52,250 nucleotides of DNA, from assembly GCA_026708285.1 (NCBI GenBank), contig JAPOVF010000354.1:1-52250 (forward strand), in the 5' to 3' direction. Below, piece by piece: positions 1 to 52,250 of the stretch; the first letter of the stretch is position 1, and each line of letters starts with the position of its first letter. Both the position numbers and the translations under genes were made by a program. Origin of the DNA: Acidobacteriota bacterium (GTDB lineage Bacteria; Acidobacteriota; Thermoanaerobaculia; Multivoradales; Multivoraceae). The notes beneath the pieces were generated by a model that made no database searches, was not told the DNA's origin, and worked only from the letters and a program-made list of their open reading frames with translations.

Positions 1-266
1 GAGGTCAGCAGAAGCACCAGCGTGCGCTGCTCCCGCTCGGCGGCGAAGGAGCGCATCGTCACGAACACCGCCGCCGCCATGGTCACGCCGAAGTTCGCGT
101 AGAAGAACAGGCTCAGGACTTCGCTCGAAGGGCGCTGGCTGCCCAGGGTGTAGGCGTTGAAGAAGAGACCGTCCAGCATCAGGACCAGGGCCAGGATGGC
201 CCAGCCGTAGAGGCCCGCGAAGGCGGCTCGCAGCTCGCGCCGGGCGATCAGGAGGACGGTGCTCAC
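1..266 (-). CDS. ABC-2 type transporter permease (partial, N-terminal part)
   Basis: Only the first 88 or so codons lie in the window; the gene runs off the left edge. Reading the minus strand from a GTG at 266, the protein starts VSTVLLIARRELRAAF and has a hydrophobic helix at about residues 15-38 and a second near 50-70. This is the usual entry of an ABC-2 permease of the GldF/NosY/CcmB-like class. The GTG overlaps the TGA of the upstream ATPase gene (GTGA, 263-266), so the two are translationally coupled and should form one exporter. Substrate is not predictable. The family call rests on this short N-terminus plus the ATPase partner. Confidence 0.75.
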   Translation of the reverse strand, partial: MSTVLLIARRELRAAFAGLYGWAILALVLMLDGLFFNAYTLGSQRPSSEVLSLFFYANFGVTMAAAVFVTMRSFAAEREQRTLVLLLT

Positions 267-1222
267 GATCCGTTCCCGTCGCTCGCGGACTCCGGCACGC
301 CATCGCCCGAGACCAGATCGAGGAAAACCCTCTCGAGGTCCGAGCGGACCGGCTCTACCCGTCGCACACCGAGATCCGAAGCCACCAGAGCGGCCACGAC
401 GGTTTCTCTCGCTGCCTCCGCCAGCTCGACGGTGATCACCGAGACACCGCCGCCGAGATCCTCCGACGCCACCCGCGTCGCACCCGCGGGAAGGCTCCGG
501 GCGGCGTCAGCCGGCGCGCCCCTCAGTTCGACTTCGATCCGTTCGCGACCGGCCAGCGCGCCCAGCTCGTCCTGGGTTCCATGCACGACCAGAGCGCCCT
601 CGTGGAGAACGAGGATCGAATCGCAGGTCTCGTGGATCTCGCGCAGGTGATGCGACGAGGTGAACACCGTCCGATCGCCGCCGAGCGAACGGACCAGCTC
701 CCTCATGCCGACGATCTCGGCCGGGTCGAGCGATGACACCGGTTCGTCGAGCAGGACGACCTCCGGCTCGTGCAGAATCGCCTGCGCGATGCCGACCCGC
801 TTGCGGAAGCCCATCGACAGCTCGCCGATCACCCGGTCCAGCTGATGCTCGACGTGGACCCGTTCGGCGACCGCGACGACTCGCCCGCGGAGCAGCCGCC
901 CCGGCACGCCGTTCAGAGCCCCCACGAAGTGAAGGTAGTCGCGAACGCGCATCTCCCGGTAAAGCGGCGGTTCCTCCGGGAGGTAGCCGACGAGGCTTCG
1001 CATCGCCCGGGAATCGACGCCAAGCTCCACGCCTCCGATCTGGACGCTGCCGGCGCTGGGCAGCAGCTCCCCGGAAAGGATACGGAGCAGGGTCGATTTG
1101 CCGGCGCCGTTCAAGCCCAGAACGCCGACGACATCGCCGGCGCCGCACTCGAATCCGACGTTCGAAAGGGCCGACACCGCGCAGTAGCTCTTGCTCAGTC
1201 GATCTGTACGGACGTTTCCCAC
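263..1222 (-). CDS. ABC transporter ATP-binding protein (GldA/CcmA-like)
   Basis: A 319-aa cytoplasmic ATPase that would energise the adjoining ABC-2 permease. Visible motifs are Walker A (GLNGAGKS, about residue 37), Walker B with the catalytic glutamate (VVLLDEP), a non-canonical signature region (LSMGFRKRVGIAQA, which has LSMG in place of LSGG) and the switch histidine (SSHHL). The extra about 100 residues after the nucleotide-binding domain fit the DUF4162-like tail common in drug and gliding-type ABC-2 ATPases. The start is a GTG at 1222. The gene is divergent from the acetyltransferase at 1338. Family call is firm, substrate unknown. Confidence 0.9.
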   Translation of the reverse strand: MGNVRTDRLSKSYCAVSALSNVGFECGAGDVVGVLGLNGAGKSTLLRILSGELLPSAGSVQIGGVELGVDSRAMRSLVGYLPEEPPLYREMRVRDYLHFVGALNGVPGRLLRGRVVAVAERVHVEHQLDRVIGELSMGFRKRVGIAQAILHEPEVVLLDEPVSSLDPAEIVGMRELVRSLGGDRTVFTSSHHLREIHETCDSILVLHEGALVVHGTQDELGALAGRERIEVELRGAPADAARSLPAGATRVASEDLGGGVSVITVELAEAARETVVAALVASDLGVRRVEPVRSDLERVFLDLVSGDGVPESASDGNGS

Positions 1223-1323
1223 GAACTTCAGAAGCCTGTCGACTCACCCCCTGAATGAGCGCGCACGGAGACGGATCTTGACTTACGGAGGAGCTGCGGG
1301 CAAGCGTCCCAGGGCGCCGCCGG

Positions 1324-1329
1324 TACACT
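1324..1329 (+). promoter_or_regulatory. -10-like TACACT hexamer next to a start codon (possible leaderless promoter)
   Basis: TACACT fits the TANNNT pattern and ends 8 nt before the GTG at 1338. No Shine-Dalgarno-like purine run lies between them. A TTGACT at 1278-1283 is too far upstream to be its -35. If transcription starts 6-8 nt after this box, the mRNA would be leaderless or nearly so. Low-confidence sequence reading. Confidence 0.3.
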
Positions 1330-1337
1330 CCCGCACC

Positions 1338-2555
1338 GTGACGAAGCGTCTCACGTTCGGACCGGCCCGCAGCGCTGCCGAGCTGGAGGCGCAGGCCTAC
1401 AACGAGGCCTTGGCGTTCAACACGCCCTACGATTCCTGCGTGGCGTGGCTGCACGCGAACCGGAAACACGCACGCCTCGTCCGTAGCGGCGGCCACGTGG
1501 TCGGCGGTCTGGTCCAGTACGAGATGGGCCAGTTCCTGGGCGGCCGTTCGGTCCAGAACATCGGCATCGCCGGTGTCGCCGTCGACCCGACCGCCCGTGG
1601 CCGGGGCGCGGCCAGGGCGCTGATCGGGGCAACCCTGAACGAACTCCACCGGGAAGGCGTTGCCGTCTCCACGCTGTACCCCACCACCTTCACCCTCTAC
1701 GAGCGCGCCGGCTATGCCGCCGCCGGACACCGTTACCGCTTCCGGCTGCCGCTCGCCGAGCTGGGTCGCGTCCTGGCCGACGGGACCCTTCGTCGCCTCG
1801 ACCCCGAGCGCGACGCGAAGGTCGTGGAACGGCTGTATCGCAGGATCGCGAAGGATCGGTCCGGCTGGCTCGACCGCAACCACTTCATCTGGGAGCGCGT
1901 CTACCAGGATCCGGGCGGCGCAGCCGTCCACGGCTACGTCGTCCCCGGCAGGGACGGCGGCGTCGACGGCTATGTCATCTACACCCAGGACGCGGTTGGG
2001 CACTATCCGGGTGCGGCGGGGCGCTACCCGTACCGCCTCAAGGTGCGCGACGTACAGGCTAGGGACGGCGCCGCGGCGCGCAGAATCCTGGCGTTCTTCT
2101 CGGCCTGCCGTACGCTGGCCCTGGATGTGACCTGGCACGGCGCCCTGGACGATCACCTGCTGCTCCAGGTACACGAGATCGGCACCGAGATCTCGCTGGC
2201 CGAGACCTGGATGCTGCGCATCGTCGACGTGCAGGCAGCGCTCGGCCAGCGGGGCTATCCACCCCGCACGAGCGCTCGTCTCGATTTCGAGGTCACCGAC
2301 GACGTGGTCGCCGGCAACCGGGGTCGCTGGGTTCTCGAAGTCGATCGCCGGGCCGGAAAGGCGAAGCGCACCACCCGGAAGGCCGGGCGCAACACCCTGC
2401 GCCTGGACATCCGGGCGCTAGCCTCCCTGTACACGGGCCACCTGAGCGCCCGCCGCCTGGCCGACCTCGACCTGATCGAGGGCTCGTCCACCTCCCTGAA
2501 CCTGGCGGAACGACTCTTCGCCGGCCCGCCGCCGTCCATGCCGGACTACTTCTGA
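1338..2555 (+). CDS. Eis-like GNAT N-acetyltransferase
   Basis: A 405-aa protein of the Eis type: two GNAT folds followed by an SCP2-like C-terminal domain. The first GNAT has the acetyl-CoA loop signature (VDPTARGRGAARALIGA, about residues 80-95), then the LYPTTFTLYERAGY stretch typical of Eis proteins. The C-terminal part (about 300-405) has the sterol-carrier-like fold expected for the family, and total length matches the usual 400-415 aa. The reading frame is open from 1191, but the GTG at 1338 gives the family length and is followed at once by conserved sequence. Eis enzymes acetylate amines on aminoglycosides, peptides or polyamines; the substrate here is unknown. Confidence 0.88.
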   Translation: MTKRLTFGPARSAAELEAQAYNEALAFNTPYDSCVAWLHANRKHARLVRSGGHVVGGLVQYEMGQFLGGRSVQNIGIAGVAVDPTARGRGAARALIGATLNELHREGVAVSTLYPTTFTLYERAGYAAAGHRYRFRLPLAELGRVLADGTLRRLDPERDAKVVERLYRRIAKDRSGWLDRNHFIWERVYQDPGGAAVHGYVVPGRDGGVDGYVIYTQDAVGHYPGAAGRYPYRLKVRDVQARDGAAARRILAFFSACRTLALDVTWHGALDDHLLLQVHEIGTEISLAETWMLRIVDVQAALGQRGYPPRTSARLDFEVTDDVVAGNRGRWVLEVDRRAGKAKRTTRKAGRNTLRLDIRALASLYTGHLSARRLADLDLIEGSSTSLNLAERLFAGPPPSMPDYF

Positions 2556-2616
2556 AGCACCCGGACCGTCGACAACGGCTTTCCCCGCCATCCAACCCCA
2601 ACGGAGTCTCGTCAAG

Positions 2617-3570
2617 ATGAAACGAACACGGCACACCCGCATCGCCTTCGCTCTGGCCCTTGCCTGCGCCATGACCGGCCTTGCGGCCGCGGTCCCTGGC
2701 CAGGAATCTCCGCCCGCCGAGGCACCCCGGCTCGACACTTCCCAGATCGAGGCCTTCATGGGCGAGTGGGTGCTGGAGGTCCTCACGCAGCAGGGCTCGC
2801 TCAACAGCCTGATCACGTTCTCCGACGACGACGGCAAGGCGAGCGCCGACTTCTACCTGGCGCGTCTGGCCGACGTCGTGATCGAGAACATCAGCCGCAC
2901 GGAAACGGGCGTACTGCTGAAGTGGAACCTGGACTTCGGCGGCCAGCTCGTGCCGGTCGAGATGGACCTCGCGCGGGAAGGCGACGGTCTGGCCGGGAAA
3001 CTGGAAGCCGGGTTCTTCAACGCCGATGTCAAGGGAGTAACGAAGGAAGCGGCCGAGGCGGCCGGGATCATCGTCGAGCGACAACCTGTCGGAGACGACG
3101 ACGATCTGGCCCTTTCCCGGGTCGAGGTCGAAGGGCAGGCGATCCGGCTCCGCGTCGATCGCCTGCAGGCTCCCGGCCCCGACTACGACAAGCTCGAGTC
3201 TCTCGCAGACGGCGAAGTCCTGGGACCGATCTACGGCAAGCCGTTCAAGTTCTGGACCGACGCTGACCTGGCGTTCGAGGACGTTGAGGTCGCCGCCCAC
3301 AACCACGGTCCGACCTACCCCGGCGTCTACAGCCTCTGGCTCAAGCGCGAGGAGGACGGCTGGAAGCTCGTGTTCAACCACCTGGCCGACGTCTGGGGCA
3401 CGATGCACATGGCCGAACACGACGCCGGCGAAACGCCCCTGGCCTTCCGCACCCTCGCTGAACCTGCGGAGCACACGGAGGGTGTGCTGGAGATAGACGG
3501 CGCAGCCGGCATGCTGACGATCCGCTGGGGCACGATGGAGTGGTCGGCGCCGTTCCAGATCGCCGAGTGA
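2617..3570 (+). CDS. Secreted DUF2911-like protein
   Basis: A 317-aa protein with a clear Sec signal peptide (basic MKRTRHTR, hydrophobic run, cleavage near AAAVPGQ, residue 28 or so). Residues about 40-170 form a beta-rich domain I do not recognise. Residues about 205-315 resemble DUF2911: a GKPFKFWTDAD-type opening, then PGVYSLWL, WKLVFNHLADVWG and a closing beta strand with WG/W residues. DUF2911 proteins are exported and mostly uncharacterised. The gene lies 61 nt after the acetyltransferase and may be co-transcribed with it. Function unknown. Confidence 0.8.
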   Translation: MKRTRHTRIAFALALACAMTGLAAAVPGQESPPAEAPRLDTSQIEAFMGEWVLEVLTQQGSLNSLITFSDDDGKASADFYLARLADVVIENISRTETGVLLKWNLDFGGQLVPVEMDLAREGDGLAGKLEAGFFNADVKGVTKEAAEAAGIIVERQPVGDDDDLALSRVEVEGQAIRLRVDRLQAPGPDYDKLESLADGEVLGPIYGKPFKFWTDADLAFEDVEVAAHNHGPTYPGVYSLWLKREEDGWKLVFNHLADVWGTMHMAEHDAGETPLAFRTLAEPAEHTEGVLEIDGAAGMLTIRWGTMEWSAPFQIAE

Positions 3571-3625
3571 CCCACCGCCCAACGTGCGCATCGCCCGGTT
3601 TCTCTGAAGACGGTTAGCGCCCGCG

Positions 3626-5029
3626 TTGGATCGCACCGCCTTCACCGCCTCGGGAACCGCCGGCGGCCTGGTCAGCAACGGCATTTCCTTCTTTCTCCTC
3701 ATCTACTACAGCCAGGTGATCGGCCTGGACCCGGCGCTGGCGGGTTCCGCCCTTCTGCTCGCGCTGGTCGTCGATGCCGTGTCCGATCCCCTGGTGGGGC
3801 GCTGGTCCGACCGGCTACGGAGCCGCCTGGGGCGGCGCCATCCCTTTCTCTACGGCGCGGTGCTCCCCATCCCGGTCTGCTACTACCTGCTCTGGGCGCC
3901 TCCCGACTTGGGTCAAACGGCCATGTTCCTGTGGCTCGCCGGCTTCACCGTCGCGCTGCGGCTGGCGCTGACGATGCACACCGTCCCCTTCAACGCGCTG
4001 CTGCCGGAGCTCGCACCGGGCTACGAGGATCGTACGCGCCTGATGAACTACTCCTATGCCGGCGGCTGGTTCTTCGGCACCCTGATGGCGGTTTCGATGT
4101 ACGTCTGGTGGCTGGCCGATACCCCGGACTATCCCGACGGCGCGGGCATCCTGCGACGCGCCGGCTACGAGCAGGCCGGCCTGGTCACCGCCTGCGCGCT
4201 CTGCCTCTGCCTCGCGCTGGCCGCGGCCGCCACCCATCGGCACATTCCCACCCTCGCTCCACCACCGCCCGGAGCAGCCTCGGCCCGGCGGGTCCTCGGT
4301 GAAAGCCTGGCGACCCTGCGGGACGGCAGTCTGGCCGCGATTGTCGCCTCGACCGCGCTGACCGCCGCGGCCAGCGGCACGGCGACGGCGATGTGGGCCT
4401 ACATGCAACCCTGGTTCTGGGGCTTCGACAGCACACAGACAAGTACCATCCTGGCGGCTCAACTGGCGTCGCCGCTCCTGGCGATCCTGCTTCTGCCGGC
4501 CGCCAGCCGCGGCCGCGACAAGAAGGCGGTGCTGATCCGACTCTCGATCCTGTCGCTCCTGGCCGGCAGTGGCCCGGTCATCCTCGCCCTGCTCGGCGCG
4601 TTTCCGCCGGTTAACCACCCGGCACTCTTTCCGCTGATGGTCGCGATCGGCGTCGTCCAGGTGGCTCTGATCGTCATGACGAGCACCGTAGGCGCCTCCA
4701 TGGTGGCGGACATCGTCGACGCCCGGGCTGTGGCCACCGGCCGGCGGGAAGAGGGACTCGTGTCCTCCGTTCTCTCCTTCACGGGCAAGGTGGCAACTGG
4801 CCTGGGAATCTGGATCGGGGGCCTCCTGCTCACCGCGATCAACTTCCCGACCGACGCGGACGTCTCCGCGATCGACCAGGACATGGTCGACCGCCTGGGA
4901 TGGCTCTATGGCCCGGTGCTTGCCTTTCTCTACGTCACCGCCATCTACGCTCTCCGCTACTACCGGCTGAGTCGCCACCGCCACCAGGAGAACCTCGCCA
5001 TGCTCGCTGGGGGAGAGGATCAGGGTTGA
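3626..5029 (+). CDS. GPH-family sugar:cation symporter-like MFS transporter
   Basis: A 467-aa integral membrane protein with about 12 hydrophobic segments. The motif DAVSDPLVGRWSDR followed by GRRHPFL (about residues 52-75) is the loop 2-3 signature of the glycoside-pentoside-hexuronide (MelB-like) transporters, which couple sugar uptake to H+ or Na+. Residues about 120-150 (NALLPELAPGYEDRTRL) match the conserved second cytoplasmic loop. The TTG at 3626 is the only start that leaves the first helix intact, and no strong ribosome binding site is visible. No sugar catabolic gene is adjacent, so the substrate cannot be narrowed. Confidence 0.85.
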   Translation: MDRTAFTASGTAGGLVSNGISFFLLIYYSQVIGLDPALAGSALLLALVVDAVSDPLVGRWSDRLRSRLGRRHPFLYGAVLPIPVCYYLLWAPPDLGQTAMFLWLAGFTVALRLALTMHTVPFNALLPELAPGYEDRTRLMNYSYAGGWFFGTLMAVSMYVWWLADTPDYPDGAGILRRAGYEQAGLVTACALCLCLALAAAATHRHIPTLAPPPPGAASARRVLGESLATLRDGSLAAIVASTALTAAASGTATAMWAYMQPWFWGFDSTQTSTILAAQLASPLLAILLLPAASRGRDKKAVLIRLSILSLLAGSGPVILALLGAFPPVNHPALFPLMVAIGVVQVALIVMTSTVGASMVADIVDARAVATGRREEGLVSSVLSFTGKVATGLGIWIGGLLLTAINFPTDADVSAIDQDMVDRLGWLYGPVLAFLYVTAIYALRYYRLSRHRHQENLAMLAGGEDQG

Positions 5030-5051
5030 TTGAGCGAAATCAGAATCATGT

Positions 5052-5093
5052 GAAACGATACTTGCATCGTACGAGACATCTATGTATCATTTC
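5052..5093 (+). promoter_or_regulatory. Promoter overlapped by an inverted repeat (candidate TetR-family operator)
   Basis: A locally AT-rich patch in an otherwise GC-rich window. GAAACGATAC (5052-5061) and GTATCATTTC (5084-5093) form an inverted repeat matching at 9 of 10 positions with a 22-nt spacer. Inside it, TTGCAT (5062-5067) and TATCAT (5085-5090) are 17 nt apart, a plausible -35/-10 pair, so the right arm covers the -10 and the left arm abuts the -35. The operon it would drive encodes a TetR regulator as its second gene, which suggests autoregulation. This is inference from layout; no footprint is known. Confidence 0.55.
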
Positions 5094-5128
5094 TCCAGTT
5101 CACGGATCGAGCCGGAGAAACGCACATC

Positions 5129-8100
5129 ATGCCGTCCGAATCACTCCACAACCGAAGTCGACGACGGGCACACCCCTGGCTTGCCCTCCCGGTGCTGGTG
5201 ATCGCGGCGGCCGCAGCCCCGGCGGCGGACTTCATCGCCTTCGAATCCGGCCCCGTGCGGCCGCTGGCCCTGTCCCCCGACGGCAGCATGCTCTTCGTCA
5301 CGAACACGCCGGACAATCATCTCGAGGTCTTCAACATCAACAGCCCCGGCACGCTCGTCCACCTGGCGTCGGTTCCCGTGGGGATGGAGCCGGTCGCCGT
5401 CGCCGCGCGCAGCGCCTCGGAGGTCTGGGTGGTGAACCACCTCTCGGACTCCGTCAGCATCGTGGACATCGGGCCCCTGCTGGCCGCCGATTCGACGACC
5501 AGCGGTGCGGCCTTCGTCAACCGCACGCTGCTGGTCGGCGACGAGCCCCGGGACATCGTCTTCGCCAGAGACCGGGCCTTCGTCACGACCGCGCATCGAG
5601 GCCAGCACCGAACCCATCCGTCGATCGCGGCCGTCCCCGGGGCCGGAAGCCCTCAACTCCATACCGCGGGCGTTGGCCGGGCGGACGTCTGGGTCTTTGA
5701 CGCGAAGGATCCCGGCGCCGGCGTTGGCGGCACTCCGCTCAGGATCGTCGAACTGTTCGGCGATACGCCCAGGGCGCTGGCGGTGAGCCCGGACGGCTCC
5801 ACGGTGTACGCGGCAGTCTTCCACTCGGGAAACCAGACGACCGTGATCCACGAGGGAGTGATGTGCCGTGGCTTCGAGGACACGCCGCGCGGCTTCTTCG
5901 TCGGCGCCACCTGGGACCGCAGGCGCGGCGATCAACCCTGCGTTGCGGGCAACCTGCCGGCACTGCATGCGACCGCCTCCCCCAACGGCCCGGCGGACAA
6001 GACCCTGCCCATGGGACGGCCCCTGCCCAGTACCGGCGCGGATGGCGAGCACGCGCCCTTCACCGCGATGATCGTGAAGTGGGACGAGGAGTCCGGTGAG
6101 TGGCGCGACTCCCGCGGCCTGAACTACTCGAACGGCATCCGTTTCTTCCTGCCCGACAGGGACGTCTTTGCCATCGATGCCGCCACCCTCGCCGAGAAGG
6201 ACCACTTCGCCCACGTCGGCACGACCCTGTTCAACATGGCGACGAACCCGAAGAGCGGACGCATCTACGTAGCCAACACGGACGCCCGGAACCATGTGCG
6301 TTTCGAAGGGCCGGGAATCCGCGGCGGCTCGACCGTTCAGGGGAACATCGCTCGCGCCCAGATCACGGTCATCGACCCGGAAACGGGTACCGTCCGCAAG
6401 CGGCACCTGAACCGCCAAATCGACTACTCCGTCCTGAAGTCGATGGCCGCGGTCCGCCGGCACAGTCTCTCCACTCCTCTGGAGCTCCGGGTCAGCTCCG
6501 ACGGGACGACGCTCTACGTCGCGGCCCTGGGCTCGGACAGGATCGGCGTGTTCGACACCGCCGATCTCGAGGACGACGCGCTCTGGGACGGCAACGGAAG
6601 GGAGTTCGACCCGACCTCCCTGAGCGCGGACTATCTGGAGGTGACGGGCGGTCCCGCCGGACTCCTGCTCGACGAAGCGCACAACCGCCCGAACGGGCAG
6701 CTCTACGTCTTCGCCCACTTCGAGCGCAGCGTCAAGGTCGTCGACGCGGTGACCGGCGACATCCGGCAGACGGCTTCCGTCCACAACCCCGAACCGCCCG
6801 CAATCGTGCGCGGACGCCGCGTGCTCTACGACGCGAACCGGACCTCGTCCAACGGCGAATCCTCCTGCGCGACCTGCCATGTGTTCGGCGATTCGGATCA
6901 CCTGAGCTGGAACCTGAGCAATCCGGACGACGGCAACACCGCCAACCCGCAGCCCTTCCCGACCTTCTCCGACTTCTGGCTGTCCTGCGACATCTTCGGG
7001 CACTACCCGGGCTGCGAGGCGGTGCCGTACGTGAACGGCAACGGCGACCAGCTCGTCTTTTCGCCGATGAAGGGTCCCATGTTCACGCAGACGATGCGGG
7101 GCATGTCGACCCATGGCCACATGCACTGGCGCGGCGACCGGGCCACCGGCTACTTCGGAAGCGACGATCAGGGGACGCTGGACGAGAAGTTCTCGTTCAA
7201 GAACTTCATCGTCGCCTTCGAAAGCCTGCTCGGACTGGACGTCGTGTTGACCGACTCCGCCGCGGCCGCCAAACCCGCCGACGTCATCCAGCTCGAGCGC
7301 GATGTGGACGAGTTCGCCGACTTCATGCTGGCTGTCCAGTTGCCGCCCAACCCGATCAAGCCGCTCGACAACGCCCACAGTCCGTCCGCCCGGATCGGAG
7401 ACGCCTTCTTCGACGGGCCGCGCCGCGCCGACGGCGTCGACGCCGCCTACGACCTGGCCAACAACCGGAACGGTGCGGCCGTCGACGGGCGGAACTGCGC
7501 CGGCTGCCACCGGCACGATCCATCCAGGGGCTTCTTCGGCACGGCGGGCGATGCGTCGCACGGCGGCGAGGTGCTGATTCTCAAGGTGCCGCACCTGCGG
7601 AACCTCTACCAGAAAGTCGGGATGTTCGGCCTTCCGAACCGGGAGTACTTCCTGCCCTCGACGACCGACGCCCACCAGGGCGACCAGATCCGCGGCTTCG
7701 GATTTCTCCACGATGGGGCGACCGACAAGCTCTTCAACTTCCTGCAGGGCGCCGTCTTCGACGACGGCACGACCACCTGCGACGATCTCGGCCTGCCGAG
7801 TGCCCGCGGTTGGCGCGACGTGTTCGGCTGCGGCTTCAGCGACGGCATGGACATCGGCATCCCGGACGACGAAGTGCGCCAGGGCCTCGTCGACTACCTG
7901 ATGGAGTTCGACACCGACCTGGCGCCGATCGTCGGACAGCAGGTCACCCTCAGCGCCGCGAACGGGCCGGTGGCCAACCCGCGCGTCAATCTGCTGGCGC
8001 ATCGCGCCCGGGTCTCCTTCCAGTCGGCCGTCCTGGGCGGCTCGGTCACGGAGTGCGACCTGATCGCCAAGGGAACCGTGGCGGGGAAACCCCGCGGATG

Positions 8101-8362
8101 GGTTCGCCTTCCGAGCGGCGACTTCATCGACGACCTGGGCGAGAGCTGGACGCCGTCGCGGCTGCGAACGCTCGCCACGGCCGGAAGTCCCGTCACCTAC
8201 ACCTGCACACCGCCCGGCTCGGGCAGACGGATGGGGATCGACCGGGATCGCGACACCATCCTCGACGGCCTGGACAACTGCCCCGCCGCTTCCAACCTTA
8301 GCCAGGCCGACGCGGACGGCAACGGAGTCGGCGATGCCTGCGAGCCGACCCCATCGAGGTGA
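5129..8362 (+). CDS. Secreted beta-propeller / di-heme cytochrome (MauG/CcpA-like) fusion with type 3 repeat tail
   Basis: A 1077-aa exported protein. Order: twin-Arg-rich N-terminus plus signal helix (about 12-35); a YVTN/Lactonase-like beta-propeller (about 36-480, e.g. LALSPDGSMLFVTN, LAVSPDGSTVYAAVF); a di-heme cytochrome region with heme motifs C580-A-T-C-H584 and C790-A-G-C-H794; and a C-terminal calcium-type repeat (about 1037-1072, DRDRDTILDGLDNCP...GVGDACE) like thrombospondin type 3 repeats. The two widely spaced CXXCH motifs resemble the MauG/cytochrome-c-peroxidase superfamily. The start is the ATG at 5129, preceded by GGAG at 5114-5117. First gene of an operon with overlapping TetR, Rieske and luciferase-like genes. 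Likely a periplasmic oxidoreductase; substrate unknown. Confidence 0.85.
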   Translation: MPSESLHNRSRRRAHPWLALPVLVIAAAAAPAADFIAFESGPVRPLALSPDGSMLFVTNTPDNHLEVFNINSPGTLVHLASVPVGMEPVAVAARSASEVWVVNHLSDSVSIVDIGPLLAADSTTSGAAFVNRTLLVGDEPRDIVFARDRAFVTTAHRGQHRTHPSIAAVPGAGSPQLHTAGVGRADVWVFDAKDPGAGVGGTPLRIVELFGDTPRALAVSPDGSTVYAAVFHSGNQTTVIHEGVMCRGFEDTPRGFFVGATWDRRRGDQPCVAGNLPALHATASPNGPADKTLPMGRPLPSTGADGEHAPFTAMIVKWDEESGEWRDSRGLNYSNGIRFFLPDRDVFAIDAATLAEKDHFAHVGTTLFNMATNPKSGRIYVANTDARNHVRFEGPGIRGGSTVQGNIARAQITVIDPETGTVRKRHLNRQIDYSVLKSMAAVRRHSLSTPLELRVSSDGTTLYVAALGSDRIGVFDTADLEDDALWDGNGREFDPTSLSADYLEVTGGPAGLLLDEAHNRPNGQLYVFAHFERSVKVVDAVTGDIRQTASVHNPEPPAIVRGRRVLYDANRTSSNGESSCATCHVFGDSDHLSWNLSNPDDGNTANPQPFPTFSDFWLSCDIFGHYPGCEAVPYVNGNGDQLVFSPMKGPMFTQTMRGMSTHGHMHWRGDRATGYFGSDDQGTLDEKFSFKNFIVAFESLLGLDVVLTDSAAAAKPADVIQLERDVDEFADFMLAVQLPPNPIKPLDNAHSPSARIGDAFFDGPRRADGVDAAYDLANNRNGAAVDGRNCAGCHRHDPSRGFFGTAGDASHGGEVLILKVPHLRNLYQKVGMFGLPNREYFLPSTTDAHQGDQIRGFGFLHDGATDKLFNFLQGAVFDDGTTTCDDLGLPSARGWRDVFGCGFSDGMDIGIPDDEVRQGLVDYLMEFDTDLAPIVGQQVTLSAANGPVANPRVNLLAHRARVSFQSAVLGGSVTECDLIAKGTVAGKPRGWVRLPSGDFIDDLGESWTPSRLRTLATAGSPVTYTCTPPGSGRRMGIDRDRDTILDGLDNCPAASNLSQADADGNGVGDACEPTPSR

Positions 8363-8940
8363 ACCGCATGAGACCAGCACTGAATCCGAGTCCGCGTCCA
8401 ACCGCCCGCGACGCGATCATCGACGCGGCAATCCGCCTCTGGTCGCGCAACCCCGGAGCGACCTTCAGTGAGGTCGCCCTCCACGCCGGAGTCGGGCGCG
8501 CGACGCTCCACCGGCACTTCAGGAACCGCGACGACCTGCTCACGGTGTTGGCCGAGATCTGCATCGAGGAGACGAACGAAGCAGTGGCCACGGCCATCGA
8601 CCGGAGCGCGAGCGCCAGCCGGCAACTGCAACGCATGTTCGAGGCGGTCATTCCCCTGGGGGACCGCTACAGCTTTCTCTATCGCGCGGAAATCGGTGAC
8701 GAACACACGACCGCCGAGTACCGCCGCCAGCTCGACCGGGTCGGAACGCTGGTCGGCGAGCTCAAGGCCGAGGGCGCCGTCGCGGCCGATGTACCGACCG
8801 CCTGGGTGGTCGCGCAGATCGACCAACTCATCTGGACCGCCTGGAACGAAGTCGCCTCGGGCCGCGTCGCCGCGGCGGACGCGGCGTACCTGGCCACCAG
8901 AACCCTGCTGCACGGACTCGGAAAGGAGGAGCAGCCGTGA
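8359..8940 (+). CDS. TetR/AcrR-family transcriptional regulator
   Basis: A 193-aa regulator with an N-terminal TetR helix-turn-helix (ARDAIIDAAIRLW ... FSEVALHAGVGRATLHRHF, about residues 15-60) and a helical ligand-binding C-terminal domain. The GTG at 8359 overlaps the TGA of the preceding gene (GTGA); an in-frame ATG at 8368 is an alternative. Its own stop overlaps the next start (GTGA at 8937-8940), which ties it to the oxygenase gene. The likely target is the inverted repeat at 5052-5093 in front of the operon, with a substrate or product of the oxygenases as effector. Target and effector are inference. Confidence 0.9.
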   Translation: MNRMRPALNPSPRPTARDAIIDAAIRLWSRNPGATFSEVALHAGVGRATLHRHFRNRDDLLTVLAEICIEETNEAVATAIDRSASASRQLQRMFEAVIPLGDRYSFLYRAEIGDEHTTAEYRRQLDRVGTLVGELKAEGAVAADVPTAWVVAQIDQLIWTAWNEVASGRVAAADAAYLATRTLLHGLGKEEQP

Positions 8941-10115
8941 GTACACCCTTCGACCATCCCCGTCAACTCCTTCCGCCCGAGGCCTACTTCGACGCCGAGT
9001 GGCTGGACCGTGAAGTCGACGGCCTGTTCGACCGGTCCTGGGTCTGGGCCGCGACCGAGGAGGACCTCAAGGAACCCGGAGACTTCCGTACCTGCCGTGT
9101 GATGAACCACTCCCTGTTCGTGCTCCGGGACGAGGCCGGGGAGCTTCAGGCCTTCCACAACGTATGCCGCCACCGCGGCTGCGAGATCGTCGAAGGCAGC
9201 GGCAACCTGGGCAGCACGATCCGCTGCCCGTACCACCGCTGGACCTACGAGACGAACGGCGCCCTGCACGGCGTGCCCAACGAAGCGGAGTGTTTCGGCG
9301 CCGTACCCCGCGAGAACCTCTCGCTCCATCGAGCCGCGGTCGGCGCCCACCGCGGCATGGTCTACGTGAATCCGGATCCGGAACCGCCCGAGCCATTCGA
9401 CCGGTGGATCGCCGGACTCGACGAGCACGCCTGGCCGCATGACCTGGGCGACGGCACGCTGAGCTACGCCGGCGACGTGCGCTACGAGATGCACTGCAAC
9501 TGGAAGGTCTTCTACGAGAACGCGATCGACGGCTACCACCTCGGCTACCTGCACAACAAGACCCTGGGCGCCGCCTACCCGGACCGGAACGTCTGGCATC
9601 CGGTGGGCCGCCACACCGTTTGGTACTCCACCGAACGGGAAGGCGATCCGCAGTCAACCACCGTGCTGTCGGCGGAGATGGCGGACGCCGCCGGCGCCAC
9701 CCGCCTGCCGGGTCACGAGGAGAGCTTCTATCCCGGCGTGGTCATGCTCTTCCCGCTGACCATCCTGTCGCCGAGCCCCTGGGGCTTCCACGTCTCGTTG
9801 CTGGAACCGAAGTCTCCCGACCTCACCATGATGTGGACACAGAGTTGGACGACGTACGGATCGGCCTCCCGCGCCGACGCGGGCAAGGCGCCCACGCTGA
9901 TCAGCCTGGCCAACCAGGAAGGACACCCGATGGAGTCCGGCAACTTCCAGCTCGAGGACATGTGGATCTGCGAGATGATCCAGCGCAACCTGCGCTCCCC
10001 GAAGTTCAGGGTCGGGCCCATGGCCGCCGGCTTCGGGGCCGAATCGCCGATCATGCACTTCCAGCAGAGCGTGCTGGACTACCTGAACGGCGATTCCGGC
10101 GGGAGCGGGAGCTGA
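8937..10115 (+). CDS. Rieske-type aromatic ring-hydroxylating oxygenase, alpha subunit
   Basis: A 392-aa non-heme iron oxygenase. Rieske [2Fe-2S] ligands are visible as C77-x-H79 and C97-x2-H100. The mononuclear iron site appears as D198-G-Y-H201-L-G-Y-L-H206. The length is that of the single-component alpha subunits (phthalate/vanillate demethylase or choline/carnitine-oxygenase-like groups). No ferredoxin, reductase or beta subunit gene is next to it, so electrons must come from elsewhere or from an unlinked reductase. It overlaps the TetR gene by 4 nt and the following flavin monooxygenase gene by 1 nt. Substrate cannot be deduced. Confidence 0.9.
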   Translation: MSTPFDHPRQLLPPEAYFDAEWLDREVDGLFDRSWVWAATEEDLKEPGDFRTCRVMNHSLFVLRDEAGELQAFHNVCRHRGCEIVEGSGNLGSTIRCPYHRWTYETNGALHGVPNEAECFGAVPRENLSLHRAAVGAHRGMVYVNPDPEPPEPFDRWIAGLDEHAWPHDLGDGTLSYAGDVRYEMHCNWKVFYENAIDGYHLGYLHNKTLGAAYPDRNVWHPVGRHTVWYSTEREGDPQSTTVLSAEMADAAGATRLPGHEESFYPGVVMLFPLTILSPSPWGFHVSLLEPKSPDLTMMWTQSWTTYGSASRADAGKAPTLISLANQEGHPMESGNFQLEDMWICEMIQRNLRSPKFRVGPMAAGFGAESPIMHFQQSVLDYLNGDSGGSGS

Positions 10116-11245
10116 TGGAGTTCGTCATCCTCGCCATCCCCTACATGCGGCGCCTGGGCGAACAGGTGGGCCGCGCAGGATCGGACCCGAACCGGTTCCA
10201 GGCGCTGATGGCGAATCTCCGGACGCAGATGACGTTCGCCGAGTCGGTCGGCTACACCGGCTTCTGCATGACCGAGCAGCACCTGCAGGTGGAAGGGATC
10301 GAAACGACGACGAATCCGCTCTTCTGGGACTACTTCGTCGCCCAGCACACCGAGCGGATGCGCGTCGGCCAGCTCGGCATGAACCTGACCGCCGTGAATC
10401 CCATTCAGTTGGCCGAAAACCTGGCGATGCTCGACCACTTCACCGGCGGCCGCATGTTCGCCGGCTTCACGAGGGGCAACACGCCCCGCTGGACCGGCAC
10501 GTTCGGCCAGCACATCGGGATCACGGCGACGCACTCCGACAAGTCGGAAGTGGACAGACGCAACCGCCGCGCGTTCGAGGAGAACTGGCGACTCGTGAAG
10601 GCGCTCTGGACCCAGGAGGTGGTGAGCATCTCGGGCGAGTTCTGGCAGGCGCCGCCGGCGATGGACTGGACGTTCGCACCGACGAGCGAATGGTCGCCCG
10701 GGTCGATCACCAGTGACGGCACGCTGAAGGAGATCGGGATCGTTCCCCGCCCGCTGCAGAACGACCCGCATCCGCCGGTCTACGCGCCGTTCAGCTACAG
10801 CATGGGGACCGCGAAGTTCTGGGCCCGCGAGGGCGGCAAGATGATGGGCATGTTCAACGAGTCGAAGGAGGAGTTCATCCCGCTGACCCTGGACATCTGC
10901 CTGGAGGAAGCGCTCCAACACGGCCGGATCATCGGTCCCAACGACATGCTGGCCCTGGGCGGGCACCTGATCATGGGACGAAACCCGGCCGAGACGAAGA
11001 AGCTCTTCGACGGCTTCGAGTGGTTGTTCAACTTCGCCTACAACGCCCCTCCCTACCACGTACCGATGGGCCGGCTGTGGATGGGATCGCGCCAGCAGGT
11101 GCTCGACCACGTGGGGCGGCTCAGCGAGACGTTCGGCATCGACGAGTTCTTCCTCTGGCACCACGTCGGCTGGTTCGAACAGGACGAGGAGATGGCGATG
11201 CTCCACGAGTTCGCGGAGGGCGTCATCGGCCCCCTTTCCTCGTGA
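10115..11245 (+). CDS. LLM-class (luciferase-like) flavin-dependent oxidoreductase
   Basis: A 376-aa member of the bacterial luciferase-like monooxygenase fold. The TIM-barrel pattern is clear: FAESVGYTGFCMTEQHL near residue 45, then LAMLDHFTGGRMFAGFTRGNTP around 105-125. Such enzymes use reduced FMN or F420 and O2 to hydroxylate or desulfonate small molecules. The frame is open further upstream, but the ATG at 10115 sits in a TGATG overlap with the Rieske gene and begins with the conserved first strand. Coupling to the Rieske oxygenase suggests consecutive oxidation steps on one compound. Confidence 0.88.
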   Translation: MEFVILAIPYMRRLGEQVGRAGSDPNRFQALMANLRTQMTFAESVGYTGFCMTEQHLQVEGIETTTNPLFWDYFVAQHTERMRVGQLGMNLTAVNPIQLAENLAMLDHFTGGRMFAGFTRGNTPRWTGTFGQHIGITATHSDKSEVDRRNRRAFEENWRLVKALWTQEVVSISGEFWQAPPAMDWTFAPTSEWSPGSITSDGTLKEIGIVPRPLQNDPHPPVYAPFSYSMGTAKFWAREGGKMMGMFNESKEEFIPLTLDICLEEALQHGRIIGPNDMLALGGHLIMGRNPAETKKLFDGFEWLFNFAYNAPPYHVPMGRLWMGSRQQVLDHVGRLSETFGIDEFFLWHHVGWFEQDEEMAMLHEFAEGVIGPLSS

Positions 11246-11259
11246 ACCGCCGCGGCGGT
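11246..11259. terminator. GC-rich palindrome between convergent genes
   Basis: ACCGCCGCGGCGGT is a perfect 14-nt palindrome filling the 13-nt gap between the stop of the flavin monooxygenase (+) and the stop of the membrane-fusion gene (-). It could form a hairpin on either RNA, but there is no U tract and almost no loop. Any terminator role (bidirectional, intrinsic-like) is tentative. Confidence 0.3.
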
Positions 11260-12461
11260 CAAAGCTCGGCCGAGACCGGCGAACCGTCGTTCAGGCTGTC
11301 GCTCGGATAGACCACGACCTGCTCACCCGGTTCAAGGCCGCCAAGAACCTGGGCTTCCCGCGCGTTTCGTTCGCCGACTTCGATCTCCCGTAGGGCCGCG
11401 CGGCCTCCCGCGACCGCGAACACCGCCCAGTTCTCGTCGCGCCGGAACAACGCCCCGGTCGGTGCCTTCAGTTCGTCCTCGCTCTCCCAGACGACAACCC
11501 GGGTTTCGACCCGGAATCCGTCGCCCAGGCCGGCCCAGACCGCAGGCGGATCGACGATGTCGATGACCACGTTCACCCGTTGCTCTTCCACCCCGAGCGC
11601 CGAGATCTTCGTAAAGCCCGACGGTTCCACCCGCCGCAGCCGGCCCTGCAACGGACGGTCGCCGCCCCATCGATCGATCAGCACGCGCTGGCCCGAGCGC
11701 ATGCGGACCGCGTCCTTCGACAGATAGTCCGTGACGACCTCGATCTTGCCCGGATCGCCTACTTCGAGCAGGGCTTCACCGGCCGGCACCACGGACTCGC
11801 TCTCCCGCACGCGACGGAGCACGACGCCCGAAACGGGCGACACGATCCGGATCGCCGTACCGTTCACATCCTCGGCGCTCTCGGCGCTGAACCGCAGCAG
11901 TCGGACCCGCGCCGCCTGCAACTCGCTGCGGGCCGTGCGCACCGCGTAGTCGGCTGCCTCGACGGCTTCCTGCCGGGTGTCGAGGTCGAGCTGGGCGCTT
12001 TCCATCGTCTCGACCGAGACGATTCCCTCCTGACTCAGCCGCAGGTAGCGTCCCGCCTCGGAACGCGAGTAGACGAGTTCGGCCGCCGCCCGCTCGTAGT
12101 GCGCTTCGGCCTGGCCCAGCGCGGCGGTCGCGGTCTGGACCGCCGCCTCCGCCTCGGCCCGGCTGCGGGCGTCGAGAAGCACCGGCGCGGACGGCAGGAA
12201 GATCGCGAGCACCGTCTCGCCGGCGACCACCGCATCGCCGGGTTCGAGTTCGATTCGAAGCACGCGGCCGGCGAGCGGCGCCGAGATGACGAACCGGTCC
12301 CGGACCCTGGTCTCGCCCTCCTCGTCGATCGTGACTTCCAGCGGTCCTCGCATGACCTCGGCCAGTTCCGCCGGCACCGGCTGCGGTCGTGTGCCGAGAA
12401 CAACGGCGGCCGCGACCACGACCAGCCCCACTCCCCACAACACCCAGCGTCGAGTCTTCAT
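11259..12461 (-). CDS. HlyD/MacA-like periplasmic adaptor (membrane fusion protein)
   Basis: A 400-aa periplasmic adaptor with one N-terminal membrane helix (VLWGVGLVVVAAAVVLG, about 6-23). The lipoyl half-motifs lie at about 62-90 (ISAPLAGRVLRIELEPGDAV) and 205-235 (IVSPVSGVVLRRV), flanking an alpha-helical hairpin (about 100-180). A beta-barrel domain follows to the C-terminus. It would link the FtsX-type permease and LolD-type ATPase encoded just upstream to an outer-membrane channel not encoded here. The gap to the permease gene is 14 nt. Last gene of the long minus-strand operon, ending at a palindrome. Confidence 0.88.
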   Translation of the reverse strand: MKTRRWVLWGVGLVVVAAAVVLGTRPQPVPAELAEVMRGPLEVTIDEEGETRVRDRFVISAPLAGRVLRIELEPGDAVVAGETVLAIFLPSAPVLLDARSRAEAEAAVQTATAALGQAEAHYERAAAELVYSRSEAGRYLRLSQEGIVSVETMESAQLDLDTRQEAVEAADYAVRTARSELQAARVRLLRFSAESAEDVNGTAIRIVSPVSGVVLRRVRESESVVPAGEALLEVGDPGKIEVVTDYLSKDAVRMRSGQRVLIDRWGGDRPLQGRLRRVEPSGFTKISALGVEEQRVNVVIDIVDPPAVWAGLGDGFRVETRVVVWESEDELKAPTGALFRRDENWAVFAVAGGRAALREIEVGERNAREAQVLGGLEPGEQVVVYPSDSLNDGSPVSAEL

Positions 12462-12475
12462 CGTTTCCTTCCCTG

Positions 12476-14845
12476 CTACTCGCGGGTCTTGAGCACCGCG
12501 ACGAGATCGAGATCGTGGAGCTTACGACGCACCGTCCAGGCCGAGACGGCCATCGACCCGAGAACGGTCGCCGCGGAGACCAGGAACGTGTTCGGGTCGA
12601 CCACCACCGGCAACCGGAACAGCTCGCTCTCGAAAGCGCTCATCACGCCGGCGATCATGCCGTAGCCGAGGAGCAGACCGAGTGGAATCGAGGCCACGGT
12701 GAGGATCCCGAGCTCGCCCAGCAGGATCGAGGAGACCTCGCCGCGGGTGAAGCCGATGACCCGCAGGCTGGCGAGTTCACGGCTGGTCTCGGACAGCGAG
12801 ATCCGCGCCGTGTTGTAGATGACGCCGAAGGCGATGATCACCGCGAAGAGCAGGTTGACGCTCATCATCATCGACATGTTGTCGAGCATGTAGGTCTGGA
12901 TGTTCTCGAGCGCGGCGCTGCGCAACGTGACGCCCGCCACCGCCGGCATCGCCTTCAGCAGGCCGAACAGCCGTTCCTCGGCCAGCGCGTCGATCTTGAG
13001 CATCGCGCCGCTGATCGTGTCGTCGCGCCGCACCAGCCGCCGGAGCGACTCCTGCTCCATGTACGCCGTCACGCCGAGCAGGTCATCGACGGTGTCGGTC
13101 AGCACGACCTCGCGCACCGGCCTGCCGTCTTCCATGATCTCGACCATCAGCGTGTCGCCCGGCTCGACCTGCAACTGCTCCGCCAGCAGCGTGGACAGGA
13201 CGAGACCCGGCCGGTCGAGCCGGATGGCGCGATAGTCCACATCGACCACGCGCTGCAACCTGGCATCGGGCGCCAGCGCCTGGATCGCCGTCTGCTTCTG
13301 CAGGTGACCGTTCCGCAGCCGCGCCGCGACGCCGTTCGTCGGTTCCACCTGCAGCACGCCGGAGAGAGCCGCGAGTTCGTGCATCGCGCTTCGTTCGACC
13401 GGTTCGAAGAAGCTCACCGACAGGTCCTGGCGCTGGATGATGTTGAACTGCACTTCGAGCAGTTCGTCCATCGAGTCCATCATCGCCGAGCCCACGACCA
13501 TGATCGCGCCGGCGAAGGCAATGCCCACGATCGACAGGCCCGCGCGCACCGGGCGTCGCGACAGGTTGCGGAGCACCATCCTCGCGGGCTGCGACAACCA
13601 TCGCCGGGCGCCCAGCCGTTCGAACAGGGAGACCCGGAAGGTCTCGGGCGCCGCCGGGCGCATCGCTTCGGCGGGCGGCAGCGAGACGACGCTGCGCACC
13701 GCGCCCAGGGCACCCACCGTCGCGGCGACGAGGCTCACTCCGACGGCGATCAGGATGCTCGACGCCGACACGTCGTAGATCAGGAGCGGGAAGCGGAAGT
13801 ACTCCATGTAGAGGCCGAGCATCGCTTCGGCCAGCAACAGGCCGGCGCCGATCCCGAGCAGGGCGCCGAGGGCCACCACTACGACGGCCCACTGCACGTA
13901 GTGGACGCCGAGCCGGAGGTTCGAGTAGCCGAGAGCCTTGAGCGCGGCGATCTGTTCGCGCTGCACCGCGACCGTTCGCCGCAGGACCACGTTGAGCAGG
14001 AACGTGGCCACGGCGATGAAGATCAACGGCACCAGGAGTCCCATGTTCTCGAGCTGCGTCAACTCGTTCTGGAGGTACCAGTTCGAGGTCTGGTCCGCAC
14101 GCGGAATCGCGCCCAGACCGCCGTAGGTATCGAGAATCGCGTCGAGTTCGACGATCGCCGCGCGCTCGAGGCTGGGCGAAGGGTCGGCCAGCGTCAGGGC
14201 GACGTCGTTGAACCCGCCCTCCATTTCGAACGCGGTGGCCAGGTGCCGCCGGGTCATCCACAGGAAGCCGAAATGCTTCGGATCCGGGACCAGTTCTCCC
14301 GGACCGATGCCGTAGACGAACTCGGGGCTGAGTGCTATGCCGACGATCTCCAGCGGCTGCCGCCGACCGTTGATGACCGCGAACAGGCGATCACCCAGGT
14401 CGAGGCCGTGGGCTTCGGCGAAGCGCTCGCCGACCAGGGCCTCCTCCGCCCGGTCCGGATCCAGGAACCGCCCGCGGCGCAGCGCGACGTCGTTGAGTGC
14501 CGGCCGGCCACGGTCCGGCAGGGAGATCAGGCGTCCATTGATGGGATCGGTGACTCCGGGCACGTCCAGCGAGACGCTCACGACCACCCGGGTCTGGACC
14601 TGCCTGACTCCCGGGATCGCCGCGATGCGCTCTTCGACCCAGTTGGGGACGCGCTTGGCGCCGGCGAACACGTCGGCGAAGGCGTAGCGGGTGTAGTAGG
14701 CGTCGCGGGTGGTCAGGAGCGAGCCGAACACTCCCTGCGCCATGACCAGCAGCGCGATCCCCGACGAGACGACCAGGGCGATCGCCAGCACCTGGGACCG
14801 CACGTTCCACAGGTCGCGCAGGAGCTTGCGGTCGAGGGCTCTCAT
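12476..14845 (-). CDS. FtsX-like ABC transporter permease with two FtsX domains
   Basis: A 789-aa inner-membrane protein. It has an N-terminal helix (about 17-38), a large periplasmic MacB_PCD-like domain (about 40-260), three helices (about 270-400, with the coupling sequence [14 protein letters not shown]), a second helix near 440 ([16 protein letters not shown]), another periplasmic domain and a final three-helix FtsX block (about 665-780, with [16 protein letters not shown]). This tandem arrangement is typical of lipoprotein- or lipid-handling exporters that pair with LolD-like ATPases. The ATPase gene ends 4 nt upstream. Together with the adaptor it suggests a MacAB-like mechanotransmission exporter; cargo unknown. 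Confidence 0.9.
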
Positions 14846-14849
14846 CGTC

Positions 14850-15599
14850 CTACCACTCGATCGTGGCAGCCGGCTGCTTCGTCGCGTTGCGGACGTCGCT
14901 CGTGATCTGGCCGTCTGCCAGCGAGATTACCCGATCCGCCATCCCCGAGATCGCCGCGTTGTGGGTGATCACCGCGGTCGTCGTGCCGAGTTCCGAGTTC
15001 ACCCTCTCGAGCGCCCCCAGAACCGCGATACCGGTGCTGATGTCCAGCGCTCCCGTCGGTTCGTCGCAGAGCAGCACGTCCGGCCGCTTGGCGATGGCCC
15101 GGGCGATCGCCACGCGCTGCTGCTCGCCGCCCGACATCTGCGACGGGAAGTGGTCGAGGCGGTACTTCAGGCCGACCAGCGCCAGGGCCTCCTCGGGAGC
15201 GATCGGATCGCCGGCGATCTCGGTCACGAGCGCGACGTTCTCGCGCGCGGTGAGCGAGGGAATCAGGTTGTAGAACTGGAACACGAAGCCAACGTGGCGG
15301 CGCCGGTAGCGGGTCAGGGCCCGTTCTCCGGCCTCGCTCAGATCCCCCTCACGGTAGGTCACCCGGCCGGCGGTCGGCCGGTCGAGCCCGCCGAGGATGT
15401 TCAGAAGGGTTGACTTGCCGCTTCCCGACGGTCCGAGCAGGACCGTGAACTCGCCTTCGTGGAGTTCCAGGTCGACGCCGCGCAACGCATAGACCTCGAC
15501 TTCGCCCATCACGTAGACCTTCGTCACGCCCTTCATGGCGAAGACCGGGGCGGGATGCGCCGGTTCGCCCGCTGCTTCTGTCGCGATGTCGGCGTGCAT
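14850..15599 (-). CDS. LolD/MacB-type ABC transporter ATP-binding protein
   Basis: A 249-aa ATPase with Walker [10 protein letters not shown] (about residue 57), the Q-loop region [20 protein letters not shown], the signature [14 protein letters not shown] and Walker [13 protein letters not shown] followed by the His-switch (VITHN). FQFYNLIP and DEPTGALD are characteristic of the MacB/LolD/FtsE branch. The start is an ATG at 15599, 15 nt after the histidine kinase stop. It should partner the FtsX-type permease downstream. Being the ninth gene of the minus-strand series, it ties export to the sensing genes ahead of it. Confidence 0.92.
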
Positions 15600-15614
15600 G
15601 CGGAGCGAGCGACG

Positions 15615-17777
15615 CTACGAAGTCGGATAGTCGATATCGGGCGGAGCGGCCGACAACTCGACGATCATCTCCGTGTACTCGCCCGGTTCGGTGTCCACGC
15701 GAATCATGCCGCCGTGCTCGCGCACGATGTCGGCCGAGAGGGCAAGCCCCAGACCCGTGCCCTGATCCGTCGGCTTGGTGGTAAAGAAGGGATTGAAGAT
15801 CTTGTCCACCACGTCGCGGGGTATGCCGTTGCCGTTGTCGCGGACCCGGACCTCCACGCCGTCGTCCATCTTGCGCGTCGTCACCGTCAGGGTCGGCTCG
15901 TAGGACGCGTCGTCCGAGTTCTGCCGTCTCTCGTTCGTCGCGTAGCAGGCGTTGCTGACCAGGTTGAGGAAGACGCGGCCCACGTCCTGCGACACGACCT
16001 CCAGGGTGCCGAGCTCCGGGTCGAAGTCCTTCTCGATCGTCAGGTTGAAGTTCGGGTCGGTGGCGCGCGCGCTGTGGTAGGCCAGCCCGATGTGTTCGTC
16101 CACCAGGCGGTTGATGTCGGCCTGCTCCCGCCCGGCGGCGCCGCGACCCATCTTCAGCATGTCGTTGACGATCCGGTTCGCCCGCTCGCCGTGGCTCAGG
16201 ATCAGCTTCAGGTTGCCGCTCAGATCCCCGAAGATCTCCGCGATCTCCTCCCGCTGATCCTCGTCGAGGCTGCCGTCCTCGTTCTCCTTCATGATCTCCT
16301 CGACCTCCTCGAGGAGCTCGCCCGAGACCTCGGAGAAGTTCTTCACGAAGTTCAGGGGATTCTTGATCTCATGGGCGACGCCGGCGGTCAACTCGCCGAG
16401 CGCCGCGAGCTTCTCGCGCATCACGATCTGGTCCTGCGCCTTCTGCAGATCCGCCAGCACGACCTCCAGCTCGTCGTTCTTCTCCTTGAGTTCGTCGGCG
16501 AGCTTCTCGACCAGGTTGAGGCGCTGCACCTCCAGCGCGTGCCGGCGGAAGACCTCCAGCGCGGCCGCCATGTCCGCAACCTCATCCGCGCCCCCGATGC
16601 CGATCTCGGCCTCCAGGTTGCCGCCGGCCATCTCCCGCATGCTGCTGGACAGAGCCTCGAAGCGGCGTACCAACAGACGCCCCACGAAGAGCCAGGCGAT
16701 GAACACCGCGCCGGCAATGCTGACGACGTTGAGACCGATCAGCAGGGCGCGGCCGGTGCGGATCGCCTGGGACGCGGCCACGGTCGCCACGTCCGACCGG
16801 GACCGCGACGCGGCAACGAGACTCTCTACATCGTCGCTCAGCCTCGCCGCCAGATCGCGGTTCTGGTCCAGCAGTTCCTGCTGCCGGTCGAGGGCGTTCA
16901 CCTCGCGGCGTCTCAGATCGAATGAGTCCCGGCTCTTGGCGAGGGTTTCTCCGAACAGGGCTTTCAACCGACCGGAGGTGGCGGTCTCATCGATCGCACT
17001 GAGAGCACGCTCAATACTCGTTGCGGACGACTCGTACCGTTCTTCGACCGGCTCGATGTCGGGCCGGTCGGTCAGCACCGCGAGGCTCTTCAGAAGCTGA
17101 TCGACGATCGTGATGTCCTGCTGGAGCCCGACGAGCACACGGTAGCGGTCGATCTCCGGCTCGGAGAAGTGGATGTCGCGGGGCGCCGGCGGCTCGTCGA
17201 ACGAGCGAAAGCCGGTCATCGCGTAGAACAACTGATCGTCGAGAGCGGGCAGCAGGAGCGCCGCGATCTGACTCTGGAGTCCGTCCAGTTCCGACCGGAG
17301 CGCCTCGCTCGCTGAGCTCAGCTCGAATCCCTCGGAAACCGATTCCTGGATCGCCGTGATGTTCCCGATCAGCTCTTCGCCTCGCGCCTGGATGTTCCCG
17401 ATCTCCGCTTCGCCGCCGATGGGTTCCTCAGAGCCCGCTTCCCGCGTCATCAGTTCCACGAGCGCGGACTCGAAGGAGCGCTGGGCGGGTTCAATCTCGT
17501 CTACGGCCCGCTCCAACTCGTCCTGGTCGGCGGCCGCGGTCAGCCTGGGGCCCGCAGCGACCAGCGTGCCGCTGCCCTGGGCCACGCCGAACGCGGCCGC
17601 GAGCTCGGGCACCGTTCCCTGGTTGACCCGGCTCTGGGAGTCGCCGACCTGCGCGAACGCGAACAATGCGACCAGACTGGCGGCGAGCGTCAGCGCCGCC
17701 GCGCCGCCGATGCCAACGTAGAGCTGCGTGGCGATTCTGAACCGGGCCTCGGCCAGTTTTCGGAACCAGTCGATCAC
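15615..17777 (-). CDS. Membrane sensor histidine kinase with large periplasmic domain
   Basis: A 720-aa kinase. TM1 lies at about 17-43 and TM2 at about 345-368, and the roughly 300-residue helical region between them resembles TorS-like sensor domains. A HAMP region (about 369-425) and coiled coil (about 425-460) lead to the H-box, with H469 in GVAHEIKNPLNF. The N-box (NLVSNACYATNERR), G1 (DNGNGIP), F box (FFTTKP) and G2 (GTGLGL) are intact. No receiver is fused, so the response regulator-PP2C encoded three genes upstream is the natural partner. The GTG start overlaps the binding-protein stop by 4 nt, which suggests that the periplasmic binding protein presents its ligand to this sensor. Confidence 0.92.
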   Translation of the reverse strand: MIDWFRKLAEARFRIATQLYVGIGGAAALTLAASLVALFAFAQVGDSQSRVNQGTVPELAAAFGVAQGSGTLVAAGPRLTAAADQDELERAVDEIEPAQRSFESALVELMTREAGSEEPIGGEAEIGNIQARGEELIGNITAIQESVSEGFELSSASEALRSELDGLQSQIAALLLPALDDQLFYAMTGFRSFDEPPAPRDIHFSEPEIDRYRVLVGLQQDITIVDQLLKSLAVLTDRPDIEPVEERYESSATSIERALSAIDETATSGRLKALFGETLAKSRDSFDLRRREVNALDRQQELLDQNRDLAARLSDDVESLVAASRSRSDVATVAASQAIRTGRALLIGLNVVSIAGAVFIAWLFVGRLLVRRFEALSSSMREMAGGNLEAEIGIGGADEVADMAAALEVFRRHALEVQRLNLVEKLADELKEKNDELEVVLADLQKAQDQIVMREKLAALGELTAGVAHEIKNPLNFVKNFSEVSGELLEEVEEIMKENEDGSLDEDQREEIAEIFGDLSGNLKLILSHGERANRIVNDMLKMGRGAAGREQADINRLVDEHIGLAYHSARATDPNFNLTIEKDFDPELGTLEVVSQDVGRVFLNLVSNACYATNERRQNSDDASYEPTLTVTTRKMDDGVEVRVRDNGNGIPRDVVDKIFNPFFTTKPTDQGTGLGLALSADIVREHGGMIRVDTEPGEYTEMIVELSAAPPDIDYPTS

Positions 17778-18964
17778 TGCGTCACGGCACCTTCAAGCCG
17801 GGTCGCCGGCCGATACCGGCCGCGTTCGTCGATCACGGTCAGGAACACGGCGTCCGAACCCTGGTTGTCCTCGTCACCGAACACGAGCCGGAAGCCGTCC
17901 AGATCGATGGAGCCCGCGACCTTCAAGGTCTGGATGAAGAGGTCGCGGTCAACGTTCGGACCGCACCGTTCGAGCGCTTCGATCACCAGGCGTCCGGCCA
18001 GGTATCCCTCGAACGAGACGAAGCCGGGTTCGGCGCCGGCCGTATGAGCGCGCAGCGCTCGACGGTAGGCGGCGGCGACTCTCGAGTTCCGGGCGGTCGG
18101 AAAGGGGACGACCTGGGTGACGTAGACGCCGGCGCCTCGTGGCCCCAGTTCCTCCGCCAAAGCATTACTGCCCACGAAAGAGAGCGTCATGAACACCGGA
18201 TCGAGGCCAATGTGCCGCGTCCAGGCGATCAGGCTGGCGACGGGCTGGTAGGCGCCAACGATGATCACGGCCTCCGGCTCTCCAACCTCGATATCGACGA
18301 TCGCCGTCTTGACGGCGGTCGTGTTGCGCGGGTAGACGCCGATCGCGACCGCCTCCATCCCACGCTTGTCGAACGCCGCGCGAACCCCCGCCAGGCCGGC
18401 GCGTCCGAAGGAGTCGTTCTGGATGACGACCGCGATCCGCTCGACGCCGAGATCCCTGGTCAGGCGCTCCACCATCTCCTCCGTCTCCTGGGCGTAGGAG
18501 GCCCTCAGGTTGATCACGTGGGGCTCCTGACGGAGAAAGCCCGCGCCGGTGAAGGGAGCGATGTAAGGCACGCCCGCCTCGTCCGCCACAGGGACCGCGG
18601 AGCGCGACGTCGGCGTACCGACACCGCCAACCAGGGCGAACACGTTCTCCTCCTCGATCAGCAGCCGCGTGTTCTCGATCGCCGCCTCAGGCTCATAGCC
18701 GTCGTCGAGCGAGTGCAGCTCCAGCCGGCGGCCGTGGACGCCGCCGGCATCGTTCGCCTCCTTGAACGCCGCCTCGATGCCCAGCCGCATGCCCCTGCCG
18801 AGTTCTGCCGCCGGGCCGCTGAACGCCGCGGACTGACCAAACAGCACCCGTTCGGCCGATACGCCGGGTACCTCCGGTTGCGCGGCGGTCCGGACCGGCG
18901 CAAGAACCATCGTCGCGGCCCAGGCGGCCGCGGTCAGGGCCACCCGTGCAGCACGTGAGCGCAT
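17774..18964 (-). CDS. Type I periplasmic ligand-binding protein (LivK/branched-chain amino acid family)
   Basis: A 396-aa exported protein with a signal peptide (cleavage near RTAAQ, residue 29). A Peripla_BP_6 fold follows: VLFGQSAAFSGPAAELGRGM, KEANDAGGVHGRRLELHSLDDGYEP and VFALVGGVGTPTSRS are classic markers of amide, urea or branched-chain amino-acid binding proteins. No LivHMGF permease or ATPase genes are near. Instead the gene overlaps a sensor kinase, so it probably serves as a sensory receptor rather than in uptake. It follows the anti-sigma-type kinase gene by 24 nt. Ligand unknown. Confidence 0.9.
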   Translation of the reverse strand: MRSRAARVALTAAAWAATMVLAPVRTAAQPEVPGVSAERVLFGQSAAFSGPAAELGRGMRLGIEAAFKEANDAGGVHGRRLELHSLDDGYEPEAAIENTRLLIEEENVFALVGGVGTPTSRSAVPVADEAGVPYIAPFTGAGFLRQEPHVINLRASYAQETEEMVERLTRDLGVERIAVVIQNDSFGRAGLAGVRAAFDKRGMEAVAIGVYPRNTTAVKTAIVDIEVGEPEAVIIVGAYQPVASLIAWTRHIGLDPVFMTLSFVGSNALAEELGPRGAGVYVTQVVPFPTARNSRVAAAYRRALRAHTAGAEPGFVSFEGYLAGRLVIEALERCGPNVDRDLFIQTLKVAGSIDLDGFRLVFGDEDNQGSDAVFLTVIDERGRYRPATRLEGAVTQ

Positions 18965-18988
18965 CGCCTCAAGCAGCCCGATCCGAGC

Positions 18989-19408
18989 TCAACTCCGGCG
19001 CTTGACCATCGTCACGTGGTTCCGGCCGTCCTCGCGCCGGTAGGACGCCTCGTCCATCAGCACCTTGACGAAGTGAACGCCCAGGCCACCGATCTGTCGA
19101 TCCTCGAGCGCGGCATCGATATCCGGCTCGGGCGCGTCGTGGAAGGGATCGAACGGCTTGCCGCTGTCGCGCACCTCGACCCGGACCTCCTCGTCCGTCG
19201 AGATGACCTCGACTTCGATCTCGCTGGTCCCTTCCTCGCCGCCGCCGTGGCGAACCACGTTCGTCGCCACTTCCTCGAGCGCCAGAACGACGGCGTAGGA
19301 GACATCCGGCGCCCAGTCCTCCTCCTGACCGAGCGCCTCCACGGCTTCCGAGACGCCCGGAAGCTCCTCGATCCGGTTGGGGACACGCAGTGTGCGGGTG
19401 GCGCTCAC
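18989..19408 (-). CDS. RsbW/SpoIIAB-like ATP-binding anti-sigma-type kinase
   Basis: A 139-aa GHKL ATPase domain protein with the N-box (LALEEVATNVVRHGG, about residues 43-57), the G1 region (VRDSGKPFDP) and a G2-like turn (IGGLGVHFVK). In partner switching such kinases bind a sigma factor or another target and phosphorylate a STAS antagonist. Here the STAS protein and the PP2C phosphatase are encoded just upstream. The GTG start overlaps the phosphatase stop (GTGA at 19405-19408). No sigma factor gene is in the operon, so the controlled target is unknown. Confidence 0.88.
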   Translation of the reverse strand: MSATRTLRVPNRIEELPGVSEAVEALGQEEDWAPDVSYAVVLALEEVATNVVRHGGGEEGTSEIEVEVISTDEEVRVEVRDSGKPFDPFHDAPEPDIDAALEDRQIGGLGVHFVKVLMDEASYRREDGRNHVTMVKRRS

Positions 19409-20604
19409 TCGTCAGCAACACGCAGGGTCATGCAGGTCAGGTCGTCGAACTGCGGCGCCTCACCGGCGAAGTCGCGCACCGCCTGCAGGATCATCTCGGC
19501 GGCCTCCCGGGCACTCCGGGGCTCGCCGTCCGCGAACAGCGCCTGGACCGCCTCCAGGCCGAACTCCTCATCCTCGATGTTGATCGCCTCCGTCACGCCA
19601 TCGGTGAAGAACACGACCAGGTCCCCGGGCCTGAGTTGAACGCTGGCCTGGCCGAACTCGAACTCCGGGATCGCGCCCAGGGCGATGCCGCCAGTCAGTG
19701 CGAGTTCCTCGGAACTGCCGTCGGCGTGAACCACCAGCGGAGGGTTGTGGCCGCCGTTGGAGAACGTCAGCACCTTCGTCGCGGGGTCGTACACGCCGTA
19801 GAAGACCGTCACGAACATCGAAGCGTCGTTCGCCTCGTTCAGCAGATCGTTCACTTCCGACAGGACCGCGCCCGGATCGCCGACTCCGACGGCCGAGCCC
19901 TTGAGCAGGGTACGGCTCGACATCATGAACAGCGCCGCGGGGACGCCCTTGTCCGAGACATCGGCGACGGCGAGCCCGAGGCGGCCCTCTTCGAGCCGGA
20001 TCACGTCGAAGAAGTCGCCGCCGACGTTGCGCGCGGCCTCCATGCAACCGAACACCTCGCAGCCCTCGGCGTGGGGGAACTTGTCCGGCAGGATCGACTG
20101 CTGGATCTTGGTCGCCACGTCCAGCTCGTTCTGGAGCGCCACCAGCTTGTCTCTCGACGCCAGCGCGGCGCGCCACTCGTCCAGGTGCTTCAGCGTGCGA
20201 TCGATCGTGACCTGGAGATCCGCGAAGTCGATCGGCTTCGTGACGAAGTCGAAGGCACCGCGGTTCATCGCCGTGCGGATGTTCTCCATGTCGCCGTACG
20301 CCGAGACGATGACGGAGCGGATGTCCGCGTTCACCTCGGGGATCTGCTGCAACAGGGTCAGACCGTCCATCTTCGGCATGTTGATGTCGGAGAGGACGAT
20401 GTCGATGTCCCTGTTCTGGGCGAGCTTCTCGAGCGCCTCGATGCCGTTGCCGGCGAACTCGAAGCCGTAGCGACCCGAGCGGATGTGACGGCGCATGCGC
20501 TGCCGGACAAGCCGTTCGAGGTCCGGCTCGTCGTCCACGACCAGGATCCGGTAGTCGGGATTGGCCCTGCGCGCGGCTCGGGCACTCGCTCTGTCGGACA
20601 TCAA
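19405..20604 (-). CDS. Response regulator with SpoIIE/RsbU-type PP2C phosphatase output
   Basis: A 399-aa protein. The receiver domain (about 18-135) has the acidic pair D24/D25, phospho-acceptor D73 (VLSDINMP) and K123 (FVTKPID). A helical linker follows, then a PP2C-type domain (about 175-395) with metal-binding motifs VGGDFFDV, VADVSDKG, FTDGVTEA and FDDLTCM. Known members dephosphorylate STAS antagonists, releasing them to titrate the RsbW-like kinase. Phosphorylation by the histidine kinase encoded downstream would thus feed into the switch. The ATG at 20604 follows the STAS gene by 16 nt. Confidence 0.92.
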   Translation of the reverse strand: MMSDRASARAARRANPDYRILVVDDEPDLERLVRQRMRRHIRSGRYGFEFAGNGIEALEKLAQNRDIDIVLSDINMPKMDGLTLLQQIPEVNADIRSVIVSAYGDMENIRTAMNRGAFDFVTKPIDFADLQVTIDRTLKHLDEWRAALASRDKLVALQNELDVATKIQQSILPDKFPHAEGCEVFGCMEAARNVGGDFFDVIRLEEGRLGLAVADVSDKGVPAALFMMSSRTLLKGSAVGVGDPGAVLSEVNDLLNEANDASMFVTVFYGVYDPATKVLTFSNGGHNPPLVVHADGSSEELALTGGIALGAIPEFEFGQASVQLRPGDLVVFFTDGVTEAINIEDEEFGLEAVQALFADGEPRSAREAAEMILQAVRDFAGEAPQFDDLTCMTLRVADE

Positions 20605-20620
20605 GCGACGCCGGGGCGAC

Positions 20621-20959
20621 CTACTTTCCGGCAGCGGCCAGGGCGTCAGCCTGGTTGTCGTAGATCTGGATGATGCGGTTGAAGCCGCTGATCTCGAAGA
20701 CCGACTGAACAGGATCGGAGAGCGAGCACAGGGAGATGCTCACGTTGCGCTGGCCCAGGGTCTTGGCCACCAGGAGGACAACCCTCAAGCCGGCACTGCT
20801 GATGTATGCGAGCTGAGCGAGGTCCATCACCACGGCCCCGACGTCATCGCCGATGGCAGCCTGCAACTGGCGCTCGAAGTCCTGGGAATTCGAGCTGTCG
20901 ACGCGGCCTTCGACCTTCGCCAAGAGAACTCCGTCGTGATGCTCAGCCTGGACGTTCAT
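20621..20959 (-). CDS. STAS-domain anti-sigma factor antagonist
   Basis: A 112-aa single STAS domain of SpoIIAA/RsbV length. The phosphorylation loop reads DLAQLAYISSAGLRV, with the candidate serine at 54 or 55. The start ATG (20957-20959) overlaps the stop of the transglutaminase gene (ATGA), and a purine-rich GGAGGCAGAGAGG precedes it. It would be phosphorylated by the RsbW-like kinase and dephosphorylated by the response regulator-PP2C, completing a three-part partner switch within 2 kb. Confidence 0.9.
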   Translation of the reverse strand: MNVQAEHHDGVLLAKVEGRVDSSNSQDFERQLQAAIGDDVGAVVMDLAQLAYISSAGLRVVLLVAKTLGQRNVSISLCSLSDPVQSVFEISGFNRIIQIYDNQADALAAAGK

Positions 20960-21852
20960 CCTCTCTGCCTCCTGTTCCTTCCGCTCACTTTTTCCTCTAA
21001 CTCCCGAGGATCGACTGCTTTCACTATCACATCCACCTCGATCTTGGCATCCCCGGTACCCTGGAACACGCCGCTGATCGGCGAGACGTCGGCGTAGTCC
21101 CGTCCCGCCGCCACACGAATGTGGCGCTCATCACTGAAGGTCGCATTCGTGGGGTCGAACCCGACCCAGCCGGCCCCGGGCAACCGGCACTCCACCCAGG
21201 CATGACTACCGGACGCCACCGTCTGCTCGCCGGGGACGCCGGTCGTGTGCAGGTACCCGGATACGTAGCGGGATGGCACTCCCCAGGAGCGGGCGATGGC
21301 AATCATGACGTGCGCGTAGTCTTGGCAGACGCCCCGACCGGACTCCAGGACGTGCTCGATCGGAGAATCGGCCGACGTGCTGCCCGGTTGGTAGGCGAAA
21401 CTGCGGTGGAGCCTATCCGATAGTCCAACCAGACTCGCCATCGGATCGTCTCCCGGGTGGAGATTGTGGCATCCGGCGAAGTCCTCGAGAGCTCGCGACG
21501 GCCTCGCGAGCCGGCTCGGTCGAAGCAGGTGCCAGTGTTCCGGAGCCTCGCGCAGAGACCGGATCTCTTCCCAACCGCAGGCCGCCGCAGGCAAAGGTCC
21601 GGGGTTCCGCTCGACCTCGAGGCGCGAGATGATCATCAGTTCCGGGTGTCGCCGGTGGACGTTGAGGACGTGGCGGCGGTTTCCGAAACCGTCCTGCTCG
21701 GGGCTCAGTGACGCGGCGGGTCGGGTTTCGATCTCGAACTCCAGCACCCGCTGGCCATCCGTGGGGACCGGTTCCAGGCAGAGGGTCAGCACGCAACCGC
21801 GCACCTGCTCCGGATACACGTAGCGCGTCCTGTGCTCGATCTCGTAGCGCAT
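20956..21852 (-). CDS. Transglutaminase-like (Transglut_core/bacterial BTLCP-type) protein
   Basis: A 298-aa cytoplasmic protein with an N-terminal beta domain (MRYEIEHRTRYVYPEQV) and a papain-like transglutaminase core. The catalytic triad is visible: C176 in GVCQDYAH, His in GSHAWVE and Asp in GFDPTN. The usual partners, alpha-E and circularly permuted ATP-grasp genes, lie immediately upstream, 9 nt and beyond. In this conserved trio the transglutaminase-like protein is thought to act as an amidase/peptidase on the product of the ATP-grasp amide ligase. Substrate is not established. Confidence 0.92.
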   Translation of the reverse strand: MRYEIEHRTRYVYPEQVRGCVLTLCLEPVPTDGQRVLEFEIETRPAASLSPEQDGFGNRRHVLNVHRRHPELMIISRLEVERNPGPLPAAACGWEEIRSLREAPEHWHLLRPSRLARPSRALEDFAGCHNLHPGDDPMASLVGLSDRLHRSFAYQPGSTSADSPIEHVLESGRGVCQDYAHVMIAIARSWGVPSRYVSGYLHTTGVPGEQTVASGSHAWVECRLPGAGWVGFDPTNATFSDERHIRVAAGRDYADVSPISGVFQGTGDAKIEVDVIVKAVDPRELEEKVSGRNRRQRG

Positions 21853-21861
21853 CCTGCCCCA

Positions 21862-22824
21862 TCAACGCAGCGGCGAGTCCTCGATGGCGTAGTCGACGAA
21901 GGCTCCCAGAACCGCGTCGTGCAGATCACGCGCGCACTGGCCCACCCGCCGTATCAGGTCGTCCCGCTCCTCCGCCTCCGGCCAGTCATAGAGGATGATG
22001 GCGCAGGCGCGGCCTGACAGCCGCCGTGCCGCCGCGTCGGCCTCGACGCCGGGACCCGTCTCGATGGCGTCGAGTTCCCCCGCTGCCGCCCGCAGCGAGG
22101 AGAGCAGCGAAGCAGGAAGCAACGGGTCGGCGACCAGCAGATCGAGAACGCGGTCGGGCTGAATCTCGATTCCGTGGATCCGGCTGTAGGCCTCGGCCGC
22201 GCGATGCGCGCGCAGCATGCTCGGCCAACCCAGATTGGGGATCCGCGTTCGCCGGCTCAGATCCGTCTGAGCGAGGATCAGCGACACGACAAGCTGGATG
22301 CGTTCGATGGCGCGGCCGAGGCGCATGAAGCGCCATGCCGGACCGCGATACATCGTTGCGTCGGCAACGCCGATGAAGTTGTGGATCTCATTGCAGGTGC
22401 GGGAGTAGAAGGCCTCCGGCGTCCTCCAGATGTCCACGGCTTCCAGGTCCCGCATCCAGAGATATGCCCGGTTGAGACAAGTCCACATCTCGGCGCTGAT
22501 GCAGTGGCGCATTTGGCGCGCGTTCTCCCGGCCCCGCTCCAGGCTGCTCCAGACCGACTCGGGATTCGTCCGGTCGAAGGTCAGATCGTCCGCCAGCGTG
22601 AAGGAGTCCGCGAGGGCGAATTCGTCAGCTTCCGGCAGCCATTCCTCGCCCGGCGGCGGAAGCCGCTTCATCGCGCGGTAGATGCGCCTCCAGCCGAAGT
22701 GGATCTCTCCCACCGGCCGGTCGACGAGCGCCTGCACGTGCAGTTCCAGGAGGTGGCTCAGGTACTGCGCGCGGGTCAGGTACCTCCCCATCCAGTAGAC
22801 GCCCTGGGCACTGCGGGAGAGCAC
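21862..22824 (-). CDS. Alpha-E domain protein (DUF403)
   Basis: A 320-aa, almost wholly helical protein beginning MLSRSAQGVYWMGRYLTRAQ, the signature opening of the alpha-E family, with conserved arginines and the ERAYLWMRD/WRFMRLGRAIERIQ segments typical of it. The alpha-E domain is known only by association with circularly permuted ATP-grasp enzymes and transglutaminase-like peptidases, both flanking it here. The GTG start at 22824 lies 3 nt after the ATP-grasp stop. Biochemical role undetermined. Confidence 0.92.
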   Translation of the reverse strand: MLSRSAQGVYWMGRYLTRAQYLSHLLELHVQALVDRPVGEIHFGWRRIYRAMKRLPPPGEEWLPEADEFALADSFTLADDLTFDRTNPESVWSSLERGRENARQMRHCISAEMWTCLNRAYLWMRDLEAVDIWRTPEAFYSRTCNEIHNFIGVADATMYRGPAWRFMRLGRAIERIQLVVSLILAQTDLSRRTRIPNLGWPSMLRAHRAAEAYSRIHGIEIQPDRVLDLLVADPLLPASLLSSLRAAAGELDAIETGPGVEADAAARRLSGRACAIILYDWPEAEERDDLIRRVGQCARDLHDAVLGAFVDYAIEDSPLR

Positions 22825-22827
22825 GAC

Positions 22828-24270
22828 CTAGGAGCCCTCGAGATCCACGACCCAAAGATCCTTGCCGCCGCCGCCCTGGCTCGAGTTCACCACCAGGCTG
22901 CCGCGGCGCAGCGCCACGCGGCAAAAGGCGCCCGGGACGATCCGGGTCTCGACACCCGTCAGCACGAACGGACGCAGGTCGACATGGCGCGGCTCCGCGC
23001 GGCCTTCTACCAGACATGGAGACCGCGACAGCGGCAGCGTCGGCTGCGAGATGTAGTCAGCCGGATCGGCTCGGAGCTTCTCCGCAAAGGCGTCGCGCTC
23101 CTCCGCCGTCGAGTGGGGACCGACCAGCATGCCGTAGCCGCCCGACTCCCCGACCCGCTTTGTGACCAGATGCTCGAGGTTGTCGAGCGTGTACTCGAGG
23201 TCTTCCGGACGCCTGCAGAGGCGCGTTTCGACGTTCAGAAGCAACGGCTCCTCGCTCAGGTAGTACCGCACCATGTCGGGCACGTAGGCGTAGACGCTCT
23301 TGTCGTCGGCGACGCCGGTGCCCGGTGCGTTGGCCAGGGTCACGTGGCCCCGTCTGAATGCGTTGATCAGCCCCGGCACGCCCAGCAGCGAGTCCTCGCG
23401 AAACGTGAGCGGATCGAGAAAGTCGTCGTCGACCCGGCGATAGATCACATCGACCCGCCGTAGGCCCGAGGTGGTGCGCATGTAGACGAAGCCGTCATTG
23501 ACCAGCAGGTCCTGCCCCTCCACGAGTTCCGCACCGATCTCCTGCGCCAGGAACATGTGTTCGTAGAACGCCGAGTTGTAAGTACCGGGAGTGAGTAGCG
23601 CCAAACTGGGGTCCTTCCGGCCGTCCGGCGCCAACTCGCCCAGGGTCCGCCGCAGCTGGCTGCCGTAGTGTTCGATCTCCTGCACCCGGCAGGTGCGGTA
23701 GAGCCGACGCAACCCGGCCTTGACCGCCTTGCGGTTGGCGATCATGTACGAGACGCCCGACGGCACCCGAAGGTTGTCCTCGAGCACCATGAAGCCATCG
23801 TGGGTACGAACGATGTCCGTTCCGCAGACGGCCACCCACACGTTGTTCGGCACCCTGACGCCGCGCAGTTCAGGCCGGTACTGCGGACAATCGAGAATCA
23901 CGTCGGCCGGGATCACGCCATCCTTGACGATGCGGCACTCCCCGTAGACGTCCCCGAGAAAGAGATTGAGCGCCTTGATGCGCTGTACCAGACCGGCCTC
24001 GAGCTGGCGCCACTCCGCGAGCCTGAGCAGGCGCGGGACGCAGTCGATCGGGATGATCCGCTCCTCGGCCTCCTCCTCGCCGTAGACGGTGAAGGTGATT
24101 CCCTCTTGCGAGAAGGAGCGGGTCACCCGCTCCTGGATCGTCTCGAACTCTTCCCGGGGAGTGTTCCGGAGCGCCTCATAGACCGCCCGGCAGTGCTCGC
24201 GCGGCTCGCCGTCCGCGACGAACATCTCGTCGTAAATCGCCAGATCCAAGTCGTAGAATCCGAAGTCCAC
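22828..24270 (-). CDS. Circularly permuted type 2 ATP-grasp protein
   Basis: A 480-aa enzyme of the DUF404/DUF407 (CP_ATPgrasp_1/2) family. Diagnostic stretches are GITFTVYGEEEAEERIIPID (about 57-76), the NNVWVAVCGTDIVR and VLEDNLRVPSGVSYM region, and a late basic/glycine-rich segment (VVNSSQGGGGKDLWVVD). ATP-grasp ligases join a carboxylate to an amine; members of this subgroup are predicted peptide or amide ligases. First gene of the eleven-gene minus-strand series. A GTG start at 24270 is used, facing a 226-nt divergent gap shared with the prepilin gene. Confidence 0.92.
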   Translation of the reverse strand: MDFGFYDLDLAIYDEMFVADGEPREHCRAVYEALRNTPREEFETIQERVTRSFSQEGITFTVYGEEEAEERIIPIDCVPRLLRLAEWRQLEAGLVQRIKALNLFLGDVYGECRIVKDGVIPADVILDCPQYRPELRGVRVPNNVWVAVCGTDIVRTHDGFMVLEDNLRVPSGVSYMIANRKAVKAGLRRLYRTCRVQEIEHYGSQLRRTLGELAPDGRKDPSLALLTPGTYNSAFYEHMFLAQEIGAELVEGQDLLVNDGFVYMRTTSGLRRVDVIYRRVDDDFLDPLTFREDSLLGVPGLINAFRRGHVTLANAPGTGVADDKSVYAYVPDMVRYYLSEEPLLLNVETRLCRRPEDLEYTLDNLEHLVTKRVGESGGYGMLVGPHSTAEERDAFAEKLRADPADYISQPTLPLSRSPCLVEGRAEPRHVDLRPFVLTGVETRIVPGAFCRVALRRGSLVVNSSQGGGGKDLWVVDLEGS

Positions 24271-24381
24271 GCACTAACCCCCGACCGATGCCTCGTTCAC
24301 GCAGCCGCCCGTCACCGGGACGCGTCCGAGCGGTTCCATCTTCCCCGATGTTACTTGGGCGGGGTTCCTGATTCGTCTCGA

Positions 24382-24406
24382 GGGAGCGGTTCGCTTGGAC
24401 GCTCCC
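24382..24406. repeat. 7-bp inverted repeat overlapping a promoter-like region
   Basis: GGGAGCG (24382-24388) and CGCTCCC (24400-24406) are perfect complements separated by 11 nt. The right arm overlaps the end of a TTGGAC box. The repeat sits in the divergent gap between the ATP-grasp operon (-) and the prepilin gene (+). It could be an operator or an RNA hairpin; nothing else distinguishes these. Confidence 0.35.
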
Positions 24407-24425
24407 GGCGTCTGCCCCGTATGAT
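24395..24425 (+). promoter_or_regulatory. Candidate promoter for the prepilin gene
   Basis: TTGGAC (24395-24400) and TATGAT (24420-24425, five of six matches to TATAAT) are 19 nt apart, slightly longer than ideal. Transcription would start near 24432, leaving a leader of about 65 nt that contains AAGGA (24484-24488) in front of the ATG at 24497. The -35 overlaps the inverted repeat at 24382-24406. Confidence 0.35.
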
Positions 24426-24496
24426 CCTGTAAGCCGCCGGTGACCCGCCGGCACTTCGCCACGGCCGGACCTCGACCTCTCCCAAGGAACACGAAG

Positions 24497-25081
24497 ATGA
24501 CTGGAGCGCGCTCCCACTCCCGCGAACGCGGATTCACCCTGATCGAACTGCTGATCGTCGTGGCGATCATCGGCATCATCTCCGCCCTGCTGGTGCCGAA
24601 CCTGATGACCGGACTCCAGAACGCGAACCAGACGCGGACCCAGGCCGACATGAAGAGTGTCGGCACCGCCTGGATGCAGTGGCTCACCGACCAGGTCAGC
24701 GCCGCCGCCGCCGGGTCCAGCACGACCGCGACGTTCACCTGGAGCGAGTTCACCCACGCCGACTTCTCCCACGCCGATCTGTCGGCCCTGCTGAGGCCGT
24801 CCAACACCTTCTTCTACCTGCAGGACGTGCCCGAACGCGACGGCTGGAACAACCCCTACCGTTTCGGTTTCGCGGGCTCCGACAAGCTGCTCGGTACGCA
24901 GGTCATCGGCATCTGGAGCGGTGGGCGCGACGGCTCGGCCACCGCCCAACCCGAGTCGAGCTACGAGATCGGCGCCTTCCCGGGCACCGACTTCAACCAG
25001 GACCTCGTGTGGGCCGATGGCTACTGGGTGCGCTGGCCCGGCAGTGCGGCGGAGGCCGCCGCGGAGGAAGGCGGCAACTAA
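24497..25081 (+). CDS. Type IV/type II secretion prepilin-like protein
   Basis: A 194-aa protein with a class III signal: 12-residue leader ending in Gly12, then FTLIELLIVVAIIGIIS with glutamate at mature position 5, as needed for PilD cleavage and methylation. The rest (about 40-194) is a soluble domain with a GspG-like WNNPYRF region near residue 118. The frame extends upstream, but the ATG at 24497 has AAGGA in front and gives a normal leader. No other pilus or secretion gene is present, so this is an isolated minor or major pseudopilin. Confidence 0.9.
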   Translation: MTGARSHSRERGFTLIELLIVVAIIGIISALLVPNLMTGLQNANQTRTQADMKSVGTAWMQWLTDQVSAAAAGSSTTATFTWSEFTHADFSHADLSALLRPSNTFFYLQDVPERDGWNNPYRFGFAGSDKLLGTQVIGIWSGGRDGSATAQPESSYEIGAFPGTDFNQDLVWADGYWVRWPGSAAEAAAEEGGN

Positions 25082-25088
25082 CGCCGCA

Positions 25089-25104
25089 TCCGGACCCGTC
25101 CGGA
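25089..25104. terminator. Short hairpin between convergent genes
   Basis: TCCGGAC (25089-25095) and GTCCGGA (25098-25104) are complementary with a 2-nt gap, in the 33-nt space between the prepilin stop (+) and the NIPSNAP gene stop (-). It is GC-rich with no T run, so an intrinsic terminator role on either strand is only possible. Confidence 0.3.
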
Positions 25105-25114
25105 CCGCCGGCGG

Positions 25115-25975
25115 TCAGATCTGCGAGAAGGCGGTCGGCCGCAGGAACACGCTCTCGATCCCCGAGACCGTGCCCTTGTACATCTCCATGTCGCGCATCC
25201 GGATCCACTCCGGATGCTCGAGGAACGCCGTCCAGTGCGCGCGGTGCGATTCCATGTCCGGCGCCGACAGGATGTAGACGAGGGCCGGCACGTTCGCCCC
25301 GATCAGCAGTTCGCCGTACAGGAGAGGCGCCATGTCGACGTCCCGCATGATGTCGATTTCGCCGTTGTCGAACATGTGGACCTTGCGGCGCGCCGTGTCC
25401 TCGTTGTGGCTCTCGTACAGGCGGAGTTCGAAGATCCGGTCTTCGCCAGCCGCTGTCTGCGGCGGTAGCTCCATCATCGGCATGCCCTTGAAGGCGTGCA
25501 GGAACCAGCTCTCGACCCGTTCGTAGATCGGTTCCCGGGTCGGCGTGGCGTACATCGGCGCCGCGGCCTCCAGGTAGGCCGCGTCGGCTTCCAGAGTGGA
25601 CTTCATGCCCGTGAAGTCGTCAACGTCGGGAAAGGCGATGATCGCCCACACGGACATCGCGTCCACGGGATCGAGGGCCTCCTCGTCCGCCGAGGGCGGT
25701 TCGACGCCAAACACGCCGACGCGGTCGATGCCTGCACGGTTCAACGCCGGCACCAGGGCGTTCTCCAGATAGGCGAGGACGGTCTGCCGGCTGTCTTCGT
25801 CCGAGAGCCGGTAACGGCGGATCTCGTAGTACTCGCGGGCGGGTCCACTCTGCTCCTCGACCTCTTCGCCGGCCGACTCCGGCACTTCGGCCGGCGCGCA
25901 GGCGACGATCAGGCCAAGAGCCACGGCGGGCGCAAGGAGCCTGGGCCAGGAACGATTGGTTGGCTGGATGAGCAT
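25115..25975 (-). CDS. NIPSNAP-domain lipoprotein
   Basis: A 286-aa protein from the ATG at 25975, preceded by GGAGGT 10 nt upstream; an in-frame ATG at 25996 that overlaps the hydrolase stop would add seven residues. The N-terminus has a hydrophobic run ending in the lipobox LIVAC (Cys near residue 27), so it is probably membrane-anchored outside the cytoplasm. Two NIPSNAP (dimeric alpha-beta barrel) repeats follow: YYEIRRYRLSDEDS near 50 and IFELRLYESHNEDTAR near 180. NIPSNAP proteins have no agreed enzymatic role. Co-transcribed with the alpha/beta hydrolase. Confidence 0.88.
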   Translation of the reverse strand: MLIQPTNRSWPRLLAPAVALGLIVACAPAEVPESAGEEVEEQSGPAREYYEIRRYRLSDEDSRQTVLAYLENALVPALNRAGIDRVGVFGVEPPSADEEALDPVDAMSVWAIIAFPDVDDFTGMKSTLEADAAYLEAAAPMYATPTREPIYERVESWFLHAFKGMPMMELPPQTAAGEDRIFELRLYESHNEDTARRKVHMFDNGEIDIMRDVDMAPLLYGELLIGANVPALVYILSAPDMESHRAHWTAFLEHPEWIRMRDMEMYKGTVSGIESVFLRPTAFSQI

Positions 25976-25992
25976 CGTTCGACGTACCTCCA

Positions 25993-26928
25993 TCACTCCC
26001 TGGCCAGCAGCCAGGCGCGCATCGTGCTCGAGACGAGATCCGCAGCCTCCAACTGGACCCAGTGGCCCACCGACGGCACCGTGACCAGGGTGTAGTCGCG
26101 GTCGATCCAGTCCCAGGTGTTCTTCAGCCCGTCCTTGTCCACCGCCGTGTCCTTCAGGCCGTGGAACTGGAGCACCGGCATCCGCAGGTTCGGCATCTCG
26201 CCGCCGCCGGCAACCTGGCCGTAGTTCGCCCGGTAGTAGTTCAGCATGCCGTCCCAGTAGGACCGCGCGAAGGCCTCCCGATAGTGGCCGGCCACCTTCT
26301 CGCCCTCGCTGGCGTAGCGGTTCAGAAGGCCTTCCGGCACCGGGCTGCCGTCCGGCTTCGACGTCGCGAAGTTCCGCGCATACTGCGTGTTCTGCCGCTG
26401 CGCTTCGGTTGCGTTCGCAATCACGTTCGCGTAGCCCTTGGGATGCGTCAGGTTGAGGATCACGAGGCGCTCGATCTTCTCCGGGTGCGTCATCGCGAAG
26501 CGCCAGGCGATCGCGCCGCCCCAGTCGTGGCCCACCAGGGTGATGGGCGCTCCGAGATCCTCGATCACGGCCGCGACGTCACCCAGGATCAACGGCATCC
26601 GGTAGTCCTCGACCCGTTTCGGCTGACCGCTCCGGTTGTATCCGCGCAGATCCATCGCCGCCGTCCGGAACTCACCCTCGAGGGCCGCCATCTGGTGTCG
26701 CCAGGAGTACCAGAGGTCCGGGAAGCCGTGAAGGAACAGGACCGGCTTGCCTTCTCCCAGGGTGACGTAGTGGATGTCGATCTCGCCGCTCTTCACCGTA
26801 TGGTGCTCGACACGGTCCCACACGTCGGCGTTCGAATCGTCGCCGGCAGCGGCAAGCGGAACCAGCACGAGGGCGAGCAGGAGCGCCGCGCACCGGGGCG
26901 CTCGGCCTGGAGCCTTGATCAGAGTCAC
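25993..26928 (-). CDS. Exported alpha/beta hydrolase (epoxide hydrolase / haloalkane dehalogenase-like)
   Basis: A 311-aa protein with an N-terminal signal peptide (cleavage near LAAAGDD, about residue 28) and an alpha/beta-hydrolase fold. The oxyanion motif is HGFPDLWYSW (67-76). The nucleophile is D135 in VGHDWGGA, an aspartate as in epoxide hydrolases and dehalogenases rather than serine. Late acid and histidine lie in GLKDTAVD and VGHWVQLE. The GTG start at 26928 is preceded by GGGAG 7 nt upstream. It overlaps the start region of the NIPSNAP lipoprotein gene (TGATG), and both products are extracytoplasmic. Substrate unknown. Confidence 0.9.
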   Translation of the reverse strand: MTLIKAPGRAPRCAALLLALVLVPLAAAGDDSNADVWDRVEHHTVKSGEIDIHYVTLGEGKPVLFLHGFPDLWYSWRHQMAALEGEFRTAAMDLRGYNRSGQPKRVEDYRMPLILGDVAAVIEDLGAPITLVGHDWGGAIAWRFAMTHPEKIERLVILNLTHPKGYANVIANATEAQRQNTQYARNFATSKPDGSPVPEGLLNRYASEGEKVAGHYREAFARSYWDGMLNYYRANYGQVAGGGEMPNLRMPVLQFHGLKDTAVDKDGLKNTWDWIDRDYTLVTVPSVGHWVQLEAADLVSSTMRAWLLARE

Positions 26929-26986
26929 TTCGGTTCTCCCTGAGGTTGAGGTCGGCGATCGTAGCAGCGGGGCGACGGCGGGTCCG

Positions 26987-27472
26987 TTACGGCACCCGCG
27001 GTTCCTCGGAGGGGGGATCTTCGAAGCGCTTGTAGTTCCTTCCGTAGTCGGGCCGGGTTCGCTTGTGGCACACGACGCACGACATGTAGACCTGCTCGTT
27101 CAGGGCGATCAGCGCTTCCAGGTCCTGGTCGAGAGCCGCCTCGTAGGCGGCCGCTCCTGCGTCGAACATCAACCGGGCGTCCCGCATCCACTGATCGCGG
27201 TCGCCCACCACGCGGCTCGGCATCATGATCAGGTTGGCCGACTCGGCCAGGAGCAGCGCCTGCGCCTGCAGCTCGTTCCACTCGACCTCGTTGGTCGGGG
27301 CCCGACTCTCGACGTACAGAATCGCGTCCGAAGCCGGGTACATGAGCTTGATCATCAGCTCGCTCATCGTGCCGATCGGCAGCGGCTCGGGAACGGCGGC
27401 CTCGTCTTCGGCTCTGGCAGTCCCGCCAGCGAGGCCCGCAATGACCACGGCGATTGCGATCTTTCCCGGCAT
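26987..27472 (-). CDS. Periplasmic mono-heme c-type cytochrome
   Basis: A 161-aa protein with a signal peptide (MPGKIAIAVVIAGLAGGTARA, cleaved near residue 21) and a single heme motif CVVCH near the C-terminus (about residue 133). C-terminal placement of the motif and the helical character fit the cytochrome c'/c556-like four-helix class. The GGGGGGAG run in front of the ATG at 27472 is a strong ribosome binding site. It is divergent from the beta-helix/diheme cytochrome pair, across a palindrome. Probably a soluble electron carrier or small gas-binding cytochrome. Confidence 0.82.
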   Translation of the reverse strand: MPGKIAIAVVIAGLAGGTARAEDEAAVPEPLPIGTMSELMIKLMYPASDAILYVESRAPTNEVEWNELQAQALLLAESANLIMMPSRVVGDRDQWMRDARLMFDAGAAAYEAALDQDLEALIALNEQVYMSCVVCHKRTRPDYGRNYKRFEDPPSEEPRVP

Positions 27473-27495
27473 GAGGTCTCCCCCCTCTCGGGGCT

Positions 27496-27508
27496 ATCAT
27501 GGCATGAT
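27496..27508. promoter_or_regulatory. Palindromic operator candidate in a divergent gap
   Basis: ATCATG-G-CATGAT is a perfect 13-nt palindrome with a one-base centre, in the 77-nt gap between the mono-heme cytochrome gene (-) and the beta-helix gene (+). The TATCAT at 27495-27500 inside it is -10-like. A regulator binding here could control both directions. No regulator gene is adjacent. Confidence 0.35.
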
Positions 27509-27549
27509 CCCGCTGGCCCAGGTAACGACCCGGAGATCGAACCCCAGTC

Positions 27550-28800
27550 ATGAAGCAAAGCATCCTCTGTACCGCCGCCTGCTTCCTCGCCCTGGTCGCC
27601 TGCGCCGAACAGGACGGGCCACTCCGCCCCGGCGCCAACGACCACAAGACCCTGCAGGAGGCCCTGCTCGTCGCCGAGCCTGGGGCCGTCATCGAACTCG
27701 GCACAGGCCGCTTCGAACTCGACGCGACCCTCTCCCTCGACGTCGAGGGCGTGACGCTTCGCGGCCAGGGCATGGACGACACGATCCTGGACTTCGCCAG
27801 CCAGGCGCCGGGCACCGGCGGCGAGGGGATTCTGGTCACGGCCGATGACTTCACGGTCGAACGTCTCGCCGTCGAGAACACGCGCGGCGACGGCATCAAG
27901 GTCGAGGGCACGACCGGCGCGGCGTTTCGCAGCGTACGGGTCGAATGGACCAACGGCCCGGACACGAACAACGGCGCGTACGGTCTCTATCCGGTCCAGG
28001 TGACGAACGTCCTGATCGAGGACAGCCGGGTACGCGGCGCCTCGGACGCGGGCATCTACGTCGGTCAGTCCGCCAACGTGGTCGTGCGGCGGAACGAGGT
28101 GTGGGAGAACGTCGCCGGGATCGAGATCGAGAACACGACCGGCGCCGACGTCTACGAGAACCGGGCCCACGGCAACACCGGCGGCCTGCTCGTCTTCTCC
28201 CTGCCGGAGCTTCCGGTCAAGGACGGCCGGGACGCGCGCGTGTACGACAACGAGATCGAGGACAACAATCTGCCCAACTTCGGCAAGGAGGGAGCGATCG
28301 TCTCCACGATTCCCGCCGGTTCGGGGGTCATCGTCATGGCCAGCGACAACGTCGAACTCTTCGGAAACCGGATCCGGAACAACCAGAACTCGAACCTGGC
28401 GGTGATCTCGTACCTCTCGACCGGGCGCGCCTACAACGATCCCGGCTACGACCCGTACACCGAAGGCATCTACATCCACGACAACGAGTTCGTCGGCGGC
28501 GGCGACGGCCCGAACGGAGCCTTCGCGGACGCGTTCGTCGAACTGGCCGGCGGCACCTTCCCGGACATCGTCTGGGACGGCGTGGTCAATCCGGGCCGGC
28601 TCGTCGATGGCGCGGTGCCGGATGAACTACGCCTCTACATCGAAGACAACGGGGACGCGGACTTCGTCAACCTCGACCTCGGGGCCGTGTTCGCGGGCGG
28701 CCAGCCGGACGTCAGCACCGATCTGGCGGCCCACCAGGGCGCGCTGCCGGCGGTGCCGCAGCCGGTCGACCTGGGGGCGGCGACCGGTGGCGCTGTGTAA
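27550..28800 (+). CDS. Right-handed parallel beta-helix lipoprotein (partner of SO2930-type cytochrome)
   Basis: A 416-aa protein with a lipoprotein-like N-terminus (FLALVAC, Cys near residue 18). A long run of beta-helix coils follows: VTLRGQGMDDTILDF, IYVGQSANVVVRRNEVWENV and IEIENTTGADVYENRAHGNT are typical of NosD/CASH-type repeats. The following gene encodes a diheme cytochrome of the SO2930 type; beta-helix and SO2930-type genes are known as recurring neighbours. Beta-helix proteins often bind polysaccharide or act as scaffolds. The 14-nt overlap with the cytochrome gene supports a joint function, which is not known. Confidence 0.85.
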   Translation: MKQSILCTAACFLALVACAEQDGPLRPGANDHKTLQEALLVAEPGAVIELGTGRFELDATLSLDVEGVTLRGQGMDDTILDFASQAPGTGGEGILVTADDFTVERLAVENTRGDGIKVEGTTGAAFRSVRVEWTNGPDTNNGAYGLYPVQVTNVLIEDSRVRGASDAGIYVGQSANVVVRRNEVWENVAGIEIENTTGADVYENRAHGNTGGLLVFSLPELPVKDGRDARVYDNEIEDNNLPNFGKEGAIVSTIPAGSGVIVMASDNVELFGNRIRNNQNSNLAVISYLSTGRAYNDPGYDPYTEGIYIHDNEFVGGGDGPNGAFADAFVELAGGTFPDIVWDGVVNPGRLVDGAVPDELRLYIEDNGDADFVNLDLGAVFAGGQPDVSTDLAAHQGALPAVPQPVDLGAATGGAV

Positions 28801-29950
28801 CCGCGGGTCTTCTGGCCCGCGGAAGACAACGCGCCGGCCGTCAGGCCGGCTCCGCTCTGGCGGCCGACTCGCGATCGCCGCGCTCGCCCTGACGGGCTGC
28901 GCGACAGGCGACGGCGGTTCAGGCGACGGACCGTTCGCCCGCTACCCGGAGACGCTCTCGGCCTGGGAGCTGTTCGTCGGCGAGCCGGCTGACCACGTCC
29001 CAGCCGCCGGCGTCGAGCCCTACGACCTGAACACCCCGCTCTTCTCCGACTACGCGCTGAAGCTCCGCTTCATCCGGTTCCCCACCGCGCCGGACGGCAC
29101 CCTTCAGCCCGCTACGTACCGTGATCCGGAGCCGTTCGCGTTCCCGGTCGGCACGGTGATCGCGAAGACCTTCGCCTACCCGGACGACTTCCGGTCCCCG
29201 GACCCGGAACTGCGGCTGCTCGAAACGAGGCTTCTCATCCACGAAGAGGACGGCTGGGTCGGACTGCCCTACATCTGGAACGAGGAGCAGACCGAAGCGG
29301 AACTGGTGATCGTCGGCGGTCCTCTCGACGTCTCGTGGGTCGACGGCAGCGGCCGGACGGTCGAGCACACCTACCGGGTGCCGAACACGAACCAGTGCAA
29401 GACCTGTCACCGCACCGACGGCGAACGGCTGCTGCCCATCGGTCCCCACGCCGCTCAGTTGAACCGCAAGTCCGTCTACGCCGACGGCGGCGAGCCCGGC
29501 CGCGCCGAGAATCAGCTAGCCCGCTGGCGGCGCCTCGGCCTGCTCGAGGACGCCCCGCCGCCAGCCGAAGCACCGCGGGCGCCGGTCTGGAACGACGCCA
29601 CGACCGGCAGCCTCGGCGAGCGCGCCCGCACCTGGCTCGACATCAACTGCGCCCACTGCCACAACCTCACGGGGAGCGGGCGCATTTCAGGACTCGACCT
29701 GCGCGCGGCCCACGACGACCGGACCCGGCTCGGCGTTTACAAGCATCCGGTCGCAGCCGGTCAGGGCACCGGCGACCGGCTCTACGGCGTGGTGCCCGGC
29801 CGTCCGGACGAGTCGATCCTCGTCTACCGGCTCGAGTCGGTCCATCCCGGCGTGATGATGCCGGAGCTCGGCCGCGGCCTCGTCGATACCGAGGCGGTCG
29901 CGCTGATCCGCCAGTGGATCGAAGAGATGGAACCCGGAACCGAAGCCTGA
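28787..29950 (+). CDS. SO2930-family diheme c-type cytochrome lipoprotein
   Basis: A 387-aa protein starting at a GTG within the end of the beta-helix gene. A basic stretch and a hydrophobic run lead to the lipobox ALTGC (Cys near residue 37), then PYDLNTPLFSDYALKLRFI, the family hallmark. Two heme motifs are visible: CKTCH (about residue 205) and CAHCH (about residue 289). The C-terminal part (DLRAAHDDRTRLGVYKHP, VMMPELGR) also fits the family. The frame stays open upstream to 28607, but those codons lie inside the beta-helix gene. Likely an outer-membrane or periplasmic electron carrier working with its neighbour. Confidence 0.85.
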   Translation: MALCNRGSSGPRKTTRRPSGRLRSGGRLAIAALALTGCATGDGGSGDGPFARYPETLSAWELFVGEPADHVPAAGVEPYDLNTPLFSDYALKLRFIRFPTAPDGTLQPATYRDPEPFAFPVGTVIAKTFAYPDDFRSPDPELRLLETRLLIHEEDGWVGLPYIWNEEQTEAELVIVGGPLDVSWVDGSGRTVEHTYRVPNTNQCKTCHRTDGERLLPIGPHAAQLNRKSVYADGGEPGRAENQLARWRRLGLLEDAPPPAEAPRAPVWNDATTGSLGERARTWLDINCAHCHNLTGSGRISGLDLRAAHDDRTRLGVYKHPVAAGQGTGDRLYGVVPGRPDESILVYRLESVHPGVMMPELGRGLVDTEAVALIRQWIEEMEPGTEA

Positions 29951-29952
29951 CC

Positions 29953-29969
29953 GCGACGTAGCGGGTCGC
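29953..29969. terminator. Weak hairpin between convergent genes
   Basis: GCGAC (29953-29957) and GTCGC (29965-29969) pair around a 7-nt loop in the 19-nt gap between the diheme cytochrome (+) and the Sco-like gene (-). Stem is only 5 bp and there is no T run; weak. Confidence 0.2.
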
Positions 29970-30626
29970 CTACTCCGACAGCACCTGCCGGGCACGGTGG
30001 AAGACCTCGTCCAGGCCGATCCGGTCCGAACCATAGTCGCCGCGGATACGGCCGCCCTGATCGACGAGGATCAGGCGCGTCGTATGCGCAACATCGACCG
30101 CGCCGTCCCACAGGATCAGTGCCTCACCCATCGGTTGTCCGAATCCGCCCTCGACCAGCGACCGCACCTGCTGCTCATCCCCGGTCACGAAACTCCACCG
30201 CTCGTCGTCGAGACCGTGATTTTGGGCGTAGTCCCTTAGTCGCTCGGGAGTGTCGTACGCGGGATCGACCGAGAAGCTCACAAGCCTGACACCACGGACG
30301 CCCTCCTGCCGGTACCTCAGTTCCAACTCGCGCAGCGACCCGGTCAACCGCGGACAGACGGCCGGGCAGCGGGTGAACAGGAAGGAGGCGACGTAGACGT
30401 CGCCCGCGAGGTCGCCGCTGCCGAAGGCCTCGTTGTTCTGGTCCACCAACCGCCACTCGGGCAACTGGCCTGCGACCGGCGGCGGATCCGGCTCGAACCG
30501 GAGCAGGGGCCGCAACGCGGGAATCAGCACGACACCGGCGAGGGCGGCCAGAAACCACGGATTCAGGAGCCGGCGGCGGGGTCGAATCCCCTCTCCTTCC
30601 GGCCTCTCTGCATCCTCCTCCAACAC
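29970..30626 (-). CDS. SCO1/SenC-family copper chaperone
   Basis: A 218-aa membrane-anchored thioredoxin-fold protein. TM lies at about 22-40. The copper motif is CPAVC in FTRCPAVCPRL, and the third ligand His is in VAHTTRLILVDQ near the C-terminus. Sco proteins deliver copper to CuA sites of cytochrome oxidase or act as thiol reductases. It is transcribed divergently from the ACIII-type operon, a common setting for Sco genes. The GTG at 30626 is preceded by GATAAT 8 nt upstream with no Shine-Dalgarno sequence between. No copper-containing oxidase gene is in the window, so its client is unlinked or unusual. Confidence 0.9.
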   Translation of the reverse strand: MLEEDAERPEGEGIRPRRRLLNPWFLAALAGVVLIPALRPLLRFEPDPPPVAGQLPEWRLVDQNNEAFGSGDLAGDVYVASFLFTRCPAVCPRLTGSLRELELRYRQEGVRGVRLVSFSVDPAYDTPERLRDYAQNHGLDDERWSFVTGDEQQVRSLVEGGFGQPMGEALILWDGAVDVAHTTRLILVDQGGRIRGDYGSDRIGLDEVFHRARQVLSE

Positions 30627-30634
30627 ACCTTGAG

Positions 30635-30640
30635 ATTATC
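30635..30640 (-). promoter_or_regulatory. -10-like GATAAT just upstream of the Sco gene (possible leaderless promoter)
   Basis: On the minus strand GATAAT (5 of 6 to TATAAT) ends 8 nt before the GTG at 30626. The intervening bases contain no clear ribosome binding site. No convincing -35 is seen. Confidence 0.35.
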
Positions 30641-30653
30641 CGGGGTAGGTCCT

Positions 30654-30682
30654 TTGACCGCCTCGATGGCACGCTGTACACT
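30654..30682 (+). promoter_or_regulatory. Sigma70-like promoter of the ACIII-type operon
   Basis: TTGACC (30654-30659) and TACACT (30677-30682) are separated by exactly 17 nt, the best -35/-10 pair seen in the window. Transcription would begin near 30689 and leave a leader of about 50 nt before the TTG at 30739. Confidence 0.5.
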
Positions 30683-30738
30683 CCGCGCGATCTCGGAGGC
30701 GAGCGGGGCTTCGTACCCTGCTTCGGGGCGCAGGAGTT

Positions 30739-31386
30739 TTGGCACAGATCTTCCCCAAGTGGACCCTCAAGGTCCCGCTGTACCTGGCGGCCGCGCTGCC
30801 TGTCGCCGGAGCCGCGGCGGTTGGCGCCGTCTGGTACTACGGTTCCCCCGAGTACACCGACGTCGGCTACCGGCCGGCGCAGCCGGTCCCCTACAGTCAC
30901 GCCCTCCATGTCGGCGAACTCGGCCTCGACTGCCGCTACTGCCACGCCTCGGTCGAAGAGTCGGCGGTGTCGAACATCCCACCGACCCAGGTGTGCATGA
31001 ACTGCCACCATGTCGCGACGCGCGAGAGCGCACTCCTCGAACCGATCCGCAAGAGCGCGGAGCAGGGCCGACCGATGCGTTGGGTGCGGATCCACAACCT
31101 GCCGGACTACGCCTTCTTCGATCACAGCGTCCACGTCGGCGCCGGCGTCGGCTGCCGGACCTGTCACGGCCCGGTCCATGAGATGGAGGTCGTGTATCAG
31201 GCCGAACCGCTGAGCATGAGCTGGTGCCTCGACTGTCATCGCGACCCGGGGCCCAATCTCCGGCCACTCGACGCCGTCACCGACATGGAGTGGATACCGA
31301 CCGGCGATCACGCTGCCTTCGCCCAGCAGGCGATCGCGGAACGTGGTCTTGCACCGCCCGAGGACTGCACGGGGTGCCACCGATGA
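30739..31386 (+). CDS. actA: ActA-like pentaheme cytochrome c subunit of alternative complex III
   Basis: A 215-aa protein with one N-terminal membrane helix (about 12-34, VPLYLAAALPVAGAAAVGAVW) and five CXXCH motifs: CRYCH, CMNCH, CRTCH, CLDCH and CTGCH. This matches ActA, the pentaheme subunit that carries electrons out of the ActB iron-sulfur chain. The TTG start begins MAQIFPKWT, the usual ActA opening, although the GGAG at 30733-30736 is only 2 nt away. The stop overlaps the ActB start (ATGA). A sigma70-like promoter lies about 60 nt upstream. Confidence 0.92.
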   Translation: MAQIFPKWTLKVPLYLAAALPVAGAAAVGAVWYYGSPEYTDVGYRPAQPVPYSHALHVGELGLDCRYCHASVEESAVSNIPPTQVCMNCHHVATRESALLEPIRKSAEQGRPMRWVRIHNLPDYAFFDHSVHVGAGVGCRTCHGPVHEMEVVYQAEPLSMSWCLDCHRDPGPNLRPLDAVTDMEWIPTGDHAAFAQQAIAERGLAPPEDCTGCHR

Positions 31387-34300
31387 GCGCGGGCAACGGC
31401 CACCGGCCGCCCAGGACCTACTGGCGGAGCCTCGAACAGGTCCGGGGCGATTCCCGGGCGACCGAGTTCCTCCACCGCGAGTTCCCACCGGATGCCTCCG
31501 AGGCGCCGGCGGAGTTGCTCGAAGACGGAATGAGCCGGCGCACCGTGCTGGCAATGCTGGGCTCAACCGCCTCCCTGGCCGGCCTGACCGGCTGCGAAGT
31601 CATCCGCCGTCCGGTGGAACACATCGTTCCCTACGTCGACGCGCCGGAAGGCATGGTTCCCGGCATACCGCTGGCCTACGCCACCACGATGCCGTTCGGC
31701 AACCGCGCCCTCGGGCTCGTCGCAGAAAGCCACGATGGCCGTCCGACGAAGGTCGAGGGCAACGAACTCCACCCGTCTTCGGGCGGCGCCTCGAGCGTCT
31801 GGGCGCAGTCCTCGATCCTCGACCTCTACGACCCGGACCGCTCGAAGACGGTGCGATTCGGTGACCAGGCGTCCTCCTGGCAGGAGTTCGTTGCCGCCTG
31901 GACCGAGGGCGACCTCGCCCCCGCCGCGGACGGTGCCGGATTGGCTGTTCTGGCCGAACCGTCTTCGTCGCCCACCATGTCGCGCCTCAAGTCGGCGCTT
32001 CTCGAGCGCTATCCCCAGGCGCGCTGGGTCACCTGGCAACCGGTCAGCGACGAGAACGCCGACCGCGGTGTCGAGTCGGAGGCCGGCGAGCACTACCACG
32101 CCCTCTTCCACCTGGAACGGGCACGGGTCCTGCTCTCCCTGGATTCCGACCTGCTGAGTACCGAGGGCGACAGCGTGCGCAACCTGCGGGGCTACTCCAG
32201 GGCCCGGCGGGCGGGCGACAACGGCTCGCGGAAGATGCTCCGGCACTACGCCGTCGACGGCGTCCACTCGCTCACGGCGGCCAACGCGGACCACCGGCTG
32301 CGGGTGCAGAGCGGTCGCGTCGCGGCCTTCGTCGCCCGACTGGGACACGCCCTCGCGGCGCAGGGCATGGAACTGCCGCTCGTGGGCGGCGCCACGGCCG
32401 CGGACATCGACGACGATTGGGTCGAGGCGGTCGCCAGGGACCTGCTCGATCACCGCGGCGCGGGCCTGATCGTCGCGGGCGATCGCCAGCCGGCGGAGGT
32501 GCACGCGGCGGTCTACGCACTGAACTCGGCACTGGGCAACGCCGGCGCGACTGTGACCTACCACAAGACGCCGGACACCGGCACTTCGAGCGCCGCCGAC
32601 CTGGCCGCGCTGGTCGCGGCGATGAACGAAGGCGCCGTCGACCGGCTGCTGGTTCTGGGAGCGAACCCGGCCTACAGCGCGCCCGCCGACCTCGGTTTCG
32701 CCGCCGCCCTCGAGCACACCGGAAGCAGCGGCGCGGTCATCCATGTCGGCACCTATCGCGACGAAACCAGCCGGTTCGCGCGCTGGCACATCCCTCTGGC
32801 CCACTACCTGGAGAGCTGGGGAGACGCGCGCACCACGGACGGCACGGCCAGCGTGGTGCAACCCCTGATCGAGCCGCTCTGGGGAGCCAGGAGCGCCCTC
32901 GAGGTTCTCGCTCTGGCCGCCCTGGGCGAGCCACGGGACGGTCGTGACCTGGTCCGCGAGACCTGGTCCGAGCTGCTCGGGCTTCCCCTCGACGACGGCG
33001 CCGAGGCGGACGCGCCGGTGCCGGCGGAGGAAGCCGCCGAGAGCGAGCCGGGGGACGGCAGCGAGGAGGCCGAAGCCCCACCCGTCGATCCCATGTCGCT
33101 GCCGTTTCCCGTCGCGCTCTCCGAGTTCGAAGTCGCCTGGCGCCGGGTGCTTCACGATGGTGTGCAGGAGGGCAGCGCCCTACCCGCCGCGGAGCTGGCC
33201 ACGGTCGCGCCGGAGGACTGCGCCGCAGCCGTTCAGGCCGCCGGCGACGCGGCCGGCCCGGGCGCTGCCGGCGAGGAGCTGGAGGTCGTCTTCCGTAGCT
33301 CGCCGGCTCTCTACGACGGGCGCTTCGCGAACAACGGGTGGCTCCAGGAACTCCCCGATCCGATCACCAAGCTGACCTGGGACAACGCGGCGCTCGTCAG
33401 CCCGGCCACCGCCGACGCGCTCGGGCTGGAGAACGAGGACCTGGTCACCGTCACCTGCGGCGAGCGGGAGCTCGAACTGCCGGTGTGGCAAGTGCCCGGG
33501 CAGGCCGACCACACGGTGACGATCGATCTCGGTTACGGCCGCGACTTCGGCGGCCGGATCGCCAGCACCGCCAACGACGAAGACCACACTCCGGGCGCGA
33601 ACGCGTATCTGCTGCGGACCTCGAACACGCTCCACTTCGGCCGCTGCTCGCTGCGGGCCAGCGGCGGCAGCTACGCCCTGGCACAGACCCAGGACCACCA
33701 CTCGATGGAAGGCCGGCCGCTGGTCAAGGAAGCGGACCTCGATTACTTCGACGAGCACCCCGACTTCGCCAATGCCCACAGCGAGAAGCCGCACGAGAAC
33801 TCGATGTGGGAGGAGTGGACCTACGAGGATTCGCCCCAGTGGGGCATGACGATCGACCTGAACGCCTGCGTCGGCTGCAACGCCTGCGTCGTCGCCTGCC
33901 AGAGCGAGAACAACGTGCCGATCGTCGGCAAGGAGCAGGTGATCGAGGGCCGGGAGATGCACTGGTTGCGCATCGACCGCTACTTCTCCGACGAGGGAGA
34001 ATCCGCCGGCATGCTCCGGGAGCTCGTCCGCGACCTCCCTGCCGAGCCGCAGACGAGCTTCCAGCCGGTGCCCTGCATGCAGTGCGAGAACGCACCCTGC
34101 GAACAGGTCTGCCCGGTCGCCGCCACGGTGCACGACAGCGAAGGCCTCAACGCAATGGTCTACAACCGCTGCATCGGCACCCGCTACTGCTCGAACAACT
34201 GCCCCTACAAGGTCCGGCGCTTCAACTACTTCAACTTCACCAAGGACACACCCGAGGTGATGAAGCTGGGCAAGAACCCGGACGTGACGATCCGCTCGCG

Positions 34301-34649
34301 GGGCGTCATGGAGAAGTGCACCTACTGCGTGCAGCGGATCAGCCGCGCCAAGGTCGACGCGAAGCAGGACGGGCGGCCCCTCGCCGACGGCGATGTGGTC
34401 ACGGCCTGTCAGCAGGCGTGTCCTGCCGAGGCGATTCGCTTCGGCGATACCACGGATGCCGCCAGCGGCGTTTCCCAGGCCAAGGCCAGCCCCCGCAACT
34501 ACAACCTGCTCGACGACCTGCACACGAAGCCGCGCACCACCTATCTGGCGAAGCTCCGGCATCCGAACCGGGAGATCACTCCGGCGCCGCCGCCGGCCGA
34601 GGATCACGGCGGCGAGGACAGCGCCGGACACGGCGAGGACGCCCACTGA
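31383..34649 (+). CDS. actB: ActB-like molybdopterin-fold/iron-sulfur subunit of alternative complex III
   Basis: A 1088-aa periplasm-facing subunit. A Tat-type signal is visible near residue 42 (MSRRTVLAMLGSTASLAGLTGC). Residues about 60-790 form the MopB-like domain, which in characterised ActB holds no molybdenum cofactor. Residues about 815-1060 are the ferredoxin-like part with cysteine blocks CVGCNACVVAC, CMQCENAPCEQVCPV, CIGTRYCSNNCP and CTYCVQRI/CQQACP, enough for four Fe-S clusters. An acidic insertion (about 580-605) carries many Glu/Ala residues. The ATG at 31383 overlaps the ActA stop, and the stop overlaps the next start by 1 nt. In ordinary ACIII the next gene is ActC (NrfD-like); here it is not. 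Confidence 0.92.
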   Translation: MSAGNGHRPPRTYWRSLEQVRGDSRATEFLHREFPPDASEAPAELLEDGMSRRTVLAMLGSTASLAGLTGCEVIRRPVEHIVPYVDAPEGMVPGIPLAYATTMPFGNRALGLVAESHDGRPTKVEGNELHPSSGGASSVWAQSSILDLYDPDRSKTVRFGDQASSWQEFVAAWTEGDLAPAADGAGLAVLAEPSSSPTMSRLKSALLERYPQARWVTWQPVSDENADRGVESEAGEHYHALFHLERARVLLSLDSDLLSTEGDSVRNLRGYSRARRAGDNGSRKMLRHYAVDGVHSLTAANADHRLRVQSGRVAAFVARLGHALAAQGMELPLVGGATAADIDDDWVEAVARDLLDHRGAGLIVAGDRQPAEVHAAVYALNSALGNAGATVTYHKTPDTGTSSAADLAALVAAMNEGAVDRLLVLGANPAYSAPADLGFAAALEHTGSSGAVIHVGTYRDETSRFARWHIPLAHYLESWGDARTTDGTASVVQPLIEPLWGARSALEVLALAALGEPRDGRDLVRETWSELLGLPLDDGAEADAPVPAEEAAESEPGDGSEEAEAPPVDPMSLPFPVALSEFEVAWRRVLHDGVQEGSALPAAELATVAPEDCAAAVQAAGDAAGPGAAGEELEVVFRSSPALYDGRFANNGWLQELPDPITKLTWDNAALVSPATADALGLENEDLVTVTCGERELELPVWQVPGQADHTVTIDLGYGRDFGGRIASTANDEDHTPGANAYLLRTSNTLHFGRCSLRASGGSYALAQTQDHHSMEGRPLVKEADLDYFDEHPDFANAHSEKPHENSMWEEWTYEDSPQWGMTIDLNACVGCNACVVACQSENNVPIVGKEQVIEGREMHWLRIDRYFSDEGESAGMLRELVRDLPAEPQTSFQPVPCMQCENAPCEQVCPVAATVHDSEGLNAMVYNRCIGTRYCSNNCPYKVRRFNYFNFTKDTPEVMKLGKNPDVTIRSRGVMEKCTYCVQRISRAKVDAKQDGRPLADGDVVTACQQACPAEAIRFGDTTDAASGVSQAKASPRNYNLLDDLHTKPRTTYLAKLRHPNREITPAPPPAEDHGGEDSAGHGEDAH

Positions 34650-35236
34650 TGCGCCGGCTGCCCGGAACCGCCGCTCTGGCCGCCGTCCTGATCCTGCTCG
34701 GCTGCCGCGGCATGTCCTCGCCCTTCCCGCCGATCCACCCGAATCCGAACATGGACTACCAGGAGCGCTACGACCCGCAGGAGTCGAGCAGTTTCTTCTA
34801 CGACGGGATGGCGATGCGCCAGCCGGTCGCGGGCACCGTGGCGCGGGGACAGCTCAACGTCGATCACCGCCTGCTCTTCGGCCGCGACGACGAGGGCTAC
34901 TTCCTGGACTCCTCCCCCGTCCCGGCGACCGACGCGGTGCTGGCCAGGGGCAGAGATCGCTACGCCATCTACTGCCAGCCCTGCCACGACGAGCGCGGCA
35001 CCGGCCAGGGCATCCTGTTCGAGCGGGCGGCCACGCCCACGGCCTCGCTTCACGACGAGCGGATCGCGGCCTACAACGACGGCCGCATGTACGACGTGAT
35101 CACGAACGGCGTCGGCCTGATGGCGGGCTACCGCTATCCGCTGACCGTCGAGGACCGCTGGGCGGTTGTCGCCTACGTCCGGGAGTTGCAGGAAGAACGT
35201 CGGACGTTGCAGGCGGAGCGTGACGCCCGCCAGTAG
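34649..35236 (+). CDS. actE: ActE-like mono-heme cytochrome c lipoprotein
   Basis: A 195-aa lipoprotein: LILLGC lipobox with Cys near residue 19, then MDYQERYDPQESSSFF and PVAGTVARG, sequences typical of ActE, and a single heme motif C109-Q-P-C-H113 (YAIYCQPCHDERGTGQG). In ACIII this subunit anchors to the complex and relays electrons. Its position directly after ActB, without ActC or ActD between, is unusual. The GTG start of the next gene follows 22 nt after the stop. Sure of the fold; the ActE name rests on context and the N-terminal motif. Confidence 0.85.
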   Translation: MRRLPGTAALAAVLILLGCRGMSSPFPPIHPNPNMDYQERYDPQESSSFFYDGMAMRQPVAGTVARGQLNVDHRLLFGRDDEGYFLDSSPVPATDAVLARGRDRYAIYCQPCHDERGTGQGILFERAATPTASLHDERIAAYNDGRMYDVITNGVGLMAGYRYPLTVEDRWAVVAYVRELQEERRTLQAERDARQ

Positions 35237-35257
35237 CGGCGCCGGAGTGAAGAGCCA

Positions 35258-37192
35258 GTGAGTAGAAACAAGATCCTCTTCGGAATCGGCGTTCTGGCCT
35301 TCGTGTCGGTGATCGTCACTGTGCGCCTGGGTGGCTTCCTGGTGGACAACGAGTATCGCCAGCCGGAGCGGCAGGTCGCCGTCGAGGAAGCGACCGGCGA
35401 AGCGGAGGCGACACCGCGCCAGCAAGGCATCGCGGACGAGCAGGCCGCCGACGAGGCGGAAGCGAGGGCCAGGCCGTACGTGGAGGCGGAGTACCGCGCG
35501 GTCCCCTTCGTCGGCAGCCGGGTGACGGTCTGGGTGCTGGCGCAACTCCACCTGCTGTTCGCGGCCTTCGTGCTCGCCGTGCCCATTTTCGCCTTCATCA
35601 TCGAGTTCATCGGCTACGTCACCGGCGAAAAGCGTTACGACCGGCTGGCCTACGAGTTCACCAAGCTGCTCTCCGTTTCGTTCTCGATGACCGCCACCTT
35701 CGGGGCGTTCCTGACCTTCGCGTTGATCATCCTCTACCCGAAGTTCACGAACTACCTGATGCACATCTTCTCGCCGACGTTCCTGCCGTACGTCCTGCTG
35801 TTCTTCCTGGAAGCGCTCTTCCTCTACAGCTACTACTACGGCTGGGGCAAGTTCGGTCCGAAGATGCACCTCTTCCTCGGCTTCATGCTGAACGTGGTCG
35901 GCACCGCGATCATGTTCATCGCCAACGCCTGGCTCACCTTCATGATGTCGCCCGGCAAGCGGGAGGACGTCGACGGCGACGGGATCCCGGACTTCGTCTC
36001 GGCCGTTTCGGAGAGCGGCGCCCTGCTGAGTCTCCGGGACGCGTTCTTCAACTTCACCTGGATGCCGATCAACATCCACCGGATCATCGCCAACGTCGCC
36101 TTCGGCGGCTCGATCGCCGCCGCCTATGCCGCCTTCCGCTACCTCCAGGCCAGGAACGACGAGGACAGGGCCCACTTCGACTGGATGGGCTACGTCGGCA
36201 ACTTCGTCGCCATCATCGCCTTCCTGCCGCTGCCATTCGCCGGCTACTACCTCGCCGCCGAGATCTACGCCTTCAGCCAGACCCTGGGCGTCCAGATGAT
36301 GGGCGGCACCTTCTCCTGGCTGTTCGTGCTCCAGGCCGCGCTGATCGGCAACCTGTTCCTGGGGGCGAACTACTACCTGTGGCTCGGCATGGGCCGGATC
36401 GAAGGCACCGCCCACTTCCATCGGTTCATCAAGTGGCTGCTCATCGCGATCGCGCTCTGCTTCGCGGTCTGGGCGACCCCCCGCTACGCGATCGCGTCCG
36501 TGTCCGAGATCGCCGCGATGGGCGGCAGCAGCCATCCGCAACTCTCCTACCTCGGGCAGATGTCGGCCAAGAACACGGCGGTCAACATCCTGATCCTGTC
36601 CACCTACATGAGCTTCCTGCTCTACCGGCGGACCGGCAAGACATCGATCCACCCGCAGAGGCAGCTTCTCGCCCGCACACAAGTGATCATCTTCGCGGCC
36701 GCCGCGGCCCTGGTCATCTTCTTCGGTGTCTTCGGCTACCACCAGAGCGTCGACGCGGCGACCCGGATCCGGTTCGCGATACCGCAGGTTTACTCGGTGC
36801 TGGCAGCGATGGTCGCGATCACCGTGATCGACCTGCCCCTGTATCGGAACGCCCGCCAGACGGGTGAAACGCAGTGGGGCAGGATGCCCGCGGTCTCGCA
36901 GTACGCCCTGATCTTCATCGCGCTCAGCTTCACCTGGCTGATGGGGTTGATGGGCTACGTCCGCTCCGGACTGCGGCAGGAGTGGCACGTCTACGGCGTG
37001 GTGCTCGACACCTCCCCCGACGCCTACACGCCGACGCTCGGCTTCGCCACCCAGATCGTCTCGGTCACCGTGCTCATCTTCTTCGGCTTGATCGGCGTCG
37101 TCTTCTGGCTCAGCAGTCTGAGCGGCAAGAAGGCATGGGAACCCAAGTCGGCCGTCGAGGCCGACCGGCTCGGGGAGGGACACGCGGCATGA
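35258..37192 (+). CDS. CydA-like (cytochrome bd superfamily) 14-TM membrane subunit
   Basis: A 644-aa membrane protein with about 14 hydrophobic helices, longer than standard CydA (about 520 aa, 9 TM). The bd core is recognisable: H98 (VLAQLHLLFAAF) fits the heme b595/d ligand, E185 (FFLEALFLYSYYYGW) the glutamate of helix 3, and H274 (NIHRIIANVAFGG) the b558 ligand. The quinol-binding Q-loop motif (GRQPW type) is absent. A DxDxDG loop (D237-D245) sits between TM5 and TM6. Gene order puts it where ActC/ActF quinol-binding subunits would be, so it may be the membrane module of this complex, taking electrons from cytochromes c rather than quinol. Function inferred. Confidence 0.82.
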   Translation: MSRNKILFGIGVLAFVSVIVTVRLGGFLVDNEYRQPERQVAVEEATGEAEATPRQQGIADEQAADEAEARARPYVEAEYRAVPFVGSRVTVWVLAQLHLLFAAFVLAVPIFAFIIEFIGYVTGEKRYDRLAYEFTKLLSVSFSMTATFGAFLTFALIILYPKFTNYLMHIFSPTFLPYVLLFFLEALFLYSYYYGWGKFGPKMHLFLGFMLNVVGTAIMFIANAWLTFMMSPGKREDVDGDGIPDFVSAVSESGALLSLRDAFFNFTWMPINIHRIIANVAFGGSIAAAYAAFRYLQARNDEDRAHFDWMGYVGNFVAIIAFLPLPFAGYYLAAEIYAFSQTLGVQMMGGTFSWLFVLQAALIGNLFLGANYYLWLGMGRIEGTAHFHRFIKWLLIAIALCFAVWATPRYAIASVSEIAAMGGSSHPQLSYLGQMSAKNTAVNILILSTYMSFLLYRRTGKTSIHPQRQLLARTQVIIFAAAAALVIFFGVFGYHQSVDAATRIRFAIPQVYSVLAAMVAITVIDLPLYRNARQTGETQWGRMPAVSQYALIFIALSFTWLMGLMGYVRSGLRQEWHVYGVVLDTSPDAYTPTLGFATQIVSVTVLIFFGLIGVVFWLSSLSGKKAWEPKSAVEADRLGEGHAA

Positions 37193-37674
37193 AGCTGTCC
37201 GTCCCGATGCCGGTCAAGATGGTCCTGCTGGTGCTCGGCACCACGGCCTTCTACATGTATCTCGGTCAGATCGTGCCCCAGAAGGAGGAGCACCCGCCGC
37301 CTCCCGTCCTGATCAGCGATGACATGACGACCGAGGACCTGGTGGAGATCGGCAGGGAGCTGGCCGAAGGCAAGGGGCAGTGCCTGGCCGCCTGCCACAA
37401 CATCGGTTCCAGCGGGCCGAGCCGGTATCCGGATCTCGGAGGCATCGGGGAGCGTGCCGCGACGACAATCGAAGGACTGTCGGACATCGAGTATCTGGCC
37501 CAGTCCTTGTACGAGCCTTCGGCATATGTCGTTCCCGGTTACGAGGACGGCATGCAGCCGATGAACGAGCCGCCGATCAGTCTCTCGGACGACGAGATCA
37601 GGGCCGTCGTCGCCTGGCTGCAGAGTCTCGGCAGTACGCCGACCGTCACCCTTGAAACGGAGCTTGGTTACTAG
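37189..37674 (+). CDS. Membrane-anchored cytochrome c with a CX3CH heme motif
   Basis: A 161-aa protein with one N-terminal helix (about 9-26) and a small cytochrome c fold. The heme site reads C65-L-A-A-C69-H70, three residues between the cysteines rather than two. The rest is normal for a class I cytochrome, including a distal-side methionine in GMQPMNEP and a terminal helix (DDEIRAVVAWLQSLG). The ATG overlaps the stop of the CydA-like gene (ATGA), so it probably belongs to the same complex. The extra residue may alter attachment or require a tolerant heme lyase. The translation in this frame is unambiguous. Confidence 0.85.
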   Translation: MKLSVPMPVKMVLLVLGTTAFYMYLGQIVPQKEEHPPPPVLISDDMTTEDLVEIGRELAEGKGQCLAACHNIGSSGPSRYPDLGGIGERAATTIEGLSDIEYLAQSLYEPSAYVVPGYEDGMQPMNEPPISLSDDEIRAVVAWLQSLGSTPTVTLETELGY

Positions 37675-37794
37675 CGCCGGTCTTCGGAACTTCCTGAAGC
37701 AATGAGGAACACCCGCCAGCCAACCGCTGTTCTAACGAGTAGCCGCACCCGCGGCAGCGGACAACCTGCCCCCGCACTCTCCCGGAACTGATTC
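37675..37794 (+). other. 120-nt gap inside the respiratory operon
   Basis: The longest gap within the operon. It contains no ORF start with a ribosome site and no convincing promoter. A small imperfect hairpin (CTTC...GAAG around 37681-37698) is the only structure seen. It could mark a processing site or a sub-operon boundary. Confidence 0.3.
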
Positions 37795-38613
37795 ATGTAC
37801 GGACTCAACCTGGTCGTCGTCCTTCCCCTCGTCGCCGTCGCCGGCGTGCTCGTCTGGCGGCGGGCGAATACGTTGACCTGGCTCCTGTTCAGCCTGATCG
37901 GGCTGTGGGCGTTCTTCAAGTTCGGCTTCATCGTGCCGATCCCGCAGTCCGTCGCCACGATCTACCTCGGGATCACCGGCCTCGCGCTCGTCTGCTACGC
38001 CTCCTCCAGCCGCGAGCGGTTGGCGGAGACGGTTCAACCGATCGTGCGCCTGATCGTGGAGCCGCGGTACCGCCTCGCCCTGGCCGGACTCCTCATCGCC
38101 TTGCCGGCGCTCGCCGCCTACAACGTCTACGCCGACCTGACCGCGCCGCTCGAAGCACCGGGCTTCGGCCGGGAGATCCACCCGCCGCCGCCGACGGAAC
38201 TCACGGTCCATGACGAGACGCTCGACATGGCGACGGCCGACAACCCCTACCTCCACTACCACGAGGACGATCCCGAGGCCTACGAGCAGCACCTCGAGAA
38301 CGGCCGCCGCATCTACTACGAGAACTGCTTCTGGTGCCACGGCGACGGCATGGGCGGCGACGGCATGTTCGCCCATGGACTGAATCCGGTACCCAGCAAC
38401 TTCAACGACGTCGGCACGTTGCCGATCCTGCAGTCCTCCTACGTGCACTGGCGGATCGCCAAGGGCGCACCCGGTCTCCCGGCCGGCGGCACTCCCTGGG
38501 ACAGCGCGATGCCGGCCTGGGAGAAGTTCCTGACCACCGAGGAGATGTGGGACGTCAACCTGTTCATCTACGACTTCAACGGCTACCAGCCGCGCGCCCT
38601 GGGGCAGCACTGA
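37795..38613 (+). CDS. Membrane cytochrome c with four N-terminal helices
   Basis: A 272-aa protein. Four hydrophobic helices fill residues about 3-125. A periplasmic domain then carries one heme motif C178-F-W-C-H182 and a distal methionine region (PWDSAMPAWEKFL). The polytopic anchor is unlike ordinary mono-heme cytochromes. The ATG at 37795 follows the 120-nt gap and lacks a good ribosome site. The stop overlaps the next start by 1 nt (TGATG), linking it to the diheme/EB_dh-like protein. Probably an electron-relay subunit of the same complex. Confidence 0.82.
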   Translation: MYGLNLVVVLPLVAVAGVLVWRRANTLTWLLFSLIGLWAFFKFGFIVPIPQSVATIYLGITGLALVCYASSSRERLAETVQPIVRLIVEPRYRLALAGLLIALPALAAYNVYADLTAPLEAPGFGREIHPPPPTELTVHDETLDMATADNPYLHYHEDDPEAYEQHLENGRRIYYENCFWCHGDGMGGDGMFAHGLNPVPSNFNDVGTLPILQSSYVHWRIAKGAPGLPAGGTPWDSAMPAWEKFLTTEEMWDVNLFIYDFNGYQPRALGQH

Positions 38614-40412
38614 TGACCGCCTGCATCAGGAAGGGCATCGCCGCCGCCTTCGCCGCGCTTCTGGTCGCGCCCGCCGCCGCCCAGGTCGACCTCGGCACGG
38701 AAGAGCAGCGCGCCGCCGGCAAGGTCGTCTACGACAAGTACTGCGGCCAGTGCCACGGCGACGCCGGCGACGGCTACGGTTACGCCACCCCGCGGGTGCA
38801 GCCGAAGCCGCGTGACTTCACGACCGGCAAGTACAAGTTCCGCACGACGCCGAACGGCATGCTGCCCTCGGACGACGACCTGCGCCGGATCATCGAGATC
38901 GGAGCCCCCTACACGTCGATGCCGGGCTGGCCGAACCTGACCAGCACCGAGATTCAGAACGTCATCTACTACATCAAGTCCTTCTCGCCCGACTTCGAGA
39001 ATCCGGACCGCTACGGCGAGCCGATCGACATCCCCCGGCCGCTCGAATCGACGGCGGAGTCGATCGCCCGTGGACGGGTCGTCTACGAGGAGCAGGGCTG
39101 CGCCGCCTGCCACGGCGACGTCGGACGCGGCGACGGTCCCTCGGCTCCGACCCTGGTCGACGACGCGGGCGACCACATCCGGGCCGCCGACCTGACCCAG
39201 CGCTGGACCTACCGCGGCGGGCCCACCAAGGAAGACATCTACCGCACCTTCTCCACCGGGCTCAACGGCACGCCGATGCCCTCCTACGCGGACTCGCTCG
39301 AAGTCGAGGATCGCCAGCACCTGGTGAACTACGTCTACTCCCTTGGAGAAGCCGACGACCCGAACTACGGCACCCTGATCACCGCCGCCTGGACCGAGGA
39401 GGCGATCGATCTCCAGGACACCGAAGCGCTCGACACCCTCTTCGAGACCGCGCCGATGACGCGCTTCCCGCTGATCGGCCAGATCACGGAACCGGGACGG
39501 AACTTCTATCCCTCCGCGACGTCCATCGAGGCTCAGGCCGTCTACAACCGGGGCGAGATCGCCTTCCGCGTGCGCTGGAACGACCTGCGCGCCGACAACA
39601 CGGGCAGGAACAACCCGAGCCTGGAAGTGCCGATGTGGGACGAGGACAACGACATCGTGGCAACGGGAGACGAAGGCGACGACGGCGGCTTCTTCGGCGT
39701 CGAGGAGGCGCCCGCGGACGATGCCGGCTTCTTCGGCGTCGAGGAAGTGGAACCCCAGGACGACGCCAGCTTCTTCGGCGTCGAGACGGTGGACGACAGC
39801 GCCGACGACTTCTTCGGCACGGGCGACGACTTCTTCGGCGCCGGCGAGGCCGCAAGTGACGGCGCCGAGTTCTCGGACGCCGTCGCGCTCCAGTTCCCGG
39901 CCTCCCTGGCGCCCGAGGACACTCCCCAGCTCAAGCCGTACTTCCTGTTGGGCGATGCGCAGAACCCCGTCGACCTGTGGTTCGTCAACCTGACCTACGG
40001 TGTCGCGGACACCTTCCGGGGCCGCGGCAGCGAGGCGATCGAGCCGACCGAGGCCGACATCGTCGAGGCGGTCACTTCCTACGACCAGGGCGAGTGGACC
40101 GTGACCTTCAAGCGGCGCCGGGCGTCCCGCGCCGGCGTCAGCTTCGCCGAACAGCAGTACACCCCGATCGCCTTCAGCGTCTGGGACGGCTTCAACCGCG
40201 AACGCGGCAACAAGCGGGCCCTGTCATCCTGGTTCTACGTCTACACCGAGCCCAGCGTGCAGCAGACCGCCACCATTCCGATGCTGCGCGCGGCGCTCAT
40301 CGTGCTCGCGATCGAACTGCTCATCGTGTTCCTGGTTCGCCGGCGGGCGCGCCAGGGAACGGCCGAGGAAAGCGCCGGCGGCCTGACCGGCACCGAGGCC
40401 CCCGCCGTCTGA
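38613..40412 (+). CDS. Diheme cytochrome c fused to an ethylbenzene-dehydrogenase-gamma-like heme domain, with FFG repeats
   Basis: A 599-aa exported protein with a signal peptide (cleaved after APAAAQ, residue 24 or so). Two class I cytochrome c domains have C44-G-Q-C-H48 and C163-A-A-C-H167. Residues about 265-555 resemble the EB_dh/NxrC/DdhC gamma domain that binds a b heme. This domain is interrupted by an acidic stretch with FFG at 360, 373, 387, 400 and 407. A C-terminal membrane anchor follows (about 565-585, MLRAALIVLAIELLIVFLV). The frame is open earlier, but the ATG at 38613 overlaps the preceding stop and starts the signal peptide. Such gamma subunits pass electrons between Mo/W enzymes and cytochromes; no Mo catalytic subunit other than ActB is here. 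Confidence 0.82.
   Translation: MTACIRKGIAAAFAALLVAPAAAQVDLGTEEQRAAGKVVYDKYCGQCHGDAGDGYGYATPRVQPKPRDFTTGKYKFRTTPNGMLPSDDDLRRIIEIGAPYTSMPGWPNLTSTEIQNVIYYIKSFSPDFENPDRYGEPIDIPRPLESTAESIARGRVVYEEQGCAACHGDVGRGDGPSAPTLVDDAGDHIRAADLTQRWTYRGGPTKEDIYRTFSTGLNGTPMPSYADSLEVEDRQHLVNYVYSLGEADDPNYGTLITAAWTEEAIDLQDTEALDTLFETAPMTRFPLIGQITEPGRNFYPSATSIEAQAVYNRGEIAFRVRWNDLRADNTGRNNPSLEVPMWDEDNDIVATGDEGDDGGFFGVEEAPADDAGFFGVEEVEPQDDASFFGVETVDDSADDFFGTGDDFFGAGEAASDGAEFSDAVALQFPASLAPEDTPQLKPYFLLGDAQNPVDLWFVNLTYGVADTFRGRGSEAIEPTEADIVEAVTSYDQGEWTVTFKRRRASRAGVSFAEQQYTPIAFSVWDGFNRERGNKRALSSWFYVYTEPSVQQTATIPMLRAALIVLAIELLIVFLVRRRARQGTAEESAGGLTGTEAPAV
39690..39839 (+). repeat. Five FFG repeats in an acidic linker (protein-level tandem repeat)
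   Basis: TTCTTCGGC occurs at 39690, 39729, 39771, 39810 and 39831, in frame, spaced 39, 42, 39 and 21 nt. The first three repeats share FFGVE followed by Asp/Glu/Ala-rich sequence. The spacing suggests recent expansion of a 13-14 residue unit inside the EB_dh-like domain. Confidence 0.8.
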
Positions 40413-40477
40413 CCTGAGCTTTCTCGATACCGACCGAATCTCTGACCCGACACTCCGTCAACACAAGAGACATCACC

Positions 40478-42643
40478 ATGTACAAGACGATCTACGTCCC
40501 CGTCGACAACTCGGACTACTCGAACCAGGCGATCGCTTCGGCGGTCGAGCTGGGCCGCAGGTTCGACTCCACGATGGTCGGCTGCCACGTCTACGCGGCC
40601 AGCATGCACGACTACCGGTTCAAGCAGATGGAGTACACCCTGCCGGACGAGTACCTGGAAGAGACAGAACTCGACCGCCAGCGGAAGATCCACGACTCGC
40701 TCATCACGATGGGGCTGGAGCTCATCTCCGAGAGCTACCTCGAGCCGATGAAGGCGACTTGCTCTGACGCCGGACTCGAGTTCGAGCCGAAGATGATGGA
40801 CGGCAAGCACCACGTCGAGATCGTCCGCGACATCCGCGAGTCCGGCTACGACCTGACCGTGCTCGGAGTGATGGGCATCGGCCGCGTCCGCGACACGCAG
40901 ATCGGCTCGGTGTGCGAGCGGGTCGCTCGCACCGCCGATCGGGACGTGCTGGTCATCAAGCACCTCCCGGCGAAGTCCGGGGCCACGAACGGCAACGGCA
41001 ACGGACACGGCCAGCAGGCGGAGGCCGACGGCCGCGACACGATCCTGGTCGGCGTCGACGGTTCGCCCCAGTCCTTCGGCGCGCTGATGACCGCGATCGA
41101 CCTGGCGAAGACCTTCGGCAAGAAGGTCGAGGCGATCTCGGTCTACGACCCGTACCTCCACTACTCGGTGTTCAAGGGCGTGGTCAACGTGCTGACCGAG
41201 CGCGCGGCGAAGATCTTCCGCTTCGAGGAGCAGAACCAGCTCCACGAGGAGATCATCGACACCGGCCTGGCGCAGATCTACCAGTCCCACCTGGATGTCG
41301 CCGAGACGATGGCGAGGGAAGTCGACGTCGAGCTGACGAAGACCCTGCTCGACGGCAAGGCGTTCCAGAAGGTCCTCGACCACGCCCGCAAGAGCGATCC
41401 CTGGATGCTCGTCATCGGCCGCGTCGGTGTTCACAGCGACGAGGGCGAGTCCGGCCTCGGCAGCAACGCCGAGAACCTGCTCCGGACCTGTCCGTGCGAC
41501 CTGCTCCTCACCACCCGTCTCGAGTACCCGGAACTCGACGTCAAGGCCGAGGAGAGCATTCGCTGGACCCCCGAGGCCGAGGAGCGCTTCACGCGCGTTC
41601 CGGAACAGGTGCGCGGCATCGCCCGCACCGCCCTCTACCGCCTGGCGGTCGAACAGGGTCACAGCGTGATCTCGAGCGACGTGCTCGACGAGGCGATGGA
41701 CCGCTACATGCCGAAGTACACCGCCCGCGAGACGGAAGCTCTGGCCGAGCAGGTCGCCCTGCAGCTCGCACGCAGCCGGCCCACGTTCATCTGCAGGAAG
41801 TGCGGCGTCACCTCGGCCGAGCCGGATCCGGTGCGCTGCGGCGTCTGCGGCGGTGACTCCTTCGAGCAGATCACGGAGGAGATGCTCGACCGCATCGCCG
41901 AGATGGAGGGGGGGCTCGAGGTCGAGACGACCTACGACGGCCGCAAACTGAAGTGGACCGCCGACGCCCGCCTGGCGCTCAAGACGATCGAGGACGCCTA
42001 CCGCCGCCGCCGCGCCAAGGCGCGGATCGAGAAGAAGGCGCGGATGAGCAAGCTGCCCACCGTCACCTTCGAGTTCGCCCGCGTGATGATCGAGGATGAG
42101 ACCGGCGAGCCGGTGACGATCGAGGCCCGCGAGAGGGCGACCGAGGCCAACGGGAGCAGCGGCGGCGAAGCGCCCGCGGACGAGCGCAAGCTGATCGCCC
42201 GCGACGGCGACCGCGTGCCGCTCCTCTCGAACCACGAGTGGACTGCCGAAGCCGTCGAGCGCATCCTCCGGGTTCCGGCCGGCTTCATGCGGGACCGCAC
42301 CCAGGAGCGCGTCGAACTCGTGGCCCGCGAGAAGCACGTCTCCCGGATCGGCATCAAGACGGTCGAAGAGGGCATCGAACTCGGCCGCAAGCTGATGGAG
42401 CAGATGATCGCGGCCTACGAGCTCGACAAGAAGGACGAGTCGCCTGGCCAGGAGGTCGCCAAGGCCGAAGCGCAAGCCGCAACCGCGGCCGGCAGGTGCC
42501 CCTTCTCCGCTCTCGCCGAAGCCGGCGCAAGCGAAGCGCAGGTCGAGGCGGCGAAGGACGCGAAGGCCGGCACCTACCTGAACGAGGTCGGCCTGATGTC
42601 GGCGCTCGACGAGAAGCGCAAGGCCGGCGAACCGGAAGCCTGA
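40478..42643 (+). CDS. Tandem universal stress protein fused to PCP_red-like and zinc-ribbon modules
   Basis: A 721-aa soluble protein. USP domain 1 (about 1-165) opens MYKTIYVPVDNSDYS; USP domain 2 (about 188-350) opens ILVGVDGSPQSF. A PCP_red-like module follows (about 361-412, WTPEAEERFTRVPEQVRG). Next is a zinc ribbon with C439-x2-C442 and C454-x2-C457, a divergent W-T-A-D-A-R module near 493, another PCP_red-like module (about 588-640, WTAEAVERILRVP), and a tail with C674-P-F-S. It follows the respiratory operon by 65 nt. PCP_red is known as the C-terminal domain of light-independent protochlorophyllide reductase ChlB. Role here unknown; an assembly or regulatory factor is a guess. Confidence 0.82.
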   Translation: MYKTIYVPVDNSDYSNQAIASAVELGRRFDSTMVGCHVYAASMHDYRFKQMEYTLPDEYLEETELDRQRKIHDSLITMGLELISESYLEPMKATCSDAGLEFEPKMMDGKHHVEIVRDIRESGYDLTVLGVMGIGRVRDTQIGSVCERVARTADRDVLVIKHLPAKSGATNGNGNGHGQQAEADGRDTILVGVDGSPQSFGALMTAIDLAKTFGKKVEAISVYDPYLHYSVFKGVVNVLTERAAKIFRFEEQNQLHEEIIDTGLAQIYQSHLDVAETMAREVDVELTKTLLDGKAFQKVLDHARKSDPWMLVIGRVGVHSDEGESGLGSNAENLLRTCPCDLLLTTRLEYPELDVKAEESIRWTPEAEERFTRVPEQVRGIARTALYRLAVEQGHSVISSDVLDEAMDRYMPKYTARETEALAEQVALQLARSRPTFICRKCGVTSAEPDPVRCGVCGGDSFEQITEEMLDRIAEMEGGLEVETTYDGRKLKWTADARLALKTIEDAYRRRRAKARIEKKARMSKLPTVTFEFARVMIEDETGEPVTIEARERATEANGSSGGEAPADERKLIARDGDRVPLLSNHEWTAEAVERILRVPAGFMRDRTQERVELVAREKHVSRIGIKTVEEGIELGRKLMEQMIAAYELDKKDESPGQEVAKAEAQAATAAGRCPFSALAEAGASEAQVEAAKDAKAGTYLNEVGLMSALDEKRKAGEPEA

Positions 42644-44494
42644 GTGCAGTCTCCGCGGCGGTCATGGCGCCGGTGGGCCGTGGCCCGCGGCCTGATTGCA
42701 GTAGCGCTCATCGCGGCGACGGCGTGCGGAAGCAACGTTGAAGAAGCCCCGGACGTCGTGCTCGCGCGACACGTCCACACGGACCTCTACGACGCCTACC
42801 CGGGCATCCCGTCGCCTGCCGGCGACCGGGTCGTGTTCGCCGACTTTGCCGCGGGCGCCAGATCGCTGACGGTCTACGACGTCGCCACCGGCGTCGGCCG
42901 CGTGTTGACGACAACGCCGGCGGAACGGTTCCGGGTGACCTGGTCGCCCGACGGTTCGCGCGTCGTGTACGTCGACCGCCGGCCCGAAAGTCACGGGGTC
43001 TGGACGCTGGACCCGACGACCGGCCAGGAGTCGCGCATCGTGGATCCCGGGGACGCGCGCGTCGACCATCCGCGACTGCTGCCCGACGGGACCGTGACCG
43101 CGCTTCGACACGACTCCGCCGATGCCGAGGGGGCCGAAGACTCCGCCTGGGTCGCGTATGCGCCTGGCCTCGACCAGGCGACCGTGCTCGTCGAGAGCGC
43201 GGAAGGATGGGCCGCGTCCGTTCGATCTCCCGATGGACGCTCGGTCGCGCACCTTCAGGTCGCGGCCGGATACCGCGCGGACCTGGCCGTGACGGAGATC
43301 GCGACAGGCGAGACGCGCACGCTCGCCACCGACTTCCGGTTCGGATGGGACAGCCGCGTGGACTGGTCCCCCACCGGAGACGCGCTCTATCTCGCGGCGG
43401 CGGGGCCCGACGACTCGCTCCTGGTCGGCTGGCGCGTGCCGCTCGACGGCGGCCCGGCCGAAAGACTGACGCACGACGGCCGCGACGTGCTCGCGGTCAC
43501 GCCGCTGGCCGACGGTCGCGTCGCTCTCAGCGTGTACCACACCCGCACCGCGGTGGGCCTCGTTCCGGTGACCGGAGGAGAACCTACCGACGTAACGACG
43601 GCAGGCGGGACGAGCTCCTTCCTGCCTTCCTGGCGTCCCGACGGAGGGGCGCTCGGTTTCACCACGTTCTCCTGGCGACGCCTCCGCATGCCCATCGACT
43701 TCGACCTGGGGGTCCTCGACCTCGACGCGGAGGGCACCCCGACCGGCACGGTTCGGACGCTCCTCTCGGAAGAACACGAGGACTACGGCGCCGCGTGGTC
43801 GCCCGACGGCCGGTGGCTCGCCTTCCACGGACACCTGGAGCAGAGCGACGACATATGGCTCGTCCCGGTTGACGGGAGCGAGCGACCCACACGACTCACG
43901 CGGTTCGGACCGGGCGCGGACACCGGCGAGCCGGACTGGCGCCCGGACGGGCGGGCGCTCGCCTTCAGCAGCCACGGCCCGCCGTCAGAAGGAAACCCGG
44001 GGTCCGTGTACACGGTCGCAGTCGATCCCGCCACGGGGCTCGCCGCCGCCGACCCTTTCCGCGTCCCGCTCGACGGGTTCGATGGCTATGCCATGGGCGC
44101 CCGCTTCTCGCCGGACGGCGAGCGGCTGGCCTTCTACGGACGCTCGTTCGAGGACGGACGCGTCACCGTCTACACGGTGCCGGCCGCGGGTGGGACCCCC
44201 ACGGCCGTTCTCTCCTTCGCCAACGGCGAGCCCTACAGCGCGCCCGAGTGGAGCGCCGACGGCGCGTCGCTCTTCTACTCGCGCAACGACCGCTTCGGGC
44301 CCTTCCAGGTGTGGCGGGTGGCTATCGCCACCGGCGCCACGGAACAGGTCACGACCGGCGCGATCGGAGCACTCCAGCCGAGCGTGAGCCCCGACGGACG
44401 CACGCTCGCGGTCACGATGCGCGAGGCCGCCATCGAGGTCGTCGTCCTCGCGGCGGGAAGCACAGGCGCCAACCCGGAACCGAACCAGGAGTGA
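42644..44494 (+). CDS. TolB-like beta-propeller lipoprotein
   Basis: A 616-aa protein beginning at a GTG directly after the preceding stop. A basic N-terminus and hydrophobic segment end in a lipobox (AATAC, Cys near residue 28). Repeated PD40/WD40-like blades follow, marked WSPDGSRVVYVD, WSPTGDALYLA, WSPDGRWLAFHG, WRPDGRALAFSS, FSPDGERLAFYG, WSADGASLFYS and VSPDGRTLAVT. Seven or more blades imply one or two propellers on the outer face of a membrane. There is no TolB N-terminal domain or peptidase domain, so it is a binding or scaffold protein of unknown partner. Confidence 0.85.
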   Translation: MQSPRRSWRRWAVARGLIAVALIAATACGSNVEEAPDVVLARHVHTDLYDAYPGIPSPAGDRVVFADFAAGARSLTVYDVATGVGRVLTTTPAERFRVTWSPDGSRVVYVDRRPESHGVWTLDPTTGQESRIVDPGDARVDHPRLLPDGTVTALRHDSADAEGAEDSAWVAYAPGLDQATVLVESAEGWAASVRSPDGRSVAHLQVAAGYRADLAVTEIATGETRTLATDFRFGWDSRVDWSPTGDALYLAAAGPDDSLLVGWRVPLDGGPAERLTHDGRDVLAVTPLADGRVALSVYHTRTAVGLVPVTGGEPTDVTTAGGTSSFLPSWRPDGGALGFTTFSWRRLRMPIDFDLGVLDLDAEGTPTGTVRTLLSEEHEDYGAAWSPDGRWLAFHGHLEQSDDIWLVPVDGSERPTRLTRFGPGADTGEPDWRPDGRALAFSSHGPPSEGNPGSVYTVAVDPATGLAAADPFRVPLDGFDGYAMGARFSPDGERLAFYGRSFEDGRVTVYTVPAAGGTPTAVLSFANGEPYSAPEWSADGASLFYSRNDRFGPFQVWRVAIATGATEQVTTGAIGALQPSVSPDGRTLAVTMREAAIEVVVLAAGSTGANPEPNQE

Positions 44495-44496
44495 AC

Positions 44497-45381
44497 ATGG
44501 GCAGACCAAGGGACATCGGCGTCGTCGACCTGTTTCTCGACATCCCGGCCGGCGGCGCCGGCATGGGCATGGAGGCCGTGCGCCGGCTCAGCCGCGACCG
44601 CGGAACGGAGGACTTCTCACACCATCCGGCCCAGTACCTGTTCAAGGATGCCGGACGGCGCATGGACAGGGCCTGGACCGCGGCCGACGTCGTCGCGATG
44701 ATGGACGCGTTCGGCGTCCGGATCGCCCAGATCGGCGTCAGCGCCCAGAACCCGGAACCGGCGCTTGCGGTGTTCGAGGAGTTCCCCGGGCGCTTCTTCG
44801 GCGCCGTCGGCGTCGATCCGAACGCCGGCATGGACGGCGTCCGCGCGCTCGAAGCGACCGTCAACCTCCACCCTGCCATCCGGGCCGCTTCCGCCGCGCC
44901 GTGCCTGGCCTATCCCCAGGTGCCGATCGACGACAAGCGCTTCTACCCGATCTACGCCAAGTGCATCGAGCTGGACATCCCGATCAACATGCTGGTCGGC
45001 GTGCCAGGGCCGCGCGTCCCCTACAAGTGCCAGTATCCGGGTCTGCTGGACGAAGTCGCCTGGTTCTTCCCGGAGCTCCGCGTCGTCATGCGCCACGGCG
45101 GTGATCCCTGGACCGACCTTTGCGTCAAGCTGATGCTCAAGTGGCCGAACCTCTACTACTCTCCCTCGGCCTGGGCGCCCAAGCACTACCCCAGGAGCGT
45201 GATCGAGTTCGCGAACAAGCGGGGACCGGACAAGTTCATGTACGCGGGCTACTTCCCCGGCCTCTCCTACGAGCGCATCTTCACGGAGATGGACGACCTG
45301 CCGCTAAGGGAACACGTCTGGCCGAAGTTCCTGCGCGAGAACGCGACGGCGGTCTTCAAGCTGGACGACCTGCTCGGTTGA
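44497..45381 (+). CDS. Amidohydrolase-related (Amidohydro_2) protein lacking the HxH motif
   Basis: A 294-aa TIM-barrel protein of the amidohydrolase 2 / ACMSD-like family: MDAFGVRIAQIGVSAQ, FEEFPGRFFGAVGVDPNAG, MRHGGDPWTD and a C-terminal YAGYFPGLSYERIF are family-typical. At the end of strand 1, where family members have HxH, the sequence reads VVDLFLDIP, so the usual metal-binding pair is missing; the strand-6 His (MRHGG) is present. AGGAG at 44487-44491 favours ATG 44497 over the GTG at 44491. Catalytic status uncertain. It is followed by an MFS transporter, which may share its substrate. Confidence 0.83.
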   Translation: MGRPRDIGVVDLFLDIPAGGAGMGMEAVRRLSRDRGTEDFSHHPAQYLFKDAGRRMDRAWTAADVVAMMDAFGVRIAQIGVSAQNPEPALAVFEEFPGRFFGAVGVDPNAGMDGVRALEATVNLHPAIRAASAAPCLAYPQVPIDDKRFYPIYAKCIELDIPINMLVGVPGPRVPYKCQYPGLLDEVAWFFPELRVVMRHGGDPWTDLCVKLMLKWPNLYYSPSAWAPKHYPRSVIEFANKRGPDKFMYAGYFPGLSYERIFTEMDDLPLREHVWPKFLRENATAVFKLDDLLG

Positions 45382-45432
45382 GTCACCGCGACCGGAGGAT
45401 CGGCCCGCTTCGTCCCGTCCGGCCCTGAACTC

Positions 45433-46734
45433 ATGCCGACCCAACCGGGCAGCCCGACCTTCCACGGCTGGAAGATCGTCCTCGTCTCCTTTCTGGCACT
45501 CTTCGTATCGGTCGGCTTCGGCTTCTACTCGTTCGGGGCCTTCTTCGTCGCGCTGACCGAGGAGTTCGGCGGCGGCCGTACCGGAGTCGGCGTCGGCCTT
45601 GCCCTGTTCGGGATCACGAACGGGCTCGTCGCGCCCTTCCTCGGCAGCGCTCTCGACCGGGGCCACGCGAAGCGGATCATGCTCTGGGGCGCGTGGCTGC
45701 TCGCGCTCGGTCTCCTTCTGACCGCCGCGGTGCGGAACCTGATTCAGTTCTACCTGGTCCTCGGCACCCTGCTGTCGCTGGGGGCGGCCCTGATCGGCGG
45801 CGTCACCGCCTCGACGCTGGTCGCCAACTGGTACGTCCGCAAGCGCGCGATGGCCCTCGGGATCGCCACGATGGGCATCTCGCTCTCCGGAGTCGTCATG
45901 GCGCCCGTCGCCACCCGGCTGATCGCGGTGGTCGGCTGGCGAGGCACGTTCGTGATCTACGGCGCGCTGACCCTGCTCTTCGTCGTCCCGGCCGTTCGGC
46001 GCTGGGTCATCGACCGCCCCGAGGACATCGGCCTCCACCCGGACGGCGACGTGACGTCCCCTGTTGCCGGGTGGGCGCCGGCGCCGATCGCGTCCTCGCC
46101 GCCCCGCCCCCCGCTCTGGACCGAACCGCTCAGGAGCCGGAACTTCTGGGTCATCGCGCTCGTCGTGTCGATGAACTTCTGCGCCAACTCGGCGATCCTG
46201 ACCCACATCATCGCGCACGCCAGGGACCTCGGCTTCCCGCCGCTTCCGGCCTCCTACGGTCTGTCGACCATCGCGGCGATGGGCGTTCTCGGCAAGGTCG
46301 TCTTCGGCTGGATCGGTGACCGTCTCAGCGGGCGCGGCGCCCTCTGGCTGGCGATCGGTCTTCAGGCGTCAGGTTCGACGGGTCTTCTCCAGGCTGAGAG
46401 CTACACGGCGCTTCTGTCGGCCGCCGCCGTGTTCGGACTCGGCATGGGCGGCATGATGCCGCTCTGGGGCACCCTGATCGGCGCCTGCTTCGGCCGCCGT
46501 TCCTTTGGCCGCGTGATGGGTCTGATGAGCCCGATCCTGCTCCCGATCCAGATCCTCGGCGTACCCTTCGCCGGGTACGTCTTCGACCGATCGGGGACCT
46601 ACGACCTCGCCTTCGCCGTGTTCGTCTGCATGTACCTCTCCGCCATGCTGGTCCTCTTCCTGCTGCGCACGCCCGCCCAGGAACCTGCGGAAGCACCGGC
46701 GCCGGCGGGCCTGGAGACGGCGGCCAACCCGTAA
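45433..46734 (+). CDS. MFS transporter (monocarboxylate / oxalate-formate antiporter-like)
   Basis: A 433-aa membrane protein with 12 helices in two sets of six and a central loop (about 195-225). FHGWKIVLVSFLALFVSVGFGF at the N-terminus, the LDRGHAKRIMLWG loop and ANWYVRKRAMALGIATMG are signatures of the OFA/MCT branch of the major facilitator superfamily, which moves small carboxylates. It lies 51 nt after the amidohydrolase-like gene. There is no clear ribosome site before the ATG. Substrate not predictable beyond a carboxylate guess. Confidence 0.87.
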   Translation: MPTQPGSPTFHGWKIVLVSFLALFVSVGFGFYSFGAFFVALTEEFGGGRTGVGVGLALFGITNGLVAPFLGSALDRGHAKRIMLWGAWLLALGLLLTAAVRNLIQFYLVLGTLLSLGAALIGGVTASTLVANWYVRKRAMALGIATMGISLSGVVMAPVATRLIAVVGWRGTFVIYGALTLLFVVPAVRRWVIDRPEDIGLHPDGDVTSPVAGWAPAPIASSPPRPPLWTEPLRSRNFWVIALVVSMNFCANSAILTHIIAHARDLGFPPLPASYGLSTIAAMGVLGKVVFGWIGDRLSGRGALWLAIGLQASGSTGLLQAESYTALLSAAAVFGLGMGGMMPLWGTLIGACFGRRSFGRVMGLMSPILLPIQILGVPFAGYVFDRSGTYDLAFAVFVCMYLSAMLVLFLLRTPAQEPAEAPAPAGLETAANP

Positions 46735-46745
46735 CCGCAGTAGCA

Positions 46746-47666
46746 GTGTCCGCCTACCGTTTCTGCCGCTCGGACGACGTGCCTCTGATCGTCGAGGCGT
46801 ACGAGCGCTGCAACGTGGGGCCCGGCGCGGTCCCGTGGCAACTCACGATCGATCACATGAAGCGGCTCTCCCGGGAGATGGACCTCTGGACCAGCAGTTG
46901 CATGGTCGCCTTTGCCGGATCCGATCCGATCGGCGTCCTGATCGCGGCGAAGAGGGAGCCAACGGCCAACCTGGTGCTTCACGCAGCCGTCCACCCGGAC
47001 CACCGCCGGCAGGGCCATGCCCGCCACATGATGACGTCGCTCAGCCAGAAGATGGCGATCCTCGAGCCGACCCGCATGCTGGTCGAGGTTCCGGCGGAGG
47101 CCATGGCCGCGCGGGGCTTCCTCGGCGCTTGCGGCTTCGCCAGGGCGGAGCCTCTGACCGACTACCTCCACTCAGGTGAGAGCGCGGCCGCCGCGCCCGT
47201 GCTCGACCTGGTCGGAAGCGTCTCGCCCACGGAGATCCTCGCCAGCGCGGAACTCGCCGACGCCTCGGAGCTCAATCGCTGCTGGCAGCGCTCACCGCGG
47301 ACGATCCGGAACCTGCGCCAGAGCGCCCGGGGCGTCGGCATCGCGACGGACCGCGGGTTCGAGGCCTATCTCCTCTACCGGGACCCCCGCGACTCCGGCG
47401 ACCCCCTTCCCTTCACTGCGCGGCCGTCCATCCCGGCCGGTCTCCGTTCCGGCCCGGCACCCTGCGAGATCCTCGCGATCGGCGGCCTGAAACCCGTTCC
47501 GGCACTCCTCGGGCCGCTCCTCGCCTTTGCCGCCGGAGACTCCGGACGACCGCTCTATCTGCCCCGCGTGCACCCCCGTGAACCGCCGGCGGAACGCCTC
47601 GAACAGGTCGGCTTTCAGGCGGCGGGAACAACCCTCCGATACGAAAGCGACGCGGCGCGGTCCTGA
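46746..47666 (+). CDS. GNAT-family acetyltransferase with C-terminal extension
   Basis: A 306-aa protein. Residues about 1-140 form a GNAT fold with the acetyl-CoA loop VHPDHRRQGHARHMM. The remaining 160 residues look like a degenerate second GNAT domain (LAFAAGDSGRPLYLPRVH, then LEQVGFQAAGTTLRYE), so this may be a tandem GNAT. The start is a GTG 11 nt after the transporter stop. Acyl acceptor unknown; nothing nearby suggests it. Confidence 0.82.
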   Translation: MSAYRFCRSDDVPLIVEAYERCNVGPGAVPWQLTIDHMKRLSREMDLWTSSCMVAFAGSDPIGVLIAAKREPTANLVLHAAVHPDHRRQGHARHMMTSLSQKMAILEPTRMLVEVPAEAMAARGFLGACGFARAEPLTDYLHSGESAAAAPVLDLVGSVSPTEILASAELADASELNRCWQRSPRTIRNLRQSARGVGIATDRGFEAYLLYRDPRDSGDPLPFTARPSIPAGLRSGPAPCEILAIGGLKPVPALLGPLLAFAAGDSGRPLYLPRVHPREPPAERLEQVGFQAAGTTLRYESDAARS

Positions 47667-47670
47667 CTGC

Positions 47671-47676
47671 TACGCT
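47671..47676 (+). promoter_or_regulatory. -10-like TACGCT next to a start codon (possible leaderless promoter)
   Basis: TACGCT fits TANNNT and ends 7 nt before the ATG at 47684, with no Shine-Dalgarno-like sequence between. Low confidence; third case of this layout in the window. Confidence 0.25.
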
Positions 47677-47683
47677 GCCGGCG

Positions 47684-48532
47684 ATGTCCGTCCATCCCCG
47701 CGCTGGAGAAACGGCGATCGGAGCGCGGTCCGAGGTCCAGCCCAAGGCGGAGAAGCTCGAGCTGCTCGAGACGGCCCACGAACTGACCGAGTTCCGGTCC
47801 TTCGCCGACCTTGGAGCGTGCTGGGGCGTGGACGGGGCCTACACATTTCACGCAGCCGAACTGTGCGGCAACGAGTTGGAGAGGGCGGTCATCGTCGACG
47901 GTCACCTGACGCCTCTGACCCTGGAGCGCGCGAAGGAGGTTCCGAACGTCGAACTCGTCCAGGCCCTGCTCGGATCGGATCAGGCGCTCGATGCCGTCGG
48001 CCAGGTCGACGCCCTCATCATGTACGACATCCTGCTGCACCAGGTCAAACCGGACTGGGACGAGTTCCTGCTCAACTGGCTTCCCCACACGGACGCTCTG
48101 ATCATCTTCAATCAGAACTGGTTGAAGACTCCGCGGACCATCCGCTTCGTCGACCGCGGTCTGGACTGGTACTACCGGAATGTCTATGTCTGGGAAGACG
48201 ACTGGAACACCCGCGCCAGACTCGAGTCCTGGTTCAAGAAACACCACCAGCGCGACGCGGACGGGCGGCTGGAACGCGACAACCACTGGTACTGGCAGTT
48301 CGGCATCCGGCCGCTGGAACTGATCGGCCTGCTGGCAAGGAACGGTTTCGAACTGGTCTACATGAGGAGGCATCGTCACGCATTCGGCCGCAGTCGCCCC
48401 TGGATCGTGAACGATGGCCTCATCTTCCAGCGCGCCGCCTACCCGGAACTGGGTGTCGGCGGGCGCCTCCGCGCCGCGGCTCGCTCCCTTGCCAAACGCA
48501 CCGGGCTTCTCGAACGCCTCCGCCGGCCATGA
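47684..48532 (+). CDS. Class I SAM-dependent methyltransferase-like protein
   Basis: A 282-aa protein. FRSFADLGACWGVDGAYTFHAAEL (about 38-60) resembles the glycine-rich motif I of Rossmann-type methyltransferases. RAVIVDGH is a plausible acidic end of strand 2 and VDALIMYDILLHQV a motif near strand 4. The C-terminal half is rich in Trp, His and Arg (WYYRNVYVW, NHWYWQFG) and has no family I can name. The stop overlaps the start of the Mrp-like ATPase gene (ATGA at 48529-48532), so it may act in the same maturation process. Methyl acceptor unknown. Confidence 0.7.
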   Translation: MSVHPRAGETAIGARSEVQPKAEKLELLETAHELTEFRSFADLGACWGVDGAYTFHAAELCGNELERAVIVDGHLTPLTLERAKEVPNVELVQALLGSDQALDAVGQVDALIMYDILLHQVKPDWDEFLLNWLPHTDALIIFNQNWLKTPRTIRFVDRGLDWYYRNVYVWEDDWNTRARLESWFKKHHQRDADGRLERDNHWYWQFGIRPLELIGLLARNGFELVYMRRHRHAFGRSRPWIVNDGLIFQRAAYPELGVGGRLRAAARSLAKRTGLLERLRRP

Positions 48533-49401
48533 AGACCTACTTCGACGTCGAGGGGGATGGCGGCTCCGACGTTCTTGGACAGGTCCTGCGGCAGCGGGAG
48601 CGCATCGCCCACGCGATGGCCGGCATCGATCACGTCGTCGCCATCGGTTCGGGCAAGGGGGGCGTCGGCAAGAGCACACTCACCATGCAACTCGCCCTGG
48701 CGCTCGAGCGCGCGGGTCGCCGCTGCGCCATCCTCGACGCGGACCTGAACGGTCCTTGCCAGGCCCGGCTGGCCGGGCTCGAGAACGTGCCGTTGCTGCC
48801 CGGTGATCAGGGCATGGCCCTGCCGCGCACGCGTCGCGGTCTGGGCGTCGTGTCGGTGGGTTCCATGGTGCCCGAAGCGAAGCACCTCGAGTTCGACAGC
48901 GTTGCGGAGGGCGACAGCCATGTCTGGCGGGCAACCCGGGAGTTCAACCTGTTCCAGCAGTTGCTGGGCCTCGTGGACTGGGGCCGTCTCGACTTCCTGC
49001 TGGTCGATCTGCCGCCCGGCGCCGAGCGCACGCTGCAGTACGCCGAAGTGCTGGGGCCGGCCGCGCGCTTCGTACTGGTCACGATTCCTTCGGCGCTGGC
49101 GCACGGGGTGGTCGCCCGATCGGCCGCGGCGCTCGAAGGGACGCCGAACGAGGTCATCGGCTTCATCGAGAACATGAGCGGCTACTACTGCGGGGCGTGC
49201 GACGGTGTCAGGCCCCTGTTTGGCGAGGTCGCCGCCGGGGCGCCAGAACTTGGATTCCCATGCCTGGCTAGGGTACCGTTCGACCCGCGGCTGGCATCGG
49301 CGTCCGACGCCGGCGAACCGGACCCGCCCCGGGGACCGGTTCTCCGCGCCATCGACGAGGCCGCGGCACGGGTCCTGAGCAGTCTCGCCAGGACGACCTG
49401 A
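48529..49401 (+). CDS. Mrp/ApbC/NBP35-like P-loop ATPase (Fe-S carrier family)
   Basis: A 290-aa ATPase with the deviant Walker A of the MinD/Mrp group (GSGKGGVGKSTLTMQLA, about 43-60), switch I-like DADLNGP, a DLPPG Walker B/A' motif and the Mrp signature ENMSGYYCGACDG, whose CxxC (CGAC) is where family members bind a bridging Fe-S cluster. The frame is open far upstream, but the ATG at 48529 overlaps the methyltransferase stop and gives a normal family length. Known members deliver Fe-S clusters, which suits the radical SAM and zinc-ribbon genes that follow. Confidence 0.9.
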   Translation: MKTYFDVEGDGGSDVLGQVLRQRERIAHAMAGIDHVVAIGSGKGGVGKSTLTMQLALALERAGRRCAILDADLNGPCQARLAGLENVPLLPGDQGMALPRTRRGLGVVSVGSMVPEAKHLEFDSVAEGDSHVWRATREFNLFQQLLGLVDWGRLDFLLVDLPPGAERTLQYAEVLGPAARFVLVTIPSALAHGVVARSAAALEGTPNEVIGFIENMSGYYCGACDGVRPLFGEVAAGAPELGFPCLARVPFDPRLASASDAGEPDPPRGPVLRAIDEAAARVLSSLARTT

Positions 49402-49428
49402 CTTCCCACCCGGAGACGGAGACCACGG

Positions 49429-49905
49429 ATGAAGTTCCTCTGCGTACCCTGCGACGAGCAGATGAGGCTGAAGCACGCCCTCGGCCCGAACGGAGGGTCC
49501 GTGGCCGTGGTCTATGCCTGCCCCGGTTGCTCCTCGGAGATGGCGATGATGATGAACCCCCACGAGACCCAGGTCGTCGGGTCGCTTGGCGTGCGGATCG
49601 GCCCCGAAGCCGGTGCCGAAGCGGGAACCGCGACCTCGAAGTGTCCCTTCACCGGCATGCTGACCGACCTCGGCGTGCCGGCCGCCGGAACCGGGAAGGT
49701 CGATGGCGACCAGGCCGTGGCCGGCAACGGCGAATCGGCGAGCATCCCGTGGACAGCCGAGGCGCGCGAGCGGATGGCGAACATCCCCGACATCGTACGC
49801 ACCTCCGCGGTCGCCGGGATCGAGAAGTTCGCACTCGACCACGGCTACGAAGAGGTCGATGCGGCGGTGCTGGAACGGGCCCGCACCTTCTTCGGCATTG
49901 CCTGA
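49429..49905 (+). CDS. Small zinc-ribbon / PCP_red-like protein
   Basis: A 158-aa protein. The N-terminus has two CxxC pairs (C5-x2-C8 and CPGC near residue 31), a zinc-ribbon or rubredoxin-like knuckle. C72-P-F-T in KCPFTGMLTDLG recalls the C674-P-F-S of the universal-stress fusion. Residues about 107-156 are a PCP_red-like module (IPWTAEARERMANIPDIVR). GGAGACGGAGACC precedes the ATG. It sits between the Mrp-like ATPase and the radical SAM protein that also ends in this module, so the three probably act together. No function is known for this architecture that I recall. Confidence 0.85.
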   Translation: MKFLCVPCDEQMRLKHALGPNGGSVAVVYACPGCSSEMAMMMNPHETQVVGSLGVRIGPEAGAEAGTATSKCPFTGMLTDLGVPAAGTGKVDGDQAVAGNGESASIPWTAEARERMANIPDIVRTSAVAGIEKFALDHGYEEVDAAVLERARTFFGIA

Positions 49906-49940
49906 GCCTTCCGGCGGAACATCGCGCACGAGTCCCTCCC

Positions 49941-51308
49941 ATGACCCTCTCACCCCTCGAGCGGCCACAGCGTGCCGTACCGGCGGCTTTCGCCCGCCCC
50001 TACGTCATCTCCTGGAACCTCACCTACCGCTGCAACCTGGCCTGCGAGCACTGCTACCTCGACGCCGGCGGCAAACCGCTGGTCGAAACCCCAAACTTCG
50101 CCGATCGCTCGGAACTCTCCACCGACCAGTGCCGGAAGGTGATCGACGACATCTGCGAGTTCGCCCCCGAGGCCCTGGTCATCCTCACCGGCGGCGAGCC
50201 GCTGCTGCGGCGCGACATCCTCGACATCGTTCGATACGCCGCGGAGCGCGAGCTGTGGGTCGTCGTCGGCAGCAACGGCGTCCGCATCACGGAGAACCTG
50301 GCGCGGATCCTGGCCAACGAAGGCGTGCGCGGTCTCGCCCTGTCCCTCGACGCACTGGACCCGCAAGTCCACGACGGCTTCCGCCGCGTCCGCGGCGCCT
50401 GGCAGAACACGGTCGACGGCGCAAAGCACCTGGCTGCCACGGGTCTTCCCTTCATCATCCAGACGACCGCCGGCGCGCACAACCGGGGCGAGCTCGAGGA
50501 GATCGCCGACTTCGCCTACACCGAGCTCCAGGCCCGCGTATGGAACCTGTACTTCCTGGTGCCGACGGGACGCGGTCAGTTCGTGTCCGATCTCTCGCCG
50601 GCGGACTACGACGGCGTTCTCGCCTCCCTGGAGCAGATTCAGCGCAACTACCGGGGCCGCATGGTGGTCAACGCGAAGTGCGCGCCCCACTACGTCCGTC
50701 AACTGCTGGCCGGCGATCCGGAGTCGCCCTTCCTCAAGGCCTTCGACGGCGGCGCAGGCGGTTGCCCCGCGGGCACGCACTACATGGGGATTCGCCCGAA
50801 CGGTGACGTCACGCCCTGCCCCTACCTGCCCGTGTTCGGCGGCAACCTGAAACGATCCACGCTGTCGGCGGTCTGGAACGACTCCGACCTGTTCCAGGAC
50901 ATCCGGCGCCGCAAGGAGCTCGGCGGTCGCTGCGGTTCCTGCGAACTGCAATCGGTCTGCGGCGGCTGCCGCGCCCGCGCCTATGGCATGACCGGCGACC
51001 TGATGGCGGAGGATCCGCTGTGCACCCACGATCCCGGGTCCTTCTCGCAGGAGCAGCTCGCGGCGCTGGGGGACCGCACCGGGCTCGCGTCGCTCTCCCG
51101 CTACGGCGAGGACACCTCGCCCGGCATCGCCTGGGAACCAGAGGCCGAGGCACGGATGAAGCGCGTACCCGCCTTCGTCCGGGGCATGGTCGTCCGATCG
51201 GTGGAGTCGCACTGTCGCAAGAACGGCATCGGCACGGTGACGGTCGAGGAACTCGAAGCGATCCGCGCCCGGATGCCGACGCCGAAGGTGTTCGGCCGAC
51301 CGTCCTGA
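49941..51308 (+). CDS. Radical SAM/SPASM protein with C-terminal PCP_red-like domain
   Basis: A 455-aa enzyme. The radical SAM cluster motif is CNLACEHCY (about residues 32-40), followed by the GGEPLLRRD loop. An auxiliary-cluster (SPASM) region lies at about 280-365 and includes CPAGTHYMGIRPNGDV, CPYLPVFGGNL and CGSCELQSVCGGCRARAY, the arrangement seen in heme-pathway enzymes such as AhbC/AhbD and the NirJ relatives. A PCP_red-like module closes the protein (about 396-450, IAWEPEAEARMKRVPAFVRG). The ATG at 49941 opens the conserved RPYVISWNLTYRCN segment soon after. Probably modifies a tetrapyrrole or peptide; the reaction is unknown. Confidence 0.9.
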   Translation: MTLSPLERPQRAVPAAFARPYVISWNLTYRCNLACEHCYLDAGGKPLVETPNFADRSELSTDQCRKVIDDICEFAPEALVILTGGEPLLRRDILDIVRYAAERELWVVVGSNGVRITENLARILANEGVRGLALSLDALDPQVHDGFRRVRGAWQNTVDGAKHLAATGLPFIIQTTAGAHNRGELEEIADFAYTELQARVWNLYFLVPTGRGQFVSDLSPADYDGVLASLEQIQRNYRGRMVVNAKCAPHYVRQLLAGDPESPFLKAFDGGAGGCPAGTHYMGIRPNGDVTPCPYLPVFGGNLKRSTLSAVWNDSDLFQDIRRRKELGGRCGSCELQSVCGGCRARAYGMTGDLMAEDPLCTHDPGSFSQEQLAALGDRTGLASLSRYGEDTSPGIAWEPEAEARMKRVPAFVRGMVVRSVESHCRKNGIGTVTVEELEAIRARMPTPKVFGRPS

Positions 51309-51322
51309 CCTCGGGTCGCCCA

Positions 51323-52015
51323 GTGGCCAGCACCGCGCGCCGACCGCTGCCCCGCTCCTACGCCCACGTTCCGCGCACGATCCTGTGGTTGATCCCCGGC
51401 GGGGAGTTGGTGCTCGAGGGGCGCCCGCTGCGCGTCGAGCCCTTCTACCTCAGCAAGTGGCCGATCACGAACGAACAGTTCGAGGCCTCCGACCCGGACC
51501 ACGAGCGGTCCGTCCTGTCACCGGGCGACCGGGATCTCGCCACGGGAGTGAGCTGGCGGCAGGCCGAGGCCTACTGCCGCTGGTACGCCGAGGTCTCCCG
51601 CAAGCCCATGCGGTTGCCGACGAGGGTCGAGTGGCTCTACGCCTGCCTGGGCAGCAGCTTGGCGGACGAGACTTCTCCCTGGAGCGCCACGCGGGATCTG
51701 ATCGAGCGGCGCTGCTGGCACGCCGGCAACTCCGCCGGCCGCGTGCAGCACCCGGAGCGGCGCGACGCGAACGACTTCGGACTCCACGGCATGTTGGGCA
51801 GCCTGTGGGAGTGGGTCGCCGCCGACGAAGGGGACGACGACCGCAGAACGCTCTGCGGCGGCTCCTTCCGGCTCGAAGCCTCTGAACTCCACTGCGACCT
51901 GCAGAAGCGCGAGTCGGCCGATTTCGCCGACCACACCGGCTTCCGGGTCGCCCGTTCCTTCCGCCTGCGGAGCCAGGAGGCTGCGCCGCAGAACGCTGCG
52001 AAGCGAGTTCAGTGA
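51323..52015 (+). CDS. Formylglycine-generating-enzyme-fold (SUMF1-like) protein
   Basis: A 230-aa protein of the SUMF1/FGE-sulfatase fold: IPGGELVLEGRPLRVEPFYLSKWPITNEQFE, GVSWRQAEAYCRWYAE, RLPTRVEWLYACLG, NDFGLHGMLGSLWEWVAD and the closing GFRVARS are all family landmarks. The catalytic region reads LCGGSFRL rather than the RGGSW of most members and has one cysteine there, so FGE-type copper-dual-cysteine chemistry cannot be assumed. The GTG at 51323 comes 14 nt after the radical SAM stop, implying co-transcription. Members also include EgtB/OvoA-type sulfoxide synthases and PvdO; its role here is unknown. Confidence 0.85.
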   Translation: MASTARRPLPRSYAHVPRTILWLIPGGELVLEGRPLRVEPFYLSKWPITNEQFEASDPDHERSVLSPGDRDLATGVSWRQAEAYCRWYAEVSRKPMRLPTRVEWLYACLGSSLADETSPWSATRDLIERRCWHAGNSAGRVQHPERRDANDFGLHGMLGSLWEWVAADEGDDDRRTLCGGSFRLEASELHCDLQKRESADFADHTGFRVARSFRLRSQEAAPQNAAKRVQ

Positions 52016-52044
52016 CGCGGCCTCCTGGTGAGGTGGGGGCTGGG

Positions 52045-52074
52045 GCCAAACACGGAGTCTGCGACGGGTTTGGC
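52045..52074. terminator. Stem-loop downstream of the cofactor cassette
   Basis: GCCAAAC (52045-52051) and GTTTGGC (52068-52074) are perfectly complementary around a 16-nt loop, within the 95-nt convergent gap. It could terminate the SUMF1-like transcript or be a protein site. No T tract follows. Confidence 0.4.
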
Positions 52075-52081
52075 GGCTCTA

Positions 52082-52109
52082 GCGCGCGGGACCCTCCTGC
52101 CCGCGGCGC
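52082..52109. terminator. GC-rich hairpin before the dehydrogenase stop
   Basis: CGCGGG (52085-52090) pairs with CCCGCG (52100-52105) around a 9-nt loop, with further partial pairing of the flanking GCGC bases. It lies just beyond the stop of the minus-strand dehydrogenase gene, where a terminator would be expected. No T run. Confidence 0.4.
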
Positions 52110-52110
52110 A

Positions 52111-52250
52111 TCAGCGCGTACCGCGGACGACCGGCGTCGGCGGATCCTCGCCGCGGTGAAGCGCCAGGACGTTGTCCACGGCGAGCTGGGCCATAGCCAG
52201 CCGGGTCGGGATCGAAGCGCTCGCGATGTGGGGCAGCAGCACGGCGTTGT
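52111..52250 (-). CDS. D-isomer-specific 2-hydroxyacid dehydrogenase (partial, C-terminus)
   Basis: The last 46 codons of a minus-strand gene that enters from the right edge. The translation NAVLLPHIASASIPTRLAMA matches the conserved catalytic-histidine block of glyoxylate/hydroxypyruvate reductases and D-glycerate dehydrogenases, followed by QLAVDNVLALHRGEDPPTPV and a TGA at 52111-52113. NADPH or NADH preference and substrate cannot be judged from this part. It converges on the SUMF1-like gene. Confidence 0.85.
   Translation of the reverse strand, partial: NAVLLPHIASASIPTRLAMAQLAVDNVLALHRGEDPPTPVVRGTR

Follow-up and report, generated by a model that had tools for sequence, protein, structure and literature searches.

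A predicted alternative complex III encoded at two loci in an Acidobacteriota genome, with its heme and Fe-S half beside a putatively cytochrome-fed bd-like module

The stretch of DNA analysed here (52,250 nucleotides from an Acidobacteriota bacterium, referred to as the window) contains a block of eight genes, all on the + strand and in the order described in an earlier note on this DNA. The products of the first three genes have their best matches among the chains of the alternative complex III (ACIII) of Rhodothermus marinus (6f0k). The features of the block are as follows:

30654–30682, + strand: promoter-like site TTGACC-N17-TACACT 5' of ActA (not significant)
30739–31386, + strand: ActA, pentaheme cytochrome c, 215 aa, five CXXCH motifs; best match 6f0k_A, 228 bits
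31383–34649, + strand: ActB, with a B1 domain and an Fe-S B2 domain; best match 6f0k_B, 890 bits
34649–35236, + strand: ActE, monoheme cytochrome c; best match 6f0k_E, 181 bits
35258–37192, + strand: CydAL, bd-like 14-helix membrane protein, 644 aa (Pfam Cyt_bd_oxida_I, predicted model, fold match)
37189–37674, + strand: cytX, monoheme cytochrome c, with CX3CH in the window
37795–38613, + strand: cytC4H, hydrophobic N-terminal half (helices by eye) followed by a monoheme cytochrome c
38613–40412, + strand: EBdh, two class I cytochrome c domains and an EB_dh domain, with a C-terminal hydrophobic stretch by eye
40478–42643, + strand: USP + PCP_red protein, two universal stress stretches and PCP_red matches (Pfam)

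The ActB start is the presumed ATG at 31383, and the queries used in searches were 31374–34649 for ActB and 38610–40412 for EBdh. The junctions had been described as mostly 1–4 nt overlaps; with the start codons that we picked, on which these overlaps depend, this is true of four of the seven (A/B, B/E, CydAL/cytX and C4H/EBdh), but the other three are gaps of 21, 120 and 65 nt. The proposed promoter exists as a single site, but it carries no weight, because shuffles of the region yield as many (0.7 ± 0.8 per shuffle). Just upstream of ActA, at 28607–30626, there is a frame with two CXXCH motifs, and a minus-strand gene in the same stretch resembles SCO1/SenC when inspected by eye.

The ActA, ActB and ActE of the window are, as judged from their sequences, the electron-transfer half of an ordinary Rhodothermus-type ACIII. 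Heme-motif counts make ActA a pentaheme and ActE a monoheme cytochrome, and 255 CXXCH motifs were counted across 51 ActA rows. The B2 domain has fifteen cysteines that do not vary among the 18 split or joined ActB sequences or the 17 contiguous ones, in line with one [3Fe-4S] and three [4Fe-4S] clusters, as predicted from ligand count. The ActE of the window is the sole strong match in the genome, which has one copy each of ActE, ActF, R. marinus-type ActB and R. marinus-type ActC; additional act matches are weak or belong to the NrfD sets of contigs C4 and C66.

CydAL is the sole PF01654 match in the genome. Its residues 87–335 match Pfam Cyt_bd_oxida_I, the match stopping at position 236 of the 418 of the profile, and a structure search with the predicted model, in which we counted 14 long helices, matched about residues 80–628 to the CydA fold. 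No CydB (PF02322) was found in the genome (93.57% complete), the control search being positive in 10 of 14 genomes. We take H19, H186, M393 and E445 to be the heme ligands of Escherichia coli CydA. H19 aligns with CydAL H98, and E. coli E107 with E185, both of which are invariant in 54 rows, whereas E99 is replaced. Past the N-terminal helices, where the alignment is poor, H186 falls on G284, ten residues from the invariant H274, M393 is unaligned and E445 falls on L564, so neither of these last two has a counterpart; the Q-loop residues K252 and E257 fall on A385 and F390, in a region that also aligns poorly. As M393 and E445 have no counterpart in this alignment, O2 reduction by CydAL is considered putative.

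The CX3CH motif of cytX, noted earlier, is present in the window but is not a general trait, given that 67 of 81 homologue rows have CXXCH and only 14 have CX3CH. In EBdh, the motif around the position of the heme-b methionine (which we take to be the heme-b ligand of the EB_dh domain in EBDH/NXR-C) was found in 51 of 100 rows, with Met in one and another residue in 50; the EB_dh domain may therefore hold no heme b. The USP + PCP_red protein is often encoded next to the bd-like module, in other phyla too, and is probably accessory or regulatory.

CydAL might not be an oxidase at all, but a protein passing electrons from periplasmic cytochromes to quinone or to another acceptor. Published bd-like proteins in which helices take the place of the Q-loop have an unproven function, and reverse flow has been proposed for them in the parts of that work available (PMC3578206); the lack of CydB in the PF02322 search, the replaced E99 and the unmatched M393 and E445 point in the same direction. 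We nevertheless regard this explanation as unlikely, given the retained CydA fold and the invariance of H98 and E185, and because the partner ActCDF genes of this genome adjoin caa3 oxidase genes, so that the host probably respires O2.

Homologues were taken from a protein search (120 of 6849 matches listed, with 27 entering row set A1) and, for row set A2, from 20 protein-search matches and 33 locus rows. Some CydAL match is present in 82 of 148 genomes of the class, and a strong one (at least 600 bits) in 35; in the rest the matches are weak, at about 52 bits or less. Up to the contig ends, all 20 fetched loci show the order ActA-ActB-ActE-CydAL-cytX-cytC4H-EBdh-USP, with CydAL proteins about 63–93% identical to that of the window. 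All eight genes are visible in 15 of these loci, the other five being cut by contig ends (L052, L054, L055, L056 and L062); L055 has no USP in the 2.2 kb remaining, and in L062 EBdh and USP are separated by 2.4 kb.

A scan of genome contigs of relatives, limited to the best 80 of 150, gave a wider picture. In this set, wherever 3.6 kb or more of downstream sequence was available (67 loci), CydAL is followed by cytX, C4H and EBdh; in L142, where the downstream stretch is too short for this count, a cytX-C4H-EBdh set lies upstream of CydAL. Of the 59 loci with 4.8 kb or more of upstream sequence, 33 have ActB upstream of CydAL and 26 do not; three of these 26 (L137, L138 and L140) carry a COX cluster and act genes other than ActB upstream, within 10 kb. 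The adjacency of ActB and CydAL that was to be checked thus holds throughout the fetched loci up to their contig ends, and in part of the loci among these best 80 relatives. The ActB-positive loci are mostly labelled as Acidobacteriota lineages (27 of 33, counting 'Ca. Multivorans'), and those without ActB come, among others, from Rhodothermales, Bacteroidota, Calditrichia and Fibrobacteria, with one Myxococcota and one Verrucomicrobia record. As CydAL occurs with cytX, C4H and EBdh beyond the loci with ActB, these four genes form a unit of their own, which ActABE accompanies in one set of lineages. L121 also has, at 3979–8774, a second divergent set (CydAL with 44% identity, cytC4H, EBdh and cytX), which lies next to the first one on the other strand.

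In L100, ActE and CydAL are encoded in one open frame, and P0076 is an ActE-CydAL fusion as well, by eye and by Pfam, giving at least two such sequences. In L114, L117 and L119 (labelled Lentisphaeria and Fibrobacteria/Fibrobacteres), a cytochrome c domain with no ActE match lies in frame before CydAL. Because ActE or a cytochrome c domain is fused to CydAL, the most likely route of electrons into CydAL is from periplasmic c-hemes. The lasting link between ActABE and the bd superfamily that the earlier note had seen is borne out by the fixed order and by the fusions, and the wiring of ActABE to a bd-superfamily module is a good hypothesis. The two could instead be neighbours only, a complete split ACIII and an independent bd-like module that never touch and are linked by a soluble cytochrome c. 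The 26 of 59 loci without upstream ActB (best 80 of 150) would fit such an arrangement, as would the dispensability of Flavobacterium johnsoniae ActE for transfer to aa3, as described in the passages available (PMC8552683), but it does not account for the fusions in L100 and P0076 or for an order retained over so wide a range of CydAL identities, and we consider it rather doubtful.

The gene block of the window has no ActC, ActD or ActF, as the earlier note had stated, but the genome does not lack them. Contig C209 of the same genome carries ActC (best match 6f0k_C, 684 bits), ActD (assigned from its gene place and its likeness to the genes in the ActD place of relatives) and ActF (best match 6f0k_F, 293 bits), followed by a caa3-type COX cluster and with no ActA, ActB or ActE. 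All six conserved subunits, ActA to ActF, are thus encoded in the genome, with A, B and E in the window and C, D and F on C209. According to the sections available of the structural report (PMC5928083), ACIII consists of an electron-transfer module (A, B, E and H) and a quinol/ion module (C, D and F); the gene split falls on the border between A, B, E and C, D, F. The quinol-site residues W81, H138, D168 and D249 (C209 ActC numbering), which correspond by position to W82, H139, D169 and D253 of the list in that report, are found in all 15 orphan ActC sequences.

This kind of ActC is closely associated with CydAL. With a line of at least 770 bits, set after the list of matches had been viewed, and with co-occurrence counted by hand, 31 genomes of the class carry an orphan-type ActC; a partial match in G097 (71%, 656 bits) lies below the line. 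In the 19 of these 31 that were read, ActC stands without A, B or E in every case (contig ends lying within 1 kb in three, L150, L152 and L161), and COX1–COX3 are within 5 kb in 16. CydAL is present in 30 of the 31 genomes, and only one of 113 CydAL-negative genomes (G023) has an orphan-type ActC. When G004 (ActC 64%) is added, such an ActC covers 31 of the 35 CydAL genomes; the other four (G036, G069, G083 and G088; 93, 88, 94 and 82% complete, respectively) have no full ActC of this kind, G069 having a weaker match only. A search for NrfD (PF03916) as a means of identifying ActC-free genomes was uninformative, because 147 of the 148 genomes have some NrfD.

A second, minimal set is also found at L010 319–5255 (contig C4 of this genome) and in L184, L185 and L186; it consists of an ActA carrying five CXXCH motifs, B1 and B2 as separate parts, and ActC, with no D, E or F match nearby. 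This set is ACIII-like or Qrc-like. The C4 set was considered as the source of ActC for the ActB of the window and is less likely, because ActA, B1 and B2 are all encoded within that set and its ActC shares only 38% identity with the C209 protein.

Relatives also show the two halves together. L107 (labelled Hydrogenedentota) has ActC-D-F-A-B-E-CydAL-cytX-C4H-EBdh-USP in a single run, and L160 (G004) has C-D-F-A-B in a run reaching the contig end. In L105, C-D-F is divergent from A-B-E-CydAL, and in L092, F-D-C lies after EBdh on the opposite strand. G087 (L187, 5918–13717) has A-B-E-cytX-C-D-F, a full ACIII cluster with cytX and without CydAL. The comparison loci L163–L182 have the usual A-B-C-D-E in 19 of 20 cases as far as the stretches reach. 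Trees of ActB and ActC were built from 36 rows each, as ActB/ActC pairs (leaving out L164, L172, L180 and the truncated ActB of G021 and G047; the C4 row was kept out of the distance test). Both contain the same sister pairs in several places, such as G056/G057, G078/window and G024/G025, the last with weak support in the ActC tree, and the split rows do not form one clade in either. L105 is placed with contiguous loci in the ActB tree and with split loci in the ActC tree, and G004 and L107 are placed the opposite way. The ActB and ActC distances agree (r=0.82 for 35 rows; r=0.86 for 10 thinned split rows), with 0 of 2000 permutations doing as well in each case. ActB and orphan ActC are thus co-inherited, with trees that pair imperfectly.

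The earlier note had proposed a composite in which ActA, ActB, ActE and CydAL replace ActC, ActD and ActF and run as an oxidase or a reverse-flow dehydrogenase, and had made this idea depend on there being no ActC or ActF homologues elsewhere in the genome. The fixed ActA-B-E-CydAL order, the fusion of ActE to CydAL, the block devoid of ActC/D/F and the four CydAL-positive genomes (of 35) in which no full matching ActC was found are all compatible with it. The substitution fails, however, because R. marinus-type ActC, ActD and ActF are encoded on C209 without A, B or E; they co-occur with ActB, with distances that agree and quinol-site residues that are kept. ActC/D/F run together with ActAB in L107 and L160, and ActB retains all 15 Fe-S cysteines. 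The composite is thus rejected on the evidence of C209, and we accord it very little probability. An act cluster without ActC/D/F need not be a new complex, since the modules of ACIII can be encoded apart.

We consider it probable that the window and C209 together encode an ordinary split-operon ACIII, with its quinol/ion half at the other locus, that feeds a cytochrome-fed bd-like module. For the ACIII, this reading draws on the split operon, the single-copy subunits, co-inheritance and the kept quinol-site and Fe-S ligand residues, and for the module on the CydA fold of CydAL, the unchanging order of the genes and the fusions of CydAL to ActE. The six subunits would assemble in trans; quinol would be oxidized at the ActC site, with electrons passing to FeS1 of ActB, then through the hemes of ActA to ActE, from there to the c-hemes of the bd-like module (CydAL, cytX, cytC4H and EBdh), and finally to the b/d-type hemes of CydAL and to O2 as the putative terminal acceptor. 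Electrons from the same ACIII could also go to the caa3 oxidase encoded next to ActCDF. A more specific version, in which the ActABE from the gene block of CydAL docks via ActE to a cytochrome-c-fed bd-type oxygen reductase and a single ActCDF serves both caa3 and the bd-like module, is put forward tentatively, as a possibility. The CydAL genomes without a full ActC (4/35), the imperfect tree pairing and the unmatched M393 and E445 count against the split ACIII feeding the module, and the presence of bd-like relatives in the anaerobic Kuenenia, as described in the sections available (PMC3578206), counts against a role in O2 reduction.

CydAL is, on this analysis, a candidate second acceptor for ActE. 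A second, yet unidentified acceptor has been suggested for F. johnsoniae ActE in the passages available of that study (PMC8552683), and, if the proposal is true, ActE would be a donor to an acceptor of this kind. The bd-like (OR-N) proteins are found across many phyla, and the literature covered gives no proof of what they do; because gene order and fusion tie CydAL to a defined donor, ActE, the role of a bd-like protein becomes testable here. No description of ActABE-CydAL in Acidobacteriota was found in the titles, abstracts and passages covered, which mostly leave out subscription papers.

ActA, ActB and ActE (window) and ActC and ActF (C209) have their best matches in chains of R. marinus ACIII, and the heme motifs, Fe-S cysteines and quinol-site residues are all kept. 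The difference lies in the genes, here at two loci cut at the module border, with a bd-like module after A/B/E. The ACIII-Cr operon of Chloroflexus aurantiacus is similar, being actABEG without actCDF and with CDF thought to be shared, but there CDF would be on loan from a second full operon, whereas here it forms a separate operon, and the passages available mention no bd-like module (PMC9316378). The canonical cytochrome bd quinol oxidase shares the CydA fold with CydAL, but no CydB was found with PF02322 in the genome studied here. CydAL resembles the 14-helix bd-like (OR-N) proteins of Nitrospina, Nitrospira and Kuenenia, with helices replacing the Q-loop and a function described as enigmatic in the sections available (PMC3578206); it has 14 helices in the model, which fits membrane helices at the Q-loop position, a CydA-like N-terminus and no CydB, but it neighbours ActABE rather than an NXR cluster. 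The terminal-oxidase clusters TO_1 to TO_4 of Ca. Manganitrophus also include bd-like proteins, with a periplasmic cytochrome b in TO_1 and complex III/ACIII-like parts in TO_3 and TO_4, a likeness drawn from the description in the passages available and not from the genes (PMC9040806). An ACIII beside bd-like genes is already known from Nitrospirales, in which an OR-N5 bd-like gene (CydAA') lies directly downstream of ACIII, and this publication weakens the claim of an undescribed system; as far as the sections available go, the act genes there are actABCDE, with a split actB and no actF/G, whereas ActB is fused here and ActC/D/F are at another locus; the likeness is drawn from gene layout (PMC12342949).
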